A stretch of DNA of 64,000 bases from Syntrophomonas sp. (GTDB taxonomy: Bacteria; Bacillota; Syntrophomonadia; Syntrophomonadales; Syntrophomonadaceae), in NCBI GenBank assembly GCA_016841245.1, contig JAENZN010000003.1, positions 62,001 through 126,000 on the forward strand, given 5' to 3'. Under the pieces are notes generated by a model that searched no databases, was not told the origin of the DNA, and saw only the letters and a program-made list of their open reading frames with translations. The position numbers and the translations under genes are program-made. Positions 1-64,000 of this stretch are shown here, one piece after another; position 1 is the stretch's first letter; the number at the start of each line of letters is the position of its first letter.

Positions 1-1188
1 CTGGGAAATATTATAAGGAATTATTGTGATAAATTCACTTTCCTGGCTGCAGTCGGCACTATGCCGGTTATGACCCTGCTGCAAAAGCTGTACGAATACT
101 TCGGTGCTCGTGCAACTGAGGTTCTGAATGGCTTAATGGTCGGCGGTCAGACTGGAATAACCAGCGCCGATCACGGTTACCGGCTCTTGGAACTGGCCGA
201 ACTGGCCAGCCGGGATGAGGTTGCAGTCCGGTATTTGACAACTGCGAATTTTAACCCGTTTTTGTGGAGAGAAGAACTGCCGGAAAGTTCTCCCTTCAAA
301 CAGGCTTTTCGGGCCTTTATAGAGGAGTATGGTCACCGGGGAGTATATGAGCTGGATATTATTAATCCCCGCTGGAAAGAAGACCCCACTTACCCGCTGG
401 ATATAATTAAGAGCACTATGGCTACCGCCAGGCTTGACAGCCTGAAGACCCAGCAGCAAGTACAGTTTGAGCGGGCCTGGCAAGAGGTGGTGGAAACTGT
501 CCCCGCCGATACCCGGGAGGAGATTCGCCAGGGGATAAAGGAGGCACAGGAAGGTGCAGCAGTTAGAGAAATGACCAAGTCGGTTCTGGTTATGGCTCTG
601 GAACCCTACCGCTTGATGGCCCAGGAGCTGGGTAGGCGCCTTTATCGGCGGGGCCTCATTAATGAGCCGGGCGACGTGTTTTTCTGTTCCTGGGCGGATC
701 TGTTTTCCATATTGCGTGAGGACTGGAATGGAGACGGGCTTCCGGCCCTGGTGGAGTTTAGAAAACTGAGCCAAAAGAAAAAGGCAACCCTTCCTGCTCC
801 TGATATCATCTGCGGGGAAAAGCCGGTCTTTTCAGAGCCGGTGGGGCAGGGTTCCGGAGACTGTCTGCAAGGAGTAGGGGCAGCGACCGGCAGAGCTTCC
901 GGCATAGCCAGGTTGATTGCTCACCCGTCCGAAGGAAACCGCCTGCAGCCCGGAGAGATACTGGTAGCACCCTCCACCGACCCGGCATGGACCCCCTTAT
1001 TTTTAAAAGCCGGTGCAATAGTTATGGAAACCGGAGGATTTCTCTCCCATGGAGCCATCGTTGCCCGCGAATATGGAATACCCGCCGTAGTAAATGTAGC
1101 CGGGGCCATGCGAATCATTCAAGATGGACAGGAGATTGTTGTCGATGGTGATGCGGGCAGAGTGCAGAGCGTCCAAAAAGCCCAGTAG
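1..1188 (+). CDS. PEP-utilising phosphotransferase, C-terminal part (5' end outside window)
   Basis: The reading frame is open from base 1, so 395 residues of the C-terminal part of a larger protein are visible. The end is a swivelling phosphohistidine domain of the PEP synthase / PPDK / rifamycin phosphotransferase superfamily: a TDPAWTPLF motif followed by GGFLSHGAIVARE, whose His (about visible residue 350) is the expected phospho-carrier. The segment before it resembles the middle domain of Rph-like enzymes, as in the full-length relative at 4998-7652, but the two are clearly divergent. The ATP-grasp domain should lie upstream of the window. The substrate is unknown; PEP synthase activity or antibiotic phosphorylation are both possible. 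No downstream gene is closely coupled, as the MATE gene starts about 260 bases later. Confidence 0.85.
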   Translation: MGNIIRNYCDKFTFLAAVGTMPVMTLLQKLYEYFGARATEVLNGLMVGGQTGITSADHGYRLLELAELASRDEVAVRYLTTANFNPFLWREELPESSPFKQAFRAFIEEYGHRGVYELDIINPRWKEDPTYPLDIIKSTMATARLDSLKTQQQVQFERAWQEVVETVPADTREEIRQGIKEAQEGAAVREMTKSVLVMALEPYRLMAQELGRRLYRRGLINEPGDVFFCSWADLFSILREDWNGDGLPALVEFRKLSQKKKATLPAPDIICGEKPVFSEPVGQGSGDCLQGVGAATGRASGIARLIAHPSEGNRLQPGEILVAPSTDPAWTPLFLKAGAIVMETGGFLSHGAIVAREYGIPAVVNVAGAMRIIQDGQEIVVDGDAGRVQSVQKAQ

Positions 1189-1219
1189 CTGCGTTATTAA
1201 CAAAAGTCCGTTCAATCGA

Positions 1220-1233
1220 CGTACTTAAGTACG
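1220..1233. repeat. 14-bp perfect palindrome in intergenic DNA
   Basis: CGTACTTAAGTACG lies in the gap between the PEP-utilising gene and the MATE gene. A shorter similar palindrome (GCGTAAGTACGC, near 61332) is followed by the same GCCT tetranucleotide. This may be a dispersed repeat or an operator; I see no strong terminator or promoter in the rest of this gap. Confidence 0.35.
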
Positions 1234-1451
1234 CCTCAATCACGGCCTTTTATTAATGCCTTGCTCTTGAACTTTTTGCCTCGCTCTGGAAGATGCGACT
1301 TTTCAGACAGCCTGAGTGGAAAACAAGGGGACTAGTTGGACTAATCCAAGTTGCGGGAGTGCAGCCGCGGATTAGGCTCATAATTACCAGCTCTTAAAGT
1401 TCTGACCTGTAGCGGAAGCAAAATTTGTTAAAAAACACTGAGGGGTATTGG

Positions 1452-2810
1452 ATGGATCATTCTAAACAATTGGGAGAAGGCAATATCAGCACGCTTCTTA
1501 TAAAATTCTCCACACCCGCTATAGTTGGAATGACAGTGAGTGCCTTATATAACATTGTGGACCGGATTTTCGTGGGCCGGGGGGTTGGGTCCCTGGCCAT
1601 TGCCGGTACCACTATTGTATTCCCTGTTACGCTTATCATTATGGCCTTTTCCATGCTGGTAGGGATGGGAGCCACCTCCTTGATATCCATCAGATTGGGC
1701 GAAAAGAAAAAGGCGGAGGCCGAATTAATAGCGGGAAATGCCCTGCTTTTGCTGATTATTATTTCATTAGCCCTGACCATTCCGGGTTTGCTTTTCCTGA
1801 CTCCTTTATTGCAGTTATTGGGAGCCAGTAATGATGTATTACCCTATGCCAGCGACTACTTGAGAATAATCTTGCTGGGGACAGTATTATTGGGAATAAG
1901 CCTTGGCATGAACAATTTCATACGCGCCGAAGGAAATCCCCGCACAGCTATGTATACTATGCTTGTTGCAGCAGTTGCCAACATTATTCTGGATTATTAT
2001 TTTATCTTTATGCTTGGTCTGGGTGTTAAAGGAGCAGCTCTGGCTACCGTGATAGCCCAGGGAATTTCTGCTGGATGGGTTTTACATTATTTTTTAGGGG
2101 GAAGAAGTTTCTTGAAAATTCGCTGGAGAAACTTAAAACCAGGGCCTTTAGTCATACAGCAAATTCTTAAAATCGGTTTTCCTCCCTTTGCCATGCAATT
2201 AATTGATAGTGTTAAACAGTTGGTATTGCTCAAAAGCCTGGGTATTTACGGCGGAGACCTGGCTATTTCAGCCATGGGAATTATTTTTAGCATTTCGACG
2301 ATCCTGGTAATGCCGGTCATCGGCATAAGCCAGGGAGCTCAGCCGATTATTGGGTATAATTACGGGGCCGGACAGTATAAACGGGTTAAAGAAGCATTGA
2401 AATCAGCAATTGCCGCCGCTACATTGATTCTCTCGCTGGGTTTCGTTTTCACCCGGCTCTTTCCCGAGGCCATAGTCGGTCTATTTGCCAAAAGTGATAT
2501 GCCGTTAATTACCTTGGGTTCTCATGGTCTCTTAATGGTTTTTCTCTTCCTTCCGGTTGTAGGTTTTCAAGTTGTCGGCTCCATTTATTTTCAATCGGTA
2601 GGTAAAGCTAAACAAGCCACCATTTTAGCTTTATCAAGATATATATTGCTCTATATTCCTGCCTTACTTATTTTGCCGCAGTTCTGGGGCTTGGAAGGTG
2701 TATGGAGAGCAGCACCTTTTGCCGACCTGGGTTCTTTTATTTTAACGGGTATATTGCTTTTTTATGAACTTAAGCGTCTGGACTTAAAAGAGATCAGGCC
2801 CGGCATTTGA
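1452..2810 (+). CDS. MATE family multidrug/Na+ antiporter
   Basis: This 452-residue integral membrane protein has about 12 hydrophobic segments and the MATE hallmarks: an N-terminal VDRIFVGRGVGSLAIAG stretch and the mid-protein GISQGAQPIIGYNYGA motif. It should export organic cations or drugs against a Na+ or H+ gradient across the cytoplasmic membrane. The ATG at 1452 is chosen because GAGGGG lies six bases upstream; an in-frame TTG at 1425 has no ribosome site. A closely similar paralogue sits at 52769-54154 behind a MarR regulator, whereas this copy has no adjacent regulator. Together with the Rph-type genes on both sides it gives the region a resistance flavour. The substrate cannot be told from sequence. 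Confidence 0.93.
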   Translation: MDHSKQLGEGNISTLLIKFSTPAIVGMTVSALYNIVDRIFVGRGVGSLAIAGTTIVFPVTLIIMAFSMLVGMGATSLISIRLGEKKKAEAELIAGNALLLLIIISLALTIPGLLFLTPLLQLLGASNDVLPYASDYLRIILLGTVLLGISLGMNNFIRAEGNPRTAMYTMLVAAVANIILDYYFIFMLGLGVKGAALATVIAQGISAGWVLHYFLGGRSFLKIRWRNLKPGPLVIQQILKIGFPPFAMQLIDSVKQLVLLKSLGIYGGDLAISAMGIIFSISTILVMPVIGISQGAQPIIGYNYGAGQYKRVKEALKSAIAAATLILSLGFVFTRLFPEAIVGLFAKSDMPLITLGSHGLLMVFLFLPVVGFQVVGSIYFQSVGKAKQATILALSRYILLYIPALLILPQFWGLEGVWRAAPFADLGSFILTGILLFYELKRLDLKEIRPGI

Positions 2811-2889
2811 CCTTAAATTGCTTTATAGAATCAACCCCATTCAACTTCCTCTTATCCTTCTTTAATCTTTCCATCGCCATTTGCCTTCT

Positions 2890-2990
2890 TTTCCTGAAGT
2901 GGTTTCCCCTAATAACTTGTGATAAAAACACAGCCCAGAAAAGTCATAAGATTAGCTGCAACAACCACCCAAACCTGTACCGTTTGGTTC
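2890..2990 (-). pseudogene. Decayed fragment of an isoprenylcysteine methyltransferase-like gene
   Basis: About 100 bases match the intact methyltransferase gene at roughly 4225-4330 in the same orientation. Both share a run beginning GATAAAAAC, then AGCCCAG, then a CATAAGATT...GCTGCAAC block and CACCCAAACC...ACCGTT. The copy carries many substitutions and is not embedded in a recognisable minus-strand gene, so it is a relic of a local duplication. The apparent plus-strand ORF across it (2807-3058) is probably meaningless. Confidence 0.7.
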
Positions 2991-3411
2991 TGTCCCTTAA
3001 AAAGCGGGCAGTTAGAGTGAATTTAACTCACTTGCTATATGATCCATCAAGGCATTAACATCTTCAGTCCTGGGTGATGGCTCACAATAACTGGCTGCCA
3101 TAAGATATTAATGGAAGCCATAGGATCGCGTAGATTAGACATATTTGCCCGTACAGATTTAGTGACTTCTGGGAAGGACACCAACCCCGGCTAGCAATAG
3201 ATGACCCTGATCCTTATGTGGGAGAGGTTGGCCGGGAAAGACAGAAATTACGGCTTGGGCAGAACGAGGGACTTCAGCGAAAACACGGAGCGGCGCATCG
3301 ACAGCTGCCTAAGCAAAATACAGGGGGTAGAGAAGCTCCTGCGCAGCCTCCTTTACCCCCTTGGTTTGCTTGAAGAAAATTTCTGTCAATACTGCTATCA
3401 AATAATCACCA
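2991..3411. other. Intergenic stretch without recognised gene
   Basis: About 420 bases lie between the methyltransferase relic and the ABM gene. One short open frame (3201-3422, 73 codons) has no convincing ribosome site and no family I recognise; its central part is charged and could be a gene remnant. I see no promoter, tRNA or strong terminator here. Confidence 0.4.
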
Positions 3412-3711
3412 TTAACGGCTAATTGAGGCAATGTCCTCATAAAGTTCAATTTTCGGCTGCTCGTCTATCAGCCCATCGATATTTTTAAGTAATGCTTGAA
3501 AATACGGGGTCGCATTATGGAGTTCCAACGCTTTATCATCCTGGTACATTTCATAGAAAAGAAATTGTCCTTTATCATTGGTTGAGCGATTAAGAATGTA
3601 CAGCATAGTTCCTTTCTCATTCTGAACCTCCGGTATCATAGCCCTGAGTGTTTGTTCAAGTTCCCCTTCCTTCCCGGTCTTCGCCTTAAACGCGGCTGTT
3701 AATACTATCAT
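3412..3711 (-). CDS. Antibiotic biosynthesis monooxygenase (ABM) domain protein
   Basis: This 99-residue single-domain protein has the dimeric alpha/beta-barrel pattern of the ABM/YgiN family: an N-terminal MIVLTAAFKAKTGKE strand-helix, the NRSTNDKGQFLFYEMY core and a C-terminal strand. Such cofactor-free proteins act on quinones, haem or polyketide-like aromatics, or serve in oxidative stress; the real substrate here is unknown. The ATG at 3711 is preferred over the in-frame ATG at 3717 because GGAGG sits seven bases before 3711 but abuts 3717. It stands alone between the methyltransferase gene and the relic of that gene. Confidence 0.85.
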   Translation of the reverse strand: MIVLTAAFKAKTGKEGELEQTLRAMIPEVQNEKGTMLYILNRSTNDKGQFLFYEMYQDDKALELHNATPYFQALLKNIDGLIDEQPKIELYEDIASISR

Positions 3712-3959
3712 TTTCATTCCTCCCTCAATTTTATATTGATACAAATAAGCCCCTGGAAAACAAAAAAACCAATATCCATCTGAAGAAACCATCACCTGGC
3801 CGCTTCAATAAATACTGGTTCTTCAGAGCCTCCTGTTGTTCAGGATTCTCTATAAATCCACCATATTAATTATTTTGATATATTATATTACTTTTTTATT
3901 AAAAATACTATATACCCAATATCAGGAATATACATAAACCCAAATCCAAGCATCGATTG

Positions 3960-4631
3960 TTACCAAACCGATGGTATTAAACGGTATGGCGTCTTTGTGC
4001 AATAATCCCGGTAGCCGGGAAGGTTCTTTAACAGCAGTTCCTCTTCGTTTTTTATCCTGATGACCGTCCATGGTATGAAAAGAAGACTGGGTATTACAGC
4101 CCAATAGGAACCCAAAGCCAGGGGAGCAAATAACACCATTAGCAGCATTCCCGTGTACATGGGATGGCGTATTACAGCGTAGGGTCCGCTTGCTATTACC
4201 GGCTGCTCTTCTGCAACCGTGATATTGCCTGAAGCATAGCTGTTTTCCCTGAAAACTATAATGATAAAAACGTAGCCCAGGAAAGCCATAAGATTTGCTG
4301 CAACTACCACCCAAACCGGCACCGTTGACCAGTGAAAACGAAAATCAAAGCCGGCTGCAAAATAAAAAAGGGTAAAAAAGTTTAAGAAACCAGGTGTTTT
4401 CCGCACCGTTTCCTGGTCTTTATACTCCCATCGCCTGGCCAGTAATTCGGGGCTTCTTTTGAAGAAATATGCGGTAATGAAAATAGTGAGGGCCGAAAAA
4501 ATCGTCCAATAAATCCAGGCCTGCCAGTATCTTAAGGAGCCGGCAGTAAGAAACAAGATCAGTCCCAGCCCAATTATCATGATAATCGGCATTCGATAGG
4601 CTTTGGACTTTGAGAATGCAGTATTCTCCAT
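3960..4631 (-). CDS. Isoprenylcysteine carboxyl methyltransferase (ICMT/PEMT)-family membrane protein
   Basis: This 223-residue protein has about five hydrophobic segments and the family's C-terminal SAM-binding signature: GPYAVIRHPMYTG, then an NEEELLL...YRDYCTKTPYRLIP tail. Bacterial members methylate small or lipid-like substrates at the membrane; the substrate here is unknown. The start is supported by AGGAGG eight bases upstream of ATG. A decayed partial copy lies at 2890-2990 in the same orientation, so an ancestral tandem duplication included this gene and the ABM interval. Confidence 0.88.
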   Translation of the reverse strand: MENTAFSKSKAYRMPIIMIIGLGLILFLTAGSLRYWQAWIYWTIFSALTIFITAYFFKRSPELLARRWEYKDQETVRKTPGFLNFFTLFYFAAGFDFRFHWSTVPVWVVVAANLMAFLGYVFIIIVFRENSYASGNITVAEEQPVIASGPYAVIRHPMYTGMLLMVLFAPLALGSYWAVIPSLLFIPWTVIRIKNEEELLLKNLPGYRDYCTKTPYRLIPSVW

Positions 4632-4734
4632 GATTTCTACCTCCTAAATCAAATAACGCCAATTAAATGCCTTTGATCCTCTGGACTTATTATAACCTTT
4701 AACTAAGAACATTTGGTAAATTATCTATTATTTG

Positions 4735-4935
4735 GATCTATGGGTCGAAGACCGGATATGGTTCATGTACCCATATAGACAAAGCTTCAAAAGATCTCTG
4801 GGATCATAGGCAGATCTACCAGTTACGTTCGGGCCTGTCCTTTAAAAGTTGAGTCCCTTCATGTTCAGAGAGTTTACAAAAACGTCGATAACACGTACCG
4901 GGTTATATATGTATTCTTTTTCATTGTAATCCTCA
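4735..4935 (-). pseudogene. IS1182-type transposase remnant (N-terminal part)
   Basis: Reading the minus strand gives PVRVIDVFVNSLN, an in-frame TAA, then NVTGRSAYDPRDLLKL and YGYMNHIRSS. This matches the N-terminal domain of IS1182/IS5-like transposases, normally TGRPAYDPRDLLKLYLYGY. It has a stop codon and no catalytic region, so it is dead. A C-terminal remnant of the same transposase family lies at 58715-59290. Confidence 0.8.
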
Positions 4936-4997
4936 TGACTTGGTTTTCTCTTTCACAATTTGTCATATGGAAGGCTTCTTGGGCTGTTCCAGGGCTA

Positions 4998-7652
4998 TTA
5001 CAGGATTTCCACATACCCTTCCGAACCGTTGATGCGGATTCTCTGTCCATCTCTGATCAGCCTGGTGGCACCATCCACCCCGACAACAGCGGGGAGGCCG
5101 TATTCTCTGGCAATAACGGCTCCGTGGGTCATCATACCGCCAACTTCCGTCACCAGGCCTTTAACGGATACAAAGAGCGGCGTCCAGCCAGGGTCGGTAA
5201 ATTTGGTGACCAGGATGTCCCCTTCCTCTATGTTGGCTTCCTCCAGTTGTAAAATGACTCGTGCCCGGCCCTCTATGACGCCGGTTGAAACGGGAGTACC
5301 CGCCAAAGCGCCCTGGGGAATGCTGCCGATATCGTATTCGCCCATTATGACCTCTCCCTCGGACGTCATCAAGCGCGGCGGCGTCAGCTTCTCATAGCCC
5401 TCGTATTCTGCTTTTCGCCTGCTTATAATGCCGTAATCCAAGCGGCTTGTTTTAACTGCCTCCCGGAGTTCCTCCAAGGTCAGGTAAAAGATGTCCTCCT
5501 TGTCCCGGATGACTCCCTTTTGCACGAGCTTTTCACCCTCTTTAAGCAATGCCTGCTTATAAATGCAGAAACGCTGGATATTCATGTATTTGGGATATTC
5601 CCGGTAGCCGATCAGATTGCGCACAATACTGATCATCTTCCTGGTCTTTTTTGCCTTTCTTTTGCCGCCGGGTAAATGCTCCAGGCGGCTCAAGAGCTCC
5701 TGTTCCTTCTGCGTTGCTTCCTCGATCCCTTGCTCAAATTTGATCCTGTGGGCACCCGGCTCAAAGTTTCTGATGTTGCCGAGGATCATGGGGATGAGCG
5801 CGGTGGGCTGTTCGCTCCAGCGGGGCCTGGTGATATCGATCTCAGATGAACAGCGCATGCCGTATTTTTCAAGGTACGCCCGTATGGCTTGGCTGACCGG
5901 CTCGCCGCCTTCCAACCCGGCCAGGTCTTCAAAAAAAGTCTCACCACGGGGATGCGCAAAATATTCTATTACTGCCGGAAAATTCCGGACAGCATCGGCC
6001 ACATCCAAAAGGTCAAGCCCCATTTTAGATGTAATGTTGTCGTCTACCGATTGCGTGAGTACATCGACGGCGCGTTTTTCGCCCAGCCATTTTTCCATTT
6101 TCTTGTTGATCCAATTTGCTGCCTGCATCCCAACCATGAATACTGCCACGCTTTGGGGATCGATCATGGTTACCATTAATCGCTTGTGGTCCTGTAAGAT
6201 AAAATCAAACAGCTTGTCTCCGTATACATGGGCGATTCTTTGCTCCAGATCCCTGACCGACTCCTCGTTGCGGGAAACGATATTTTTAATAAGTGCGGGG
6301 TCGTTTTTCCGGTAAATCTTTAGGGCTTGAACGGGAAGCCGCCAGGATAGTCCCTGGTTCCACGTTTTTTTCCCCCGCGGTAAAGTCTTTAAAAATTGTT
6401 TGCGTTTGAATAAATTCAGCATGGCATTTTTTATCAAAGGATCAAATTGTTCAAACATTTTCAATGTAAATTTCCTCGCCACCGGAGAGGCCAGATCATA
6501 AGTATAATCAACAAACAACCTCCCACCGGCTTTGCTTAATATACGTGCACCGATTAGAAGCTGGCAGAAGTACATCCCCAATGGTTTGATGGGTTCGGTC
6601 ATCATCTCGATATGGCCGAAGGATACATATACCCGGTTTTTCCCATCGTTTACATCCGGCAGGGGGTACAAGGTGGTGATGGGGCGGCTCTGAACGATGA
6701 ATAAGGTATCATTAAGGAATGGGGACACACCTCCCTCGGAGGAATGTCCCGGTTCTATGCACCATTCAACATCCTGGGGAGAGCCAAAGCAGGCTTCGAT
6801 CTTTCTGCCCAGGCCTTCCAGCTGTAAAATCTGCTCATCAGTCAGGGTTTGTATATTCTGATACTGGGGTTCGATCTCCTGTTTCCGGGTGCCTCCTTTT
6901 TCCGAAGCATAGGTGGCCAGCTTTTTGGCGGATATCTTCTTATCAACGATTTTGCCTTCCCGCACTTGGTAGATGTCAGGATTCACCAGGCCGGAGACCA
7001 GGGCTTCGCCCAGACCGAAGCTGGCGTCAATTGACAGCACCTTTCTGTTGGATGTGACGGGATCGGCGGTAAACATAATCCCCGCTGCCTGGGGAAAAAC
7101 CATCTTCTGTACGACAACAGACAGATATACCTTGCGGTGGTCGAAACCGTTCTGCATGCGGTAGATCACGGCCCGGTCGGTAAACAGCGATGCCCAGCAC
7201 CTGCTGATATGCTTGAGAATGGCATCTTTTCCTGTAATGTTCAAATACGTATCCTGCTGACCGGCGAATGAGGCGGTAGGCAGGTCTTCCGCGGTGGCGC
7301 TGGACCGCACCGCATAGGCATCCTTTTTGCCCAGTAAGGTGATGTATGAGGTGATTTGCTCTTCGATTTCTTTTGCGATCGCGGTCTCTTCAATGACCTT
7401 GCGGATCTTCGCGCTGATCTGGCTTATCTTTTCCGACTCGCTCGGGCGTAAAAGAGACAACTGATCCAAAAGCTGGTCAAGTTCCTGATTGTCCTTTATT
7501 ATTCTTTTATAGGCTTCTGTAGATACGCAAAAGCCCTCCGGTACATTAATCCCTTTAATCCTGGACAGCTCCCCCAGGTTGGCGCCCTTGCCGCCGACTA
7601 TGGACAGCTTTGTTTTATCTATCTCCGCAAAACCGAGCACATATGAAGCCAT
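4998..7652 (-). CDS. rph: Rifamycin phosphotransferase (Rph)-like PEP-utilising enzyme
   Basis: This 884-residue enzyme has the full three-domain Rph layout: an ATP-grasp domain (residues 1 to about 330, with VGGKGANLGELS and YAVRSSATAEDLP), a middle substrate-binding domain, and a C-terminal phosphohistidine domain with GGMMTHGAVIAREYG, catalytic His about 843. Similarity to the Listeria-type Rph extends along the whole length from memory, so ATP-dependent phosphorylation of rifamycin-type antibiotics is the best call; a general PEP synthase is less likely. A stretch of about 14 residues before FIVQSRPITT is extra relative to that protein and is encoded by a hairpin repeat (6722-6750). The gene follows a SAM methyltransferase and a TetR gene on the same strand and may be co-regulated with them. 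Confidence 0.88.
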   Translation of the reverse strand: MASYVLGFAEIDKTKLSIVGGKGANLGELSRIKGINVPEGFCVSTEAYKRIIKDNQELDQLLDQLSLLRPSESEKISQISAKIRKVIEETAIAKEIEEQITSYITLLGKKDAYAVRSSATAEDLPTASFAGQQDTYLNITGKDAILKHISRCWASLFTDRAVIYRMQNGFDHRKVYLSVVVQKMVFPQAAGIMFTADPVTSNRKVLSIDASFGLGEALVSGLVNPDIYQVREGKIVDKKISAKKLATYASEKGGTRKQEIEPQYQNIQTLTDEQILQLEGLGRKIEACFGSPQDVEWCIEPGHSSEGGVSPFLNDTLFIVQSRPITTLYPLPDVNDGKNRVYVSFGHIEMMTEPIKPLGMYFCQLLIGARILSKAGGRLFVDYTYDLASPVARKFTLKMFEQFDPLIKNAMLNLFKRKQFLKTLPRGKKTWNQGLSWRLPVQALKIYRKNDPALIKNIVSRNEESVRDLEQRIAHVYGDKLFDFILQDHKRLMVTMIDPQSVAVFMVGMQAANWINKKMEKWLGEKRAVDVLTQSVDDNITSKMGLDLLDVADAVRNFPAVIEYFAHPRGETFFEDLAGLEGGEPVSQAIRAYLEKYGMRCSSEIDITRPRWSEQPTALIPMILGNIRNFEPGAHRIKFEQGIEEATQKEQELLSRLEHLPGGKRKAKKTRKMISIVRNLIGYREYPKYMNIQRFCIYKQALLKEGEKLVQKGVIRDKEDIFYLTLEELREAVKTSRLDYGIISRRKAEYEGYEKLTPPRLMTSEGEVIMGEYDIGSIPQGALAGTPVSTGVIEGRARVILQLEEANIEEGDILVTKFTDPGWTPLFVSVKGLVTEVGGMMTHGAVIAREYGLPAVVGVDGATRLIRDGQRIRINGSEGYVEIL
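6722..6750. repeat. Hairpin repeat embedded in frame in the rph-like gene
   Basis: GGGACA and TGTCCC bracket an inner CCTCC/GGAGG pair, giving a stem-loop inside the coding sequence. It adds residues such as GHSSEGGVSP that the family normally lacks, without breaking the frame. The form resembles small dispersed palindromic repeats known from Clostridia, but copy number cannot be judged here. Confidence 0.55.
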
Positions 7653-7707
7653 GCTTTAACCTCTCCCTTTATTATGTTTACCTATTGAGCAAATTGTCCT
7701 GCTATTG

Positions 7708-8703
7708 CTATTCCACCACTGCACAGGCAAAATGGGCATGTTCCTGGGCATGGTAGTTGCCCGGGTATCCCTGGAAGTAGAGTTTTTCAATCTCTGTAGG
7801 ACTAAGATTCTCCTTAAGACGCAGCCCTAAGGAAGCAAGGTCGTTAGACAACGTCGCCGGGTCAAACCCACATTTTCCTTTGGCACCTACTAGAGAAAAC
7901 AATAACCACTGTCCCCGTGGAGCTACTTTAACACGATCATAGACATCGTTATCCAGATAATCAAAAATAATCGTACTGCCTTTGGGGGCAATACCTGCTA
8001 CGGTGCGCAGGGTATTAAATACAGTTTCACGGGGCAGGTAGTAAGTGACACCCAGCCAGCTAAAGAAGCTCATAGATTTAGGGTCATACGGAGAATTTAA
8101 TAGCTCCTCATCAAGCTTCTGGGCTGTGAAATCTACCGGAACAAAATATAGCTGCCCGGGTATCTTCCAATCCAATTCAGCGAGGCGTTGACGCTTAAAA
8201 GCCTGGGTAGCCGGGCGGTCCACCTCAAAAACCCGTAGCTTCTCCATCAGTTCCGGGTGCCGGAAGGCAAAGGTGTCCAAACCAGCTCCCAATAGAACAT
8301 ACTGCTTTACTCCTTCCCCGACCGCCTTCACCAGGCTGTCTTCGGTATACCGGGACCTGCTGATTGTTAAGGCAAGACCTCCGGTAGCGTGCATATAGCA
8401 AGCCACGCCCGAAGTTAAATCGGAGATTTCGTTCAATTCTTCGGGTGCAACAGCCTTAGAAGCATGTTTAAAACGCCGGGGAAGGAATAATTTTATAAAG
8501 GAGGGAACCGCCTTTCCGGAGCCCAAGTATTTAAGTACCTTTACAGATCTATATAGCGAACTGTCGAAGTACGTGCGTTCCTCTTCTGTAAGCAAACGAC
8601 CGGCCAGGAAATCATCAAATATCTTGGGCTCATCATGCACCGCATGATAGGCGCGGCAGTGAGCTATTATCGATGCGGAAAAAGTTTCTTTATTCACTTT
8701 CAT
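7708..8703 (-). CDS. Class I SAM-dependent methyltransferase, TIGR00027/LCMT-like
   Basis: This 331-residue protein has the SAM-binding motif VLLGAGLDTFAFR followed by the acidic VFEVDRPATQAFK, typical of the leucine carboxyl methyltransferase-like family that in bacteria is often annotated as a putative O-methyltransferase of polyketides or small acids. ATG 8703 is preferred because GGAGGGG lies upstream at good spacing; the alternative in-frame TTG at 8718 would overlap that site. It lies 55 bases upstream of the rph-like gene and 216 bases downstream of the TetR gene, all on the minus strand. A role in drug modification or secondary metabolism is inference. Confidence 0.87.
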   Translation of the reverse strand: MKVNKETFSASIIAHCRAYHAVHDEPKIFDDFLAGRLLTEEERTYFDSSLYRSVKVLKYLGSGKAVPSFIKLFLPRRFKHASKAVAPEELNEISDLTSGVACYMHATGGLALTISRSRYTEDSLVKAVGEGVKQYVLLGAGLDTFAFRHPELMEKLRVFEVDRPATQAFKRQRLAELDWKIPGQLYFVPVDFTAQKLDEELLNSPYDPKSMSFFSWLGVTYYLPRETVFNTLRTVAGIAPKGSTIIFDYLDNDVYDRVKVAPRGQWLLFSLVGAKGKCGFDPATLSNDLASLGLRLKENLSPTEIEKLYFQGYPGNYHAQEHAHFACAVVE

Positions 8704-8919
8704 AGGTATCCCCTCCAATTAATTCTCCCTATTGGCTTAATCTTGTAACATAAGCTTGAGCAGTTCTTTATACTCGTGAGTAACATGCTGGTAAACAGCA
8801 AAAAAGTCCTCCTTCCCTTTATGTTGGTTGTAGATTGAGACCTTGCTAATTCCTGCTATTTCGCAAGAGATTCCCCTCTTTGAGTGATGCTAACTACCGT
8901 ATTTCTCAATAACATGTTA

Positions 8920-9507
8920 TTAATCCTGATGAACGGCAATACCTTCCTTGATTATTTGAACTGCATTTTCCACGCTCTTTAAATACCGGGTTTCGTCAGA
9001 CCCGCTGTATAAATACTCATTAAAAACAAATATGTAAATCATTTTAATAACCACGTCGGAGTCGATTTCCGGCTTGATAAGACCGCGCTGTTTATCACGC
9101 TCAATTATTTCGATATACTTCGCGTTGCTAGCTTTTAGGAGTTGCAGCATGAATTCGCTGTTGTCGATCACCGTCAAGGCACCGATCTTGGAATATTCTG
9201 GCCGCATTTTGCCGACTGCAACGGTGCCTTTGGCTCTATGAATAACGGTTTCAAAGAAGCTGGCATCCGGGTTTAAGGGTTCTATAATTTCATGTATGTC
9301 CTTTGCCATTTCTCCCGCTATGTAAAGATAGAGATCTTCTTTGTCGGCAAAATATTGATAGAAACTGCCCTTGGGTATACCTGCGTTCTTGACGATCTGG
9401 TTGATGGAGGCGTCACTGAAACGCCGGATGGAAAACTCCTGTACGGCCGCGTCAAATATACGCTTCTTCTTCTCTTTGCTCAAATTATGAAAAGTATCTT
9501 TGGGCAT
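8920..9507 (-). CDS. TetR family transcriptional regulator
   Basis: This 195-residue protein has a canonical N-terminal TetR helix-turn-helix (residues about 10-55, with IFDAAVQEFS and IPKGSFYQYFADKEDLY) and a variable ligand-binding C-terminal domain. AGGAGG precedes the ATG. A double dyad at 9567-9618, about 60 bases upstream of the start codon, is the obvious candidate operator, implying autoregulation and possible control of the methyltransferase and rph-like genes downstream. The ligand is unknown; an antibiotic is plausible from the context. Confidence 0.93.
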   Translation of the reverse strand: MPKDTFHNLSKEKKKRIFDAAVQEFSIRRFSDASINQIVKNAGIPKGSFYQYFADKEDLYLYIAGEMAKDIHEIIEPLNPDASFFETVIHRAKGTVAVGKMRPEYSKIGALTVIDNSEFMLQLLKASNAKYIEIIERDKQRGLIKPEIDSDVVIKMIYIFVFNEYLYSGSDETRYLKSVENAVQIIKEGIAVHQD

Positions 9508-9566
9508 ATTCTCCTCCTGTTGTTTTTTAGTAATTAATTGTGCATAAACAAATATTCTTAAACTGT

Positions 9567-9618
9567 ATATGACCAGGTGGTCATATTATAATTAAATCAT
9601 ATGACCACCTGGTCATAT
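9567..9618. promoter_or_regulatory. Double-dyad operator, probably for the adjacent TetR
   Basis: Two 20-base sites, each made of arms ATATGACCA and TGGTCATAT around a two-base centre, are separated by 12 bases (9567-9586 and 9599-9618). The second is the exact reverse complement of the first, so the pair also forms one large inverted repeat. TetR dimers often bind GACCAnnTGGTC-type sites in tandem. Confidence 0.8.
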
Positions 9619-9794
9619 TGTCAAGCTATTATTTCTAAGATCCAATTTTTCGCATGGATTTTGACTTAACCTCCAAGCAGAAGAGGAAGGGAGTCAAGGG
9701 GACTCAGTCTGATATCGATACAAGAAACAAGGTGTGTGGTATGGCAGACAATATCATCTGATCTTGTAATTACTTAGAAAATTGTATACAGTCA

Positions 9795-9823
9795 TTGACA
9801 AAACACGGTCGAGAGGGTATATT
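9795..9823 (+). promoter_or_regulatory. Sigma-A-type promoter of the T-box operon
   Basis: TTGACA (9795-9800) and TATATT (9818-9823) are separated by 17 bases and lie about 30 bases before the first conserved leader sequences. Confidence 0.8.
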
Positions 9824-9851
9824 TATTTGTAATTAAAAATTTTAAAGGCAT

Positions 9852-10096
9852 TGACGGAGAGAGTACGTTTCAGCCGAACGTTTCAGCGAGCCGGGGATGG
9901 TGCAAGCCCGGTACCAGTAGTCTGAACCCGAAAATCACTCCTGAGCTGCGGACCGAACGACTAATCCAGTAGGCTCCGACGGTTTTCCCCCGTCACCGGG
10001 AACGCATATGATGGTATGTTTGTATTTATTTAATGGGTGGTATAGCGAATGTCTTTCAGGCTTTCGTCCCGTAAAGGGACGAAAGCCTTTTTATTT
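9852..10096 (+). promoter_or_regulatory. T-box riboswitch leader, probable isoleucine specifier
   Basis: The leader carries T-box landmarks in order: a GAGAGAGTA element, the AGCGAGCCGGGGATGGTG...GCCCGG distal stem I, a CTGAAC return strand, a GAAAATCACTCCTGAGC specifier region, and AATGGGTGGTATAGCGA as a slightly degenerate T-box before the terminator. By alignment to known leaders the specifier reads ATC (Ile), followed by the usual A. The T-box TGGT would pair with an ACCA tRNA end, and tRNA-Ile carries discriminator A, so the two agree. Uncharged tRNA would then stabilise the antiterminator and switch on the 2-oxoacid oxidoreductase operon. The leader call is strong and the specifier call moderate. 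Confidence 0.87.
10059..10096 (+). terminator. Intrinsic terminator of the T-box leader
   Basis: GGCTTTCGTCCC and GGGACGAAAGCC form a perfect 12-bp stem with a five-base loop, followed by TTTTTATTTT. The gene starts about 30 bases downstream, so this is the regulated attenuator. Confidence 0.93.
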
Positions 10097-10124
10097 TGAA
10101 TCATAATGACTGGAGGGAAAAGCA

Positions 10125-10709
10125 ATGGCAAGCAATGATATGGTAGAAATTCGCTGGCACGGCCGGGGTGGACAGGGAGCTAAGACGGCCTGCCTGCTTT
10201 TGGCGGATGTTGCCGCTTTAGAAGGAAAATTCGTGCAGGGGTTCCCGGAGTATGGACCCGAACGTATGGGAGCCCCTATTACAGCTTTTAATCGCATCAG
10301 TGAAAAACGGTGTTCTATCCATTCCAACATTTACGATCCGGACTATGTAGTAGTGGTAGATGAAAGTCTGCTGGATAGCGTCGATGTTACCGGAGGACTG
10401 AAAGAGGGCGGGGCGATAATCATTAACACTCCCAGCTCTCCCCAGGAGATGCGTCCCCGGCTGCAGGGATGGGCCGGAAAAGTCTGTACCATAGATGCCC
10501 GCTGCATTTCGGAAAAGTTTCTGGGCAAAAACTTACCGAACACCCCTATGCTGGCTGCTGTGGTTAAGGTGAGCGGTGTTTTGGAAACCGGGCGTTTTCT
10601 AACGGATATAGAAGAATCCTTTAAACATAAATTTGCCGCCAAGCCCCAGGTTATTGAGGGAAACATGGCAACGCTGAAAAAATCCATGGAGGAGGTGCAG
10701 GTAGGATGA
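10125..10709 (+). CDS. 2-oxoacid:ferredoxin oxidoreductase, gamma subunit
   Basis: This 194-residue protein is the gamma (CoA-binding-type) subunit of a four-subunit pyruvate/ketoisovalerate:ferredoxin oxidoreductase, recognised by EIRWHGRGGQGAKTA at the N-terminus and FPEYGPERMGAPI. The enzyme family interconverts a 2-oxoacid plus CoA with an acyl-CoA, CO2 and reduced ferredoxin in the cytoplasm. It is the first gene of a gamma-delta-alpha-beta operon with four-base ATGA-type overlaps throughout. GGAGG precedes the ATG. The T-box leader argues for a role tied to an amino acid, probably isoleucine, rather than central pyruvate metabolism. Confidence 0.92.
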   Translation: MASNDMVEIRWHGRGGQGAKTACLLLADVAALEGKFVQGFPEYGPERMGAPITAFNRISEKRCSIHSNIYDPDYVVVVDESLLDSVDVTGGLKEGGAIIINTPSSPQEMRPRLQGWAGKVCTIDARCISEKFLGKNLPNTPMLAAVVKVSGVLETGRFLTDIEESFKHKFAAKPQVIEGNMATLKKSMEEVQVG

Positions 10710-11014
10710 TTTATGCAAAGGATATCAACGAACGTACCCCCTGGCAGGATCTGACCCCCGGCGGGGAGATCTACGAACCGGGAACCGCACGGGCCTTCGA
10801 TACTGGTACCTGGCGGACCAACACGCCCGTTTTTCACGTGGAAGCATGTAAACACTGTATGCTCTGTGTTCCATTCTGCCCGGACAGTGCTATTCCAGTG
10901 AAGGATGGGAAACGTCTGGACTTCGATTATATGCACTGCAAGGGCTGCGGCATCTGTGAGAACGTATGTCCCTTTCCGGCGATCACAATGGTGACTGGAG
11001 GTGTGGCCAAATGA
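10706..11014 (+). CDS. 2-oxoacid:ferredoxin oxidoreductase, delta (2[4Fe-4S]) subunit
   Basis: This 102-residue ferredoxin-like subunit has two CxxCxxCxxxCP motifs (CKHCMLCVPFCP and CKGCGICENVCP), which bind two [4Fe-4S] clusters that pass electrons from the thiamine centre to ferredoxin. It overlaps the gamma stop by four bases and the alpha start by four bases, indicating translational coupling. The length is typical for separate delta subunits. Confidence 0.93.
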   Translation: MIYAKDINERTPWQDLTPGGEIYEPGTARAFDTGTWRTNTPVFHVEACKHCMLCVPFCPDSAIPVKDGKRLDFDYMHCKGCGICENVCPFPAITMVTGGVAK

Positions 11015-12201
11015 GCAACCGCCTTTCCGGCAACGAGGCTGTAGCTTATGCCATGAAGCAGATAAATCCTGATGTCATGGGAGCGTTCCCTATCACTCCC
11101 TCCACAGAAATTCCCGAATATTTCGCCCAATATGTGGCTGATGGCGAGGTGAATACTGAATACGTCACCGTGGAGTCTGAGCATAGTTCGATGTCGGTGT
11201 GCATTGCGGCTCAAGCTGCAGGAGCCAGAACCGTCAGTGCTACTTCATCCTGCGGGCTGGCACTGATGTACGAACTTTTATACGTGGCGGCTTCATGTCG
11301 TCTGCCTATTGTACTGGCCTGCGTCAACCGGGCCCTTTCGGGGCCAATTAACATAAACAACGATTATTCCGACTCTATGGGAGCCCGTGATTCCGGCTGG
11401 ATCCAGATCTATGCCGAAAATAATCAGGAGGCCTATGATAATTTCCTCATGGCCATGCCTATCGGGGAAACCCCGGAAGTTCGCCTGCCGGTGATGAGCT
11501 GTATGGATGGTTTCATTACCAGTCATGCGGTTGAAAATATAGAGCTTTTGGACACGGATACTGTACGCAAGTTTATCGGGGAATATCACCCTGAAAACTA
11601 TCTGCTAAAAAGAGAAAATCCACTGGCGGTAGGACCCTACGATGTGAGTGCTTATTACATGGAACACAAGGTCCTGGAGGCTGAGGCCATGAAGGTAGCC
11701 AAGTCCCGCATACTGGAGGTGGCCGCCGAGTTTGAAAGAATTTCCGGCCGGCACTATGGCCTGTTGGAAGAATATAGGATGGAAGATGCACGACTTGCGC
11801 TGGTTATTATTGGATCCAGTGCCGGAACTGCCAAAGCAGCTGTCGACAAGCTGCGGGAGGATGGAGTAAAGGCCGGGCTGGTTAAAATCAGAGTATTTCG
11901 TCCTTTTCCGGGCGAGGAACTGGCCCGGGCGTTGGCGGGTACCAGGGCTGTAGCCGTTATGGATAAGTCCGAGGGCTTTTCAGCCAACGGAGGTCCTTTA
12001 TTTGCCGAGACCCGCAGTGCTTTGTATGATCTGCAGGAACGACCCTATCTGATTGATATCGTTTACGGTCTGGGCGGCCGTGATGTAAAGACCGAGGATA
12101 TCGAAAAAGTTTTTGGCCGGCTGACGGATATTGCTGTAACTGGCGAGGTTGGACCGGTATATACCCATATGGGACAGAGGTCAAAGGAGGATAATGCATG
12201 A
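11011..12201 (+). CDS. 2-oxoacid:ferredoxin oxidoreductase, alpha subunit
   Basis: This 396-residue protein is the pyrimidine-binding/transketolase-like alpha subunit: SGNEAVAYAMKQINPDVMGAFPITPSTEIPE at the N-terminus and the VTVESEHSSMSVCIAAQAAGARTVSATSS core region are characteristic. The ATG at 11011 overlaps the delta stop as ATGA and is preferred over an in-frame ATG 45 bases earlier inside the delta gene. With the beta subunit it forms the thiamine diphosphate active site. Pyruvate and branched-chain 2-oxoacid versions cannot be separated by eye. Confidence 0.92.
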   Translation: MSNRLSGNEAVAYAMKQINPDVMGAFPITPSTEIPEYFAQYVADGEVNTEYVTVESEHSSMSVCIAAQAAGARTVSATSSCGLALMYELLYVAASCRLPIVLACVNRALSGPININNDYSDSMGARDSGWIQIYAENNQEAYDNFLMAMPIGETPEVRLPVMSCMDGFITSHAVENIELLDTDTVRKFIGEYHPENYLLKRENPLAVGPYDVSAYYMEHKVLEAEAMKVAKSRILEVAAEFERISGRHYGLLEEYRMEDARLALVIIGSSAGTAKAAVDKLREDGVKAGLVKIRVFRPFPGEELARALAGTRAVAVMDKSEGFSANGGPLFAETRSALYDLQERPYLIDIVYGLGGRDVKTEDIEKVFGRLTDIAVTGEVGPVYTHMGQRSKEDNA

Positions 12202-13136
12202 GCACGGTATATAACCTGAAACGGGAAGTGGAAAAGCCGGTACGTCTCACCGGAGGACATCGACTCTGCGCTGGCTGTGGCGCCGGGATCGTTGTGGCAG
12301 GGGTTCTGCGTGCCCTGGATGAAGAGGATCGGGCAGTGGTGGTTAATGCTACCAGTTGTTTGGAGGTCTCCACCTTTATCTATCCTTACACTGCCTATAT
12401 GGATAGCTATATTCATTCAGCTTTTGAAAACTCCGCGGCTACCTGTTCCGGAGTGGAGGCAGCCTATAATGCTTTGAAACGGCGCGGCAAGGTGGAAGGA
12501 ACCGTCAAGTTTATTACTTTTGCAGGTGACGGCGGCACCTATGATATAGGGTTCCAATCCCTGTCAGGTGCTATGGAACGCGGTCATGATATGGTTTACG
12601 TTTGCTATGATAACGAGGCTTACATGAATACCGGAATCCAGCGTTCATCTTCAACACCCAGTTTTGCCCGCACGACTACTACGCCGGTAGGTTCGGTGCA
12701 ACAGGGTAAGAAACAGAATAAAAAGGATCTGACTGAGATTTTAGTTGCCCATAATATCCCTTATGTAGCTCAGGCTGCCCCTTTAGGCAATTTCAAGGAT
12801 CTGCACACCAAGTCTTACAAAGCCATTTATACTGAGGGACCCTGCTTTTTGAACATATTGTCCCCCTGCCCGCGCGGATGGGACTATCCCATGGCCAGGC
12901 TGGCGGAGATCACCAAGCTGGCGGTGGATACCTGTGTCTGGCCCCTTTACGAAGTTGAGGAGGGAGTGTGGCGGTTGACCTATAAACCGAAGAAAAAGCT
13001 GCCCGTGGAAGACTTTCTCCGACCTCAGGGCAGATTTCGCCATATGTTCCAGCCAGGCAACGAGTGGATGATTGCAGAAGCGCAAGCTTATGTTGATCAA
13101 AAGTGGGAACGTTTGCTGGAACACACCGGCGCTTAA
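12198..13136 (+). CDS. 2-oxoacid:ferredoxin oxidoreductase, beta (TPP) subunit
   Basis: This 312-residue subunit binds thiamine diphosphate through GDGGTYDIGFQSLSGA and YDNEAYMNTGIQRS, and should hold the third [4Fe-4S] cluster through CAGCGAG near the N-terminus, TSCLE and the later SPCPRGW cysteine. It ends the four-gene operon and overlaps alpha by four bases. The length and motifs are typical for POR/VOR beta subunits. Confidence 0.93.
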   Translation: MSTVYNLKREVEKPVRLTGGHRLCAGCGAGIVVAGVLRALDEEDRAVVVNATSCLEVSTFIYPYTAYMDSYIHSAFENSAATCSGVEAAYNALKRRGKVEGTVKFITFAGDGGTYDIGFQSLSGAMERGHDMVYVCYDNEAYMNTGIQRSSSTPSFARTTTTPVGSVQQGKKQNKKDLTEILVAHNIPYVAQAAPLGNFKDLHTKSYKAIYTEGPCFLNILSPCPRGWDYPMARLAEITKLAVDTCVWPLYEVEEGVWRLTYKPKKKLPVEDFLRPQGRFRHMFQPGNEWMIAEAQAYVDQKWERLLEHTGA

Positions 13137-13196
13137 ATCTCTGGGAATAAATCAAAAAAATATGGTATGATAACTGTTAACAAGGGGGTTTTGCCT

Positions 13197-14105
13197 GTGG
13201 AACAAACCATGTTTACTAATGAGGTCATCTTATCCTGGCTCCAGTATTTTTCGCGGAACGTTGAGATCAACCTGGCAAAACTGAAGATGCTGGACATTAC
13301 CGGGAAAAATAAGAACCTGATTCCGACCGTTATGAGCAATCGGGCAGTGCTGGTCTTTACGGACGCCGGACATCCGGATATCTTCTACGACATGTGGAAT
13401 GCGGAACTGGGGGACTGCGATATCTGGTATAACGAGGGCTCAGATCCATCCGGCGAGATCAAGCACGACAAGGTCTCAGACATGATCAACCGTGGAATCA
13501 ATGCCTCTGCAGCTATGTTGATTCTGAACCCTAACGCTGCAACGAATTATCAGATAGGTATGGAGAACAGCCGTTTCTCCTGCGGCTCTGTTCAGTATGT
13601 GTGCCGGGAAGTTCGGGCGGTTATAATGAGTAAGCTCAATCTGGGGGACCAGGATAATATATGTATAATCTCAGGTGAGAGTATCGCGGTGGAGGCTGCT
13701 ATGATTGCTGCTGAGGGCAGTGTTATTGCGGTGGAATATGACCCCAGAGATCAGAATACCATGAAATGTAATGTTGACAAATTTGGCCTGAGCAACGTAA
13801 TAATCGTTGAGTCGCTGGAAAATGGTATGCTGGATAATCTGCCGGTGCCGGACAAAGCGTTTATAGTGGGGTCTCCGAGGATCGGCATTGAAATAAGGAG
13901 TCTCTTGGCCGTCAATCCCGGTATGGATTTTGTGATCTACACCTTGGACTTCGAAATTCTAACCTCTCTTCCTGCTTTGCTGCGGGAAAACGGCTTGGAG
14001 CGTAATGAAGCCATCCATATAGAGGTGTCGCGAGTCAACAGCAAAAATATGGCGGAGCCATTTCCAGCTCCCTGGGTGATCTCTGCCAGAAGCGTTAAAG
14101 GTTAA
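13197..14105 (+). CDS. CbiT-like (precorrin methylase-type) class I methyltransferase
   Basis: This 302-residue protein has a central Rossmann segment resembling CbiT: SGESIAVEAAMIAAEGSVIAVEYDP followed by KFGLSNVIIVE. The glycine-rich loop is weaker than usual (ISGES instead of GxGxG), so SAM binding is probable but not certain. GTG 13197 is chosen because AAGGGGG lies eight bases upstream; an earlier ATG at 13167 lacks a site. It starts 60 bases after the oxidoreductase beta gene without a visible terminator between them, so it may be the fifth gene of that operon. It is longer than CbiT, the N-terminal 120 residues are unfamiliar, and its exact function is unknown. Its last 130 bases recur at 16605-16737. 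Confidence 0.65.
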   Translation: MEQTMFTNEVILSWLQYFSRNVEINLAKLKMLDITGKNKNLIPTVMSNRAVLVFTDAGHPDIFYDMWNAELGDCDIWYNEGSDPSGEIKHDKVSDMINRGINASAAMLILNPNAATNYQIGMENSRFSCGSVQYVCREVRAVIMSKLNLGDQDNICIISGESIAVEAAMIAAEGSVIAVEYDPRDQNTMKCNVDKFGLSNVIIVESLENGMLDNLPVPDKAFIVGSPRIGIEIRSLLAVNPGMDFVIYTLDFEILTSLPALLRENGLERNEAIHIEVSRVNSKNMAEPFPAPWVISARSVKG

Positions 14106-14624
14106 TAACGCTGCAGTAATCATACACAATTTATGGAATACGCAACATAGCATACGAAATAAGTACGAAATATAAAAAAACTTCCTGGAAAATTAACACA
14201 TTAGAGTAGAGGAAGTTTTTTTGTTTGGCACCATTTAAGTGAAGATTTTGTGTATTTGAAGTTTTTAGCAAATAATCAGGCAATTTTATAATCGTAATCT
14301 TGTGGTCAAGCCAAAGCTCTGTACTACCATTCAATTAAACTGCTGGCTCAGAGTAACTTTGCATAAGTATTTTGAAGAAGTTATTAAACCAAAGTATATT
14401 TTTTTACATAAAAATGTAATATTAAAGGTTTTATGATAGATGCATAGAAAATATAAAATAAAGAGTATAATTGCCGATATTTCCTCCCTAAGGATGTATA
14501 TGCCAGGCATTTCTGATGAAATGAGGACTTTAATGTACTAAGCAACTATCTTTCCTGTTAAAAATAGGAATTTTGGATAATAGGCAAATTAATATAGTTT
14601 TAGCTTTGGAGGGAGGTTAGGACT
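14106..14624. other. Gap with a terminator; otherwise no recognised gene
   Basis: About 500 AT-rich bases lie between the CbiT-like gene and the TPM-like gene. Apart from the terminator at 14174-14222 and the ribosome site before 14625 I see no supported gene. A 67-codon minus-strand frame (14131-14334) has no family I recognise. Confidence 0.5.
14174..14222 (+). terminator. Intrinsic terminator after the CbiT-like gene (probably bidirectional)
   Basis: AAAAAAACTTCCT and AGGAAGTTTTTTT form a 13-bp stem around a loop of about 23 bases. A-tract and T-tract on the two sides allow termination in either direction. Confidence 0.8.
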
Positions 14625-15794
14625 TTGGGAAGAAGCGGTGGCTCCGGTGGTAGAAGCAGCGGCGGCTCCTCCGGTGGCAGCAGAAGCAGTGGTGGACGGA
14701 GTGGAGGGAGTAAGAGAAGTGGTGGCTCCGGAGGCAGAAGCAGCAGTGGACTTTTTGGCGGCAGCGGAAGCAGTAAAGGGCGCAGTGAGGGGAACAAGCG
14801 AAGCAGTGGTCCCGTAAGCCAAAATAGCGGCGGGTTATTTGGAGGCAGCAGAAGAAGTGAGCGGGATAGGAGGAGCGGTAGCTTCGGAGGCATAACTGAC
14901 GGCGGATTCTTTGGGGGCAGCAATCCTCGGGGAAATATATTCGAACCAAGACCTGAAAGGCAGTTCCCTTACAATTTTGGAGAAAACCAGTTACCTCCAG
15001 ATAGTGAACCAAGCAGGCGGGGATGCGGCAGTACGTTACTCTTTGGCATTATTATTCTTTCTATAATAGGGTTCATCATAGCAATTGTAAGTCCATCATT
15101 AACCGGCTCCGGGGCAGAGATTACTAAATCTACCGTGCAGCGAGAAGCGCTTTCGGCAGGTTCAGTTAATGTAACCGGCTATTATACCGATGAATTGGGA
15201 TGGATCGTTAATGAAAATAAACTGCTTACAGGCTTAAAACACTTTTACCAGGAAACAGGTGTGCAGCCTTATTTATATATAACTGATACGGTCAATGGTT
15301 CGCATACCCCTTCGGATAGTGATATGGATATTTACGCTAATGATATGTATGACCAATTGTTTACCGATGAAGCCCACCTGCTGTTTATTTTCTTCGAGTA
15401 TGATGAGGCCTATATGGATCGTTATGTTTGCGGTGCACAGGCAAAAACAGTAATTGATGCGGAAGCTGCCGATATTTTGCTTGATCATATCGATCGATAT
15501 TACTATGATGATGATTTAACGGATGAGGAATTTTTTAGTAAGGCCTTTAGCGATGCGGCCGATAGAATAATGACGGTTACTCGTTCCCCCTGGATCAATG
15601 TACTTATTGTATTCGGGTTTGTGGTTATGCTTATTGTATTGTTTGCCTGGTGGAGATATGTGAAAAAGCAGAAGAGTTTGGAGGCCCAATATAACGAGGA
15701 AATACTCAATACACCGCTAGAAGTATTTGGCAGCCTTGAAGCTGAAGAACTTGCTAAAAAGTATGAAGAATTTGATCCCAATTTAGACCAATAA
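14625..15794 (+). CDS. TPM-domain-like membrane protein with Gly/Ser/Arg-rich N-terminus
   Basis: This 389-residue protein begins with about 105 residues of low-complexity Gly/Ser/Arg sequence containing three [LF]FGGS motifs. A transmembrane segment follows (about 137-156), then a globular domain of about 160 residues resembling TPM (Psb32/YgcG-like) modules, a second transmembrane segment (about 324-343) and a charged cytosolic tail. The start is TTG 14625, supported by GGAGGGAGG eight bases upstream. It lies 63 bases before pspA, so the pair is probably one envelope-stress unit. The positively charged, disordered N-terminus is unusual and could contact phospholipid, nucleic acid or PspA; this is speculation. 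Confidence 0.72.
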   Translation: MGRSGGSGGRSSGGSSGGSRSSGGRSGGSKRSGGSGGRSSSGLFGGSGSSKGRSEGNKRSSGPVSQNSGGLFGGSRRSERDRRSGSFGGITDGGFFGGSNPRGNIFEPRPERQFPYNFGENQLPPDSEPSRRGCGSTLLFGIIILSIIGFIIAIVSPSLTGSGAEITKSTVQREALSAGSVNVTGYYTDELGWIVNENKLLTGLKHFYQETGVQPYLYITDTVNGSHTPSDSDMDIYANDMYDQLFTDEAHLLFIFFEYDEAYMDRYVCGAQAKTVIDAEAADILLDHIDRYYYDDDLTDEEFFSKAFSDAADRIMTVTRSPWINVLIVFGFVVMLIVLFAWWRYVKKQKSLEAQYNEEILNTPLEVFGSLEAEELAKKYEEFDPNLDQ

Positions 15795-15857
15795 AGCAAT
15801 TTCAACTGTAAATCTACCCGATAGGGAAATGTAATATTAATTTAAGGAGGAAATCAG

Positions 15858-16535
15858 ATGTCAATTCTTGAAAGATTCAGTGACATTATTAAGGCAAACA
15901 TCAACGAGCTGCTTGATAAAATGGAGGACCCTGCTAAAATGATCGACCAGTATCTGATCGATATGATGGAGGATTTGGCCGAGGTCAAGCGCAGCACTGC
16001 GGGAGTAATGGCAGAAGAAACCAGAACCAAGCGTTTGGTTGATGAAAATCTTGCCGAGGTATCTAAATATGCCGATTTGGCAAAGAAAGCTTTGACAGCC
16101 GGAAATGAGGACGATGCCCGCGTATTCGTCGCTAAAAAACAGGAATTGGAAAAAGTTGGCGCAGGTTTGATGACAGCCTATGCTGCAGCTCATGAAAACG
16201 CCGTAAAAATGCGTCAAATGCATGATAAGTTAACATCTGATATCGAGGCTTTGAAAGCGCGGCGTGAGATGATCAAAGCCAAGGTTACTGTAGCTAAAAC
16301 CCAGGATATACTGAATGAATTCAGTAATTCTGCGGAGAAAACCCAAGGTACAATCAACGCTTTTAACCATATGGAAGATAAAGCCAACAGAATGCTTGAC
16401 GAAGCAAACGCGATGGCTGAGCTCAATCAAAAGCCAGTTGACGAAGCAAAAGCTCTTGAAGAGAAGTATGCCGCTATGGGAACTGATTCTGTAGATGAGG
16501 AACTAAATAGGCTTAAGGGAGAATTGGGATTATAA
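15858..16535 (+). CDS. pspA: Phage shock protein A / IM30 / Vipp1 family protein
   Basis: This 225-residue, almost entirely coiled-coil protein begins MSILERFSDIIKANINELLDKMEDPAKMIDQYL, the hallmark amphipathic helix and first hairpin of PspA/Vipp1. These proteins assemble as ESCRT-III-like rods or rings on stressed membranes. AAGGAGG precedes the ATG. The C-terminal ELNRLKGELG motif is also typical. It follows a TPM-like membrane protein. The pair sits between the CbiT-like gene and a duplicate of that gene's 3' end. Confidence 0.93.
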   Translation: MSILERFSDIIKANINELLDKMEDPAKMIDQYLIDMMEDLAEVKRSTAGVMAEETRTKRLVDENLAEVSKYADLAKKALTAGNEDDARVFVAKKQELEKVGAGLMTAYAAAHENAVKMRQMHDKLTSDIEALKARREMIKAKVTVAKTQDILNEFSNSAEKTQGTINAFNHMEDKANRMLDEANAMAELNQKPVDEAKALEEKYAAMGTDSVDEELNRLKGELGL

Positions 16536-16604
16536 TCCTGTAATAGTATGGTGGCATCCACCGCTTTAGCTTGGGTCATTAAGTTTCTCAATTCTTTTCG
16601 TTGA

Positions 16605-16737
16605 AGATTTGTTTCGGGAAAACGGTTTGGAGCGCACCGAAGCAATCCATATAGCGGTATCACGAGTCAACAGCAAAAGCATGATGGAGCCATTTCCAGC
16701 TCCCTGGGTGATCTCTGCCAGAAGCGTTAAAGAATAG
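16605..16737 (+). pseudogene. Duplicated 3' end of the CbiT-like gene
   Basis: About 130 bases match 13972-14105. The last 46 or so coding bases, encoding EPFPAPWVISARSVK, are identical, while upstream positions have drifted. The fragment has no start codon or N-terminal region and ends in its own TAG. It is a direct repeat flanking the TPM-like/pspA pair. Confidence 0.9.
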
Positions 16738-17110
16738 CTTCACGCTGCAACCGGGTACCAGAATAATTTGTTAAGGCTTCATGGAAAGTCATTTTGACTA
16801 TAACATGCAGCTCATCAATATTTTATAAACCCATTTTCAGGATTAACCGTATCTGTATTAATTAACCTATCAATACTATGTATTCCTTCAGACACCATAA
16901 AGCAATAAGATTGATATTATCACTTGATATCCAGCAGGGTTATAGATATTAATTTTGTATTAGATTATCAAAGCTCGACTTAAACATAGTTATTATAGCT
17001 TTTATCCGGTGTTTGCACAAAGAGGACAAATTGAAAGGGATATGAATATACATTATAATAAAATTGGTATCATCAGTAAATGTTGGTAAAGTGGTCTAAT
17101 GAATACAAAT
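16738..17110. other. AT-rich gap with a promoter at its end
   Basis: No gene is recognisable in this stretch. The only supported element is the promoter at 17031-17059 in front of the first Moco-type riboswitch. Confidence 0.55.
17031..17059 (+). promoter_or_regulatory. Promoter of Moco-riboswitch operon 1
   Basis: TTGAAA (17031-17036) and TATAAT (17054-17059) are spaced by 17 bases and lie about 55 bases before the aptamer. Confidence 0.75.
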
Positions 17111-17218
17111 CTAACTCCGAGCCTTATTGCCTAAGGAGATTCTAGGGTGATTGGGCCTGAGCTAATGCTCTCGGGTTGCCGGAGAAATCCTGCAACCTCC
17201 CTTGTTTGGAAAGGAGTG
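17111..17218 (+). promoter_or_regulatory. Moco/Tuco-type riboswitch 1
   Basis: Conserved blocks appear in the order expected of the Moco RNA motif: ACTCCGAGCC, TTGCCTAAGG, CCTGAGC...GCTC.CGGG hairpin, GCAACCTCCC, and GGAAAGGAGT, with ACTCC and GGAGT closing P1. The stretch between CCTAAGG and CCTGAGC is about ten bases shorter than in the second copy at 20667, which may reflect loss of the P3 stem reported for tungsten-cofactor variants. It precedes a terminator, so it should control transcription of the downstream genes. Confidence 0.82.
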
Positions 17219-17236
17219 CTGACAGAATGGACTAAT

Positions 17237-17272
17237 ACTTCTGTACTCTTTTTGGTGCAGAAGTTTTTTTTT
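17237..17272 (+). terminator. Riboswitch 1 expression-platform terminator
   Basis: ACTTCTG and CAGAAGT form the stem around a 14-base loop, followed by a run of T up to 17272. Confidence 0.85.
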
Positions 17273-17437
17273 GGTCATAAAAATGTTGAGATCGAGAGGA
17301 AGCAATGAATGCCACTATTACATATCAGACCAACTCTGTAGCAAGTAATAGAGGAACTGGCTTGTTAGATTTCAAATATTTATATATGGACAATAGACAT
17401 ATATTTATTTGGTTTAATTACCAGGAAAGGAGTATAT

Positions 17438-18139
17438 ATGCTGCGCTTTGTTATTGTTACAGGTACCCCCTCGTCGGGAAAAACTTCAGTAATGCTGCAC
17501 ACTATCAGGCAACTGTTGCGAAAAAATGTTGTGGTTGCCGCGTGTAAGATAGACTGTCTGGAAACCTCTGATGATGAACGCTATCGACGTCTTGGAATAC
17601 CAGTTGCGGTGGGACTAAGTGATTACATTTGTCCGGATCATTTCTATGTGGCTAATTTGGAAGAGATCGAACACTGGGCCCGGGATGAAGAGAAGGCTGA
17701 AATAGTCGTTATTGAAACTGCGGGTTTGTGTCATCGCTGTGCTCCCGCGGTAAATGGATGTCTGTCAGTCTGTGTTGTTGATAATTTGAGTGGAATTGAT
17801 ACTCCCAAAAAAGTTGGGCCTATGCTTAGTACTGCAGATATTGTAGTGATTACCAAAGGTGATATTGTATCTCAGGCTGAAAGAGAGGTGTTCCGCCATA
17901 AAGTAGAAACCCTGAATCCCCGGGCTCGACTTATACCGATCAATGGATTGACTGGACAGGGTTCTTTAAGGCTGTACCAGGAAATAATTCGGTATCCTGC
18001 TATGGAGACTATCAGTGAAAAGGAATTGAGGTATCCTATGCCGGCCGCGATCTGTTCTTACTGTGCTGGAGAGACTATTATCGGCAAAAATTATCAAATG
18101 GGAAATGTTAAGAAGGTAGATTTTGGGAGGAAATATTAG
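17438..18139 (+). CDS. HypB/CobW-like P-loop NTPase with two CxxC motifs (module gene, operon 1)
   Basis: This 233-residue SIMIBI-type NTPase has a Walker A GTPSSGKT at residues 9-16, a DCLE switch region, VIETAGLCHRC (Cys98, Cys101) at the Walker B position, VITKGDIV in place of NKxD, and a C-terminal CSYC pair (Cys206, Cys209). Relatives such as HypB and CobW deliver metals or remodel metal-handling partners. The four cysteines are conserved in the paralogue at 24694-25380, which suggests a bound metal or [Fe-S] cluster. GGAAAGGAG precedes the ATG. It is the first gene behind riboswitch 1 and its stop overlaps the next GTG by one base. The exact function is not known to me. Confidence 0.8.
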   Translation: MLRFVIVTGTPSSGKTSVMLHTIRQLLRKNVVVAACKIDCLETSDDERYRRLGIPVAVGLSDYICPDHFYVANLEEIEHWARDEEKAEIVVIETAGLCHRCAPAVNGCLSVCVVDNLSGIDTPKKVGPMLSTADIVVITKGDIVSQAEREVFRHKVETLNPRARLIPINGLTGQGSLRLYQEIIRYPAMETISEKELRYPMPAAICSYCAGETIIGKNYQMGNVKKVDFGRKY

Positions 18140-18891
18140 TGCTTGAGAAAATAAGCATTCTGGGAGGAAATGATAAAGCTGGTGCGGCTGAACCGATTAA
18201 ATGGCTGGATGTCCGAACAGGCGAAGTGCTGGCAGTAGTTGGACCTACTGGCTCAGGCAAAACCCAGCTGATTTCTGATATCGAGCAGTATGCCAGTGGC
18301 GATACTCCAACCGGCAGATCTATTCTGGTTAATGAGCAGCCGGCCGATAAATATGCTGAAAGCAGGAAAATTAAACATTTGGTGGCAGAAGTATCCCAGA
18401 ACATGAACTTTGTAATAGACATGTCGATTGAAGAGTTTTTATTAATGCATGCCCGGATAAGGTCTATTGACAATCCCGGTAAATTGGTTGAAGAGGTTTT
18501 GGAGGTCAGCAACAAATTGGCCGGGGAGCCGCTCAGTAATACTGATAATCTCACTGCCTTAAGCGGAGGTCAATCCCGAGCTTTGATGGTGGCCGATGTA
18601 GCTCTTATAAGCAATGCACCGATAGTGCTTATTGATGAAATTGAAAATGCTGGTATTGATCGTCTTAAGGCTTTGGAGTTCTTAACCGGAAACGGTAAGG
18701 TAGTCCTGGTAGTAACTCATGACCCTACTCTGATGCTTTTGGCCAGCAACCGGGTAGTAATGAAAAATGGTGGTATGAATAAGTATTTGCCTACTTCAGG
18801 TTCAGAAAGGGAAATACTGGTGCAGTTAACTAATATAGAAAAAGAAGTATCCCTTTTGCGCAATCGTTTACGTGATGGCGAAACTATATAA
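18139..18891 (+). CDS. Soluble ABC-type ATPase without partner permease (module gene, operon 1)
   Basis: This 250-residue protein has a complete ABC nucleotide-binding set: Walker A GPTGSGKT (35-42), Q-loop VSQNMNF, signature LSGGQ (141-145), Walker B IVLIDEIENAGID and the THDP H-loop. No permease gene accompanies it in this operon. The signature continues QSRALM rather than the Q(Q/R)QRVAIA of most importers. The GTG start overlaps the NTPase stop. Its paralogue at 25392-26417 has an extra N-terminal domain. A soluble, non-transport ABC role is inferred. Confidence 0.82.
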   Translation: MLEKISILGGNDKAGAAEPIKWLDVRTGEVLAVVGPTGSGKTQLISDIEQYASGDTPTGRSILVNEQPADKYAESRKIKHLVAEVSQNMNFVIDMSIEEFLLMHARIRSIDNPGKLVEEVLEVSNKLAGEPLSNTDNLTALSGGQSRALMVADVALISNAPIVLIDEIENAGIDRLKALEFLTGNGKVVLVVTHDPTLMLLASNRVVMKNGGMNKYLPTSGSEREILVQLTNIEKEVSLLRNRLRDGETI

Positions 18892-18956
18892 GACAAGATT
18901 TGGGTCAGTATTTGTGCAGGATTTAAATCATTTAATGTCAGGAGGTTTGTTAATAT

Positions 18957-19850
18957 ATGGCCAGGGTTTTAATTCACAGCCCCTTGAACATCAGTCGGAC
19001 TCTATCCGAGATGATGAAGGAATTTGCCAGGAGCATGCAGGAAAAACACGATATGGAGGTGATAATAGAGGCACAGCCGCACCGCCCGGAGGAAGTAAGT
19101 CTGTTTCAATCCTATATTGACCAGGGAGAACTCCCGGATTTAATCATAGGGCATGCCAATGATTTTGCTGACTTGCCTGAAGGTTATTTGGACAAGTATT
19201 TTAAGGCTTTGCCCGGCCGATATGCTTTAAGACAGGAACTGGCAAATGCCGGATTTAATGACCCGCAAGGTTTTTTTCATACCTTTGCGGTGGTGCCGTA
19301 CAGCATTTTGTATAATCATAAATTGATTGGGGAGAGCGAACTGCCTGAATTATGGAAAGATTTGCTTGATGATAAGTGGAAGAATAGTGTGCTTATGCCA
19401 GATGAATTTCGTATTGTATCGGTTATAGTAAAGAATTTTATGGAGTCTGCTTATCCGGAAGAATTCCAAAATTTCAGCGAAAATGTAATAAATAAGGGTG
19501 CTCCTATGGATGTTGTAAATGCAGTAGATGAAGGACAGTATCCTTTAGGCGTAGCTAATATTGCCTTTGCTCGTTTTTCGCGTCACAAGAATACAGGATT
19601 GATATGGCCTGAGGATGGGGCTTTTTGTATTCCTCAGATTATGGTTTGGAGTAAAAGAGCCGATGAACGTATGCTGGAGGCAGGTGATTTTCTGCTTTCC
19701 CGGGCAGTACAGGAGTTCATGGGCACTCAGAGTTTTGTGCCGGCTTCTCTGGATACTCCGCTGCCGGAGCTGGTAGCTAGAAATAATTGCAGCCTGCACT
19801 GGCAAGGATGGGATCATTTTCTTAAAATCATAAAGGGGAGGGCTGAGTGA
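18957..19850 (+). CDS. Cytosolic substrate-binding-protein-like protein (module gene, operon 1)
   Basis: This 297-residue protein resembles type 2 periplasmic binding proteins of the Fe3+/molybdate class: LPDLIIGHANDFADLPEGY near residue 60, an FAVVPYSILYNHKLIG hinge, and LIWPEDGAFCIPQ late in the protein. It starts MARVLIHSPL without signal peptide, lipobox or membrane segment, so it should be cytosolic. AGGAGG precedes the ATG. The paralogue at 23711-24697 shares the FAR...WPEDGA and LGWD/QGWD C-terminal features. A bound metal oxyanion or cofactor is a guess from the riboswitch context. Confidence 0.72.
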   Translation: MARVLIHSPLNISRTLSEMMKEFARSMQEKHDMEVIIEAQPHRPEEVSLFQSYIDQGELPDLIIGHANDFADLPEGYLDKYFKALPGRYALRQELANAGFNDPQGFFHTFAVVPYSILYNHKLIGESELPELWKDLLDDKWKNSVLMPDEFRIVSVIVKNFMESAYPEEFQNFSENVINKGAPMDVVNAVDEGQYPLGVANIAFARFSRHKNTGLIWPEDGAFCIPQIMVWSKRADERMLEAGDFLLSRAVQEFMGTQSFVPASLDTPLPELVARNNCSLHWQGWDHFLKIIKGRAE

Positions 19851-20016
19851 TGCGCCCGGACTTAGTAGCGGCGTATTAACTAACAGCGCTATAGTAACAG
19901 GAAAATTTTCGGTGGATAGGAAAGTGCGAGGTAATCCTTCTTTGCTTTTAAGAACTGATTAGTATGTGGATAAATGCTGTATTTTGAATTCATCAAATTG
20001 GAAAAGGAATGATAAA

Positions 20017-20607
20017 ATGGCGGATTCTTTTTTGCACCTGTTACCAATATATCCTTTGCTGGCTCAGCAAATTTTGGATGATTATCAGATGGAAAAGGGC
20101 CGATGTATTGATATAGGCACCGGCCATGGTTACCTGGGTATTGAGTTGGCTAAAATCACAGATTTGGAAATGTATTTTATCGATATAAAAAAGGAAGCAC
20201 TGGAACAGGCTGAAAAAAACGCAGTTGAAGCTGGATTACAAAATATTCTTTGTTTTATACAGGCTGATGTTACCGCGCTTCCTTTTGAAAATAATTTTGC
20301 GGACCTTATTATAAGCCGGGGTTCATTATGGTTCTGGGAAGATAAAGTTCAAGGTTTGCAGGAAATCTACCGGGTTATAAAGCCGGGAGGAACTGCACTG
20401 GTAGGTGGAGGATTGGGCCGTTATACCCCTACCACAATGCGTAAACGCCTTAAAGGCAGGAGCGTTGAGAATATGCGGAAAAGTGGCGGTGAAAAGCTCA
20501 GCGGAGATGAGCTGGTTGATTTAATGCATAAAACGGGAATCGAAAACTATACCGTGGTTTCAGATGTTCCCGGGGAAGCGGGTACCTGGATAGAAATGAA
20601 AAAATAG
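20017..20607 (+). CDS. Class I SAM-dependent methyltransferase
   Basis: This 196-residue protein has the UbiE-like SAM fold: CIDIGTGHGYLGIELA (motif I), MYFIDIKKEALEQA (motif II) and ADLIISRGSLWFWED (motif IV). ATG 20017 with AAGGAATG upstream is preferred over GTG 19966, which lacks a ribosome site. It follows the substrate-binding-like gene by 166 bases with no clear terminator, so it may be part of operon 1, and it precedes riboswitch 2 by only 60 bases. The substrate is unknown; similar genes are often misannotated as arsenite or ubiquinone methyltransferases. Confidence 0.85.
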   Translation: MADSFLHLLPIYPLLAQQILDDYQMEKGRCIDIGTGHGYLGIELAKITDLEMYFIDIKKEALEQAEKNAVEAGLQNILCFIQADVTALPFENNFADLIISRGSLWFWEDKVQGLQEIYRVIKPGGTALVGGGLGRYTPTTMRKRLKGRSVENMRKSGGEKLSGDELVDLMHKTGIENYTVVSDVPGEAGTWIEMKK

Positions 20608-20666
20608 GATTAATCTTAAGCGCCGGGTATTTCAATGAGGAGAGCTCCCAAAATACATATTTCATA

Positions 20667-20781
20667 ACTCCGAGTCTATTTGCCTAAGGTAAGGCTGGCT
20701 ATAGCTATGGCAATGTGACCTGAGCTGAAAGCTCACAGGGCTGTTAAAGAAATTCAGCAGCCTCCCGTTTAGGAAAGGAGT
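20667..20781 (+). promoter_or_regulatory. Moco/Tuco-type riboswitch 2
   Basis: The same blocks as in riboswitch 1 recur: ACTCCGAG, TTGCCTAAGG, CCTGAGCTGAAAGCTCACAGG hairpin (stem GAGC/GCTC), CAGCCTCCC and GGAAAGGAGT. Here an extra potential hairpin around GGCTATAGCTATGGC lies between CCTAAGG and CCTGAGC, as expected for P3 of the molybdenum-cofactor form. I see no clear promoter of its own; readthrough from operon 1 is possible. Confidence 0.82.
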
Positions 20782-20791
20782 ATAAAAGCTT

Positions 20792-20826
20792 AATGCTTCT
20801 GTATTTCTTTATGGAAGCATTTTCTT
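20792..20826 (+). terminator. Riboswitch 2 expression-platform terminator
   Basis: AATGCTTC and GAAGCATT form the stem, followed by TTCTTATTT. The U-tract is imperfect but the placement mirrors riboswitch 1. Confidence 0.75.
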
Positions 20827-20855
20827 ATTTAGTTTTTCGGAAAGGAGGAGATTAT

Positions 20856-21638
20856 TTGGGTTTGCTGGAGGTAAAAAACATAGATTTCAGTTATGGCCGA
20901 ATACCAATTCTTAAAAATATCTGTTTTGAGTTGGATAAGGCTCAAATATGGGTGCTTCTTGGCCCTAATGGATCAGGAAAATCTACTTTGCTGCGCTGTT
21001 TATCAGGTCTGAATGAGCCTCATTCAGGGCATATATGTATCGAAGGAAGAAACTTAAAAAAATTCAGCCGTAAGCAGCTGGCCAGACATATATGCTTTTT
21101 GCCGCAAAAACAAATGGAGCTGCAGTATACCAGTGTGTATGAATTGGTAGCCATGGGCAGGAGCCCCCATCAATCACTGGGATGGTGTCTTACCGGGAAG
21201 GATAAAGAAAAAATCAATTGGGCTATAGAATATATGAAACTGACCGGGCTGCAAAAAAGGTTGTTAAGTTCCCTTTCCGGCGGGGAAAGACAACGTGCCT
21301 GGATTGCTATGATTCTGGTTCAGGATACTCCGGTAATACTGCTGGATGAACCAGCTACTTTTTTGGACCTAAAATACCAATGGGATTTGATTGCCAAGAT
21401 TCATGATATTCGCAGGCAGCTGCAGAAAAGTTTTGTTATTGTGCTTCATGATGTTAATCAAGCTTTTGCTCTGGCAGACCAGGTTTTGGTTCTTAAAGAT
21501 GGGCAGGTATACCAGTCGGGAAATCCTGCAGAAGTAATTACTTCACAACTGCTTCAGGACGTATATAGCATTGAAGCCAATGTTTGCAGAATACCTCAGC
21601 ATTCTCGGCCGGTGGTAATACCCAAGGCGATATGTTAA
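20856..21638 (+). CDS. FecE/BtuD-type ABC transporter ATPase
   Basis: This 260-residue importer ATPase has Walker A GPNGSGKST (36-44), signature LSGGERQRAWIAM, Walker B VILLDEPATFLDL and an LHDVNQA H-loop, typical of the iron-siderophore/cobalamin/molybdate (FecE/BtuD/MolC) family. TTG 20856 is preferred because AAGGAGG lies just upstream; an earlier ATG falls inside the riboswitch terminator stem. With the lipoprotein and permease genes downstream it makes a complete importer. Control by a Moco-type riboswitch suggests molybdate/tungstate, a metallophore complex or a cofactor as cargo. Confidence 0.92.
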   Translation: MGLLEVKNIDFSYGRIPILKNICFELDKAQIWVLLGPNGSGKSTLLRCLSGLNEPHSGHICIEGRNLKKFSRKQLARHICFLPQKQMELQYTSVYELVAMGRSPHQSLGWCLTGKDKEKINWAIEYMKLTGLQKRLLSSLSGGERQRAWIAMILVQDTPVILLDEPATFLDLKYQWDLIAKIHDIRRQLQKSFVIVLHDVNQAFALADQVLVLKDGQVYQSGNPAEVITSQLLQDVYSIEANVCRIPQHSRPVVIPKAIC

Positions 21639-21658
21639 TTAAAGAGAGGAGATTAAAT

Positions 21659-22639
21659 ATGAGAAGGAAAAGTGGAGCAAAAATATTATCCTTGCTGGTG
21701 ATTATTGGAATGCTGGTCTTTGGAGGATGTACCGGCCAGGAGGCAGGTAAACAATCAGATACTGCATTAAATGCTGATACTTTAAGCTCGGAGACTAACA
21801 CGATAACAGACGATCTGGGACGTGAAGTAGAAATACCGGCTAACCCACAAAAGGTTTTAGCACTTACTAAAAATATGATGGATGAATTGTATGAGATTGG
21901 AATTATTCCGGTAGGAAGGGTAGAAGAATACAAGAACCGGGAAGAGCTATGTGCCTTGCCCAGTGTTTCTACTCAGCAAAACCCTAATTTGGAAGCGATT
22001 TATGAATTGAAACCAGACTTAATTCTGGCTAATACTTTTCAACATGCTCAGATGGCAGAAGGGCTGGAGAAATCCGGCGCGGCAGTTTACTTTATCGATC
22101 CCACTAAAGTTGCAAACGATCCCTGGACAGACAGGATAACCCTAATGGGCAGTTTGCTGAACCGGGAAGCAGAAGCCAGTGCGTACTTGGAGAAACTGGA
22201 CCAACTGTCGGCTGAGCTGCAGGAGAAAATTGCCCCGGCCAATTATCAAACCGGGCTTATGTTGCTGTGCGGAGGAGACACTATTAGTGCAGCGCAGCCA
22301 ACCGGGGTTTGGGGGGCATTGCTGGTGAAATTGGGTATTGAAAATATTGTGCCCAGCGGGTTGCCGGGATCGGATAAATCCACCTGGGTTACCTATGATG
22401 CGGAGTCTATTATTGAAGCAGATCCGGATTTGATTATATTAAAGGCCTCCTCCAATGATAAAGAGCAGCAGAAGAAGATTAAGTCTTCTTTCATGCAGAA
22501 CCCGGCCTGGAAGGAATTGAAGGCGGTAAAGAATGCTAATGTATATTTGCTGCCGGGGAAATACACTCCTGGCAATGCCAGCAATGAAGAAATCCTTGAT
22601 GCAGCTGCCAGGATTATCTATCCTCAAGGTTTTGAGTAA
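21659..22639 (+). CDS. Substrate-binding lipoprotein of FecB/BtuF type
   Basis: This 326-residue lipoprotein has an N-terminal signal with lipobox VFGGC (lipidated Cys24). The mature domain is class III: ITDDLGREVEIPANPQKVLAL, a long backbone helix region, and a C-terminal VYLLPGKYTPG. AGAGGAG precedes ATG 21659. It should capture the cargo outside the cell and deliver it to the permease at 22649. Family members bind siderophores, haem, B12 or molybdate/tungstate, so the family alone does not fix the ligand. Confidence 0.92.
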   Translation: MRRKSGAKILSLLVIIGMLVFGGCTGQEAGKQSDTALNADTLSSETNTITDDLGREVEIPANPQKVLALTKNMMDELYEIGIIPVGRVEEYKNREELCALPSVSTQQNPNLEAIYELKPDLILANTFQHAQMAEGLEKSGAAVYFIDPTKVANDPWTDRITLMGSLLNREAEASAYLEKLDQLSAELQEKIAPANYQTGLMLLCGGDTISAAQPTGVWGALLVKLGIENIVPSGLPGSDKSTWVTYDAESIIEADPDLIILKASSNDKEQQKKIKSSFMQNPAWKELKAVKNANVYLLPGKYTPGNASNEEILDAAARIIYPQGFE

Positions 22640-22648
22640 AGTATAAGC

Positions 22649-23680
22649 TTGGGTATTAAAAATAGGATAGAAGCAGCAGTTGTAATTCCTGATAATAAAA
22701 AACGTATTATCTATTTAGCAGTATTTGCGATTATACTAGCCGCATCTGTTTTTTATAGCATTGCAGTAGGAACCGTAGATTTCAAGCTGGATGAATTTGC
22801 TGCTGTTTTTAAAGGTAATGCGGAGGGCCTTATTTCTTACCAAATTATTTACAATATTCGTCTGCCCCGGATATTAACCGGGACATTGGCAGGTATGAAC
22901 CTGGCTGTAGCTGGAGCATTATTACAGGGGGTTTTGCGCAACCCCCTGGCCTCTCCCCAGATTATCGGTGTGAATTCCGGGGCAGGATGTATGGCAGTTC
23001 TGATTATGGTCGTTTTTCCCGGTTTTATTGATTTGCTGCCAGTGGGAGCTTTCCTGGGAGCCCTGGGGGCCTCTATGCTGGTCTATGGTTTGGCCAGTAA
23101 AGAAGGGCCAGGTGGAACTGCTAATATAGTCCTGGCTGGAGTTGCCATTTCCGCCCTCTTACATGCCTTTACTTCGGCTTTAATGATTATTAACAGCGAC
23201 GAGCTGCAGATTACTTATACCTGGCTGATTGGCGGATTGACCGGTCGGGGATGGTCTCATTTTAACATGTTATGGCCTTACTGCCTGATTGGTCTGCTGT
23301 CAGCGGTTATGCTCAGTCCGAAAATAAATCTGTTTATACTGGGAGACGATGTTGGAAGCAGTTTGGGTCTGGAGGTGAAGCTTTATCGCTTATTAATTAT
23401 CATTAATGCTTCTTTGTTGGCAGGAAGTGCGGTGAGTGTAGTTGGTACGGTCGGATTTATTGGCCTTATTGCCCCCCATCTGGCTCGGCTTCTAGTGGGC
23501 AATGATTACCGTTATTTGGTGGTGTTAAGTGCTGTTTTGGGAGCTGGGCTGTTGGTAACGGCGGATACCCTGGCTCGAATATTGTTTCAGCCGGTGGAGC
23601 TGCCGGTAGGTATTCTGACTGCTGCTCTGGGTGCGCCATTTTTCTTTTACTTGATGTATAGAAAAAAGAACTCAGTTTAG
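22649..23680 (+). CDS. FecCD/BtuC-type ABC transporter permease
   Basis: This 343-residue permease has about ten membrane helices and family motifs: RLPRILTGTLAGMNLAVAG, LLQGVLRNPLASPQIIGVNSGAG and the coupling region GTVGFIGLIAPHLAR. It starts with TTG nine bases after the binding-protein stop. A single permease gene implies a homodimer, as in BtuC and the molybdate-transporting MolB. Confidence 0.92.
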   Translation: MGIKNRIEAAVVIPDNKKRIIYLAVFAIILAASVFYSIAVGTVDFKLDEFAAVFKGNAEGLISYQIIYNIRLPRILTGTLAGMNLAVAGALLQGVLRNPLASPQIIGVNSGAGCMAVLIMVVFPGFIDLLPVGAFLGALGASMLVYGLASKEGPGGTANIVLAGVAISALLHAFTSALMIINSDELQITYTWLIGGLTGRGWSHFNMLWPYCLIGLLSAVMLSPKINLFILGDDVGSSLGLEVKLYRLLIIINASLLAGSAVSVVGTVGFIGLIAPHLARLLVGNDYRYLVVLSAVLGAGLLVTADTLARILFQPVELPVGILTAALGAPFFFYLMYRKKNSV

Positions 23681-23710
23681 TCTGGCTTGATAGAAGAACG
23701 GAGGATAATT

Positions 23711-24697
23711 ATGAATTTCGATAAACTGCAGGAACTTGATTTGCTTGGACTAATGCCATGTCCATTAAAGGTGCCCTTTGAACAGGTATGCAATTCATAT
23801 GTGAGCTTTTTGGAAGGAAAAGATGAGGATGCCCATTATAAATGTCTGATTGAATCCAACGCCAACAAAGAGGTAAATTTCTTTGCCTGGATAGCTGCTT
23901 GCTCTAATATTGATGAATTGCCCGGAATTATGATGGCGCCTGGATTTAACCATTTTTTTTCTCGGGATTTTATGGATAATTTCAAGAGGCAATTTACTGC
24001 GGTACGAGGACGTGCAAATAATACCTCTCTTCATGGAGTGGATTTGGCTGATCCGGATGGACATTATAATATTCTGAGTTTTAATCCGACCGTAATGCTG
24101 GTAGACCGGACTCTGCATCCGGATCTGCCGGTTCCCCGCTGCTGGGCAGATTTATTGAAGTCTGAATATGAAGATCTGGTGGCTCTGCGTGGTCATATGA
24201 ATGAGAATTTTTGTGAAGGTATAATTATGAATATATATAAAGAGCATGGAGAAGAGGGGGTGAAAAGACTGGGCAGGGCTGTGAAAATGGGAGTTCATCC
24301 ATCACAGATGGTTAAATTTGCCGGCAGCGCTAAAAAGGAAGCACCGGCTGTAAGTGCTGTTCCCTATTCTTTTGCTCGTCTGGTCAAGGCCAATGATAAG
24401 GTTAAAATAGTCTGGCCAGAAGATGGAGCTATAGTAAATCCATTTGTTATGCTGGTAAAAAGTTCAGAACTTCCTCGGCTGCAGAAGATAGCAGAATTTA
24501 TTGCCGGTTCCCCAATAGGGCAGGTTTTCGCGTCAACCTTTTTCCCTTCCTATCATCCCGAGGTATTAAATGATCTTCCGCCTGAGGCTCGATTTAAATG
24601 GCTGGGCTGGGATTTCATCCAGGAAAATGATTTGGGCGAGTTGGTGCCGAAGCTGGAAAATATACTATTAAGTTCTTACCGGGAGAAAATGGCATGA
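23711..24697 (+). CDS. Cytosolic substrate-binding-protein-like protein (module gene, operon 2)
   Basis: This 328-residue protein is paralogous to the one at 18957-19850: both have a DELPG/GELPD segment followed by an aromatic-rich stretch, an SFARLV/AFARFS region, VWPEDGAIVNP and a WLGWDF C-terminus. The N-terminal 30 residues (LQELDLLGLMPCPLKVPF) are soluble and lack a signal sequence. ATG 23711 follows GGAGG. It comes 30 bases after the transporter permease and overlaps the NTPase gene by four bases (ATGA), which ties the cytosolic module to the importer. Confidence 0.72.
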   Translation: MNFDKLQELDLLGLMPCPLKVPFEQVCNSYVSFLEGKDEDAHYKCLIESNANKEVNFFAWIAACSNIDELPGIMMAPGFNHFFSRDFMDNFKRQFTAVRGRANNTSLHGVDLADPDGHYNILSFNPTVMLVDRTLHPDLPVPRCWADLLKSEYEDLVALRGHMNENFCEGIIMNIYKEHGEEGVKRLGRAVKMGVHPSQMVKFAGSAKKEAPAVSAVPYSFARLVKANDKVKIVWPEDGAIVNPFVMLVKSSELPRLQKIAEFIAGSPIGQVFASTFFPSYHPEVLNDLPPEARFKWLGWDFIQENDLGELVPKLENILLSSYREKMA

Positions 24698-25380
24698 AAG
24701 TAGTAACTGTATCTGGACCTCCATCTTCAGGGAAAACCGCCGTTATCCTCAAGGCTGCTCAGGCTTTGCGGGATGATGGATTAAAAATCGGGGTAGTCAA
24801 ATTGGATTGTTTGGCAACCCATGATGATGTGGCTTATGAAAAGGCGGGGATGGAAGTAAAAGTAGGTCTTTCCGGTAACCTGTGCCCCGACCATTTTTTT
24901 ATCAGCAATATTGAAGAATGTGTTGAATGGGGACAGCGTAAAAATCTGGACTTTTTAATAAGTGAAAGTGCCGGTCTCTGCAACCGCTGTTCACCTCATA
25001 TCAAAGGGGTAAAAGCTGTATGCGTAATTGATAACCTCATGGGTATAAATACCCCGCAAAAAATTGGACCGATGCTCAAACTGGCAGATATAGTAGTTAT
25101 AAGCAAAGGAGATATTGTATCTCAGGCAGAACGCGAAGTTTTTGCTTTCAAAGTTCGTCAGGTTAACCCCAAGGGCCTGATTTTTCACATCAATGGCATT
25201 ACCGGGCAGGGTGCTTATGAGCTGAGCCGGCTTTTTATGGAAACCCCTGAATTAGTAAGCCTTAATGGTAAACAACTGCGTTTTTCGATGCCGGCCGCCC
25301 TTTGTTCATACTGTCTGGGTGAAAGGCGGATAGGGAAGGACTTTCAAATGGGCAATGTGAGAAAAATTCATTTTGTTTGA
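24694..25380 (+). CDS. HypB/CobW-like P-loop NTPase with two CxxC motifs (module gene, operon 2)
   Basis: This 228-residue paralogue of the protein at 17438-18139 has Walker A GPPSSGKT, LISESAGLCNRC (Cys96, Cys99), VISKGDIVSQAEREVF and a C-terminal CSYC (Cys204, Cys207) followed by GKDFQMGNVRK. The region from VCVIDNL through IGPML...ADIVVI is nearly identical in the two copies, marking it as a functional surface. The ATG overlaps the preceding stop. A metal-handling NTPase is inferred from HypB/CobW relatives, the cysteines and the riboswitch. Confidence 0.8.
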   Translation: MKVVTVSGPPSSGKTAVILKAAQALRDDGLKIGVVKLDCLATHDDVAYEKAGMEVKVGLSGNLCPDHFFISNIEECVEWGQRKNLDFLISESAGLCNRCSPHIKGVKAVCVIDNLMGINTPQKIGPMLKLADIVVISKGDIVSQAEREVFAFKVRQVNPKGLIFHINGITGQGAYELSRLFMETPELVSLNGKQLRFSMPAALCSYCLGERRIGKDFQMGNVRKIHFV

Positions 25381-25391
25381 GGATGTAATTA

Positions 25392-26417
25392 ATGATGAGT
25401 AAAGATAATTATCAAGAACTTAGTCTGGAAGAATTACTGCAAAATTATTCATATGCAGCTGATTTTTTTACTGCCATGCTTCTGCCTCTTCAGCCAATTA
25501 ATCTCACTTTAAAAGAATACTTTAATATGCTTGAAAGTGAACTCTTAGAAGATTTGGGTATGGATCGTAATGAACTGGCCGAACGTTTTGAGCTTTTTAT
25601 GGCTCATATGCAAGAAGTGCAAAAAGCGGCTCCATTTGCGGTGAATAATATTACCATTGTAGGCGGACGTGATAAAAATGGGCTAGCGGAAAATATTACC
25701 CTTAACATGAAAACCGGAGAGATAATTTGTATAGTTGGTCCAACCGGATCAGGGAAAAGCCGGCTGCTGGCAGATATTGAATGGATGGCTCAGGGAGACA
25801 CTCCCACCGGACGTAAAATCTTGATTAATGGGCAGATTCCTCCCAGGGAATGGCGGTTTTCGCTGGAGCACAAACTAGTAGCGCAATTATCACAAAATAT
25901 GAACTTTGTAGTAGATATGACCGCCTATGAATTTGTGAAAATGCATGCGGAAAGCAGGATGAGCAGCAGTCCTGAACTGAAAGCCCGGTTTATTGTAGAG
26001 CAGGCTAATCTTCTGGCCGGGGAAGAATTTTTCACCGATACTCCGGTAACTGCCCTGAGCGGAGGGCAATCAAGGGCTTTGATGATAGCAGATACGGCTT
26101 TTCTAAGTACCTCGCCGATCGTGCTTATTGATGAGATAGAGAATGCCGGAATTGATCGACAGCGAGCATTAAAACTGCTGATTAAAGAAGAGAAGATAGT
26201 CCTTATCGCCACCCATGACCCTATTTTGGCCCTGATGGGGCATAAACGGATAGTTATAAAAAATGGCGGAATCAATAATATTATAAATGGAAGTATCAAA
26301 GAACAGGCCAATCTATCAGATCTGGAAAGAATCGACCGAAAAATGCTGGGGCTGCGCAATATGATACGCAGAGGGGAACGGATTGATTTTAATGTACAGT
26401 CATATTTCCAGGAATAA
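25392..26417 (+). CDS. Soluble ABC-type ATPase with N-terminal helical extension (module gene, operon 2)
   Basis: This 341-residue protein carries an ABC domain homologous to the protein at 18139-18891 (Walker A GPTGSGKS, VAQLSQNMNFVVDMT Q-loop, LSGGQSRALM, IVLIDEIENAGID, THDP). About 80 N-terminal residues precede it (SLEELLQNYSYAADFF, then LTLKEYFNMLESE), which resemble DUF1858-type helical domains, though I cannot confirm the family. It lies 12 bases after the NTPase gene and ends operon 2. The sequence around IENAGIDR is strongly conserved between copies. No permease matches this ATPase, since the FecCD permease already has its own. Confidence 0.8.
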   Translation: MMSKDNYQELSLEELLQNYSYAADFFTAMLLPLQPINLTLKEYFNMLESELLEDLGMDRNELAERFELFMAHMQEVQKAAPFAVNNITIVGGRDKNGLAENITLNMKTGEIICIVGPTGSGKSRLLADIEWMAQGDTPTGRKILINGQIPPREWRFSLEHKLVAQLSQNMNFVVDMTAYEFVKMHAESRMSSSPELKARFIVEQANLLAGEEFFTDTPVTALSGGQSRALMIADTAFLSTSPIVLIDEIENAGIDRQRALKLLIKEEKIVLIATHDPILALMGHKRIVIKNGGINNIINGSIKEQANLSDLERIDRKMLGLRNMIRRGERIDFNVQSYFQE

Positions 26418-26600
26418 ATCTAAAAATGCTTCGTTCGCTCGCCGGATAATATTTTAAGAGAGTCCTGTTAAGTCTATTAAACTTGTCCCCCAAGCAGATA
26501 CAGGTAAAACTTTATCTGGTAGGCTTTACAAAAAGTGGACGAGATAAAAAATAATACGCGGGCAAAATAGTAACAGAACTTTTTAGGAGGTGATATTCTA
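26418..26600. other. Intergenic gap after operon 2
   Basis: No gene, clear terminator or promoter is seen in these 180 bases. Confidence 0.4.
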
Positions 26601-26744
26601 ATGAAAAACACAAGAAAAACAGAGGACAGTTACAATATGACCAATGATAATAGCACCATTAACCCAATGGAGGACCCCAAGGAAGCGATTGACTTCTATA
26701 TGCCCCTCCCGGATGACATTTATAAAAAATGGAAGAAACATTAA
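26601..26744 (+). CDS. Small hydrophilic protein, 47 residues
   Basis: ATG 26601 follows a strong TAGGAGGTGATATT ribosome site. The product is charged, Asn-rich at the N-terminus and ends DDIYKKWKKH. I recognise no family. A longer overlapping frame (26644-26955) lacks a ribosome site and is less likely to be real. The good ribosome site is the main support. Confidence 0.45.
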   Translation: MKNTRKTEDSYNMTNDNSTINPMEDPKEAIDFYMPLPDDIYKKWKKH

Positions 26745-27081
26745 TAGGGTTAGTGAAAAAGACGGTAAATCATCCTTGCTTCGGTCTGTCAACAAAGTCA
26801 GTCGGCAGGCCGTTTTTTCGGCAAAATATATGCAAGAGAACGCTGGGCGGAGGGTACTAGATCTTAACCGGTTGGAAGTGATTGGGTCACAAAATATTGA
26901 GCTTAACGGATTAGGATGTATGTCGCCGGAGCGTTTACAGCAACTTAATTCCTAATATCCCCTTCTGGAAAATCGATTTTAAAAAATCAACGGTATATTA
27001 TGCCCTATAAGTTCTAACACAGCTAGTGTTAAAAATTAATATAATATCATATAACAATATTTTGTTTTTCGGAGGATGCGG

Positions 27082-27252
27082 ATGTCATTTGGGAAATTTG
27101 AAGAATCAATAATCAAGGTTATAGATAAGATGGAAGAAGTTAAACAGCTCATTGCCCAAGTTGATAGCTCCCTGGAAAGAGAGCAATTGATCAAGGAATT
27201 GAACAAACTCAAAACCCTGAGAGCGTTTTATATTGAAATGCTCGAAAGATGA
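27082..27252 (+). CDS. Small coiled-coil protein, 56 residues
   Basis: ATG 27082 lies six bases after GGAGG; the ATG at 27076 abuts that site. The product (MSFGKFEESIIKVIDK...LRAFYIEMLER) is predicted to be almost wholly helical with regular hydrophobic spacing and no membrane segment. It may be a dimeric regulator or a small structural protein; no family is recognised. Confidence 0.55.
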   Translation: MSFGKFEESIIKVIDKMEEVKQLIAQVDSSLEREQLIKELNKLKTLRAFYIEMLER

Positions 27253-27379
27253 GGGGTTAACGGTTATTAATCTTATAAAAAAGACAGAAAGTTCAAAAAG
27301 ATATTTAGAGCCAATAGCCCCTGATGTGGGGTTTTATTTTATACCATTAAACAATAAAGAAATATAAGATTTATATCAT

Positions 27380-27760
27380 TCATAGAATATTCTTTATATT
27401 CAGAGCTTCTTTTTCTGGAATGTGTCTTAACATTAATCTTAGTTCCGAAAGTTGTCCCAGGGAGAGGACGGCATTACGGTTCCTGACGTATTCTTTGACC
27501 TTGGAAAGTGAAAATTCTATATTATCCATCTCCTGGTGATCAAGGAATACCGGCCACCAACGGGCTGTTTCTGACCAGTATTTTTCAATGTCCACAGTTT
27601 GCCTGGCAGCTGTTTCCCACTGTTCATGCTGTATTTCGATCATCACCTTATCAATCTGCTCCGTTAAGTCATCAGTAGATGATTGCAGAGAGTGATTGGT
27701 CCAAAAACCCAGAGTAACAATGGAAGTAAGTATTATTAACAATGATACCAATAGTCGCAT
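27380..27760 (-). CDS. DUF4363 family protein
   Basis: This 126-residue protein has an N-terminal signal anchor (LLVSLLIILTSIVTLGFW) and an outer helical domain with WETAARQTVDIEKYWSE, the pattern of the DUF4363 family of spore-forming Firmicutes. It lies 15 bases after the DUF421 gene and is probably co-transcribed; the DUF421-DUF4363 pairing is common in Clostridia. The role is unknown, perhaps in sporulation or the envelope. Confidence 0.75.
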   Translation of the reverse strand: MRLLVSLLIILTSIVTLGFWTNHSLQSSTDDLTEQIDKVMIEIQHEQWETAARQTVDIEKYWSETARWWPVFLDHQEMDNIEFSLSKVKEYVRNRNAVLSLGQLSELRLMLRHIPEKEALNIKNIL

Positions 27761-27775
27761 ATGTTTATTACCCCT

Positions 27776-28459
27776 TTAATCTAATTGAGATGACTTCATT
27801 TGATAAAAAAAGTTACCCTGGCTGTCCAGGCCGGCAAAAAAAATCTTGTTAAAGTCGGCGATACTGTCTTTTTCCAGTTCGCCTTTCAACCAATCTATAC
27901 TCAGTTCTAATTTCTTAAGATTTTCATCTATTACATAACCATCAATAATCAGGGTAGTTGGTAAAAGTTCAGGAGGAGTAAAAATATTCATATCTTTGGG
28001 TTGAAGCGGCCTGTTTTGCGACTTGAGTATCACACTGAGCTGGCCGCTGGTTTCTAAAATAGCATAGGCTACATCGGCTATATTGGTTACATTTTTCAAC
28101 CGTAATTGCTCCAATAGATCATTAATGTTATAGCGCAATCGCCGCAGCTCATCTTCCACTATTTCAGAGTTGTTAATCAGTATGCTGGGTTTACCGCAAA
28201 TTACACCCCGGGCTGTTTCACTTTTTAATGATATATATGATAAAGTAACCTCGGAAGTAAACAAAATAAAAATAGGAATGATACCATTTATCAATGGTAT
28301 GTTAGTGTTTTGCATAGGAATCGCAGCTAACTCTGCAATCATAATAATGACCACCAGTTCGTAAGGCTGCAGCTGGCCGATTTGCTTTTTCCCCATGATC
28401 CGGAGGGCAATAACAGTTGTAAGATATAAGATCAATGTTCGAATAATTACTAGAATCAT
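27776..28459 (-). CDS. DUF421 (YetF-like) membrane protein
   Basis: This 227-residue protein has three N-terminal membrane helices (ILVIIRTLILYLTTVIALRI and following) with the family motif RIMGKKQIGQLQPYELVVI. A cytosolic DUF421 domain follows with RLRYNINDLLEQLRLKN and ADVAYAILETSG. ATG 28459 is preferred over the upstream in-frame ATG at 28522 because the family begins here. YetF-type proteins occur in spore formers, where some are linked to spore germination; function here is not established. Confidence 0.85.
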   Translation of the reverse strand: MILVIIRTLILYLTTVIALRIMGKKQIGQLQPYELVVIIMIAELAAIPMQNTNIPLINGIIPIFILFTSEVTLSYISLKSETARGVICGKPSILINNSEIVEDELRRLRYNINDLLEQLRLKNVTNIADVAYAILETSGQLSVILKSQNRPLQPKDMNIFTPPELLPTTLIIDGYVIDENLKKLELSIDWLKGELEKDSIADFNKIFFAGLDSQGNFFYQMKSSQLD

Positions 28460-28739
28460 CTTTAAAACCTTACTTTCGCTTGGTATTTTATCTTTTACGA
28501 AAGCTATCAAATTTATGTGCACTGACCTGACTCACCAGGTTTTATCTCTCCCGATAATTGTGGCGGCAGATGGCTTATTATTGCTCCTGCGGCTTTCTGC
28601 GTTGAGCTTCCTTAATAACCATTTTTTCAGGGCTGACTACTATTCTTATATATTGGTGGTATCTCTAGCATTCTTTAAAAGCGAAAGATAACTGTCTGAC
28701 TACAAGCCAACTATAAAAAAGGATTTATTTTAAACAATA

Positions 28740-28763
28740 GAGGCTGCCGAGCTGGACAGCCTC
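28740..28763 (-). terminator. Hairpin downstream of the acidic repeat gene
   Basis: GAGGCTG and CAGCCTC form a seven-base stem about 90 bases past the minus-strand stop at 28852. The T-tract is poor on either strand, so the call is tentative. The stem sequence is the same as in the carB terminator at 41167-41191. Confidence 0.5.
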
Positions 28764-28851
28764 CATTTTAGGGGTTTAATAAACTGGTAGACACGATGAT
28801 AAGTTGTTGTTTAGTATCTAGCAGCTGTAGCTATGATCTTAAGCCTCAGAT

Positions 28852-30156
28852 TTAATCCCAGCTGTAGGAATAATAACTGCCATTATATTTCACATAATAG
28901 CGGGAATTGTCATTATCGATCAGGTATCCGGTGATATCGGCATCTTCAAAATCCGTATCATCGATTTCATCACTGATTTCCGATTCCAAGTCATCTAAAA
29001 ACTCTTCTATATCATCTTCATCAAGGTCGGCCAAATCGTCGTAATTATCAGCATCATCGAAAACAAGCTTAACTTTGTATAATAAATCATCTTCATCGCC
29101 ACTTAAGGTTATAGCACACTCTATACCGTCATCATCAAAATAATCGTCTCCGGCGTCCTCAAAAGTGTCATTGATAGCATCTATGATATCATCCAGATCA
29201 TCTTCATCAGTCCAGCTGTAGGAATAATAACTGCCATTATATCTCACATAATAGCGGGAATTGTCATTATCAATCAAGTATCCGGTAATATCGGCATCTT
29301 CATAATCTGTGTTATCGATTTCATCATAGAGTTCATCTTCCAGGTCATCTAAAAATGCTTCGATATCATCTTCATCCAGATCTTTCAAATCATCGTAATC
29401 ATCAGCATCATCGAAATCAAGCTTAACTCTGTAAACTAAATCATCTTCATTGCCGCTTAAGGTTATAGCACACTCTATGCCGTCATCATCAAAATAATCA
29501 TCTCCGGCGTCCTCAAAAGTGTTATTGATAGCAGCTACAATATCATCTAAATCATCATTCTGGTTATAGTAAATACTATTACTATAGTTATAATTACTAT
29601 CGTCTTCCATATCTTCAGGTAGTTCTATATAAATTACTCCATTTTCCCAATCAACAGTGGCCCCAAATGCTTCGCAAAGGAACCTTATGGGAATATAGGT
29701 ATTCCCATTTATTAGCTGGGGTGCAGCGTCTAACTGCTGCTGACCATTATTTATATAGCCCACATTGTTGCCAATTGACAGCCGAACATTAGTATTTCCC
29801 CGGTTAGCAGTTACCGTTCGGGTAGAATTTTCCCATTGAACATTGCCCCCCACAGATTCAAAAAGACTTCTCATGGGGACCAAAACAGAACCATTCATAT
29901 TTACTGGATCTGAAGAGAAGTCCTGTTTTGCGCCATTAATATACACTGATATTTTTGATCCTGTAGTAGATGATGCAGCATTTCTGTTTTGTATGTTTCC
30001 AGCCTGACCTTGTCCCGGTATTCCTCCTTGCTGCCTGGTGGGCATTCTGCCTTGTTGTCCAGTGGGCGACTGGCTATAATTATTGGCAAGAGCACACGTT
30101 CCCATGGAAAACCAGGTTAATGCAAACACCATGAGCCCCGCAAAAAGTTTTTTCAC
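28852..30156 (-). CDS. Secreted copper-amine-oxidase-N-domain protein with tandem acidic repeats
   Basis: This 434-residue protein has a signal peptide (residues 1 to about 25), a Gln/Gly-rich linker and a CuAmineOxN stalk domain (about 70-180, with VLVPMRSLFESVGGNVQWE and TYIPIRFLCEAFGATVDWE). Two copies of a 118-residue unit (each ending NGSYYSYSW) follow, extremely rich in Asp and Glu. The two units are about 354 bases apart in DNA and highly similar, so the duplication is recent. The stalk domain usually anchors proteins to the Firmicute cell surface. The acidic units may bind Ca2+ or other cations; no enzyme activity is suggested. Confidence 0.85.
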   Translation of the reverse strand: MKKLFAGLMVFALTWFSMGTCALANNYSQSPTGQQGRMPTRQQGGIPGQGQAGNIQNRNAASSTTGSKISVYINGAKQDFSSDPVNMNGSVLVPMRSLFESVGGNVQWENSTRTVTANRGNTNVRLSIGNNVGYINNGQQQLDAAPQLINGNTYIPIRFLCEAFGATVDWENGVIYIELPEDMEDDSNYNYSNSIYYNQNDDLDDIVAAINNTFEDAGDDYFDDDGIECAITLSGNEDDLVYRVKLDFDDADDYDDLKDLDEDDIEAFLDDLEDELYDEIDNTDYEDADITGYLIDNDNSRYYVRYNGSYYSYSWTDEDDLDDIIDAINDTFEDAGDDYFDDDGIECAITLSGDEDDLLYKVKLVFDDADNYDDLADLDEDDIEEFLDDLESEISDEIDDTDFEDADITGYLIDNDNSRYYVKYNGSYYSYSWD

Positions 30157-30581
30157 ACTATCAAAACTCCTTTCTAAATTTATTCTATTTATAACTGGCC
30201 AGGGTAATTTTCCTTAATACTTCCGAATAAGCCGAAACCCCTCCACCAGTATTATTTAATGATTATGTTATGTGATTTCATAATATAAGTCATCAAGATG
30301 GTCTGAAGTTTTTGTTAAGATTTCTTTACAATAACTGTCAAGAGCCATTCACAATTCAATTTAATAATAACCTATTTGAATTTAAGTAGTAAGAAGGCTT
30401 TCCTATTTTAGATTCAAATTTATATAGAAATTCCGCTGCTGTTCGGATAAGGAAACAAAAAGGAACGACCATCAGGTTCTGGCTTTCCCAGAAATCCCCT
30501 GTTGGAAATCAGGCTATTTACCGATATTTATTAAATGAATAATGCATATTGGAAGTCATTTTAAACATATGGGGGTATATG
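30157..30581. other. AT-rich divergent intergenic region
   Basis: About 425 bases lie between the acidic repeat gene (minus) and the hybrid kinase (plus). It should hold both promoters, but I find no clean -35/-10 pair and only small hairpins such as CTGG-CCAG near 30480. Confidence 0.45.
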
Positions 30582-33500
30582 ATGAAATTACGTACAAAAA
30601 TATTTTTGTGGCTATCTCCGGTTTTAATACCATTGTTGATAGTGGTTTTATTAAGTTATACATCACAGAAGAATGCCTCACAGGAACAGGTGCTGAATAT
30701 CACCTCTCTGGCTCTGGAAAATGGCAGCAAAGATATTAATGAGTACTTTCTGGTTAAAGATGATACTTTTAGGATGCTGGCAGGTTTTTTATCGAGACAA
30801 GTTGATGAACTATTGAATCATAAACAGGCCATAGATAATGAACTTGAACATATCATGAATACCAATCGGGGATTTTCCCTGGTGATCTTGAGCAATGCTG
30901 AGGGACAGGTTGAATACTGCCAAGCAAGCCAAGATTTGACTGATTTTCAACCTGCAGATATTTTGGGGAAGACTGTGTTAAGTGAACATCAATTAAATAA
31001 ATTATTAATTAAATATAATGCCTGGAAAAGCAATATTATAATAAACAATAACTCCATGCCAGGTGAAATTGACCCTCGAGAATTCAAAGAAATGCCACCT
31101 CCAGGAGAAACATATTCACTAAAACCATCTTCCGAAATAGCCGATCCACCATATATGATATTTTATATGGATGAAAACATTGCTTCTGAGGCCGAATTAG
31201 CGGTTATGTCGGGAGCTTATGTTTTTGTCCGGCCGATTCTGAATGAGCAGAATGATTTGGATGGATATTTATTAGCCATGTTAGATTGGTCAGAGATTGA
31301 AGATCAAGTTGCTGGCATTGAAAACGACTTAACCAGCCGAGGGTTGGCAAGTGCTGATGTATTTATCATCAACAAACTATCTCAATCCATATTGGGTAGT
31401 TCAAATAAGACTTTCGGTGATTACCTGGATTTCCTGGCTAATTGCCCGGCCTCACCCGGGGATATGAGTTATTATGAGAAAATAGGTGGCTTTGCCGCTT
31501 ATAGACCAGTCATTGATGCCGATGCTTTGAATATCTATGCTGATACTGATAACCCTGACATATGGGCAAATGAAAGCTTTGAAGAAATATCCGGCGAAAA
31601 TTCCATCCTCTATCTGGCAGTGTATATTTCCCAACATGATGTGGATCAATATCCAAAAGACTTATTGAGTAATACTTTTATTTTATCAATACTAAGCATC
31701 CTATTATATATCATCCTGGTTGCTTTTCTCAGTTATCGAATAGTACATCCTCTCAACTCGGTTTCATTACAGATGAAAAGAATATCTGAGGGTGAGATCG
31801 CTACCCACGTAAGAGTAGAGGAAGCCGACGAGATAGGAACCCTGGTACATACATTTAATGACATGACCAAAAGGCTGGCTAATAAACAAAAGGAAATAGA
31901 TGAATATACCCATTCACTTACCCAATCCAATGAAGAGCTGAAAAAAGCCCGCGAATATGCCGAAGAAGCCAGCCGAGCTAAGAGCGATTTCCTGGCTCGT
32001 ATGAGCCATGAAATCAGAACCCCTATGAACGCCATAATAGGAATGACTCATCTTGTGCAAAATACCCAACTGACTCCCCGGCAGGCGGATTATATTCAAA
32101 AAATAAAGGGTTCAGCTGATGATCTGCTGGGATTAATAAATGACATTCTTGACTTCTCTAAGGCCGAGGCAGGAAAAATTACCCTGGAACAGATTGACTT
32201 TCACCTGGATGATATTCTCGATTCCCTCTCTGATCTATTTGTCATTGATGCCAGGGAAAAAGACCTGGAATTGATATATTGTATTGATCCTGAAGTTCCA
32301 CTCGATCTTATCGGTGACCCACTGCGATTAAATCAGGTGCTGACTAATCTCTTGAGCAATGCAGTTAAGTTTACAGAAAGTGGAGAAATTAGTGTCCGGG
32401 TCACATTAGAAGACAGGAATGCGGAGAATGCTACACTGCGTTTTACAGTTGCTGATTCTGGTATGGGTATACCTGCTGATTTGATTGAAAGACTTTTTGA
32501 ATCATTCAACCAGGCTGATGAAACAACTACCCGGAAGTATGGCGGTACTGGTCTGGGTCTGGCTATTTGCAAACATATGGTAGAAATGATGGGAGGCAGA
32601 ATTTGGGTAAACAGCATCCCTAATCGAGGCAGTACCTTCTATTTTACTGGGATATTCGGTATCGGCAAAGTGCACAATGATATCGTAGCAAGGTCTTTAC
32701 CGGATCTTCGAGGACTAAAGGTGCTGGTAGTGGATGATAATGATTCAGCGAGAGAAGTTATCAGCTCTATGCTGACTGCGTCTTCCTTTGAAGTAAGTAC
32801 CGCCTCCTCAGGGGAAGAGGCTCTAGAAATAATAAACAGCCGGGCTGAGCAAAATTATCCTTTTGATCTGGTTCTGATAGATTGGAAGATGCCTGGAATA
32901 GACGGCATTGAAACTGCACACATAATAAAAAATAAAACGGATGCATTTCAAGTGCAGGCAGTACTCATGATTACTGGTTTTGATCTGGAGGAAGTTAAGC
33001 AAGAGGTCTGGGTTAACGATATTGATGGTTTCTTAAACAAACCAGTTAGCCAATCCTCATTGTTCCAAGCTATCATAAATATTTTTGGACAGGAGGCTAA
33101 AGATAATCGCTTTCATCCGCTCAAAGCTCCTGAGATGGAGAAAGCTGAAAATATAGCCGGAGCCAGTATACTACTGGTTGAGGATAATAAAATCAACCAG
33201 CAGGTAGGAATAGAGCTTCTGAAGCAGGCCAATGTAAAAGTTGATATAGCAGAAAATGGTTTAGAGGCTGTTGCTGCTATAGAAAATAAGCAATATGACC
33301 TGGTGTTAATGGATATTCAAATGCCGGAGATGGATGGCCTGGAAGCGGCCAGAAGAATAAGGCAACAGAAGCGTTTTGATGATATACCGATTATAGCTAT
33401 GACTGCTCATGCTATGACTGGAGACCGGGAGAAAAGCTTGGCAGCAGGGATGAACGATCATATAAGCAAACCAATAGATCCGATTGAATTCATACAAACA

Positions 33501-34184
33501 CTAGAACGGTGGCTTAGACTGCGCCCAGGACCAATATCATCTGATTCCAGTCGCAAGTCTCAACTAGATGAGGAAGCAGTAAGCAAATTGAAAACTATAA
33601 ATGCAGCTGAAGGAATAAGCCGGGTAGGAGGAAATCAAAAGCTTTTCAGCCAACTGTTGGAAAAATTTTACCACGACTATAATCAAGTACTGTCTGAGCT
33701 GGAAAGCAAACTTAAGCGGGAAAACTATGCGGAGTTAAAATTTACTGTTCATACCATAAAGGGAGTCGCCGGAAATATTGGATCAGCATCTCTGCATAAT
33801 GCCGCAGCAGCTTTAGAAAAAAGCCTGGCAGATAACAATCAGGCCGATATGGTAAACTCACTTTATGTCGTCTTTGTTAAGGAATTTACCTCCGTTTTGG
33901 CTGAACTGCAGGGGCTTTATGCCCATACCGCAGTTGAGGAATTTACAGAGGCCCCCGGTACTGCTGGTAAAGCTGAAATTGCAGAGCTGTATAATACATT
34001 GAAGCCATTGCTGGAGGCGGGAAACATAAAAGCCGAAGATTTTATCCCGGTGATTCAAACCACCCTGCAGCAGGCTAATGATCGTGAACTCGTTAAAATA
34101 CTCATTGAATATATACAGCAGTTTGATTTTGATGAAGCCCTGGAAACTTTAGAGCAGATAATGCAGCAGATGGAGACCGAATAA
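30582..34184 (+). CDS. Hybrid sensor histidine kinase (sensor-HAMP-HisKA-HATPase-REC-REC-HPt)
   Basis: This 1200-residue membrane kinase has a TM helix (about 8-28), a large extracytoplasmic sensor domain (about 30-370), a second TM helix, HAMP, HisKA with [14 protein letters not shown] (phospho-His about 475), HATPase with [18 protein letters not shown], two receiver domains (phospho-Asp about 766 and 909) and a C-terminal HPt with HTIKGVAGN (His about 1055). ATG 30582 follows GGGGG by six bases. It lies 19 bases before the REC-GGDEF gene, its likely phosphorelay partner. The signal is unknown. Confidence 0.93.
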
Positions 34185-34203
34185 TATTTAAAGGAGTGCC
34201 CAT

Positions 34204-35124
34204 ATGAATATTCCCACTGAACAGCAAATCCTGATTGTGGATGATGAGCGCATCAATATCAATATCCTGGCCAGCATACTTAAAGCGGATTATACTCTAT
34301 TGTATGCCAAAAACGGCACTCAGGCACTGGAACGTGCTGCCAGACAGCTGCCCGATTTAATTTTATTGGATGTAATGATGCCAGATATGAATGGCTATGA
34401 GCTGATGAGTAAATTGAAAAATGATGAACACTTAAAAGATATACCGGTAATATTTATATCGGCCCTCAGTAAATCAGAGGAAGAAGAAAAAGGGCTGCTG
34501 CTAGGGGCGGTTGATTATATAACTAAACCCTTTAATCCGGCTATCGTTAAAGCTCGGGTAAGAAATCATATGAAATTGGTTCGTCAGCGAAAACTTCTGG
34601 AAAAATATGCACTTTTAGATGGTTTAACCGAAATACCTAATCGACGCAGTTTCAGTGAACGATTTACCCTGGAATTTAAAAGGGCTATCCGTAACCAGAC
34701 CCACCTATCACTGGCTATTATTGATGTGGATTGTTTTAAACAATACAATGACAATTACGGGCATGCCATGGGAGATATAGCTTTAAAGAAGCTGGCCGTA
34801 GTACTCAGCGAAAGGATGATGAGGCCGGCAGATTTTGCCGCCCGGGTTGGAGGAGAAGAGTTCGCGGTTCTTTTGCCAGAAACTCCTGCAGCAGGAGCCT
34901 ATAAATTGGCGGACATGATTCGTGTTTCGGTAGAAATGCTGAAAATCGAACACCGGTATTTTCCGGTGGCCAATATTCTGACGGTAAGCATAGGTGGGGT
35001 TTCATTGATTCCTTCTACAGATGACCAGGAAGAAAACTTATATGAATATGCAGACCAAATGCTCTATCAGGCTAAGAACCAGGGCAGGAATCGAGTAGTA
35101 TGGCAGAATTTGGATTTAAGCTGA
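34204..35124 (+). CDS. Response regulator with diguanylate cyclase (REC-GGDEF)
   Basis: This 306-residue protein has a receiver domain (residues 8 to about 125, phospho-Asp56 in LLDVMMPDMNG) and a GGDEF domain with the intact active site GGEEF and an RPAD inhibitory I-site five residues before it, so it should make c-di-GMP and be product-inhibited. AAGGAG precedes the ATG. The 19-base gap to the hybrid kinase makes it the likely output of that phosphorelay. Confidence 0.95.
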   Translation: MNIPTEQQILIVDDERININILASILKADYTLLYAKNGTQALERAARQLPDLILLDVMMPDMNGYELMSKLKNDEHLKDIPVIFISALSKSEEEEKGLLLGAVDYITKPFNPAIVKARVRNHMKLVRQRKLLEKYALLDGLTEIPNRRSFSERFTLEFKRAIRNQTHLSLAIIDVDCFKQYNDNYGHAMGDIALKKLAVVLSERMMRPADFAARVGGEEFAVLLPETPAAGAYKLADMIRVSVEMLKIEHRYFPVANILTVSIGGVSLIPSTDDQEENLYEYADQMLYQAKNQGRNRVVWQNLDLS

Positions 35125-35146
35125 TAGTGCTTCCTCCAAGGTCGAA

Positions 35147-35163
35147 CGCCCCGGGGGGGGCTT
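35147..35163 (+). terminator. GC-rich hairpin after the REC-GGDEF gene
   Basis: GCCCC and GGGGC pair around a G-rich loop, followed by TTATT. The T-tract is short, so it may be a weak terminator. Confidence 0.5.
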
Positions 35164-35240
35164 ATTGTACATATATGGGTAGTATGGTAGAATGCGTAAA
35201 AAGCTTCAGTATGTGATGATGTGGCCACGAGTTCAGATAA

Positions 35241-35268
35241 AAGCACATGAGAACTGTCTCATGTGCTT
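35241..35268. repeat. 12-bp perfect hairpin upstream of the FnIII gene
   Basis: AAGCACATGAGA and TCTCATGTGCTT form a perfect stem with an ACTG loop, 48 bases before the FnIII gene start. There is no T-tract, so a role in mRNA stability or as a protein site is as likely as termination. Confidence 0.5.
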
Positions 35269-35315
35269 CACTTCCATTAATTCCTTCAAAAAATGATATT
35301 AGGGGGATATTAAGA

Positions 35316-35891
35316 ATGAAAGAAAAGCTGCGGCGAAAGCTATTAACAACCTTTGGGGTGCTTATTATTATCTTCTTATGTATTGATACTGCGTTTGCTG
35401 CGCAGGTGACGCCAATACTCACTCCAATAAAACCAATTTTAATAAATGCCCTGACAGCTCCTTCAGATCTCGAGGCGGTGTCAGAAACACCGGGTACTAT
35501 TACTTTAACCTGGACAGATAATTCAAGCAGTGAAACCGGTTTTATGATAGAACGAAGGATGGAAAACACCACCTATGCAAATGTGGCCTTTCAAGCAAGA
35601 AATTCAACTACTTTTATGGATAGTGAAACTGGCATGTATCCTATCTATCCGGGAGAAAAATATTATTATCGGGTTAGAGCATACAATGACACCGGGAAAT
35701 CTGCTTACTCCAATGAAGCTAGTGCTGTGGTAAAGAAATTTGGGCCTCCGTCATCGCCCACCAATTTAAAGGCTGAAGTTACTGTATCGATTTCGGGGCA
35801 TCCAGTCCAGCTTACCTGGGATGATAACTCCAGTGATGAAAGCAAATTCGTAGTACAAAGACAAAAAGAAGGTTATGGATGCATTGATTAG
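35316..35891 (+). CDS. Secreted fibronectin type III protein, apparently truncated
   Basis: This 191-residue product has a signal peptide (KLLTTFGVLIIIFLCIDTAFA), one complete FnIII domain (TAPSDLEAVSETPGTITLTW through YRVRAYNDTGKSAYSNEAS) and the first half of a second (SPTNLKAEV...VQLTWDDNSSDESKF), which stops abruptly after VVQRQKEGYGCID. Loss of the second half suggests a frameshift or deletion that trimmed a longer surface protein. GGGGG precedes ATG 35316; an upstream in-frame ATG lies in the hairpin region. Adhesion or polymer binding is typical for such modules. Confidence 0.75.
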   Translation: MKEKLRRKLLTTFGVLIIIFLCIDTAFAAQVTPILTPIKPILINALTAPSDLEAVSETPGTITLTWTDNSSSETGFMIERRMENTTYANVAFQARNSTTFMDSETGMYPIYPGEKYYYRVRAYNDTGKSAYSNEASAVVKKFGPPSSPTNLKAEVTVSISGHPVQLTWDDNSSDESKFVVQRQKEGYGCID

Positions 35892-36047
35892 CTTTGCTTA
35901 TTGAAGATAGGATGCCCGGTATATATGCCTGGGTACCTAAATGAAATATGAGTCAGGGGTTGGATATTAATCTTACAAAGTCCGCGGCTGCATTTGCGGA
36001 CCAAAATGATTTAGTAATGAGGCTCAGGTAATAAAAGGAGGCACATT

Positions 36048-37031
36048 ATGATTGAACAAATACGGGAAAATTTATACCGCATCGAAATTCCACTGCCGCA
36101 GAATCCTCTTAAGGCTTTAAACTCCTATTTTCTTCGGGGTACGGATAGAAATTTGTTGATTGATACTGGATTTAATAGGGATGAATGTCGGGCAGCCATG
36201 GACCAGGCTATCCAGGCACTCGATTTTTCTATGGAAAATACCGATATTTTTCTAACCCATATTCATTCAGATCATTCCGGGTTAGCAGGATACTTGGCCC
36301 GGCCAAAAACACAAGTGTATACCGGGGAATACACAGAAAAGGGGTTATGCGCTTCCAGCAGCATGAATACCTATTTTGATGATTTGATCAAGCAAAGCGG
36401 CCTGATGGATATGGGACTAACGACAGATGTTTCTATGCACCCGGGTTATCGATATCGCAGTGTACCAGTTAATAATTTAACTGTTGTTCAGGATGATACT
36501 GTAATCCAGGTGGGAGATTTCTCCCTGCAGTGCATCAATACCACCGGTCATGCTCCCGACCATATCTGCCTGTATGATGAGAAACATAAACTATTGTTTA
36601 GCGGAGACCACATTCTGGGAAGAATTACCCCCAACAATACCATCTGGGGTTTACCCTGGACTATTCAAGTAGACTATTTAAACGAATATTTTAAAAGCCT
36701 GATGAAAATTAATGACCTGGATATTGAACTTACTTTGCCGGGACACAGAGGGATTTTAACCAATTGTTATAAAAGAATTGAAGAATTGAAGAGGCATCAT
36801 GATAATAGATTGAAGAATATCATGAACATTTTGGGTAACGAAGCCATGACCGGGGCCGAGGTGGCCAGTAAAATGAAATGGGATATAGATATAAAATCCT
36901 GGGAGCAATTTCCATGGGCTCAGAAGCTGTTTGCAGCGGGAGAAGCCTTGTCCCACCTGACCCACTTGGTGTTCAAAGGTGTTATAACTAAACGCCTGCA
37001 AGACGGAGTTGTGTATTACCAAAAAGTATAG
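36048..37031 (+). CDS. Metallo-beta-lactamase-fold hydrolase
   Basis: This 327-residue protein has the zinc-binding HIHSDHSG motif near residue 72, later metal ligands in NTTGHAPDHICLY and FSGDHILG, and a C-terminal helical region (HHDNRLKNIMNILG) typical of the glyoxalase II / LACTB2-like subgroup with a winged-helix tail. It probably hydrolyses a thioester, lactone or phosphodiester; the substrate is unknown. AAGGAGG precedes the ATG. A terminator follows at 37128, so it is a single-gene unit. Confidence 0.9.
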   Translation: MIEQIRENLYRIEIPLPQNPLKALNSYFLRGTDRNLLIDTGFNRDECRAAMDQAIQALDFSMENTDIFLTHIHSDHSGLAGYLARPKTQVYTGEYTEKGLCASSSMNTYFDDLIKQSGLMDMGLTTDVSMHPGYRYRSVPVNNLTVVQDDTVIQVGDFSLQCINTTGHAPDHICLYDEKHKLLFSGDHILGRITPNNTIWGLPWTIQVDYLNEYFKSLMKINDLDIELTLPGHRGILTNCYKRIEELKRHHDNRLKNIMNILGNEAMTGAEVASKMKWDIDIKSWEQFPWAQKLFAAGEALSHLTHLVFKGVITKRLQDGVVYYQKV

Positions 37032-37127
37032 GACACAAGCGGACGTTTCTGGTGGGGCATTACTTCAATAATTTAAAAGTGCTACGGGGATTCATACCTC
37101 ATATAGCCAGTAGAGAGGTACTGTATA

Positions 37128-37168
37128 GGTTACCCGGATGACCGGAGTAACCTTCTTTTCTTGTTTTT
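37128..37168 (+). terminator. Intrinsic terminator after the MBL-fold gene
   Basis: GGTTACCCGG pairs with CCGG-A-GTAACC around ATGA, followed by TTCTTTTCTTGTTTTT. Confidence 0.8.
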
Positions 37169-37252
37169 CCTTAATATTGCCACGGAGAAAATTACACAAC
37201 AGAACCGTCTTCTTGCGTCATTTTTTGTGTAGCTCAGTAAATTATATGATAA

Positions 37253-37270
37253 ACTGAACGTATATTCAGT
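37253..37270. promoter_or_regulatory. Palindromic operator candidate before the second TetR gene
   Basis: ACTGAA-CGTATA-TTCAGT is a perfect six-base-arm palindrome lying only 16 bases before the TTG start, a typical autorepression position for TetR regulators. Confidence 0.6.
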
Positions 37271-37285
37271 CAGGGAGGGATGGAA

Positions 37286-37912
37286 TTGAATCATGCGCTA
37301 AACTCAAAAATGGAGAAAAAAAGAAAGAGACTTTTGGAGTGTGCCTTGGACTTATTTAGTGAAAAGGGATATATAAATACTCCGGTAAGGGAAATTATTG
37401 ACAGGTCAGGTTACGGTACCGGTACTTTTTACAAATATTTTAATAATAAAGAAGATGTCCTGAAAACATTGTTGTCTAATTTCTTTGAAGAAATTGTTTA
37501 CAACGTTAATTACTATTACCTAAAGGAAAGTGATCATTACGTTCGGTTTATTGAAACCAAACGGGTCATTCTGGACGTATACGCACGGAATGAGCAGTTA
37601 TCAGATATTTGCAGCAGAGCGGCAGGGATCAGCGATAGTATAGACCAGTGTTTAAAAGAATTTGATGATGATTTTTTGAAGTTTACCAGCAAAAACATTC
37701 AATATGGTATTAGAAACGGGAGCTTTAAGGATCTCCCGGTGATGCCCATAGCCCATGCTACTCTGGCTATTATCAAGTACGCAGTTTTCAGATGGGTAGT
37801 CACTAAAGAAATAAGCAAAGAAGAAATGTTTGATATGGTTATTTCTTTCCATCAATCGCTATTAATAGGTCTGGCTAAAGGAAAATGCTTGGAGAATATG
37901 CTGAATGAATAA
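37286..37912 (+). CDS. TetR family transcriptional regulator
   Basis: This protein of about 208 residues has an N-terminal TetR helix-turn-helix (LLECALDLFSEKGYINTPVREIIDRSGYGTGTFYKYFNNKEDVL). TTG 37286 is preferred because GGAGGG lies six bases upstream and abuts the alternative ATG at 37280. Its likely operator is the palindrome at 37253-37270. It precedes the molybdopterin oxidoreductase by 180 bases on the same strand and could regulate it; that link is inference. Confidence 0.88.
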   Translation: MNHALNSKMEKKRKRLLECALDLFSEKGYINTPVREIIDRSGYGTGTFYKYFNNKEDVLKTLLSNFFEEIVYNVNYYYLKESDHYVRFIETKRVILDVYARNEQLSDICSRAAGISDSIDQCLKEFDDDFLKFTSKNIQYGIRNGSFKDLPVMPIAHATLAIIKYAVFRWVVTKEISKEEMFDMVISFHQSLLIGLAKGKCLENMLNE

Positions 37913-38091
37913 TATCCAGAGCCTATAGAGGTAGGCTAATTTCAAACGGGTTAAGTGATCATTTGATAGGTTGACTTTTTCTAAAAGATTATTTGCTTTC
38001 AGGATGTTTTTATCAATGCAGTTACAATACCTTAAGGCTGTGTTTTTATTTACAAAAGTATTTTTGGTAATGATGAGGAGGTTAGAATATT

Positions 38092-40176
38092 GTGGCAGAG
38101 GAGATACGCTGGGTCAAAACCCACTGTGCCAGGATGGATCATGGCGGTTGCTCGCTGTTGGTCGGTGTCAGGAATAATAAAATAGTACAGGTGAAAGGTG
38201 ATCCCCAGGGATATTTGAATGCGGGATATACTTGCTACAAAGGCAGGGTTTCCCCGGAACGTCTTACTCACCCGGATCGTCTTTGTTATCCTCTAAAACG
38301 TGTTGGGAAACGTGGGGAAGGGAAATGGGAGCGTATATCCTGGGATGAAGCACTAAATATAACAGCTGAAAATTTACTCCAGATAAAGGAAAAATACGGA
38401 TCTCAGGCAGTAGGTTTTGGGGTTGGGATGCCCAAGGGACTGGAGCATTTCATATTAATACGGCTGGCCAATGTTTTTGGTTCCCCTAATGTTGTTGCTT
38501 CTCAAGATATCTGTCATGCCCCCCGGGAGGTTACAGGGTTGCACACCTGTGGGTTTTATCCGGTGGCTGATCTCCATAATCCAACTGAACTTATTCTCTC
38601 CTGGGGCAGCAATGTTTTATCTACTAACGAAGAGGGCCAAATAGGAAATCTAATGCTGCAGCAGTTAAAGAAGAGAGTCAGGTTGGTTGTAGTTGACCCC
38701 CGCCGGACCGAGCTGGCCGAGCGAGCCGAGGTTTGGCTTCAGCTAAAACCAGGAACGGAGCAGGCGCTGGCCATGAGCTTTCTGCATGTCATCATCGAAG
38801 AATCACTTTATGATAAAGCCTTTGTTGAAGAATACACCTATGGATTTGAGGATCTGGCCCAGCATATCAAACAATATTCACCAGAAGTTGTGGCAGAAAT
38901 CACCTGGGTTTCACCTGACTTGATACGTAAAGCTGCTCGCCTGTATGCTGCAGCTAAACCAGCTGCGCTGCAGTGGGGCAATGCTATCGAACACAGTGTT
39001 AATGTTTTCGATTCCACCCGTGCTCTGGTATGCCTTATGGCGATTACCGGAAACCTTGAAGTGTCCGGTGGGAATATCAATGCCCATGATCCAAACATTA
39101 TGGGAATGGGTGAATTTGTACGAGCTGATCTTATACCGGATAAACGCAAGGAGATGATCGGTACCTATAACAGTACTATTCCCTGGCTTATGACGGTACC
39201 CCCGGCCTATTTCCGCCAAGCAGTGCTAGAAGGGTACCCTTATCCGGTTCGAGGTTACTACGGCATATGCACCAATCCTATGGTAGCTTGGGCTGATAGC
39301 CAGTATACATACGATGCTTTTATGAAACTTGATTTTATTGCTATGAACGAGATATTCATGACTCCTACCGCATCTCTGGCAGATATCGTCTTTCCGGTTG
39401 CCCACCAATATGAGATGAATGATATTGGCCATTATGGGATTGGGCATGGTATGATATTTGCTCGGCCAAAAGTTGTAGATCCCCCGGAAGAGTGCTGGCC
39501 GGATATAAAAATTATGAATGAACTGGGTAAGCGAGTCTCGCCGACTGAATACTGGCATGATGATTTTGAACAGTTTCTGGAGGATTTGCTGCGACCTGCT
39601 GGTTTAAGCTATAGTGAATTTGTTGAAAAAGGCTATTTAAAAGGCCCGGATCTGTTTGAGTCCTATAAAGAAAAGGGCTTCCGCACCCCAACAGCAAAAG
39701 TGGAGTTGAAGCTCAGCACAGCAGATAAGTATAAGTTGAAACCACTGCCGGAATTCACTGCACTGCCGGAAGATGAAGATGCTGACTATCCCTTGATTTT
39801 AATCAGTGCTAAAAGCCGCTACTATCTTCTTTCTTCTTACCGTTGGGTGGAGAAACTACGTCAGAAACGACCACATCCAACCGTTGAAATACATCCTGAA
39901 ACGGCAGCCGCCTATGGTATCAGCGATGGTGATAGTGTTATTATTGAAACGAAATATGGCCAAATAGAACAGATAGCCAGAGTTACTGATATCGTTCATC
40001 CCCGCGTGATCAGTGCAGCTCTGGGTTGGTGGTTCCCGGAAGGGGAGGCAGAAGAGCAGTTCGAATGGAGAAAATCAAATTTTAACATGCTTACCTCGGT
40101 AGGAAAGCTGGGGCAGGAGTTTGGAACCCCGAATCTGAAAAATCTTCCCTGTAAAATAAGGAGAAATCATAACTAA
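38092..40176 (+). CDS. Bis-MGD Mo/W oxidoreductase with atypical Fe-S motif, acetylene-hydratase-like
   Basis: This 694-residue DMSO-reductase-superfamily enzyme has the usual domain order: N-terminal cluster domain, VGKRGEGKWERISWDEAL, NPTELILSWGSN, a LVVVDPRRTELAE MGD site, and a C-terminal MGD-binding domain. The length and SQDICHAPREVTG, with Cys141 at the metal-ligand position, recall acetylene hydratase and related catalytic subunits. The N-terminal cluster motif is unusual: Cys12, Asp16, Cys20, Cys48 instead of CxxCxxxC. No Tat signal is visible, so it should be cytosolic. GTG 38092 follows GAGGAGG. No electron-transfer subunit is adjacent. The reaction is unknown. Confidence 0.88.
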   Translation: MAEEIRWVKTHCARMDHGGCSLLVGVRNNKIVQVKGDPQGYLNAGYTCYKGRVSPERLTHPDRLCYPLKRVGKRGEGKWERISWDEALNITAENLLQIKEKYGSQAVGFGVGMPKGLEHFILIRLANVFGSPNVVASQDICHAPREVTGLHTCGFYPVADLHNPTELILSWGSNVLSTNEEGQIGNLMLQQLKKRVRLVVVDPRRTELAERAEVWLQLKPGTEQALAMSFLHVIIEESLYDKAFVEEYTYGFEDLAQHIKQYSPEVVAEITWVSPDLIRKAARLYAAAKPAALQWGNAIEHSVNVFDSTRALVCLMAITGNLEVSGGNINAHDPNIMGMGEFVRADLIPDKRKEMIGTYNSTIPWLMTVPPAYFRQAVLEGYPYPVRGYYGICTNPMVAWADSQYTYDAFMKLDFIAMNEIFMTPTASLADIVFPVAHQYEMNDIGHYGIGHGMIFARPKVVDPPEECWPDIKIMNELGKRVSPTEYWHDDFEQFLEDLLRPAGLSYSEFVEKGYLKGPDLFESYKEKGFRTPTAKVELKLSTADKYKLKPLPEFTALPEDEDADYPLILISAKSRYYLLSSYRWVEKLRQKRPHPTVEIHPETAAAYGISDGDSVIIETKYGQIEQIARVTDIVHPRVISAALGWWFPEGEAEEQFEWRKSNFNMLTSVGKLGQEFGTPNLKNLPCKIRRNHN

Positions 40177-40247
40177 TAGTGAACAGTTTATCTCCACTTT
40201 TCATAATCTATCATTAACAGCATAAATAGAAAGGATGATAGACTTTT

Positions 40248-40826
40248 ATGGAGATATGGGATGAACTCCCTGGCAGGCGAGGGGTTTGCTATCGCCAGGG
40301 CCATACCAGACCGGGCAGTCGCCGGAGAATAAAGGGAGGAACAAGCGCAAAAAGAAACCAGAACACTACCAAACAATCACTGACCGGGTTGGTCTCCGAG
40401 GATGTGCTGAACTCCCTGAGGCTAACTGCATCAAGTTTAAGCTCATGGGGTTATGTATATCAGATCGATACTCAAACTATAGCAGTTGGGGCTAACGTAA
40501 CCTTTAGTGATAATGGTCCCTTAAACGGTATAAATCATACGCCGGGTACCGCTACCATTGAGGTAACTCTTGGAGGTACTTACTATATTGTATTTTCGAT
40601 ATACACCACCCAAAACAACCCTCAGGGTTGGGCAGTGGTTGTCAATGGTATACCTCAATCAGAATTTAGTTCTGCCGGGCAGACTATGAATGCTGCTGCT
40701 ACGTTGACGCTGGATGCTTTGGATAGAGTAACTATTCGCAACGCCAATACTATACCAGATCCCGCTACTCTCAGAACGGGGGATGTCATTACTGCTTATG
40801 TAATGATTTATAAAGTAGACAGTTAA
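40248..40826 (+). CDS. BclA C-terminal-like (exosporium/TNF-like) protein, start uncertain
   Basis: The C-terminal 125 residues of this 192-residue frame resemble the jelly-roll C-terminal domain of BclA-type exosporium glycoproteins: WGYVYQIDTQTIAVGANVTF, GINHTPGTATIEVTLGGTYY and WAVVVNGIPQ. The N-terminal 45 residues are Arg-rich and unconvincing. An alternative N-terminus in another frame from ATG 40261 (MNSLAGEGFAIARAIPDRA) looks more natural and stops after 23 codons, which suggests a frameshift near 40330. No collagen-like repeat is present. It may be a spore-surface protein. Confidence 0.6.
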   Translation: MEIWDELPGRRGVCYRQGHTRPGSRRRIKGGTSAKRNQNTTKQSLTGLVSEDVLNSLRLTASSLSSWGYVYQIDTQTIAVGANVTFSDNGPLNGINHTPGTATIEVTLGGTYYIVFSIYTTQNNPQGWAVVVNGIPQSEFSSAGQTMNAAATLTLDALDRVTIRNANTIPDPATLRTGDVITAYVMIYKVDS

Positions 40827-41154
40827 TTGGATACCACAGGGGATGTTTTTGCTGTGTCATGTTTTCACAGAGGAAAAAGACTCAACGATTTATGTCCGAT
40901 TATTATACCTGTATTATGTTCCTATGGCTGGACCTAAGCATCCTATATTTCATATGACAGTAAATGATAAGAGTTTAAGTATGCTGTACAAAAACTTTAA
41001 TTGCACAGCATAGCTATTTATTTTGTCCTTATGGGGTTGAGTTTTACCGCAGATGATCCTGGCTATGAATGGCAGATAAGAGAGGTATCATACTAAGGAT
41101 AGGAATAAAGCTATAACTCATAAGGTGTGATGATGGGTTGGTAACATTTAACTG
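40827..41154. other. Gap between convergent genes
   Basis: About 330 bases between the BclA-like gene (plus) and the carB terminator (minus). No gene or strong plus-strand terminator is visible. Confidence 0.5.
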
Positions 41155-41191
41155 AATACAAAAACTGAGGCTGCCCTTTGGGGACAGCCTC
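41155..41191 (-). terminator. Intrinsic terminator of carB
   Basis: On the minus strand GAGGCTG...CAGCCTC forms the stem, with an inner CCC/GGG pair, followed by AGTTTTTG. It lies about 50 bases past the carB stop. Confidence 0.8.
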
Positions 41192-41238
41192 ACAGGTTAT
41201 ATACCTAGTGATAACCTCTGGATAATAATTCTTTAATT

Positions 41239-44200
41239 CTATTTGGTAATATCTGAATGATATTCCTGCAAAGATTTTATTCTGCTTTCACCTGAATCAT
41301 TTATATAAGCTGCGATACCCCTGGTACTGGCCAGGGCTGCGGCCATAGTGGTGATATACGGGACTTTATATTTAATGGCGGTTTTACGGATATAAGAATC
41401 ATCATATTGGCTGCGTTTACCGGAGGGTGTATTGATAACCAGGTTAAGTTCCTTATTGGTAATGTCATCAACTATGTTGGGACGGCCTTCATATAACTTC
41501 TTAATCTCTACTGAATTGATCCCATTTTCCTGCAGGAATTTATGGGTTCCTCCGGTTGCCTTTATTTTAAAACCAATTTTTTCAAATTCTCGGGCTGTTT
41601 CCAGGGCCGCCGGTTTATCCTGATCATTTACACTGATCAAGACTGTTCCCGATAAGGGCAGAGAAGATTGAGTGGCCTCCTGCGCTTTGTAATAAGCCAG
41701 TCCAAAGGAATCAGCAATTCCTAATACTTCTCCGGTGGAGCGCATTTCCGGTCCCAGTATGGGGTCAACTTCCTGGAACATATTAAACGGGAATACCGCT
41801 TCTTTAACTCCGAAATGGGGAATTTTTCTTGAGGTCAGACTGCTGACCGAATACTCTTTGCCAGCATAGGCTGCCATCATGATTTCTGTAGCAATCCGGG
41901 CCATGGAGATATTACAGACCTTTGATACCAGGGGAACGGTTCTGGAAGCTCTCGGATTAGCTTCTAAAACATAAACCCGGTCATCAGCAATGGCATACTG
42001 CATATTCATTAGACCAACTACGTTCAGTTCTTCAGCAATTTTCCTGGTGTATTCCTCGATGGTTGCGATATGTTTCTCGGGTATACTGATGGGTGGAATC
42101 ACACAGGCAGAGTCTCCTGAATGGATGCCAGCCAATTCAATATGTTCCATCACGGTTGGCACAAAAGCATCAGTCCCATCAGCGATGGCATCTGCTTCTG
42201 CTTCAACTGCGTTGCTGAGAAATTTATCAATCAGAATTGGTCTCTCTGGGGTAACTCCCACAGCGGCCTCCAGGTACTGGCAAAGCATTTCCTCATCGTG
42301 AACAACTTCCATACCACGGCCGCCCAGAACATAGGACGGTCTAACCATCAAAGGATACCCGATTCGTTCAGCAATGGCCAGGGCTTCCTCGAGATTAACT
42401 GCCATACCCGACTCCGGCATGGGAATATTCAGTTTCTCCATGATCTGGCGGAACCGGTCGCGGTCTTCGGCCAGATCGATAGTATCTGGTGTCGTGCCTA
42501 GAATTTTTACCCCCGCTTTTTCCAATTCTCCAGCAATATTCAAGGGAGTTTGTCCGCCAAACTGAATAATTACCCCCAGCGGTTTTTCCTTTTCGTATAT
42601 ACTCAGAACATCTTCCACAGTCAGTGGTTCAAAGTACAGCTTATCCGAAGTGTCATAGTCCGTGGAAACCGTTTCCGGATTACAGTTAACAATAACCGTC
42701 TCATAGCCTAAATCGTGCAGGGCAAAGGCGGTATGTACGCAGCAGTAGTCAAACTCGATTCCCTGACCGATGCGGTTCGGTCCTCCACCCAGGATCATTA
42801 CTTTAGGCCGGTCACTGGATGTAGTCTGATCTGGCGCATTATAGGTGGAGAAATAGTAGGATGCATTTTCAACTCCGCTTACCGGGACGGCTTCCCAGCC
42901 TTCTACTACCCCCAGAGCAATTCTGCGCTGGCGAATTTCAGTTTCCGGGACATTTAAAAGCATGGCTAAATAACGGTCCGCAAAACCATCTTTTTTGGCC
43001 TGGATCAGCAGTTCGTCCGGCAGTTGGCCCTGCTTATATTTCAACAGCTCTTCTTCGAGTTTAACAAGTTCGTTCATTTGTTCAATAAACCATGGTTTGA
43101 TGTGGGTCAAACGGTAAAGGTCCTGGATATTAGCACCTTTGCGTAATGCCTCATACATAATAAACTGGCGTTCACTCGATGGTTCTATCAACAAGGAGAG
43201 CAGTTCTTCCAGAGAACGCTGGTGGAAATCTTTTGCGAACCCTAAGCCGCAGCGGTTGATTTCCAGGGAACGAATCGATTTTTGAAAGGCTTCTTTATAA
43301 TTTTTACCTATACTCATAACTTCGCCAACGGCACGCATCTGGGTACCCAGCTTATCCTCGGAACCGGGAAACTTTTCAAAAGCCCAGCGGGCGAATTTAA
43401 TTACCACATAATCTCCTGAAGGGGTGTATTTATCCAGGGTTCCATCCCTCCAGTAGGGGATTTCGTCCAGAGTCAACCCTGCGGCCAACATGGTAGAAAC
43501 CAGTGCGATAGGAAACCCGGTGGCTTTTGAAGCTAAAGCGGAGGAACGAGAAGTGCGAGGATTAATTTCGATAATAACAACTCGGCCGGTTTTGGGATCA
43601 TGGGCGAATTGAATATTAGTTCCACCAACTACTTCAATAGCTTCTACGACATCATAGGAGTATTTTTGTAATCGCTGCTGCAGCTCGGGGCTAATGGTCA
43701 TCATCGGGGCTGAACAAAAGGAATCCCCGGTATGTACACCCATAGCATCAATATTTTCAATGAAACAGACGGTAATCATCTGATTTTTAGCGTCCCGGAC
43801 CACTTCCAGCTCCAGTTCTTCCCAGCCCAGCACTGATTCCTCTACCAGGATCTGTCCCACCAGACTGGCTGCAATTCCTCGGTTGGCGACCGTTTTTAAT
43901 TCTTCAACATTGTAAACCAGACCACCACCGGTACCTCCCATGGTATAAGCGGGGCGTATAACTACCGGATAACCAAGTTCCCCGGCTATGACTTCTGCCT
44001 CCTCAATACTATAAGCCGGTTTACTGCGGGGCATTTCAATACCCAGTCGATTCATGGTTTCTTTGAAAGCGATACGGTCTTCACCACGTTCGATAGCATC
44101 AACCTGTACACCAATCACTTTGACTCCATATTGTTCCAAAACACCGGCCGTGTAGAGTTCTGAGCTCAAATTGAGAGCGGATTGCCCGCCTAGATTGGGC

Positions 44201-44460
44201 AGCAGTGCGTCAGGCCGTTCTTTGGCAATTATGTCGGTTAAACTGTTTAGGTTGAGTGCTTCAATGTAGGTTACATCTGCTATTCCTGGATCTGTCATAA
44301 TGGTGGCGGGATTTGAATTGACTAAGATAATCTGGTAGCCCAGATTTCGGAGGGCCTTGCAGGCCTGGGTTCCTGAATAGTCAAATTCGCAGGCTTGGCC
44401 AATTACGATTGGGCCGGATCCAATAATTAGAATTTTGTTGATATCAGTTCTTTTTGGCAT
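41239..44460 (-). CDS. carB: Carbamoyl-phosphate synthase, large subunit
   Basis: This 1073-residue protein has the two tandem ATP-grasp halves of CarB (first beginning NKILIIGSGPIVIGQACEFDYSG, second beginning RPKVMILGGGPNRIGQGIEFDYC) and the C-terminal MGS-like allosteric domain (IGFKIKATGGTHKFL). It makes carbamoyl phosphate from bicarbonate, ammonia and two ATP for pyrimidine and arginine synthesis. The length is standard. It is a lone gene: no carA or other pyr/arg gene is adjacent in the window. GGGGG precedes the ATG. Confidence 0.97.
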   Translation of the reverse strand: MPKRTDINKILIIGSGPIVIGQACEFDYSGTQACKALRNLGYQIILVNSNPATIMTDPGIADVTYIEALNLNSLTDIIAKERPDALLPNLGGQSALNLSSELYTAGVLEQYGVKVIGVQVDAIERGEDRIAFKETMNRLGIEMPRSKPAYSIEEAEVIAGELGYPVVIRPAYTMGGTGGGLVYNVEELKTVANRGIAASLVGQILVEESVLGWEELELEVVRDAKNQMITVCFIENIDAMGVHTGDSFCSAPMMTISPELQQRLQKYSYDVVEAIEVVGGTNIQFAHDPKTGRVVIIEINPRTSRSSALASKATGFPIALVSTMLAAGLTLDEIPYWRDGTLDKYTPSGDYVVIKFARWAFEKFPGSEDKLGTQMRAVGEVMSIGKNYKEAFQKSIRSLEINRCGLGFAKDFHQRSLEELLSLLIEPSSERQFIMYEALRKGANIQDLYRLTHIKPWFIEQMNELVKLEEELLKYKQGQLPDELLIQAKKDGFADRYLAMLLNVPETEIRQRRIALGVVEGWEAVPVSGVENASYYFSTYNAPDQTTSSDRPKVMILGGGPNRIGQGIEFDYCCVHTAFALHDLGYETVIVNCNPETVSTDYDTSDKLYFEPLTVEDVLSIYEKEKPLGVIIQFGGQTPLNIAGELEKAGVKILGTTPDTIDLAEDRDRFRQIMEKLNIPMPESGMAVNLEEALAIAERIGYPLMVRPSYVLGGRGMEVVHDEEMLCQYLEAAVGVTPERPILIDKFLSNAVEAEADAIADGTDAFVPTVMEHIELAGIHSGDSACVIPPISIPEKHIATIEEYTRKIAEELNVVGLMNMQYAIADDRVYVLEANPRASRTVPLVSKVCNISMARIATEIMMAAYAGKEYSVSSLTSRKIPHFGVKEAVFPFNMFQEVDPILGPEMRSTGEVLGIADSFGLAYYKAQEATQSSLPLSGTVLISVNDQDKPAALETAREFEKIGFKIKATGGTHKFLQENGINSVEIKKLYEGRPNIVDDITNKELNLVINTPSGKRSQYDDSYIRKTAIKYKVPYITTMAAALASTRGIAAYINDSGESRIKSLQEYHSDITK

Positions 44461-44618
44461 ATTCTACCCCCATTGGCATAATACTTGATAACTCAACTTT
44501 TGTTATATTAGCTCTACCAAAATTTAATTTTATCATAGAAAGAGGGTAAGTGGAATTAAACACATTGTATACATGATGATGGGCTTAATGACCTACGGAC
44601 AGATGTCACCGGTGGTAT

Positions 44619-44659
44619 AATAACAGCTCTTAGATTCGCAGAATCTAAGAGCTGTTATT
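44619..44659 (-). terminator. 19-bp perfect hairpin after the Gly-rich secreted protein gene
   Basis: AATAACAGCTCTTAGATTC and its complement are separated by three bases, 17 bases past the minus-strand stop. The stem ends in TTATT, which gives a modest U-tract. Confidence 0.75.
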
Positions 44660-44675
44660 TCGATTGTATTATATA

Positions 44676-45227
44676 TTACTGGTTAAGACAGGAACCATCA
44701 CGAAGTCCTGTTCCGTTACCGCCCTGGGCACGGCCTGCTCCAGCACCTAAGCCCTGCCCTGAGCCGCTGCCTTTAGCGGTTCCACTGCCAGCCCCTAGGC
44801 CTTGCCCTGAGCCATCGCCGTTACCCATTCCACTGCCAGCACCGAAGCATGCGCCCATGGATTGACCGAGTCGTGCTGAACCTGTGCCATCACAAGTTGC
44901 TTGATTTTCTTCCATTGCTGTGATGATTGCATCAGCCCGTTCCTGGGTCATAGTTCCGGCTTCAACTCTGGCATTCAGCCGATCCTTTTTCATTTCTAGA
45001 ATCTGTGCCTTGAATTCATCTAATACGCCAGCTTCATTGGCTATAGTTCCATAGGTATTACCGGTTTCTACTCTTTCGGCAACAACACTATCAACTGTTC
45101 GGCCGGTTAGTCCTGCAGCCGCTTCAGCCGGTGTACTGTATGCTGATGCCGCAAAAGCGGATGCGGATACGGCTCCGATGGTTAGAACCATGGTTGTTAT
45201 AGCGATTGCCTTTTTTAAGTTTATCAT
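44676..45227 (-). CDS. Secreted DUF2680-like protein with Gly-rich C-terminus
   Basis: This 183-residue protein has a signal peptide (AIAITTMVLTIGAVSASAFA), a helical domain resembling DUF2680 (TVDSVVAERVETGNTYGTIANEAG, LEMKKDRLNARVEAG, MTQERADAII), and a C-terminal tail with two near-identical GSGQGLGAG repeats and isolated cysteines. GGAGT precedes the ATG. It is divergent from a two-component system starting 180 bases away, an arrangement often seen when such proteins are part of an envelope or metal-stress response. Function is unknown. Confidence 0.75.
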   Translation of the reverse strand: MINLKKAIAITTMVLTIGAVSASAFAASAYSTPAEAAAGLTGRTVDSVVAERVETGNTYGTIANEAGVLDEFKAQILEMKKDRLNARVEAGTMTQERADAIITAMEENQATCDGTGSARLGQSMGACFGAGSGMGNGDGSGQGLGAGSGTAKGSGSGQGLGAGAGRAQGGNGTGLRDGSCLNQ

Positions 45228-45407
45228 TGCTAGTACTCCTTTCGATTTTATACTCAGCAGTCGTTATCAACTGCTGTGCTTACATATTAACTTTCAATTA
45301 TGTCAAAAGTGTGTTTTGGATATTCTAAATTTGTGAACTTTATTCGGCCCCATAACACAAAAATGTCACATAGATATTATATAATTTTAAAATGGAGGTA
45401 AAATTTT

Positions 45408-46097
45408 ATGCCTACAATATTAATAGCAGATGACAATCAACAGATTACCTCGATTTTAGGGGAATATGCTAAAAAAGAAGGTTATACTATATTAATCGCC
45501 CTGGATGGCCTGGATGCTATGGAGCAGTTTGAAGAGAAAAATCCGGATATAGTTTTGCTTGATGTTATGATGCCTAAAATGGACGGCTTTGAGCTCTGCC
45601 GGGAAATACGTAAAACTTCCAATGTGCCCATTATCATGGTTACTGCTCGGGGTGAGGATTTTGAGAAAATTATGGGGCTTGATATTGGTGCTGATGATTA
45701 TATCGTAAAGCCTTTTTCACCTGCTGAAGTTATGGCCCGGGTGAGGGCCATACTGCGTAGAATAGAGAGGGAAGACCGGGCGGCTCAGCTGTTCAGCTTT
45801 GATAATTTATCGATAAATCTTGAAGACTATACAGTTGTTATTGATGGGATCAATGTATCATTAACCAAAAAAGAAATTGAGTTATTGTGGACTTTGGCCA
45901 GTCATAAAAACAAGGTTTTTTCCCGGGATAATCTCTTAAACAGCTTGTGGGGGCATGACTATTTTGGGGATAGCCGCACGGTAGACTCCCATATTAAAAG
46001 ACTTCGGGCTAAACTTGATGTATTTAAGCACGGTAATTGGGAGATAAAAACAATATGGGGAGTTGGCTATAAATTTGAGGTAAAGGCTGATGTTTAA
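45408..46097 (+). CDS. OmpR/PhoB-family response regulator
   Basis: This 229-residue protein has a receiver domain with phospho-Asp52 (VLLDVMMPKMDGFE), the conserved Lys in DDYIVKPFSP and a winged-helix DNA-binding domain (VSLTKKEIELLWTLA, DSRTVDSHIKRLRAKL, IWGVGYKFE). It overlaps the histidine kinase gene by eight bases. TGGAGG precedes the ATG. Confidence 0.96.
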   Translation: MPTILIADDNQQITSILGEYAKKEGYTILIALDGLDAMEQFEEKNPDIVLLDVMMPKMDGFELCREIRKTSNVPIIMVTARGEDFEKIMGLDIGADDYIVKPFSPAEVMARVRAILRRIEREDRAAQLFSFDNLSINLEDYTVVIDGINVSLTKKEIELLWTLASHKNKVFSRDNLLNSLWGHDYFGDSRTVDSHIKRLRAKLDVFKHGNWEIKTIWGVGYKFEVKADV

Positions 46098-47523
46098 AAA
46101 TAGAATCGCAATAAAACTGTCCTCATATTTCGCATTAGCACTACTGGTGTTTTCTATAATAATAGGCGGCGTCTTTTTAATCCTTTTCAAAAACTATACG
46201 GTGGAATTGCATAAGGCCGATTTGGAAAAGAGAGCAGCCGGTATAGCCCAGACCCTGTCGGGATTTACGTCTGCCAATAATAATGGCAGACAGGGTGGTT
46301 ACGGTGTATATCTTCGATTTATTGACGATATTGCTATGACTGATGTTTGGATTGTTGACCAAAACCGGGATCTTATCACCAGGGGATCGGGTATGGGAGG
46401 GATGGGAAAAGAATATGTATACTCGGATTTGCCCGCCGATGCCGACAGCGTAATATCAGAGGTATTCACAGGTAAAACCGCATTTAGCGAAGACTTTAGC
46501 ACTTTGCTTAATGCCCCCACCCTGACCGTAGGCACACCTATAATAACCGCTAATGGGGAAATAACTGGGGTGGTACTGCTGCATTCTCCGATTGATGGTA
46601 TAAATCAGGCCATATCGGATGGGTTGGCCGCTCTGGCCATAAGTATCCTGGCTGCCCTCTTGATTGCCTTTTCATTATCAATTGGATTTTCTATCAGCTT
46701 TACCAGACCCCTGAACCGGATGAAAAGCACCGCTTTGCTTCTGGCTGATGGCGATTACACCGCTCAGACCCAAATACAACAAAATGATGAAATCGGTGAC
46801 CTGGCCATTACCCTTGACATACTGAGCGAACGTCTCAAACAGGCCAGCCAGGATAGTGCCAGGCTGGAACAGCTGCGGCGGGACTTTGTGGCCAATATTT
46901 CACATGAGCTTAGAACACCTATAACAGTAATCCGAGGTTCACTGGAAGCTTTGTATGATGGAGTTGTAACTGACCCGGACCAGGTAAAAAGCTACCAGCA
47001 GCAGATCATGTTTGAAGCTTTATTTCTGCAAAGGCTGGTGGGTGACCTGCTTGATTTGTCCCGACTGCAGAATACTGATTTTGAAATAGAAAAACAGGAA
47101 ATAAATATGGCCGAAGTAATAGACGATGTTACCCGCAGCATGACTCCTATTGCTGATGATAAAGGGATAAGAATGGAAGTAATAAAAGATCAGAGTTTGG
47201 AACATATCTGGGGTGACTACGGCCGAATCAGGCAAATGCTGATGATATTGCTGGATAATGCGGTAAAATTTTCACCCGAAAATGGGGTTGTAAAGCTGAA
47301 CCTGACCAATCGAGTATTATCCATAAGTGATAACGGAGTGGGTATAGCAGCGGAAAACTTGCCCTATATTTTCAACCGCTTTCATAAATCTCGCTCCGAG
47401 CATAATAAAAGCGGTACTGGTTTAGGATTGGCTATTGCCAAACAGATTGCCGATCGACATGATATCGATATTGAGGTAGAAAGTGAGCCGGATGTAAAAA
47501 CCGAGTTCCGGCTAAAATTCTGA
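46090..47523 (+). CDS. Membrane sensor histidine kinase
   Basis: This 477-residue kinase has TM1 (about 13-35), an extracytoplasmic sensor domain of about 140 residues, TM2 (about 178-200), HAMP (TRPLNRMKSTALLLADGDY), HisKA with ISHELRTPITVIRGSL and HATPase with [11 protein letters not shown]-type G-box ([17 protein letters not shown]). It is coupled by overlap to the response regulator and faces a secreted Gly-rich protein gene, which may be its target. The signal is unknown. Confidence 0.95.
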   Translation: MFKNRIAIKLSSYFALALLVFSIIIGGVFLILFKNYTVELHKADLEKRAAGIAQTLSGFTSANNNGRQGGYGVYLRFIDDIAMTDVWIVDQNRDLITRGSGMGGMGKEYVYSDLPADADSVISEVFTGKTAFSEDFSTLLNAPTLTVGTPIITANGEITGVVLLHSPIDGINQAISDGLAALAISILAALLIAFSLSIGFSISFTRPLNRMKSTALLLADGDYTAQTQIQQNDEIGDLAITLDILSERLKQASQDSARLEQLRRDFVANISHELRTPITVIRGSLEALYDGVVTDPDQVKSYQQQIMFEALFLQRLVGDLLDLSRLQNTDFEIEKQEINMAEVIDDVTRSMTPIADDKGIRMEVIKDQSLEHIWGDYGRIRQMLMILLDNAVKFSPENGVVKLNLTNRVLSISDNGVGIAAENLPYIFNRFHKSRSEHNKSGTGLGLAIAKQIADRHDIDIEVESEPDVKTEFRLKF

Positions 47524-47634
47524 GGGACCTGTCTCCGTGTTTCCATAATTAAAGTAGGAGTGGATTAAGAATAAAGAAGGAGTATAATATAGCTTATATT
47601 TGTTATATGAAATTATAGACGAGGCGGGATTATA

Positions 47635-50600
47635 GTGAAAAATTTCAAGAAAATATTAATAGCCAATCGAGGGGAAATTGCTATTAGGATAATTCGTGCA
47701 TGCCAGGAACTCGGTATCAGGACCGTTACCATATACTCTAAAGAAGACAAATTGGCCTTATTCAGAACCAAGTCTGATGAATCATATTTAATTGGTAATA
47801 ATAAAGGTCCGGTAGAGGCCTATTTGAATATAGAGGAGATCATTAACCTGGCCCTTAAAAAGGGCGTAGATGCTATTCATCCTGGCTATGGATTTCTGGC
47901 TGAAAACGCCGAGTTTGCAGAAAAATGTATAGAATCCGGAATAGAATTTATTGGTCCGACTCCAGAGATGATGAATCAATTGGGTGATAAGATCCAATCA
48001 AAATTAGTAGCCCAGGGAGTTGGCGTCCCTACTATCCCAGGTATTGAGAAACCTATTACATCAGATAAAGAAGCTACTAAGTTTGCCCAGCAATGCGGTT
48101 ACCCCATTATGCTCAAGGCTTCAGCCGGAGGCGGTGGGCGTGGCATGAGAATTGTAAGATGTGAAGCTGAATTGCTGCAGGAATTTCACAGCGCCAGGAA
48201 TGAAGCCGGCAAAGCCTTTGGTATTGATGATATTTTTATTGAAAAATATCTGGAAAACCCCAAGCACATCGAAGTCCAAATTCTAGGGGATAGATGGGGT
48301 AATATTGTCCATTTGTATGAAAGAGATTGTTCTATTCAAAGACGCCATCAAAAAGTTATTGAATTTACCCCGGCCCTGACTCTTACAGAAGCAAAAAGAC
48401 AGGCTATCTGCTCGGATGCCGTTAAAATTGCCAAAGCGGTTAACTATAGAAGTGCTGGTACAGTTGAATTCCTATTAGACCGGGAGGGAAATCATTACTT
48501 CATAGAAATGAACCCTCGGATTCAGGTAGAACATACGGTGACTGAAATGGTTACCGGTATTGATATTGTGCAAAACCAAATCCTTATTGCTCAGGGTTAT
48601 AAATTAAAATCCAAGGAAATAGGTATACCCGGCCAAAGATCTATTAAAGTAAGGGGCTATGCTATACAGTGCAGAGTAACAACAGAAGACCCCACTAATA
48701 ATTTTGCACCGGATACCGGAAAGATCGATGTATACAGGACCGGGTCTGGTTTCGGTATCAGACTGGACGGAGGCAACGGATATACGGGATCAATAATCAG
48801 TCCCTACTATGATAGTCTGCTGGTTAAAATAATTGCCTGGTCCAGAACTTTTGAAGATGCCATTAATAAGTGCCGGCGTTCTATCCGGGAAACCACTATC
48901 AGCGGGGTTCAGACGAATGAAGCCTTTTTGCTCAATGTACTTTCCCATCCTACGTTTATCCAGGGTGAATGTGATACGGGTTTCATTGATTCCACTCCTA
49001 AGCTTTTTGATATAACCCCACGGGAAGACCATGAAGCTGCCATACTGAAATTTATTGGGGAAAAGGTGGTAAATGAAAGTAAGGGTGTTAAGAATGATTA
49101 TGATGTGCCCAGGGTTCCCGGGATTCCAGGCAATTACAAGCTGTCCGGCAGCAAACAGATTTTGGATAAGAAAGGTCCCCAGGGGGTAGTGGATTGGATA
49201 AAGGCTCAAAATCGGCTCTTACTGACGGATACCACCATGCGGGATGCTCACCAGTCATTAATGGCCACTCGAATTAGAACGGTTGATATGTTAAGGATTG
49301 CCGAGGCAACCGCATATTTAGGGAAGGACTTGTTCTCCCTGGAGATGTGGGGCGGTGCTACCTTTGATGTGGCTTACCGTTTTCTAAAAGAATGCCCCTG
49401 GCAAAGACTGGTTGAACTGCGCGAAAAAATTCCCAATGTAATGTTCCAGATGTTGATAAGGGGTGCCAATGCGGTGGGGTATACTAATTACCCTGATAAT
49501 GTAGTAAGAGAATTCATCAGAGAATCAGCTCAGGCAGGCATCGATATATTCCGTATTTTTGATTCTCTGAACTGGTTAAAGGGGATGGAAACAGCTATTG
49601 ATGAAACACTGAAAACCGGTAAAATAGCTGAGGCCTGTATCTGCTATACCGGCGATATTCTGGATGAGAGCAGAGACAAATATTCATTGCAATATTATGT
49701 GGAAACCGCTAAGGAAATTGAGAAAATGGGCGCCCATATCCTGGGTATCAAAGACATGTCGGGGCTGTTAAAACCCTATGCCGCAGATAAATTAGTAAGA
49801 GCCTTGAAAAACGAGGTGTCCATTCCCATTCATCTGCATACCCATGACACCAGCGGTAATGGAGTCGCTACCCTGCTTATGGCAGCAGAGGCTGGAGTAG
49901 ATATAGTGGATACCGCTTTTAACAGTATGTCCGGCCTGACCAGTCAACCGGCTCTTAATTCAGTAGTCGCAGCCCTGGAAAACACCAAGCGTGATACCAA
50001 GATCAACCTGGATGATATTCAGGAAATCTCCGATTATTGGAACGACATCAGGCCTATCTACAGCCAGTTTGAATCCGGTCTTAAATCAGGAACGGCTGAA
50101 GTATATAAATATGAAATCCCCGGCGGGCAGTATTCTAATTTAAAACCCCAGGTGGAAAGCTTCGGATTGGGACACAAATTCACAGAAGTAAAGGAAATGT
50201 ATAAAACCGTCAATGAGATGCTGGGAGATATCGTAAAAGTCACTCCTTCGTCAAAACTGGTGGGGGACCTGGCTATATTCATGGTCAGGAATGATTTGAC
50301 TCCGGAAAACATAGTAGAGAAAGGAAAAGATTTAGCTTTTCCTGATTCTGCCGTGGCCTATTTTGAAGGTATGATGGGGCAGCCGGTGGGGGGATTCCCC
50401 CTAGAAATTCAAAATGTAGTATTGAAGGGTAAAAAGCCTATAACCAGCCGTCCCGGAGAATTACTGGAACCGGTGGACTTTGAAGTGATTCGTAAGCTCC
50501 TGGAGCAAAAATACAACCTCCAGGCATCCAGGAGGGAAATTCTCAGTTACGCCCTGTATCCGAAAGTCTTTGAAGAATATTTGAACTATAAGAAAACCTA

Positions 50601-51063
50601 TGGTGATTTAAGCAGAATGAACAGTCCGGTATTTTTTGATGGCATCAGTGAAGGAGAAGTTTGCGAGGTTGAAGTTGAGGAAGGGAAAATATTTATAGTC
50701 AAACTCATAGAAATTGGAAAAGTAAGCAAAGAAGGGGTGCGGAAAGTAGATTTTGAGGTCAACGGCAACACCCGAGAAATAATTATAATGGACCAGCAGT
50801 ATAAAACCGGGGGGATTATTGAATCCACAGTATTTGCAGATCCTGATAACAAAAATGAGATTGGTGCCAGTATTCCCGGAATGGTCAGCAAAATACTGGT
50901 TAAAAGCGGGGAACAAGTAAAAAGCGGGCAGAGTCTCATGATCATTGAAGCAATGAAAATGGAGACCCATGTCGCAGCGCAGCAAAATGGCAAAATACTT
51001 AGTATTATTGTAGAAGAAGGCCAGCAGGTGAAAAACGGTGAATTATTGATGATGCTAGAATAG
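47635..51063 (+). CDS. pyc: Pyruvate carboxylase
   Basis: This 1142-residue single-chain enzyme has biotin carboxylase (1 to about 450, FKKILIANRGEIAIRIIRAC), carboxyltransferase (about 525-800, LLTDTTMRDAHQSLMATR), the PYC allosteric/tetramerisation region and a biotinyl domain with EAMKMETH, biotin on Lys1108. It converts pyruvate and bicarbonate to oxaloacetate with ATP. The start is GTG 47635. It is a lone gene with 110 bases of upstream DNA after the kinase. Confidence 0.97.
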   Translation: MKNFKKILIANRGEIAIRIIRACQELGIRTVTIYSKEDKLALFRTKSDESYLIGNNKGPVEAYLNIEEIINLALKKGVDAIHPGYGFLAENAEFAEKCIESGIEFIGPTPEMMNQLGDKIQSKLVAQGVGVPTIPGIEKPITSDKEATKFAQQCGYPIMLKASAGGGGRGMRIVRCEAELLQEFHSARNEAGKAFGIDDIFIEKYLENPKHIEVQILGDRWGNIVHLYERDCSIQRRHQKVIEFTPALTLTEAKRQAICSDAVKIAKAVNYRSAGTVEFLLDREGNHYFIEMNPRIQVEHTVTEMVTGIDIVQNQILIAQGYKLKSKEIGIPGQRSIKVRGYAIQCRVTTEDPTNNFAPDTGKIDVYRTGSGFGIRLDGGNGYTGSIISPYYDSLLVKIIAWSRTFEDAINKCRRSIRETTISGVQTNEAFLLNVLSHPTFIQGECDTGFIDSTPKLFDITPREDHEAAILKFIGEKVVNESKGVKNDYDVPRVPGIPGNYKLSGSKQILDKKGPQGVVDWIKAQNRLLLTDTTMRDAHQSLMATRIRTVDMLRIAEATAYLGKDLFSLEMWGGATFDVAYRFLKECPWQRLVELREKIPNVMFQMLIRGANAVGYTNYPDNVVREFIRESAQAGIDIFRIFDSLNWLKGMETAIDETLKTGKIAEACICYTGDILDESRDKYSLQYYVETAKEIEKMGAHILGIKDMSGLLKPYAADKLVRALKNEVSIPIHLHTHDTSGNGVATLLMAAEAGVDIVDTAFNSMSGLTSQPALNSVVAALENTKRDTKINLDDIQEISDYWNDIRPIYSQFESGLKSGTAEVYKYEIPGGQYSNLKPQVESFGLGHKFTEVKEMYKTVNEMLGDIVKVTPSSKLVGDLAIFMVRNDLTPENIVEKGKDLAFPDSAVAYFEGMMGQPVGGFPLEIQNVVLKGKKPITSRPGELLEPVDFEVIRKLLEQKYNLQASRREILSYALYPKVFEEYLNYKKTYGDLSRMNSPVFFDGISEGEVCEVEVEEGKIFIVKLIEIGKVSKEGVRKVDFEVNGNTREIIIMDQQYKTGGIIESTVFADPDNKNEIGASIPGMVSKILVKSGEQVKSGQSLMIIEAMKMETHVAAQQNGKILSIIVEEGQQVKNGELLMMLE

Positions 51064-51288
51064 CAGCTCTACTTATTAAGTCCTGTTAAATACGTTCTTT
51101 GCTTTTCATATCGAAGAGATGTATTTTATTCTGTTTAACCGATAACTTTACCATACTGGCAGTTTTAGTTTATATAATAGACTGTTTCATTATCAAATCC
51201 ACCATCAGAGTGTTGGCAGATTTAAAGATTTCTTAATTTCTTTCCGATATGTATTTTAACAGAAAGACTTAAAAAGGAGGGAAACGTT

Positions 51289-51882
51289 ATGTCAATATAT
51301 GGTGTTAATGGTAGCTATAATAACTACTCAGCTTACCAGGCGAACATAAACCAGGATGTCGAGAAAAGTAAAATGGAATCTTCCAATGCTCAAACAGCAA
51401 ATGAAGCTGCCACGATAAATAATGTAACAAGCGAGAGCAGCCAGTTTAAAAGTGTTTCGGACTATACATCATATTTATTTAAAACTTATAATTATTTTGG
51501 AAGAAGTGCATCGGTAGAGGGGGTGCCAACTACCGTCTCGGTATCAGGAGCTTTTTTAAGTAAATGTATAAACGATCCTGAAAAAGCAGAGTACTTGGAG
51601 AGTAATTTGAACGCTATCACTGATAGTATCTCATATGTAAAAAGTCATTCTCTTGGAACATTGGTTAATGCTAGTTATAATATTGATGCCAATGGTAATA
51701 TCTCAATGATGACGACTTCGACGAATGATCCAGATGGGAAAATAGCACGAGAAAATGCGAAAAAGGCAACTGAAGAAAAAATAGAATTTGAAGCAAGAGT
51801 TGAAGAACGCAGGGAAAATCAAAGTGAGATAGCAGGACCTCTCTCAAATTGGTGGGAAGCATCTTTGGACTTTTATGCATAG
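51289..51882 (+). CDS. Uncharacterised 197-residue protein
   Basis: AAAGGAGGG precedes ATG 51289. The protein starts with an Asn/Ser/Tyr-rich stretch (MSIYGVNGSYNNYSAYQ), then a middle segment with VSVSGAFLSKCINDPEKAEYLE and an Asp/Asn strand region, and ends in a charged helix plus WWEASLDFY. There is no signal peptide or membrane segment. The layout recalls small clostridial proteins of the DUF6033 kind, but I am not sure. Confidence 0.65.
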   Translation: MSIYGVNGSYNNYSAYQANINQDVEKSKMESSNAQTANEAATINNVTSESSQFKSVSDYTSYLFKTYNYFGRSASVEGVPTTVSVSGAFLSKCINDPEKAEYLESNLNAITDSISYVKSHSLGTLVNASYNIDANGNISMMTTSTNDPDGKIARENAKKATEEKIEFEARVEERRENQSEIAGPLSNWWEASLDFYA

Positions 51883-51945
51883 TTTTGATGAATATTACCA
51901 CCGCTGTTGCTGAATTTCTATCTATAAGTTGTTGAATCAGGTTTT

Positions 51946-52205
51946 TACATGTATGTATTGCTGCAGGGGATGAGATTAATTATATTTTCCCAAAGAGTTT
52001 TTATATACTCAGGGGAGGAGTACCTTTGTATCACCCACATAGGCCGCAGTAAAGGAGAGAATCACTTTTATCTCCGGTTCGCTATAGGCTCAGATGATTT
52101 CTTCATAGTATCTAAGGAAAACTTTGTAGTCGGATTGAAGATATCATATACTACGGAGTTACCGGTTTTTTCCTCCGCCGCATGGGTATCAATGACATAA
52201 GTTGA
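51946..52205 (-). pseudogene. Decayed C-terminal fragment of a kamA-like gene
   Basis: About 260 bases align with the 3' third of kamA (plus-strand positions about 56508-56765) in the same orientation, including GCTGC..GGGATGAGATT, CAGGCCGCAGT-like, AATCACTTTTATC, TTTTTCCTCC.CC and ATCAATAACATAAGT-like blocks. It has many changes and no start. The plus-strand open frame across it (51949-52200) is an antisense shadow. Confidence 0.85.
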
Positions 52206-52219
52206 AAGGCACTTTTCTC

Positions 52220-52248
52220 TTGACTTGACGAAAGGGCTTAAGTAAAAT
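52220..52248 (+). promoter_or_regulatory. Promoter of the marR-MATE operon
   Basis: TTGACT (52220-52225) and TAAAAT (52243-52248) are separated by 17 bases, just before the inverted repeat at 52253. Confidence 0.75.
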
Positions 52249-52252
52249 GACG

Positions 52253-52289
52253 ATTAGTAAGAAATCTGACCATAAGATTTCTTACTAAT
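52253..52289. promoter_or_regulatory. Inverted repeat over the start site, probable MarR operator
   Basis: ATTAGTAAGAAATC and GATTTCTTACTAAT are perfect 14-base arms with a nine-base spacer, starting five bases after the -10 box. A short T-run follows, so an attenuator role is also possible, but the position suits autorepression by MarR. Confidence 0.7.
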
Positions 52290-52308
52290 AATTTTTTGGG
52301 GATATATT

Positions 52309-52755
52309 ATGGAGCATAAATTATTAGAGGTCACCCATGAACTGTTATTTCAACTGCTCCCACTTTATTTTGAAAAATTAGGTGTAATTTTTAAAAAGGC
52401 TGATAAAAACGATCTTTACTGTAATAAAAACCAGAACCGGGCAATTCTAATGATAAAACGTCAGGGAAAGATTACACCTACTCAACTGGGAAGGCAGCTT
52501 GATATGGAAAAGGGCAGTTTAACCACTCTAATAGACTCATTAGAGGGGATGAATCTGCTTGCCAGGGAACCGTATATATCTGACCGGAGGAAAGTATTAT
52601 TGAGCCTGACTCAAGAAGGCCAGGAGTACTTTGAGCAGATGATCGCTGCTTACCAGAAATATCTGGCCGAGATACTGGAAGATACACCTGGGGAGGATAT
52701 TGCAGAATTTGCTGCCCATCTAGAATATGTTGTTAAGTTTTTAGAGAGATTGTGA
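52309..52755 (+). CDS. MarR family transcriptional regulator
   Basis: This 148-residue protein has the MarR winged helix (ILMIKRQGKITPTQLGRQLDMEKGSLTTLIDSLEGMNLLAREPYISDRRKVLLSLTQEG reduced here to its core: recognition helix plus DRRKV wing). It starts 13 bases before the MATE gene, so it almost certainly regulates that exporter. The 14-base inverted repeat at the promoter is its likely site. Confidence 0.93.
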   Translation: MEHKLLEVTHELLFQLLPLYFEKLGVIFKKADKNDLYCNKNQNRAILMIKRQGKITPTQLGRQLDMEKGSLTTLIDSLEGMNLLAREPYISDRRKVLLSLTQEGQEYFEQMIAAYQKYLAEILEDTPGEDIAEFAAHLEYVVKFLERL

Positions 52756-52768
52756 GGAGTAAAGATAA

Positions 52769-54154
52769 GTGAACCATTCAAAGCAATTAGGAGAAGAAAA
52801 AATTACCCGACTATTGATTAGATTTTCGGTTCCAGCAGTTGTAGGTATGCTGGTTAATGCTTTGTATAATGTTATCGACCGGATTTTTGTGGGCCGAGGA
52901 GTAGGATCTCTGGGGATTGCGGGCATAACAGTTAGTTTTCCTATTATGCTTGTTACTATGGCATTTGCCATGCTGATTGGAATTGGTGCTACCTCACTGA
53001 TATCCATTCGCCTGGGAGAACAAAAAAAGCAGGAAGCCGAATTGGTAGCTGGAAATGCCGTAGTTCTGCTTATAGTCATCTCTACCTGCCTGGCTGTGCT
53101 GGGTTTAGTTTTTCTTCACCCTCTTCTGAGAGCGCTGGGCGCCAGTGCCGAAGTACTGCCTTATGCTGCCGGGTACTTGAGTATTATTTTGTTGGGTACC
53201 ATAATCATGGGAATTAGTATGGGGATGAATAACTTTATCCGGGCTGAAGGAAACCCTAAAATTGCTATGTACACTATGCTTATCGGTGCAGTAATCAACA
53301 CTATACTAGACCCGATATTTATTTTCAGTTTTGGCATGGGCGTCCAGGGAGCCGCTATTGCTACTGTTATCGCACAGAGTATTTCAGCTGTATGGGTTTT
53401 ATACTATTTCCTGTGGGGCAATAGTGTATTGAAGATTCGTCTGCAGCATTTAAGATTAAATGGGTTAATCGTCAGAAAGATAATGGCAGTTGGATTTCCC
53501 ATGTTTGCACTACAGCTTACCAACAGTGTACAGCAGACTATTATTAATAAGAGCCTGGGATTTTATGGGGGAGACATTGCCATATCGGCTATGGGGATTA
53601 TATTCAGCATTACTACATTAATAGTTATGCCTGTAATAGGTGTTAACCAGGGTGCTCAACCTATCATCGGATACAACTATGGAGCCCGGCAATATTATCG
53701 GGTTAAGGAAGCAGTAAAATCAGCTCTGATTCTAGCCACAACTATTCTGCTAATAGGCTTCTTGATAAGCAGGCTGTTTCCGGAAAGCATTATTGCTTTA
53801 TTTAACAATACGGATAAGGAGCTGTTTGAGGTTGGAATTCGTGCCTTATCAGTATTTCTCTTATTCCTTCCTGTAATAGGTTTTCAAATAATAAGCTCCG
53901 GCTATTTTCAAGCCGTAGGGAAGGCTAAACAGGCAACTGTGCTGAGCCTATCCAGGCAGATCTTCTTATTCATCCCAGCCCTGCTCATTTTTCCGAAATT
54001 CTGGGGACTGGATGGTATCTGGCTGGCGGCACCATTTTCAGACCTGGGCTCTGCACTAATTGCTGGTATATGGCTGTATTATGAACTGCGCCATCTGGAC
54101 AAGAGACAGCTGCAGGAATATAAACATGTTTCGGAATTAATTCGTGAGAAATAA
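52769..54154 (+). CDS. MATE family multidrug/Na+ antiporter
   Basis: This 461-residue paralogue of the exporter at 1452-2810 shares VDRIFVGRGVGSL/IDRIFVGRGVGSLGIAG and QGAQPIIGYNYGA and has about 12 membrane helices. It starts with GTG 52769 after GTGAGGAG. It is co-transcribed with marR and should be induced by a MarR ligand. A hairpin terminator follows at 54276. Confidence 0.94.
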   Translation: MNHSKQLGEEKITRLLIRFSVPAVVGMLVNALYNVIDRIFVGRGVGSLGIAGITVSFPIMLVTMAFAMLIGIGATSLISIRLGEQKKQEAELVAGNAVVLLIVISTCLAVLGLVFLHPLLRALGASAEVLPYAAGYLSIILLGTIIMGISMGMNNFIRAEGNPKIAMYTMLIGAVINTILDPIFIFSFGMGVQGAAIATVIAQSISAVWVLYYFLWGNSVLKIRLQHLRLNGLIVRKIMAVGFPMFALQLTNSVQQTIINKSLGFYGGDIAISAMGIIFSITTLIVMPVIGVNQGAQPIIGYNYGARQYYRVKEAVKSALILATTILLIGFLISRLFPESIIALFNNTDKELFEVGIRALSVFLLFLPVIGFQIISSGYFQAVGKAKQATVLSLSRQIFLFIPALLIFPKFWGLDGIWLAAPFSDLGSALIAGIWLYYELRHLDKRQLQEYKHVSELIREK

Positions 54155-54275
54155 TGAATACCAGTCCCGCTATGCTTATTGTTTTTACAACCGGATATAT
54201 ATCTGAGAAATTTTGTAAGAACTTATACCTCATGTAAAGGGACCTTGGAAAACTATTGATTTATAGAGCATGGCT

Positions 54276-54305
54276 GCCACCCGCTGAGCGGGTGGCATTA
54301 ATTTA
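54276..54305 (+). terminator. Terminator of the marR-MATE operon
   Basis: GCCACCCGCT and AGCGGGTGGC form a ten-base perfect stem with a one-base centre, followed by ATTAATTT. Confidence 0.75.
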
Positions 54306-54408
54306 ATATGGCAAATATAGTAAAATGATAAAAATACTTAATATAGGAATTAAGCACAATATTATGCCAAAATTTTTAGAATAGGGACTGTAAGAGGAGA
54401 ACAATTTA

Positions 54409-54564
54409 TTGTATTTTGGAAGTAGTAATATTTTTAGCTTTAGGAATAGCTCTCCTGATCAAACCGGGATTTCTGAAAGGTATAATAAAAATGAGTTTAT
54501 TGTAAGAGCACTGGGAATCATTATGCTGATAAAAGCAGGGGTAATTCTAGCCAAATTAATTTAA
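54409..54564 (+). pseudogene. Small two-helix membrane protein, probably frameshifted
   Basis: One frame encodes EVVIFLALGIALLIKPGFLKGIIK and then hits TAA near 54504. Another frame continues with FIVRALGIIMLIKAGVILAKLI to a stop at 54564. Joined, they make a natural small membrane protein of about 50 residues with two hydrophobic segments (compare DUF6199-like proteins). A frameshift near 54490 or a sequencing error would explain this. AGGAG lies at 54394-54398. Confidence 0.5.
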
Positions 54565-54615
54565 ATGATATATACTGCAATTTTTTGGCTGTATAAGAAG
54601 TAAAGGAGATATATG

Positions 54616-55119
54616 ATGGAATACAAGGTTAAGAAAAAGCAGCAGAATAGCAAAACATGCCTGGTTTGCGGATTGAAAAATGAATATGGACTCAAAGCTT
54701 CTTTTTATGAATTGGAGAACGATGAACTTGTGGCTGTGTTTAGACCGCTGCAAGAACATCAGAGTTATCCGGGAAGGCTACATGGAGGAATAGGAGCAGC
54801 AATATTAGACGAGACTATAGGCCGAGCCATCATGATAAAACATGAAAATCTTTTTGGAGTTACCGTAGATTTGAATTTGAAATATAGAAAAGCTGTGCCA
54901 CTGGATGAGGAATTGAGAGTCGTTGCCCGGATAACCAGGGATACCAGCAGATTGTTTGAAGGTTCAGGAGAAATATTACTAAAAAATGGCCAGGTGGCCG
55001 TATCTGGACAAGGAAAATACATGAAAATACCAATGGATAAAATGAGTGAATTGGATGCAGAAGAACAGGAATGGAAGGTATCATCAGCAGATAATGACCC
55101 AATTACCATCGATATATAA
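54616..55119 (+). CDS. PaaI-type hotdog thioesterase
   Basis: This 167-residue single-hotdog protein has the family core GRLHGGIGAAILDETIGRAI followed by GVTVDLNLKYRKAVPLDEELRV, as in PaaI/YigI-like acyl-CoA thioesterases. A CLVCGLKN pair of cysteines near the N-terminus is common in a clostridial subgroup. It may hydrolyse stray acyl-CoAs. AAGGAG precedes the second of two adjacent ATGs. Confidence 0.88.
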   Translation: MEYKVKKKQQNSKTCLVCGLKNEYGLKASFYELENDELVAVFRPLQEHQSYPGRLHGGIGAAILDETIGRAIMIKHENLFGVTVDLNLKYRKAVPLDEELRVVARITRDTSRLFEGSGEILLKNGQVAVSGQGKYMKIPMDKMSELDAEEQEWKVSSADNDPITIDI

Positions 55120-55172
55120 TTTTGTTGATAATCGAAGGCAGTAGTTAAGAAGTTACATTGGAAGGAATTTAT

Positions 55173-55595
55173 ATGGAAAATGTGAAAAAAATGATAGACG
55201 ACAGAGTACATAAGTATTACTGGAATAATGATTATAATTGTGCAACAACAATGCTCAAGATATTAGGGGAGATACATGACGTGGAATTACACCAACAAGC
55301 ATTAGATGCAGCACTCGGTATGCATGGTGCAGGTCAGTATGGTGCACAATGTGGGCTGGTTGAAGGAGTACTTATGTTTTTGGGGATATATGGGAGAAAA
55401 AATAACATTAAGGATCCGGAAACGATAAAAAGATGTTATCTTTTTGCAGATGAATTTAATAGAGAATTTAAGAGTTTATACTGCAGCAAGTTAAGGCCAC
55501 AGGGATTCGAACCTGAGAATCCGCCTCATCTCTGTGAAGATTTAACCAGGAGAGCAGTGAAATTTGCAGCTCAATTTATAGATAAAATTAATTAA
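55173..55595 (+). CDS. C_GCAxxG_C_C family (putative redox) protein
   Basis: This 140-residue protein shows the spaced-cysteine pattern of the C_GCAxxG_C_C family: YNCATTML, then GAGQYGAQCGLVEG, then single cysteines in KRCYLF, LYCSKL and HLCEDL. These proteins are found with anaerobic redox enzymes and may bind an Fe-S cluster or haem-like group; function is unproven. GGAAGG precedes ATG 55173. Confidence 0.82.
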   Translation: MENVKKMIDDRVHKYYWNNDYNCATTMLKILGEIHDVELHQQALDAALGMHGAGQYGAQCGLVEGVLMFLGIYGRKNNIKDPETIKRCYLFADEFNREFKSLYCSKLRPQGFEPENPPHLCEDLTRRAVKFAAQFIDKIN

Positions 55596-55626
55596 AATAA
55601 TTCTTACTATTGTCTATATATAAATC

Positions 55627-56478
55627 TCAACCGATGATTTTCCCCCAGATATTCATATCTTCAATATTACCCATAATGCTGCAGTTATTCACCATGCGGC
55701 CTCCGTAGCGATATCCTTTTTTGCTTAATACTCGATTAATACCGGGGGATATGGCTCTGGCCAGGCTGAAAAGAGTTATATAACCTGAACCCCGCAGATC
55801 TTCTTCCAGTAGATCAATAAGATGACCGTTCAGACCCTGTCCCCTGAAGTCGGGATGGGTAAGGCAGTCGGTAATCTCAGCATTTAGCAGGGTTTGATTG
55901 CAGTCGGCTGATGCGGTACACACGATTTCACCATCGAACAGCGCTATTTTAAACAGGTATTGGCCGGTTATGGCCTTTTTGATATATCGGGGATCGTGCA
56001 CGGGAGTTGGGTAAGTATCAAAGTGCTTATCCATAAAAGCAGCCAGAGCGGGGGTGTCAGCTTCAGAGACATTGCGTATGGTATATTTATTGAATTCACC
56101 AGGTGATGTTTTTTTATTTGTATCCTGCAGTGCTTGATGTAAAATATGATCTTCTTCAGCTGTGTGCTTGCTATTTCTGCGCTCTGAATCACAAAAATAG
56201 GAGAAGCAGCAGGCCTTTTTGCCTCGAAAGTATCCTTCGATAACTCCCTCCTGGATAAACGCATGCTGCTCTAAATATATTTTCTCCTGTTCCTGCACAT
56301 AGGCAATGATTTTACCGGCCTGGGTTTGATGGCTGACCCTTTTAAGCTGCTCGATGACTTTATCCATATTACCGGCATAATTTAAAAGTATTAATCTTTG
56401 ATTGTAATGGTCAGAAAGATATTTTAGATAATGATCGTCTGCCCTTATTTCGCTGTCATGGGTGCGGGTACACATCAA
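55627..56478 (-). CDS. ablB: Beta-lysine N6-acetyltransferase
   Basis: This 283-residue protein has a C-terminal GNAT domain (TIRNVSEADTPALAAFMDKHF and LTHPDFRGQGLNGHLIDLLEEDL acetyl-CoA loop) and the AblB N-terminal half with CCFSYFCDSERRNS. It acetylates beta-lysine from the aminomutase to N-epsilon-acetyl-beta-lysine, a compatible solute. It overlaps the end of the kamA gene by four bases. Confidence 0.9.
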   Translation of the reverse strand: MMCTRTHDSEIRADDHYLKYLSDHYNQRLILLNYAGNMDKVIEQLKRVSHQTQAGKIIAYVQEQEKIYLEQHAFIQEGVIEGYFRGKKACCFSYFCDSERRNSKHTAEEDHILHQALQDTNKKTSPGEFNKYTIRNVSEADTPALAAFMDKHFDTYPTPVHDPRYIKKAITGQYLFKIALFDGEIVCTASADCNQTLLNAEITDCLTHPDFRGQGLNGHLIDLLEEDLRGSGYITLFSLARAISPGINRVLSKKGYRYGGRMVNNCSIMGNIEDMNIWGKIIG

Positions 56479-57743
56479 GTAACCTCCATTGAGTAACGTT
56501 TCTGCATCCTTATGTTGCTGCGCGGGATGAGATTGATTCTATCTTCAGCAAATAGTTTTTCAATGCCCCGGGGGGGTTTATCTCGGTATTCTTCACACAG
56601 GCCGCAGTTCTGGCAGGAATCACTTTTATCCTTAGGTTCAGTATAGGCACATATGATTCCCTCATAGTTTCTAAGAATAACTTTATCGTTGGATTGAGAA
56701 ATCATATATTGAGGGGCTACCGGAATTTTTCCTCCACCACCCGGAGCATCAATAACATAAGTAGGAACTGCAAATCCTGAGGTGTGCCCTCTTAACAACT
56801 CCATAATCTCCAAACCTTTGCTCACTGGAGTTCTAAAATGCTCGATTCCGGTGGATAGGTCACACTGGTACAGGTAATACGGTCTGACCCTGATTTTAAC
56901 CAGGTCATGCACCAGCTTTCTGATAATATATGGACAGTCATTAACCCCTCTCAATAGAACGGTTTGGTTTCCCAAGGGGATTCCGGCGTCTGCCAGTTTT
57001 TGGCAGGCTTCCCGGGATTCCCGGGTAATTTCATTGGGATGGTTAAAATGAGTATTAAACCAAATGGGGTGATGTTTTTTCAGAATACTGCACAGATCAT
57101 CGGTAATTCTCTGGGGAAGAACTACTGGAGTCCTGGAACCGAAGCGGATCACTTCAACATGTTTGATAGCCCGCAGTTTTTCCAGGATGTCTTCAATAAT
57201 TTCATCTTTAACCAATAGGCTGTCGCCGCCGGAAATAAGCACATCTCTAATCTGGGGAGTCTTATCAATATAATCGATAGCTTGATCTAGATCTGCCTGG
57301 GGCATAGTTTTATCAGTAGTGCCAGCCATTCTGCGCCGGGTACAGTGCCGGCAGTACATGGCACATTGATCCGTAATTAAAAATAGTACTCTATCGGGAT
57401 ATCTGTGAGTAATCCTTTTTACTGGTCTATCTTCATCTTCATGAAGAGGGTCCTGCATATCGCATTGGGCTGCTTCTATTTCCATGGGTATAGGAATAGC
57501 TTGTTTGCGAATGGGATCAGCCGGGTTATCAGGAGCCATTAAAAGAGCGTAATAGGGAGTGATCGCCATTCTTAAATTCTCCAGGCATCGTTGTACCCCT
57601 TCTTCCTCTTCAATGCTGAGCTGTACCACCTGTTTTAATTCTTCCACGCTGCTTATCCGGTTTCTTACCTGCCATTTCCAATCGTTCCACTGATCTGGGG
57701 TTACATCTTTCCACAGGCTTATATCAGTATATTTCCTTAACAT
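56475..57743 (-). CDS. ablA: L-lysine 2,3-aminomutase
   Basis: This 422-residue radical SAM/PLP enzyme has the CxxxCxxC cluster site (Cys127, Cys131, Cys134), the SGGDSLLV SAM motif and DAPGGGGKIP holding the PLP lysine. A C-terminal zinc-type CxxC...C cluster (CQNCGLCEEY) is present, as in clostridial KamA. The following ablB identifies the pathway as N-epsilon-acetyl-beta-lysine synthesis rather than lysine fermentation. A decayed copy of its 3' third lies at 51946-52205. Confidence 0.95.
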   Translation of the reverse strand: MLRKYTDISLWKDVTPDQWNDWKWQVRNRISSVEELKQVVQLSIEEEEGVQRCLENLRMAITPYYALLMAPDNPADPIRKQAIPIPMEIEAAQCDMQDPLHEDEDRPVKRITHRYPDRVLFLITDQCAMYCRHCTRRRMAGTTDKTMPQADLDQAIDYIDKTPQIRDVLISGGDSLLVKDEIIEDILEKLRAIKHVEVIRFGSRTPVVLPQRITDDLCSILKKHHPIWFNTHFNHPNEITRESREACQKLADAGIPLGNQTVLLRGVNDCPYIIRKLVHDLVKIRVRPYYLYQCDLSTGIEHFRTPVSKGLEIMELLRGHTSGFAVPTYVIDAPGGGGKIPVAPQYMISQSNDKVILRNYEGIICAYTEPKDKSDSCQNCGLCEEYRDKPPRGIEKLFAEDRINLIPRSNIRMQKRYSMEVT

Positions 57744-57835
57744 TTTACACCCTTTCCGCCTGGTTGATTATTCTCAGCAAGATATATAATAAAAATACTG
57801 TGTCTTTATTATGTGAATGTAAAAAACATTTTATT

Positions 57836-57964
57836 TGAGGATTTTGCATAATTAATTTTTTTGAATAAGCACTCCTATATATAGTGGATAAATCAGATGT
57901 TGCTACTATATGTCACATTTTCAAAGACGTGTTATATATTTTTTTACATTATGCAAAATCCTCA
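57836..57964. repeat. MITE-like element with 17-bp terminal inverted repeats
   Basis: TGAGGATTTTGCATAAT (57836-57852) and its exact complement (57948-57964) bound 95 AT-rich bases without a gene. It lies between ablA and the HD gene. No clear target-site duplication is seen. It could instead be a long hairpin regulatory element upstream of ablA. Confidence 0.6.
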
Positions 57965-58009
57965 TTTAACTGAACACAACTACAAAGCTTATCTCATAAC
58001 GAAACGATA

Positions 58010-58681
58010 TTATTTTTTTACTAACTTGCCATTCAGGTGTCTCTGACATTTTTGCAGGAAGAATTTCATATTCTCCAATTCTTCCTGCCGGGTCTTTTCG
58101 TTCATATTGCCTCTACCCAGTCGATCACATAAAGACAATAAAGCGATTTCGCCCGGGGATACCTCTTGGATCATATTATCAATATCAGCAAAAGGCAGAT
58201 GTTTGACTACGAAAAGGATCTGCATATGCCACCTGACCATTTGAGATACTTTTCTTACGAATTCATCATCGTCGGTAAATTCCTTTAAAAAAGCTGAAGC
58301 CAGAACGGCACCATGTTTGTCATGGTCATAAGCGGTAATTTTACCTCGGCGGATTCTGGTAGTATGGGCCTTACCCAGATCATGCAAGAGAGCTGACCAC
58401 ATGAAAATGCGGGAGTTCTCACTCAAATGTCTCCCTTCCGCTGCCAAATCTACTACCAAGAGGGTATGCTTCCATACGCTGCCTTCAGGATGGTGAACCG
58501 GGGATTGCTCGACCTTTCTTAAATCCCCCAATAGAGTGAGGGGGTAAGTTTCTATAAACCATCTGTTTTCCATCAACTGCTCTAAATACAAGGAGGGTTT
58601 TTCATCGTTCAGTAAATGTTGTTCCATTTCTGTGAATATTTCATACCCCTTGGCCAAACAGTTCACCCCCATTGGGAACAT
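58010..58681 (-). CDS. HD-domain phosphohydrolase
   Basis: This protein of about 223 residues has the HD motif: SVWKHTLLVVDL (first His), SALLHDLGKAHTT (HD pair) and a later DRLGRG Asp, matching the HD domain found in tRNA nucleotidyltransferases and related metal-dependent phosphohydrolases. No nucleotidyltransferase domain is present. The start is uncertain: ATG 58672 or 58681 and a TTG nearby are all possible. Substrate unknown. Confidence 0.82.
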   Translation of the reverse strand: MFPMGVNCLAKGYEIFTEMEQHLLNDEKPSLYLEQLMENRWFIETYPLTLLGDLRKVEQSPVHHPEGSVWKHTLLVVDLAAEGRHLSENSRIFMWSALLHDLGKAHTTRIRRGKITAYDHDKHGAVLASAFLKEFTDDDEFVRKVSQMVRWHMQILFVVKHLPFADIDNMIQEVSPGEIALLSLCDRLGRGNMNEKTRQEELENMKFFLQKCQRHLNGKLVKK

Positions 58682-58714
58682 TCATAAAAGTAGCTTTCCC
58701 GGAGCAGTTGCCGA

Positions 58715-59290
58715 TTAACCAGGAAAAACTAGCAGATAGATAACAAAGATGAGAAACCCAACGATTACAAAATCAATATCTTGGTATTTTCTTGTGCATA
58801 GTAGATTAAGAACAGAGAACCTTCTATTATTTCCATAAATGTAATCATCGACTTCTTCGTTATATTGCCAATTTTGTACTCGGGTAGGGTCTGATTTCCA
58901 TTTTGGGCTAGCTTCTTTGTGAAAGGTATTGTGTTTTACATAGTTTCCCAGGCATTCTATTTCCAAATATTCATAGTTTTTTTCACTGCTATAGCCTGCA
59001 TCAGCAATGATGTTAGCAGGAAGCTTACCGCCAAGTTCCTTTTTCATTTTTCCCAGATGATCTTTCATACAACTGGTATCCCCGGCATGTTGATGAACGC
59101 TATAACCAATCACGAATTGATTTTCGGCTCCTAATTATATCCAAGCTTTAATTGACCGTTTTTCATATGGTCTTCTTTTATGCGCATAAAGGTTGCATCG
59201 GTATCTGTTTTAGAGTAACTGTTACGCTGTGCCAGCAGTTCTTCTTGAATTTTATATTTCTTCATTCTAGGCAGGTAATCTTCCTCGTCC
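58715..59290 (-). pseudogene. IS1182-type transposase remnant (C-terminal part, frameshifted)
   Basis: The minus strand reads [24 protein letters not shown] and [21 protein letters not shown] in one frame. After a shift it reads AENQFVIGYSVHQHAGDTS and IIADAGYSSEKNYEYLE. These are consecutive motifs of IS1182-like transposases. The C-terminus is degenerate and the N-terminus absent. It is not functional. Confidence 0.88.
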
Positions 59291-59968
59291 CCATATATGT
59301 AAAAAACCGCCTAAACTTAATATCTTAAGCGGTTTCCCCAAACTGTGTTTTCACACAGCTCCTGGTTTTTCTAATAACCAGAAATTATATTAAATGTTTA
59401 TTGTTCAGATTGAAGCTTCCATAAAAATAGCATTATTACCTAGGGCAATAGAAAGATAATTTAGTGGAAGTCTTGCTCATAAATGTGTATCAATTATGAT
59501 ACAGCCCCTTAAAAGTGTTTATCAAAATTGAGATTTACGGCGGGTTTTTTAAGTGGTTTTATTGGGAATACAGCTTTCCCTTTATTAGGACAGTCCAGTT
59601 TATGGTTTTTATTTGAAGGCGTTCTTCTGGCTTTTTCCCCATTTCATAGTCCAAACAGGCGATTACCTTCCGAATTGGTTTAAAGCTCATCGCTATTTTC
59701 ATTAATGGAAAATTATCTTAGATTGACCAATATCAATACTGACATGCAATGATGAGCGGAAAAATCAAATTCCCCTTCATTACTGAGCAAACAATTGTAA
59801 AATGGTGTTTTATCTGAATCCTTTTAAGTAGGCATACCTTTTGCATAATCGTTATTATAGCATCAAAGGGCTTAATAACTCATGACAACGAAGGGATACT
59901 GGTTTTGTTGGAAAGGATATTTGAATTAGTTTAAGTTTATAACATATTACGGAAGGGACGATATCATT
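59291..59968. other. 680-base gap with a hairpin and no recognised gene
   Basis: A hairpin (AACCGC...GCGGTT, 59304-59333) with a T-run on the minus strand borders the transposase remnant and may be a terminator or part of the old element. A 43-codon minus-strand frame from ATG 59690 (MSFKPIRKVIACLDYE) has no family I know. Nothing else is supported. Confidence 0.5.
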
Positions 59969-61120
59969 ATGGCAATAAGTGTTTGTAAGTTGGAAGTATG
60001 GAAAGAAACCGTGACTTCTTTATGCGAAATATTTCCCGGTGGAGCTGTTTTTGCTATAACTGACATTAAAAAGGTTACCTGGAAGACAGCCTCTAAAACA
60101 TTTGATGTAGCAGATATTAAAGTTGGCTCGCAGGTAAGAGCTGGTGGAGCACCCGATCAGGCTATCAAAGGCCAGTGTGAGGCTGTTGAAAAAATCCCCC
60201 GCAATGTTTATGGAATGCGATTAATCATGCATGCCAGTCCCATATTTGAAAATGACGCAGTGGTTGGCAGTATTAATGTTATACTGCCACGCCTGCATCC
60301 GATAGCAACGGCATTTCCTGTTTTCGCTCCGATGATAGCCTCTCTTTTTCTTGAAGGTGCATTCCTGTTTGTAACTGATATGGAGATGATAGGTCTTCGC
60401 CAGTCATCGAGCAAGTTCGATATGCCCGATATTGAAATTGGGAACAAGATTAAAGAAAATCCGGTTATCCACAAGGCTATTAATACCAAAAAGATGGTAG
60501 TAGAAGAAATGGATACCAGTGTACATGGTTTTCCAGTTATGATTATGTGTTATCCGTGTTTTGATGAAGATGACTCTAATCAGATGGTAGGAGTTTTGGG
60601 GTTGGTCCTACCCAGGAAAACCGCTTTTGATTTGCGTGAGATGTCCAATAATCTATCCCGGGGTCTAGAAGAAGTTTCTGCTGCCATGCAGCAATCAGCT
60701 GCGTCATCGGTACAAATAAACGACAATGAGAGGCAACTTAATCAGAAGATTAATGAAATTGGTATTATTTCAGAGGATATTAACACGGTGCTGGACTTTA
60801 TTAAACAGATCGCAGATGAGACTAAATTGCTGGGCTTAAACGCGGCAATAGAAGCAGCTCGGGCTGGAGAAGCGGGTCGTGGTTTCGGAGTAGTGGCTGA
60901 GGAAATCAGAGAACTTTCCGATGAATCAAAAGAAACTGTAGGTAAAATTCGTGCCCTAACAGATAGCATTAAGGAAAAAATAAAGGAAACCACCCATAAC
61001 AGTGAAAGTACTATGCTGGCTACTGAGGAGCAGGCAGCTGCTTCTGAAGAAGTAAATGCCAGTATTCAAGAGATAACCAGTATGGCAGGATACCTGGACA
61101 AAATTGCCAGGGAGATGTAA
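59969..61120 (+). CDS. Soluble methyl-accepting chemotaxis-type protein with duplicated sensor
   Basis: This 383-residue protein has no membrane segment. Residues about 22-105 and about 130-220 are two copies of a PAS/sensor-like unit: [21 protein letters not shown]...MHASPIF...VINVILPR-type pattern against [21 protein letters not shown]...MCYPCFD...GVLGLVLPR. The C-terminal part is a short MCP signalling hairpin with [32 protein letters not shown]. It should signal to CheA/CheW or an equivalent from the cytosol. No che gene is nearby. GGAAGGG precedes the ATG. Confidence 0.88.
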
Positions 61121-61936
61121 GAACTCCAGGAGGAGTAATTTAACAGGCTGCCCGGAACGGTGCGAAGCTTCCTTTAATCAAAGGATTACTTCTCCCCGTT
61201 ATACCCGGGAACCTCGATAAATGGACGAATGAGGCTCCCAGGATATAGTTTAAGAGTAGTATATTGGTTTGCTGCAACCACTGGTCCTTTTTAACATCAC
61301 AAACCAATCAAAAAAATATTCCAATTATGCTTGCGTAAGTACGCCTAATGAATGTCAGCATGTATAAGTGGAGTACGGAAGCAATTCTGTTATAAAGGCT
61401 CGCAGAGTAGTGATAACCTGGGTTTACAATAAATAGAACTAAAGAATTGCTATCTAAGGAAATTGCTTATCGATCTTGCTCAGGAAAACCGGGGCACTAA
61501 AAATTAGTAACCAAACACGCAATAAAAAGATACCGTTAGAGGTTATTTGATCATTCGACGGCAAATGAAAAAACAATCCAAATACTAACATATTTAACCA
61601 TCAAAGGCAAAAAGTTTGCGATAGACCAAACTATGAAGACACCTACCATGAAATAGGCTACCAAGGCATTTCTTTTGTCATTATTCAAAGAACGGGACGA
61701 TCAGGTTGTTATCACTTGTTCAGGAGAAGACCGTTACCGTAGATGGGTAAAAACCAAAGGAATATGTCCATTTCTCAGCCAGAGTATTCTCTTTAACAAT
61801 TAACAATTGATTATGGGAGAAAAAGAAATACTGCAATAACAAGAGTTATTGGAAGCGAAAGTTTATTAAGGGGGGTGATAAATAGCGGAAAGAGCTGTTA
61901 CCTATGAACTATTATTTGAAAAAGGAGTGTATGTAA
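61121..61936. other. 816-base gap with possible gene debris
   Basis: The short plus-strand frame around 61680-61800 (ERDDQVVITCSGEDRYRRW) looks protein-like but is broken upstream by stops and has no start, so it may be a relic. A near-palindrome (GCGTAAGTACGC) occurs near 61332. The start of the next gene has AAAGGAG just upstream. No RNA gene is recognised. Confidence 0.4.
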
Positions 61937-62533
61937 ATGTCAGAAAATTCTCACGGATGGGCGGACCCTTCACCAGCTGGATTGATTGCATTGGCGTTAG
62001 CGTTGTTTTGTTTTTATGCTGTGTTAGGAGGACATGTGCAAGCGACTGCAGCTCCCCTAATAGGATTATGGTTTTTAGGAGGATTTGTGGTCCAGTTTAT
62101 AGTTGCTATAGTAGAATTGAAAAATGGCTCTGTGCAAGGAGGCAATTCATTCCTTTTTTTCTCTGCCATCTTCATGTTGGTTAGCGGAATGGGATACATT
62201 TTTAAGTATTTTGCCGCCATCAATAATTGGCCAATTGATCCAACTATTGATGGTTATGCGTGGATGATTTTAGGTTTAGCCCTCATTGTATGGACTCCAG
62301 CAACCCTGAAAACATCTCCATTGTTTATGAGCATCCTTGTATTGCTGTTAGATGTAGGGATTCCTATGGTTGCCCTTATGAATCTTGGAATATTATCTCA
62401 TTCATTTGCTGCGCCTATCGCCTATATGTGCCTTATCTGTACCGGCTTATCACTCTATTTGTCGGCTGCCATAATGACTAACATCGCCTTCGGAAAATCG
62501 GTGATTCCAATACATGGGCCGATAATAAAATAA
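61937..62533 (+). CDS. GPR1/FUN34/YaaH (AceTr) family membrane transporter
   Basis: This 198-residue protein has six hydrophobic helices and the family N-terminus (DPSPAGLIALALALFCFY in place of NPAPLGL), followed by IGLWFLGGFVVQFIVAIVEL and GNSFLFFSAIFM. Members such as SatP move acetate or other short-chain monocarboxylates, which would fit a syntrophic acid-producing lifestyle. AAAGGAG precedes the ATG. It stands alone. Confidence 0.88.
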   Translation: MSENSHGWADPSPAGLIALALALFCFYAVLGGHVQATAAPLIGLWFLGGFVVQFIVAIVELKNGSVQGGNSFLFFSAIFMLVSGMGYIFKYFAAINNWPIDPTIDGYAWMILGLALIVWTPATLKTSPLFMSILVLLLDVGIPMVALMNLGILSHSFAAPIAYMCLICTGLSLYLSAAIMTNIAFGKSVIPIHGPIIK

Positions 62534-62966
62534 GCAGATTTTAACTTGAAATAATACGAGAGTATTCAAATTCAGCATGAATAAATAGGACTTTATACTA
62601 TACAAATTATATACCAATGTGCTGGGCACATGGATTACTCTCTACTCTTCCTAGATTCCTCTTGTTTTCCTTATGCCCAGAGGGTCCGATTCTATTGGGC
62701 ATAAGGGGTCTTGAGGAAATTTTACTTAAGCTAGAAAAGGAAGCATCCCTGTAATGCTTAAAAACGGTCTTTAAAAAGCAAAGTCATAGTACATCACTTA
62801 ATAACTCAAAAGATCTCTCAATTCCTTTGGTGCGGTTGCTTTTAGTTATTATTTGGTTTTTGGCAACATGACACCAGTGACATGTGCTATAACACACTCA
62901 ATAATCTGGCATGATAATTGCAATCAATTGGTTATTAGCGAAAAATATTGATGGGGGTAGAAAATA
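62534..62966. other. Gap with one large hairpin
   Basis: The only structure is the stem-loop at 62656-62721. No gene is visible in these 430 bases. Confidence 0.5.
62656..62721. ncRNA. Two-tier stem-loop, possible structured RNA or terminator
   Basis: CCTTATGCCCA pairs with TGGGCATAAGG, and an outer TTCCTC pairs with GAGGAA across an internal loop, followed by ATTTTA. It lies about 120 bases after the YaaH-family gene. It may terminate that transcript or be an independent element. Confidence 0.4.
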
Positions 62967-63341
62967 ATTCCTGGAATAATAGAGCCTAACGTCTTAATAG
63001 TATCAGACTGCAATAAGCGTATAAGCAGTAATTTAGGAAGACATTATACCGACCTAGGTGCTGTGGTAATGATTGCAAATATTGAACTGCAGGAGAATAG
63101 ACTGATTATTGAAAATTTTAATGATATGGGAATAAGATATGCATCGATCTGCAGGACCGTGTGTGACAAGAATGAAGCAAGTAAAGTACTGCATAACTAT
63201 CTCTGTGAATGTAAAAAATTTACTGTGGTGATTAATTTAACCAGAGAGGAAAGCGCTGAAAAAATTAGGCTATTAGATATAGTGGACCCGGAAGGTGGAT
63301 TCATCTACACATACGTAATGAGCTGCGATAAATCTCATTAA
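62967..63341 (+). CDS. Uncharacterised protein, possible ATT start
   Basis: The frame from 63063 is open further upstream to TAG at 62958, and the added codons read PGIIEPNVLIVSDCNKRISSNLGRHYTDLGAVV, which looks like genuine protein. The only candidate start with a ribosome site (GGGGG, about ten bases upstream) is ATT 62967. ATG 62951 lies in another frame and could start the gene if a frameshift exists. The conservative version starts at GTG 63063 (92 residues). The product has no membrane segment and three spread cysteines; family unknown. Confidence 0.45.
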   Translation: MPGIIEPNVLIVSDCNKRISSNLGRHYTDLGAVVMIANIELQENRLIIENFNDMGIRYASICRTVCDKNEASKVLHNYLCECKKFTVVINLTREESAEKIRLLDIVDPEGGFIYTYVMSCDKSH

Positions 63342-63523
63342 CTATGAAAGAACGATATCTTTTAGCTGGTCCCGATAAGGGTCTTTACTCTTGGCTCCGA
63401 GAAGGTGATACGATGCCTTCAGGGAGCCCCTATAAACAAATAATTCGAGGTATTAATATTTAGTATAATCATACGAATTGAAAGCTCAGGTAGCTTAATA
63501 AATACATGCCAGGAGTGAATCTT

Positions 63524-64000
63524 ATGATCCCGTTTTCAATGTTGGAACGTTATGAGGGAAACGAAGCCCTTTTTCAAACAGTGATGATGTCGGTAGTTTC
63601 CAGTTATGCAGGCGAACCCCTGCATCTGCATGCAGAAGGCTTGCGAGGGACGGGAAAAACTACTATAATGAGGGCCGCACGCGGAATACTGCCCACCATC
63701 ACCCGCATCAAAGGGTGTATTTATAATTGTGATCCTCTCGATCCACATTGTCCGGAACACAGAAATCTCAGCGGATCGGAAATCGAAGCTATAGGTACTG
63801 AAGAAATCCCGATGCCTTTTTTGGAGATCTCCCATTCAGCTAAAGTAGGAACGGTAGCCGGAAGTATCGACCTGGCCAGGCGGCCCTCCTGCATGCCGTT
63901 CTCCAGGGCCGGGAAAAGGTAATGATCAGCGATGTGACCAAAGTGATCCCAATGGCCTTAAAACATCGCGTAGATGGGGATATCCTGGTGCGGCTGATCA
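63524..64000 (+). pseudogene. Magnesium-chelatase-type AAA+ ATPase with internal deletion (3' end outside window)
   Basis: The first 117 or so residues are the N-terminus of a Mg-chelatase-like AAA+ protein: Walker A GLRGTGKTT, the CIYNCDPLDPHCPEH insert, and VGTVAGSIDLAR. Directly afterwards, in another frame, comes AALLHAVLQGREKVMISDV and IPMALKHRVD, which belongs to the C-terminal lid of the same family. The intervening Walker B, sensor and arginine-finger regions are missing, so a deletion near 63875 fused the two ends out of frame. In its own frame the protein stops at 63922. ATG 63524 follows AGGAG. Confidence 0.82.

Follow-up and report, generated by a model that had tools for sequence, protein, structure and literature searches.

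The DNA analysed here (the window, a whole stretch of 64,000 nucleotides) comes from an anaerobic syntrophic bacterium, Syntrophomonas sp. On its plus strand, an ABC importer of the FecBCD class is flanked by two copies of a three-gene cassette, copy A lying behind a first Moco riboswitch (RS1) and copy B following the permease gene FecD. The parts of the locus are as follows.

17031..17059 (+): promoter-like site TTGAAA-17-TATAAT before RS1 (consensus scan, 11/12, which by itself is no proof of function)
17103..17232 (+): Moco riboswitch RS1 (RF01055), P3 stem kept (cmscan, 78.5 bits; compared with the 16 other RF01055 elements of the genome)
17237..17264 (+): intrinsic-terminator-like hairpin after RS1, followed by T8
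17438..18139 (+): cassette A CobW/HypB-like GTPase (PF02492, 47 bits, below the HypB cut-off)
18139..18891 (+): cassette A soluble ABC ATPase (PF00005)
18957..19850 (+): cassette A SBP_bac_6 protein without a signal peptide (PF13343, 104 bits)
19966..20607 (+): class I SAM methyltransferase (PF08241)
20656..20796 (+): Moco riboswitch RS2 (RF01055), P3 stem kept (cmscan, 85.1 bits, E 2.9e-19)
20792..20821 (+): intrinsic-terminator-like hairpin after RS2, with a T-rich tail
20856..21638 (+): FecE-type importer ATPase, with a TTG start behind GGAGG (PF00005, 113 bits)
21659..22639 (+): FecB-type binding lipoprotein with a lipobox, of the siderophore-receptor type (PF01497, Peripla_BP_2, 124 bits; PDB comparisons)
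22649..23680 (+): FecD-type permease (PF01032, FecCD, 310 bits)
23711..24697 (+): cassette B cytosolic SBP_bac_6 protein (PF13343, 228 bits)
24694..25380 (+): cassette B CobW/HypB-like GTPase with CPDH, CxRC and CSYC motifs (PF02492)
25392..26417 (+): cassette B soluble ABC ATPase with an N-terminal extension (PF00005; Mo/nif clade in the tree)

The combination of a FecCD permease, a Peripla_BP_2 lipoprotein and an ABC ATPase in one operon is that of a type II ABC importer. The operon has these families instead of a ModA/WtpA binding protein and a ModB-type permease, and the first-pass annotation was therefore right to place the importer in the siderophore/B12 class and not with ModABC or WtpABC. 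It had also described the downstream genes as coupled by ATGA. The ATGA overlap is real (24694-24697), but it joins the SBP and GTPase genes of cassette B, whereas the FecD and SBP genes do not overlap and are separated by a gap of 30 nt. For FecE, a longer reading frame with an ATG start at 20793 was rejected because this codon sits within the terminator hairpin, and the TTG at 20856 is preferred for the same reason. Homologues of the SAM methyltransferase adjoin the cassette in other loci as well (L101, L126, L138, L203, L206, L207, L209 and L217).

Two further genes of the window may be mentioned. A molybdopterin oxidoreductase gene of Fdh-alpha/PhsA-like type, scoring below the equivalog cut-offs, lies at 38092-40176, 12 kb downstream of the system and behind a TetR-type regulator gene. 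At 28852-30156 there is a gene for a secreted protein of 434 aa, in which an acidic block of about 90 residues is duplicated.

Against a gathering score of 36 bits, both RS2 and RS1 are clear members of RF01055, and a terminator-like hairpin is found immediately 3' of each aptamer. The consensus scan showed a sigma-70-like promoter before RS1 and none before RS2, so that RS2 may be a second checkpoint within one transcription unit. The genome (3.9 Mb in 56 contigs) has 17 matches to RF01055, of which 16 are above the cut-off. The P3 stem is present in six of the 17 and absent from the other 11. Those with P3 are RS1, RS2, the three that precede a ModABC operon (C37) and a single member of the formate dehydrogenase pair (C17), and those without include the ones preceding the FecBCD operons of C4 and C24 and the WtpA operon. 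The ModA and WtpA operons of the genome are also under RF01055, and their ModA and WtpA proteins both score above the curated cut-offs. According to the available part of Regulski et al. 2008 (PMC2408646), RNAs with P3 are found before Moco genes and those without P3 before tungsten cofactor genes; this rule for Moco versus Tuco is a correlation, and the same part of that paper reports no switch in specificity when P3 was deleted from the E. coli RNA. Because RS1 and RS2 both keep P3, the rule suggests from sequence that the window importer lies on the molybdenum side.

Other RF01055 elements of the genome have varied settings. Forms with and without P3 coexist (L001-L017), and there are tandem arrays of three (C37, C16) and of two (C17). 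A triple array of P3-less elements (L019, 667-1403) lies upstream of a gene (1786-13503) for a surface protein of 3905 aa with FN3, RCC1, SLH and Shr-like heme-interacting domains, with genes for ECF-type ATPases after it, which is an unusual target for a cofactor riboswitch. One P3-less element (L024, 4221-4341) stands before HypA, HypB and NiFe hydrogenase genes, with a CooT-domain gene upstream of it. A further RF01055 element, on the minus strand (L023, 18410-18523), is aimed at the back of a plus-strand gene (16708-18186) and has no gene of its own directly downstream.

The association of RF01055 with FecCD permeases extends beyond the window. Three of the six clear FecCD permeases of the genome lie within 4 kb downstream of an RF01055 element on the same strand. 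Over 13 Syntrophomonadaceae genomes, namely this one and 12 relatives, 37 FecCD permeases were counted, and 17 of them have RF01055 on the same strand at most 6 kb upstream, compared to 0.48 expected at random; these genomes are related and not independent, and the Poisson value is only indicative. In the downstream direction, used as a control in the same 13 genomes, the count is 3 rather than 17. On the tree, the permeases with this link belong to four lineages or more. It is concluded that the link between RF01055 and FecCD permeases is not a matter of chance, and that a regulatory link between riboswitch and importer is well supported. The proposal that the window importer is under a Moco-type riboswitch thus holds, both for RS2 before FecE and for the class across the family. 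A single origin of the riboswitch-linked FecD was considered and rejected, as the label needs at least four changes on the tree.

Orthologues of the window FecBCD that accompany the same cassette, often with the methyltransferase, were found in at least five other genomes, all without RF01055 nearby; for the closest orthologous systems (L070, L206, L207, L216 and L217) no upstream element reached the gathering score. Since these orthologues lack the riboswitch, they do not point to molybdenum as the general cargo of this FecBCD lineage, and the cargo of the window importer is something that we infer. The same orthologues would be expected if RS2 were a remnant, or acted on the cassette genes only, and the importer carried a cargo unrelated to molybdenum or tungsten. 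RS2 however scores 85 bits, has kept both its P3 stem and its terminator, and lies directly before fecE, which makes such an arrangement most improbable.

FecE has the NCBIfam family FecE as its nearest match, at 267 bits and thus under the cut-off of 375. The nearest relatives of FecD in the PDB are FhuB (221 bits), HmuU (191), MolB (HI1471, 143) and BtuC (125), and in the tree it groups apart from the two other riboswitch-linked FecD proteins of the genome. The binding lipoprotein is more distinctive. The FecB proteins of C4 and C24 both have MolA of H. influenzae (3psa) in their top three PDB matches, at 113 and 99 bits. Among the riboswitch-linked FecB proteins examined, all are nearer to the C4, C24 and L138 types except that of the window. 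Searched against the PDB as a single sequence, it gave no match to MolA at E 0.01. A profile of its lineage, built from six orthologues, gave YfiY at 101 bits, HtsA at 99, SirA at 81 and MolA at 38, the last at about rank 49. The first-pass annotation had drawn an analogy with MolA; for the window lipoprotein, a MolA-type identity was rejected on this profile.

An AlphaFold2 model of the lipoprotein (pLDDT 83, from a nine-sequence alignment) had its best alignment with the HtsA-staphyloferrin A structure (Z 25.1, rmsd 3.0, 275 residues). The best 50 structural matches listed are siderophore-type binding proteins or relatives without names, with the siderophore binders at Z 21-25. The structural comparison with MolA that had been suggested in the first pass gave it no support, in that MolA is absent among these 50, which alone excludes nothing. 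Both sequence and predicted fold place the protein in the HtsA/SirA/FhuD class, an assignment of relatedness and not of ligand. Its lineage has one invariant histidine, H129, which aligns with a histidine of HtsA and YfiY, and no invariant arginine cluster.

These comparisons bear on the suggestion that the importer resembles MolBCA and carries free molybdate or tungstate, its lipoprotein being merely divergent. MolBC-A is a type II molybdate importer (available text of PMC4031551), and within the family the remaining FecB proteins linked to the riboswitch are nearer to a MolA-like type than they are to the window lineage. With MolA about 49th for the window lineage, far behind YfiY, and with FecD separate from the two other riboswitch-linked permeases of the genome, we consider a carrier of the free oxyanion rather unlikely. 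A chelate is the likelier cargo because the window FecB is of the siderophore-receptor type and not MolA-like, and of the earlier ideas about the cargo, that of a metallophore complex gains from the sequence and predicted fold.

The chelated metal could also be iron, as this type of FecB is otherwise known for iron siderophores. The importer might then bring in an iron siderophore under control of the Moco riboswitch and supply iron for the Fe-S enzymes of Moco synthesis or for Mo/W enzymes, with the cassette serving in Fe-S or iron handling. The siderophore-type FecB and the nearest permease relatives, FhuB and HmuU, are consistent with this, but it leaves the control by a Moco sensor unexplained. 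The cassette, described below, provides evidence on both sides.

Two other groups of FecBCD genes in the genome deserve a comment. Two further operons (L021 and L023) are under P3-less RF01055, have a MolA-like FecB, and are candidate tungstate/molybdate importers. A third (L065, 3478-9500) has no RF01055 and lies beside nitrogenase-component-1-like (PF00148) genes and two FecB genes.

The cassettes A and B share 50% identity in their GTPases and 52% in their ATPases. Relatives are common: one scan found at least 479 relatives of the GTPase, and the order SBP-GTPase-ATPase is nearly universal in the 80 loci that were read. The binding-protein-like gene without a signal sequence that the first-pass annotation had noted downstream of the importer encodes an SBP_bac_6 protein. 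The AlphaFold2 model of the cassette B protein (pLDDT 94) has the predicted fold of the ferric-binding proteins FbpA/FutA (TM about 0.63), which fits a role in iron handling. Two of its residues, C17 and H196, are invariant and a third, D238, is nearly so; all three are candidate ligands. The motifs CPDH, CxRC and CSYC are invariant in the four cassette GTPases aligned (4/4) and are Cys/His motifs resembling metal sites. No curated NCBIfam cut-off was reached by the cassette GTPases and ATPases. An identity of the GTPases as HypB was rejected (TIGR00073 at 47-49 bits, against a cut-off of 121), as was UreG or MobB, both below curated cut-offs. The family libraries searched assign no function to the cassette, and a literature search found nothing naming it.

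A tree was made of 79 cassette ATPases, with context labels assigned from the contexts seen. The cassette B ATPase falls in a clade of 18 rows (support 99/90), which holds 11/11 of the sampled Mod/Nif-context loci and 4/4 of the Fec/TonB-context loci in the tree, and includes every sampled cassette beside ModAB, nitrogenase or MolA-like FecB genes in Bacillota, Chlorobi and Geobacteraceae; because the labels came from the contexts seen, this Mo/nif clade represents clustering and not proof. It spans Chlorobi, Geobacteraceae, Pelosinus, Anaerobacterium and Syntrophomonadaceae. In Anaerobacterium chartisolvens (L138) a single run reads ModA-ModB-ModC-FecB-FecD-FecE-methyltransferase-SBP, a GTPase match, and ATPase-SBP. 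In Pelosinus propionicus (L122), AnfD/AnfG/AnfK, NifB, the cassette and ModABC share a span of less than 20 kb; AnfK is above its curated cut-off, and AnfD, truncated where the sequence of the locus ends, falls just short of its own. In Trichlorobacter thiogenes, FecD, FecE, a TonB receptor, the cassette, a FecB and NifH are found together. The signal-less protein of the first-pass annotation thus belongs to a clade that keeps company with mod, nif/anf and MolA-like genes.

The Mo/nif clade takes in only a minority of the sampled cassettes. Of those outside it, many adjoin genes for hybrid cluster protein or NrfHA, and the loci beside these genes form other clades. Hybrid cluster protein and NrfHA use iron rather than molybdenum, and these clades are what an iron-handling cassette would predict. 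ModAB, AnfDGK, NifB and MolA-like FecB beside the clade of cassette B would however be left without explanation, and we regard an iron-siderophore importer as unlikely. Between L075 and L149, the cassette lies by hybrid cluster protein genes in 15 loci, mostly from Clostridia, and by NrfHA in eight, from Bacteroidales; a wider role in the supply of metal centres or in nitrosative stress is possible.

TonB receptors adjoin the cassette in Chlorobi and Trichlorobacter. Such receptors are a better match for a chelate than for an oxyanion, which in free form passes through porins, and together with the siderophore-type FecB they are the reason for favouring a chelate.

The genomic company also bears on a different cargo, namely intact molybdopterin or Moco, or another organic precursor, salvaged by a BtuFCD-like route. 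Type II importers do carry cofactors such as B12 and heme. The ligand of the riboswitch is the cofactor itself, which parallels the B12 riboswitches that precede btu genes, and a labile cofactor would presumably be spared in an anoxic habitat. The mod, anf and MolA-like contexts of the clade nevertheless indicate a metal and not a pterin. We know of no precedent for a salvage importer of Moco or molybdopterin, and consider this very unlikely.

The cassette is not confined to importers of one kind. It adjoins FecBCD with RF01055 in L203, L204 and L205, and is also found with RF01055 in L068 and L125/L210. In the genome G023, the partners of an RF01055-controlled A-type cassette are a Dpp/Nik-type importer and a DUF364 protein, not FecBCD. 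It would seem, then, that the cassette can serve more than one type of importer, and what it handles in other loci may not be the same. In the locus L068 (1-11820), the genes that follow RF01055 encode a Dpp/Nik-type importer, two methyltransferases, the A-type cassette and a DUF364/DUF4213 protein (putative heavy-metal chelation).

The reading that we prefer is that the window importer brings in a compound of molybdenum, probably a chelate and not free molybdate, under feedback from Moco, and we judge its chances of being correct to be about even. Taken by parts, the metal is probably molybdenum, a chelate is more likely than molybdate, and a handing on of the cargo inside the cell is plausible from gene order only. 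When Moco is scarce, the aptamers of RS1 and RS2 would be empty, and the terminators behind them would not form. Read-through at RS1 would then give cassette A and the methyltransferase, and read-through at RS2 would give FecE-FecB-FecD and cassette B. The chelate would be caught by the lipoprotein FecB and carried in by a FecD dimer with FecE, after which the cytosolic SBP-like proteins, the GTPase and the soluble ATPase may receive the metal, release it or pass it on. The gene order, the riboswitches and terminators, the association with RF01055, the protein families and the phylogeny of the cassette are observations, whereas we infer the identity of the metal, its chelated state and each of the steps inside the cell.

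A broader proposal, which is tentative and on the doubtful side, is that the locus represents a full route for chelated molybdenum in anaerobes, in which a siderophore-type FecBCD, subject to feedback from Moco, imports a complex of molybdenum with a metallophore, and a cytosolic relay of wide occurrence (SBP-like protein, G3E-type GTPase and soluble ABC ATPase, often with a methyltransferase) takes over the cargo and frees or delivers the metal. To our knowledge, no bacterium offers a well-defined importer for chelated molybdenum, and little has been established about the path of the metal from the membrane to the synthesis of the cofactor. The locus offers candidate parts for both the import of chelated molybdenum and the intracellular steps, and the pathway of uptake and hand-on that it suggests is now open to testing. 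More generally, the link of the FecBCD class to the Moco/Tuco riboswitch gives a predicted metal for many importers, and the P3 difference predicts which of them respond to molybdenum and which to tungsten.

Several known systems resemble parts of this one. ModABC and WtpABC share with it the riboswitch class, which lies over the ModA- and WtpA-type operons of the genome, but are type I importers with another family of binding protein. The Moco/Tuco riboswitch regulon (RF01055) has the same P3 aptamer, the terminator and downstream molybdate transporters; recurrent FecBCD targets and the cassette are not mentioned in the available part of its description (PMC2408646). The cassette GTPases share the PF02492 domain and metal-site-like Cys/His motifs with the G3E GTPases HypB, UreG and CobW, and differ in scoring below the HypB cut-off and in forming a constant trio with the genes for a soluble ABC ATPase and an SBP_bac_6 protein. 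MolBCA of Haemophilus influenzae (HI1470-1472) is likewise a type II importer of the FecBCD class tied to molybdenum, with a related permease (HI1471, 143 bits). The window FecB is unlike MolA, which other FecB proteins linked to a riboswitch in this genome do resemble, and the available text on MolBC-A (PMC4031551) describes no Moco riboswitch or cytosolic cassette. Finally, the Gram-positive siderophore importers, in which HtsA, SirA or YfiY work with Hts/Sir/Fhu-type permeases, match the window system in the type of FecB, in its predicted fold, and in a permease closest to FhuB, whereas the window system adds a Moco riboswitch and cytosolic SBP-GTPase-ATPase genes.
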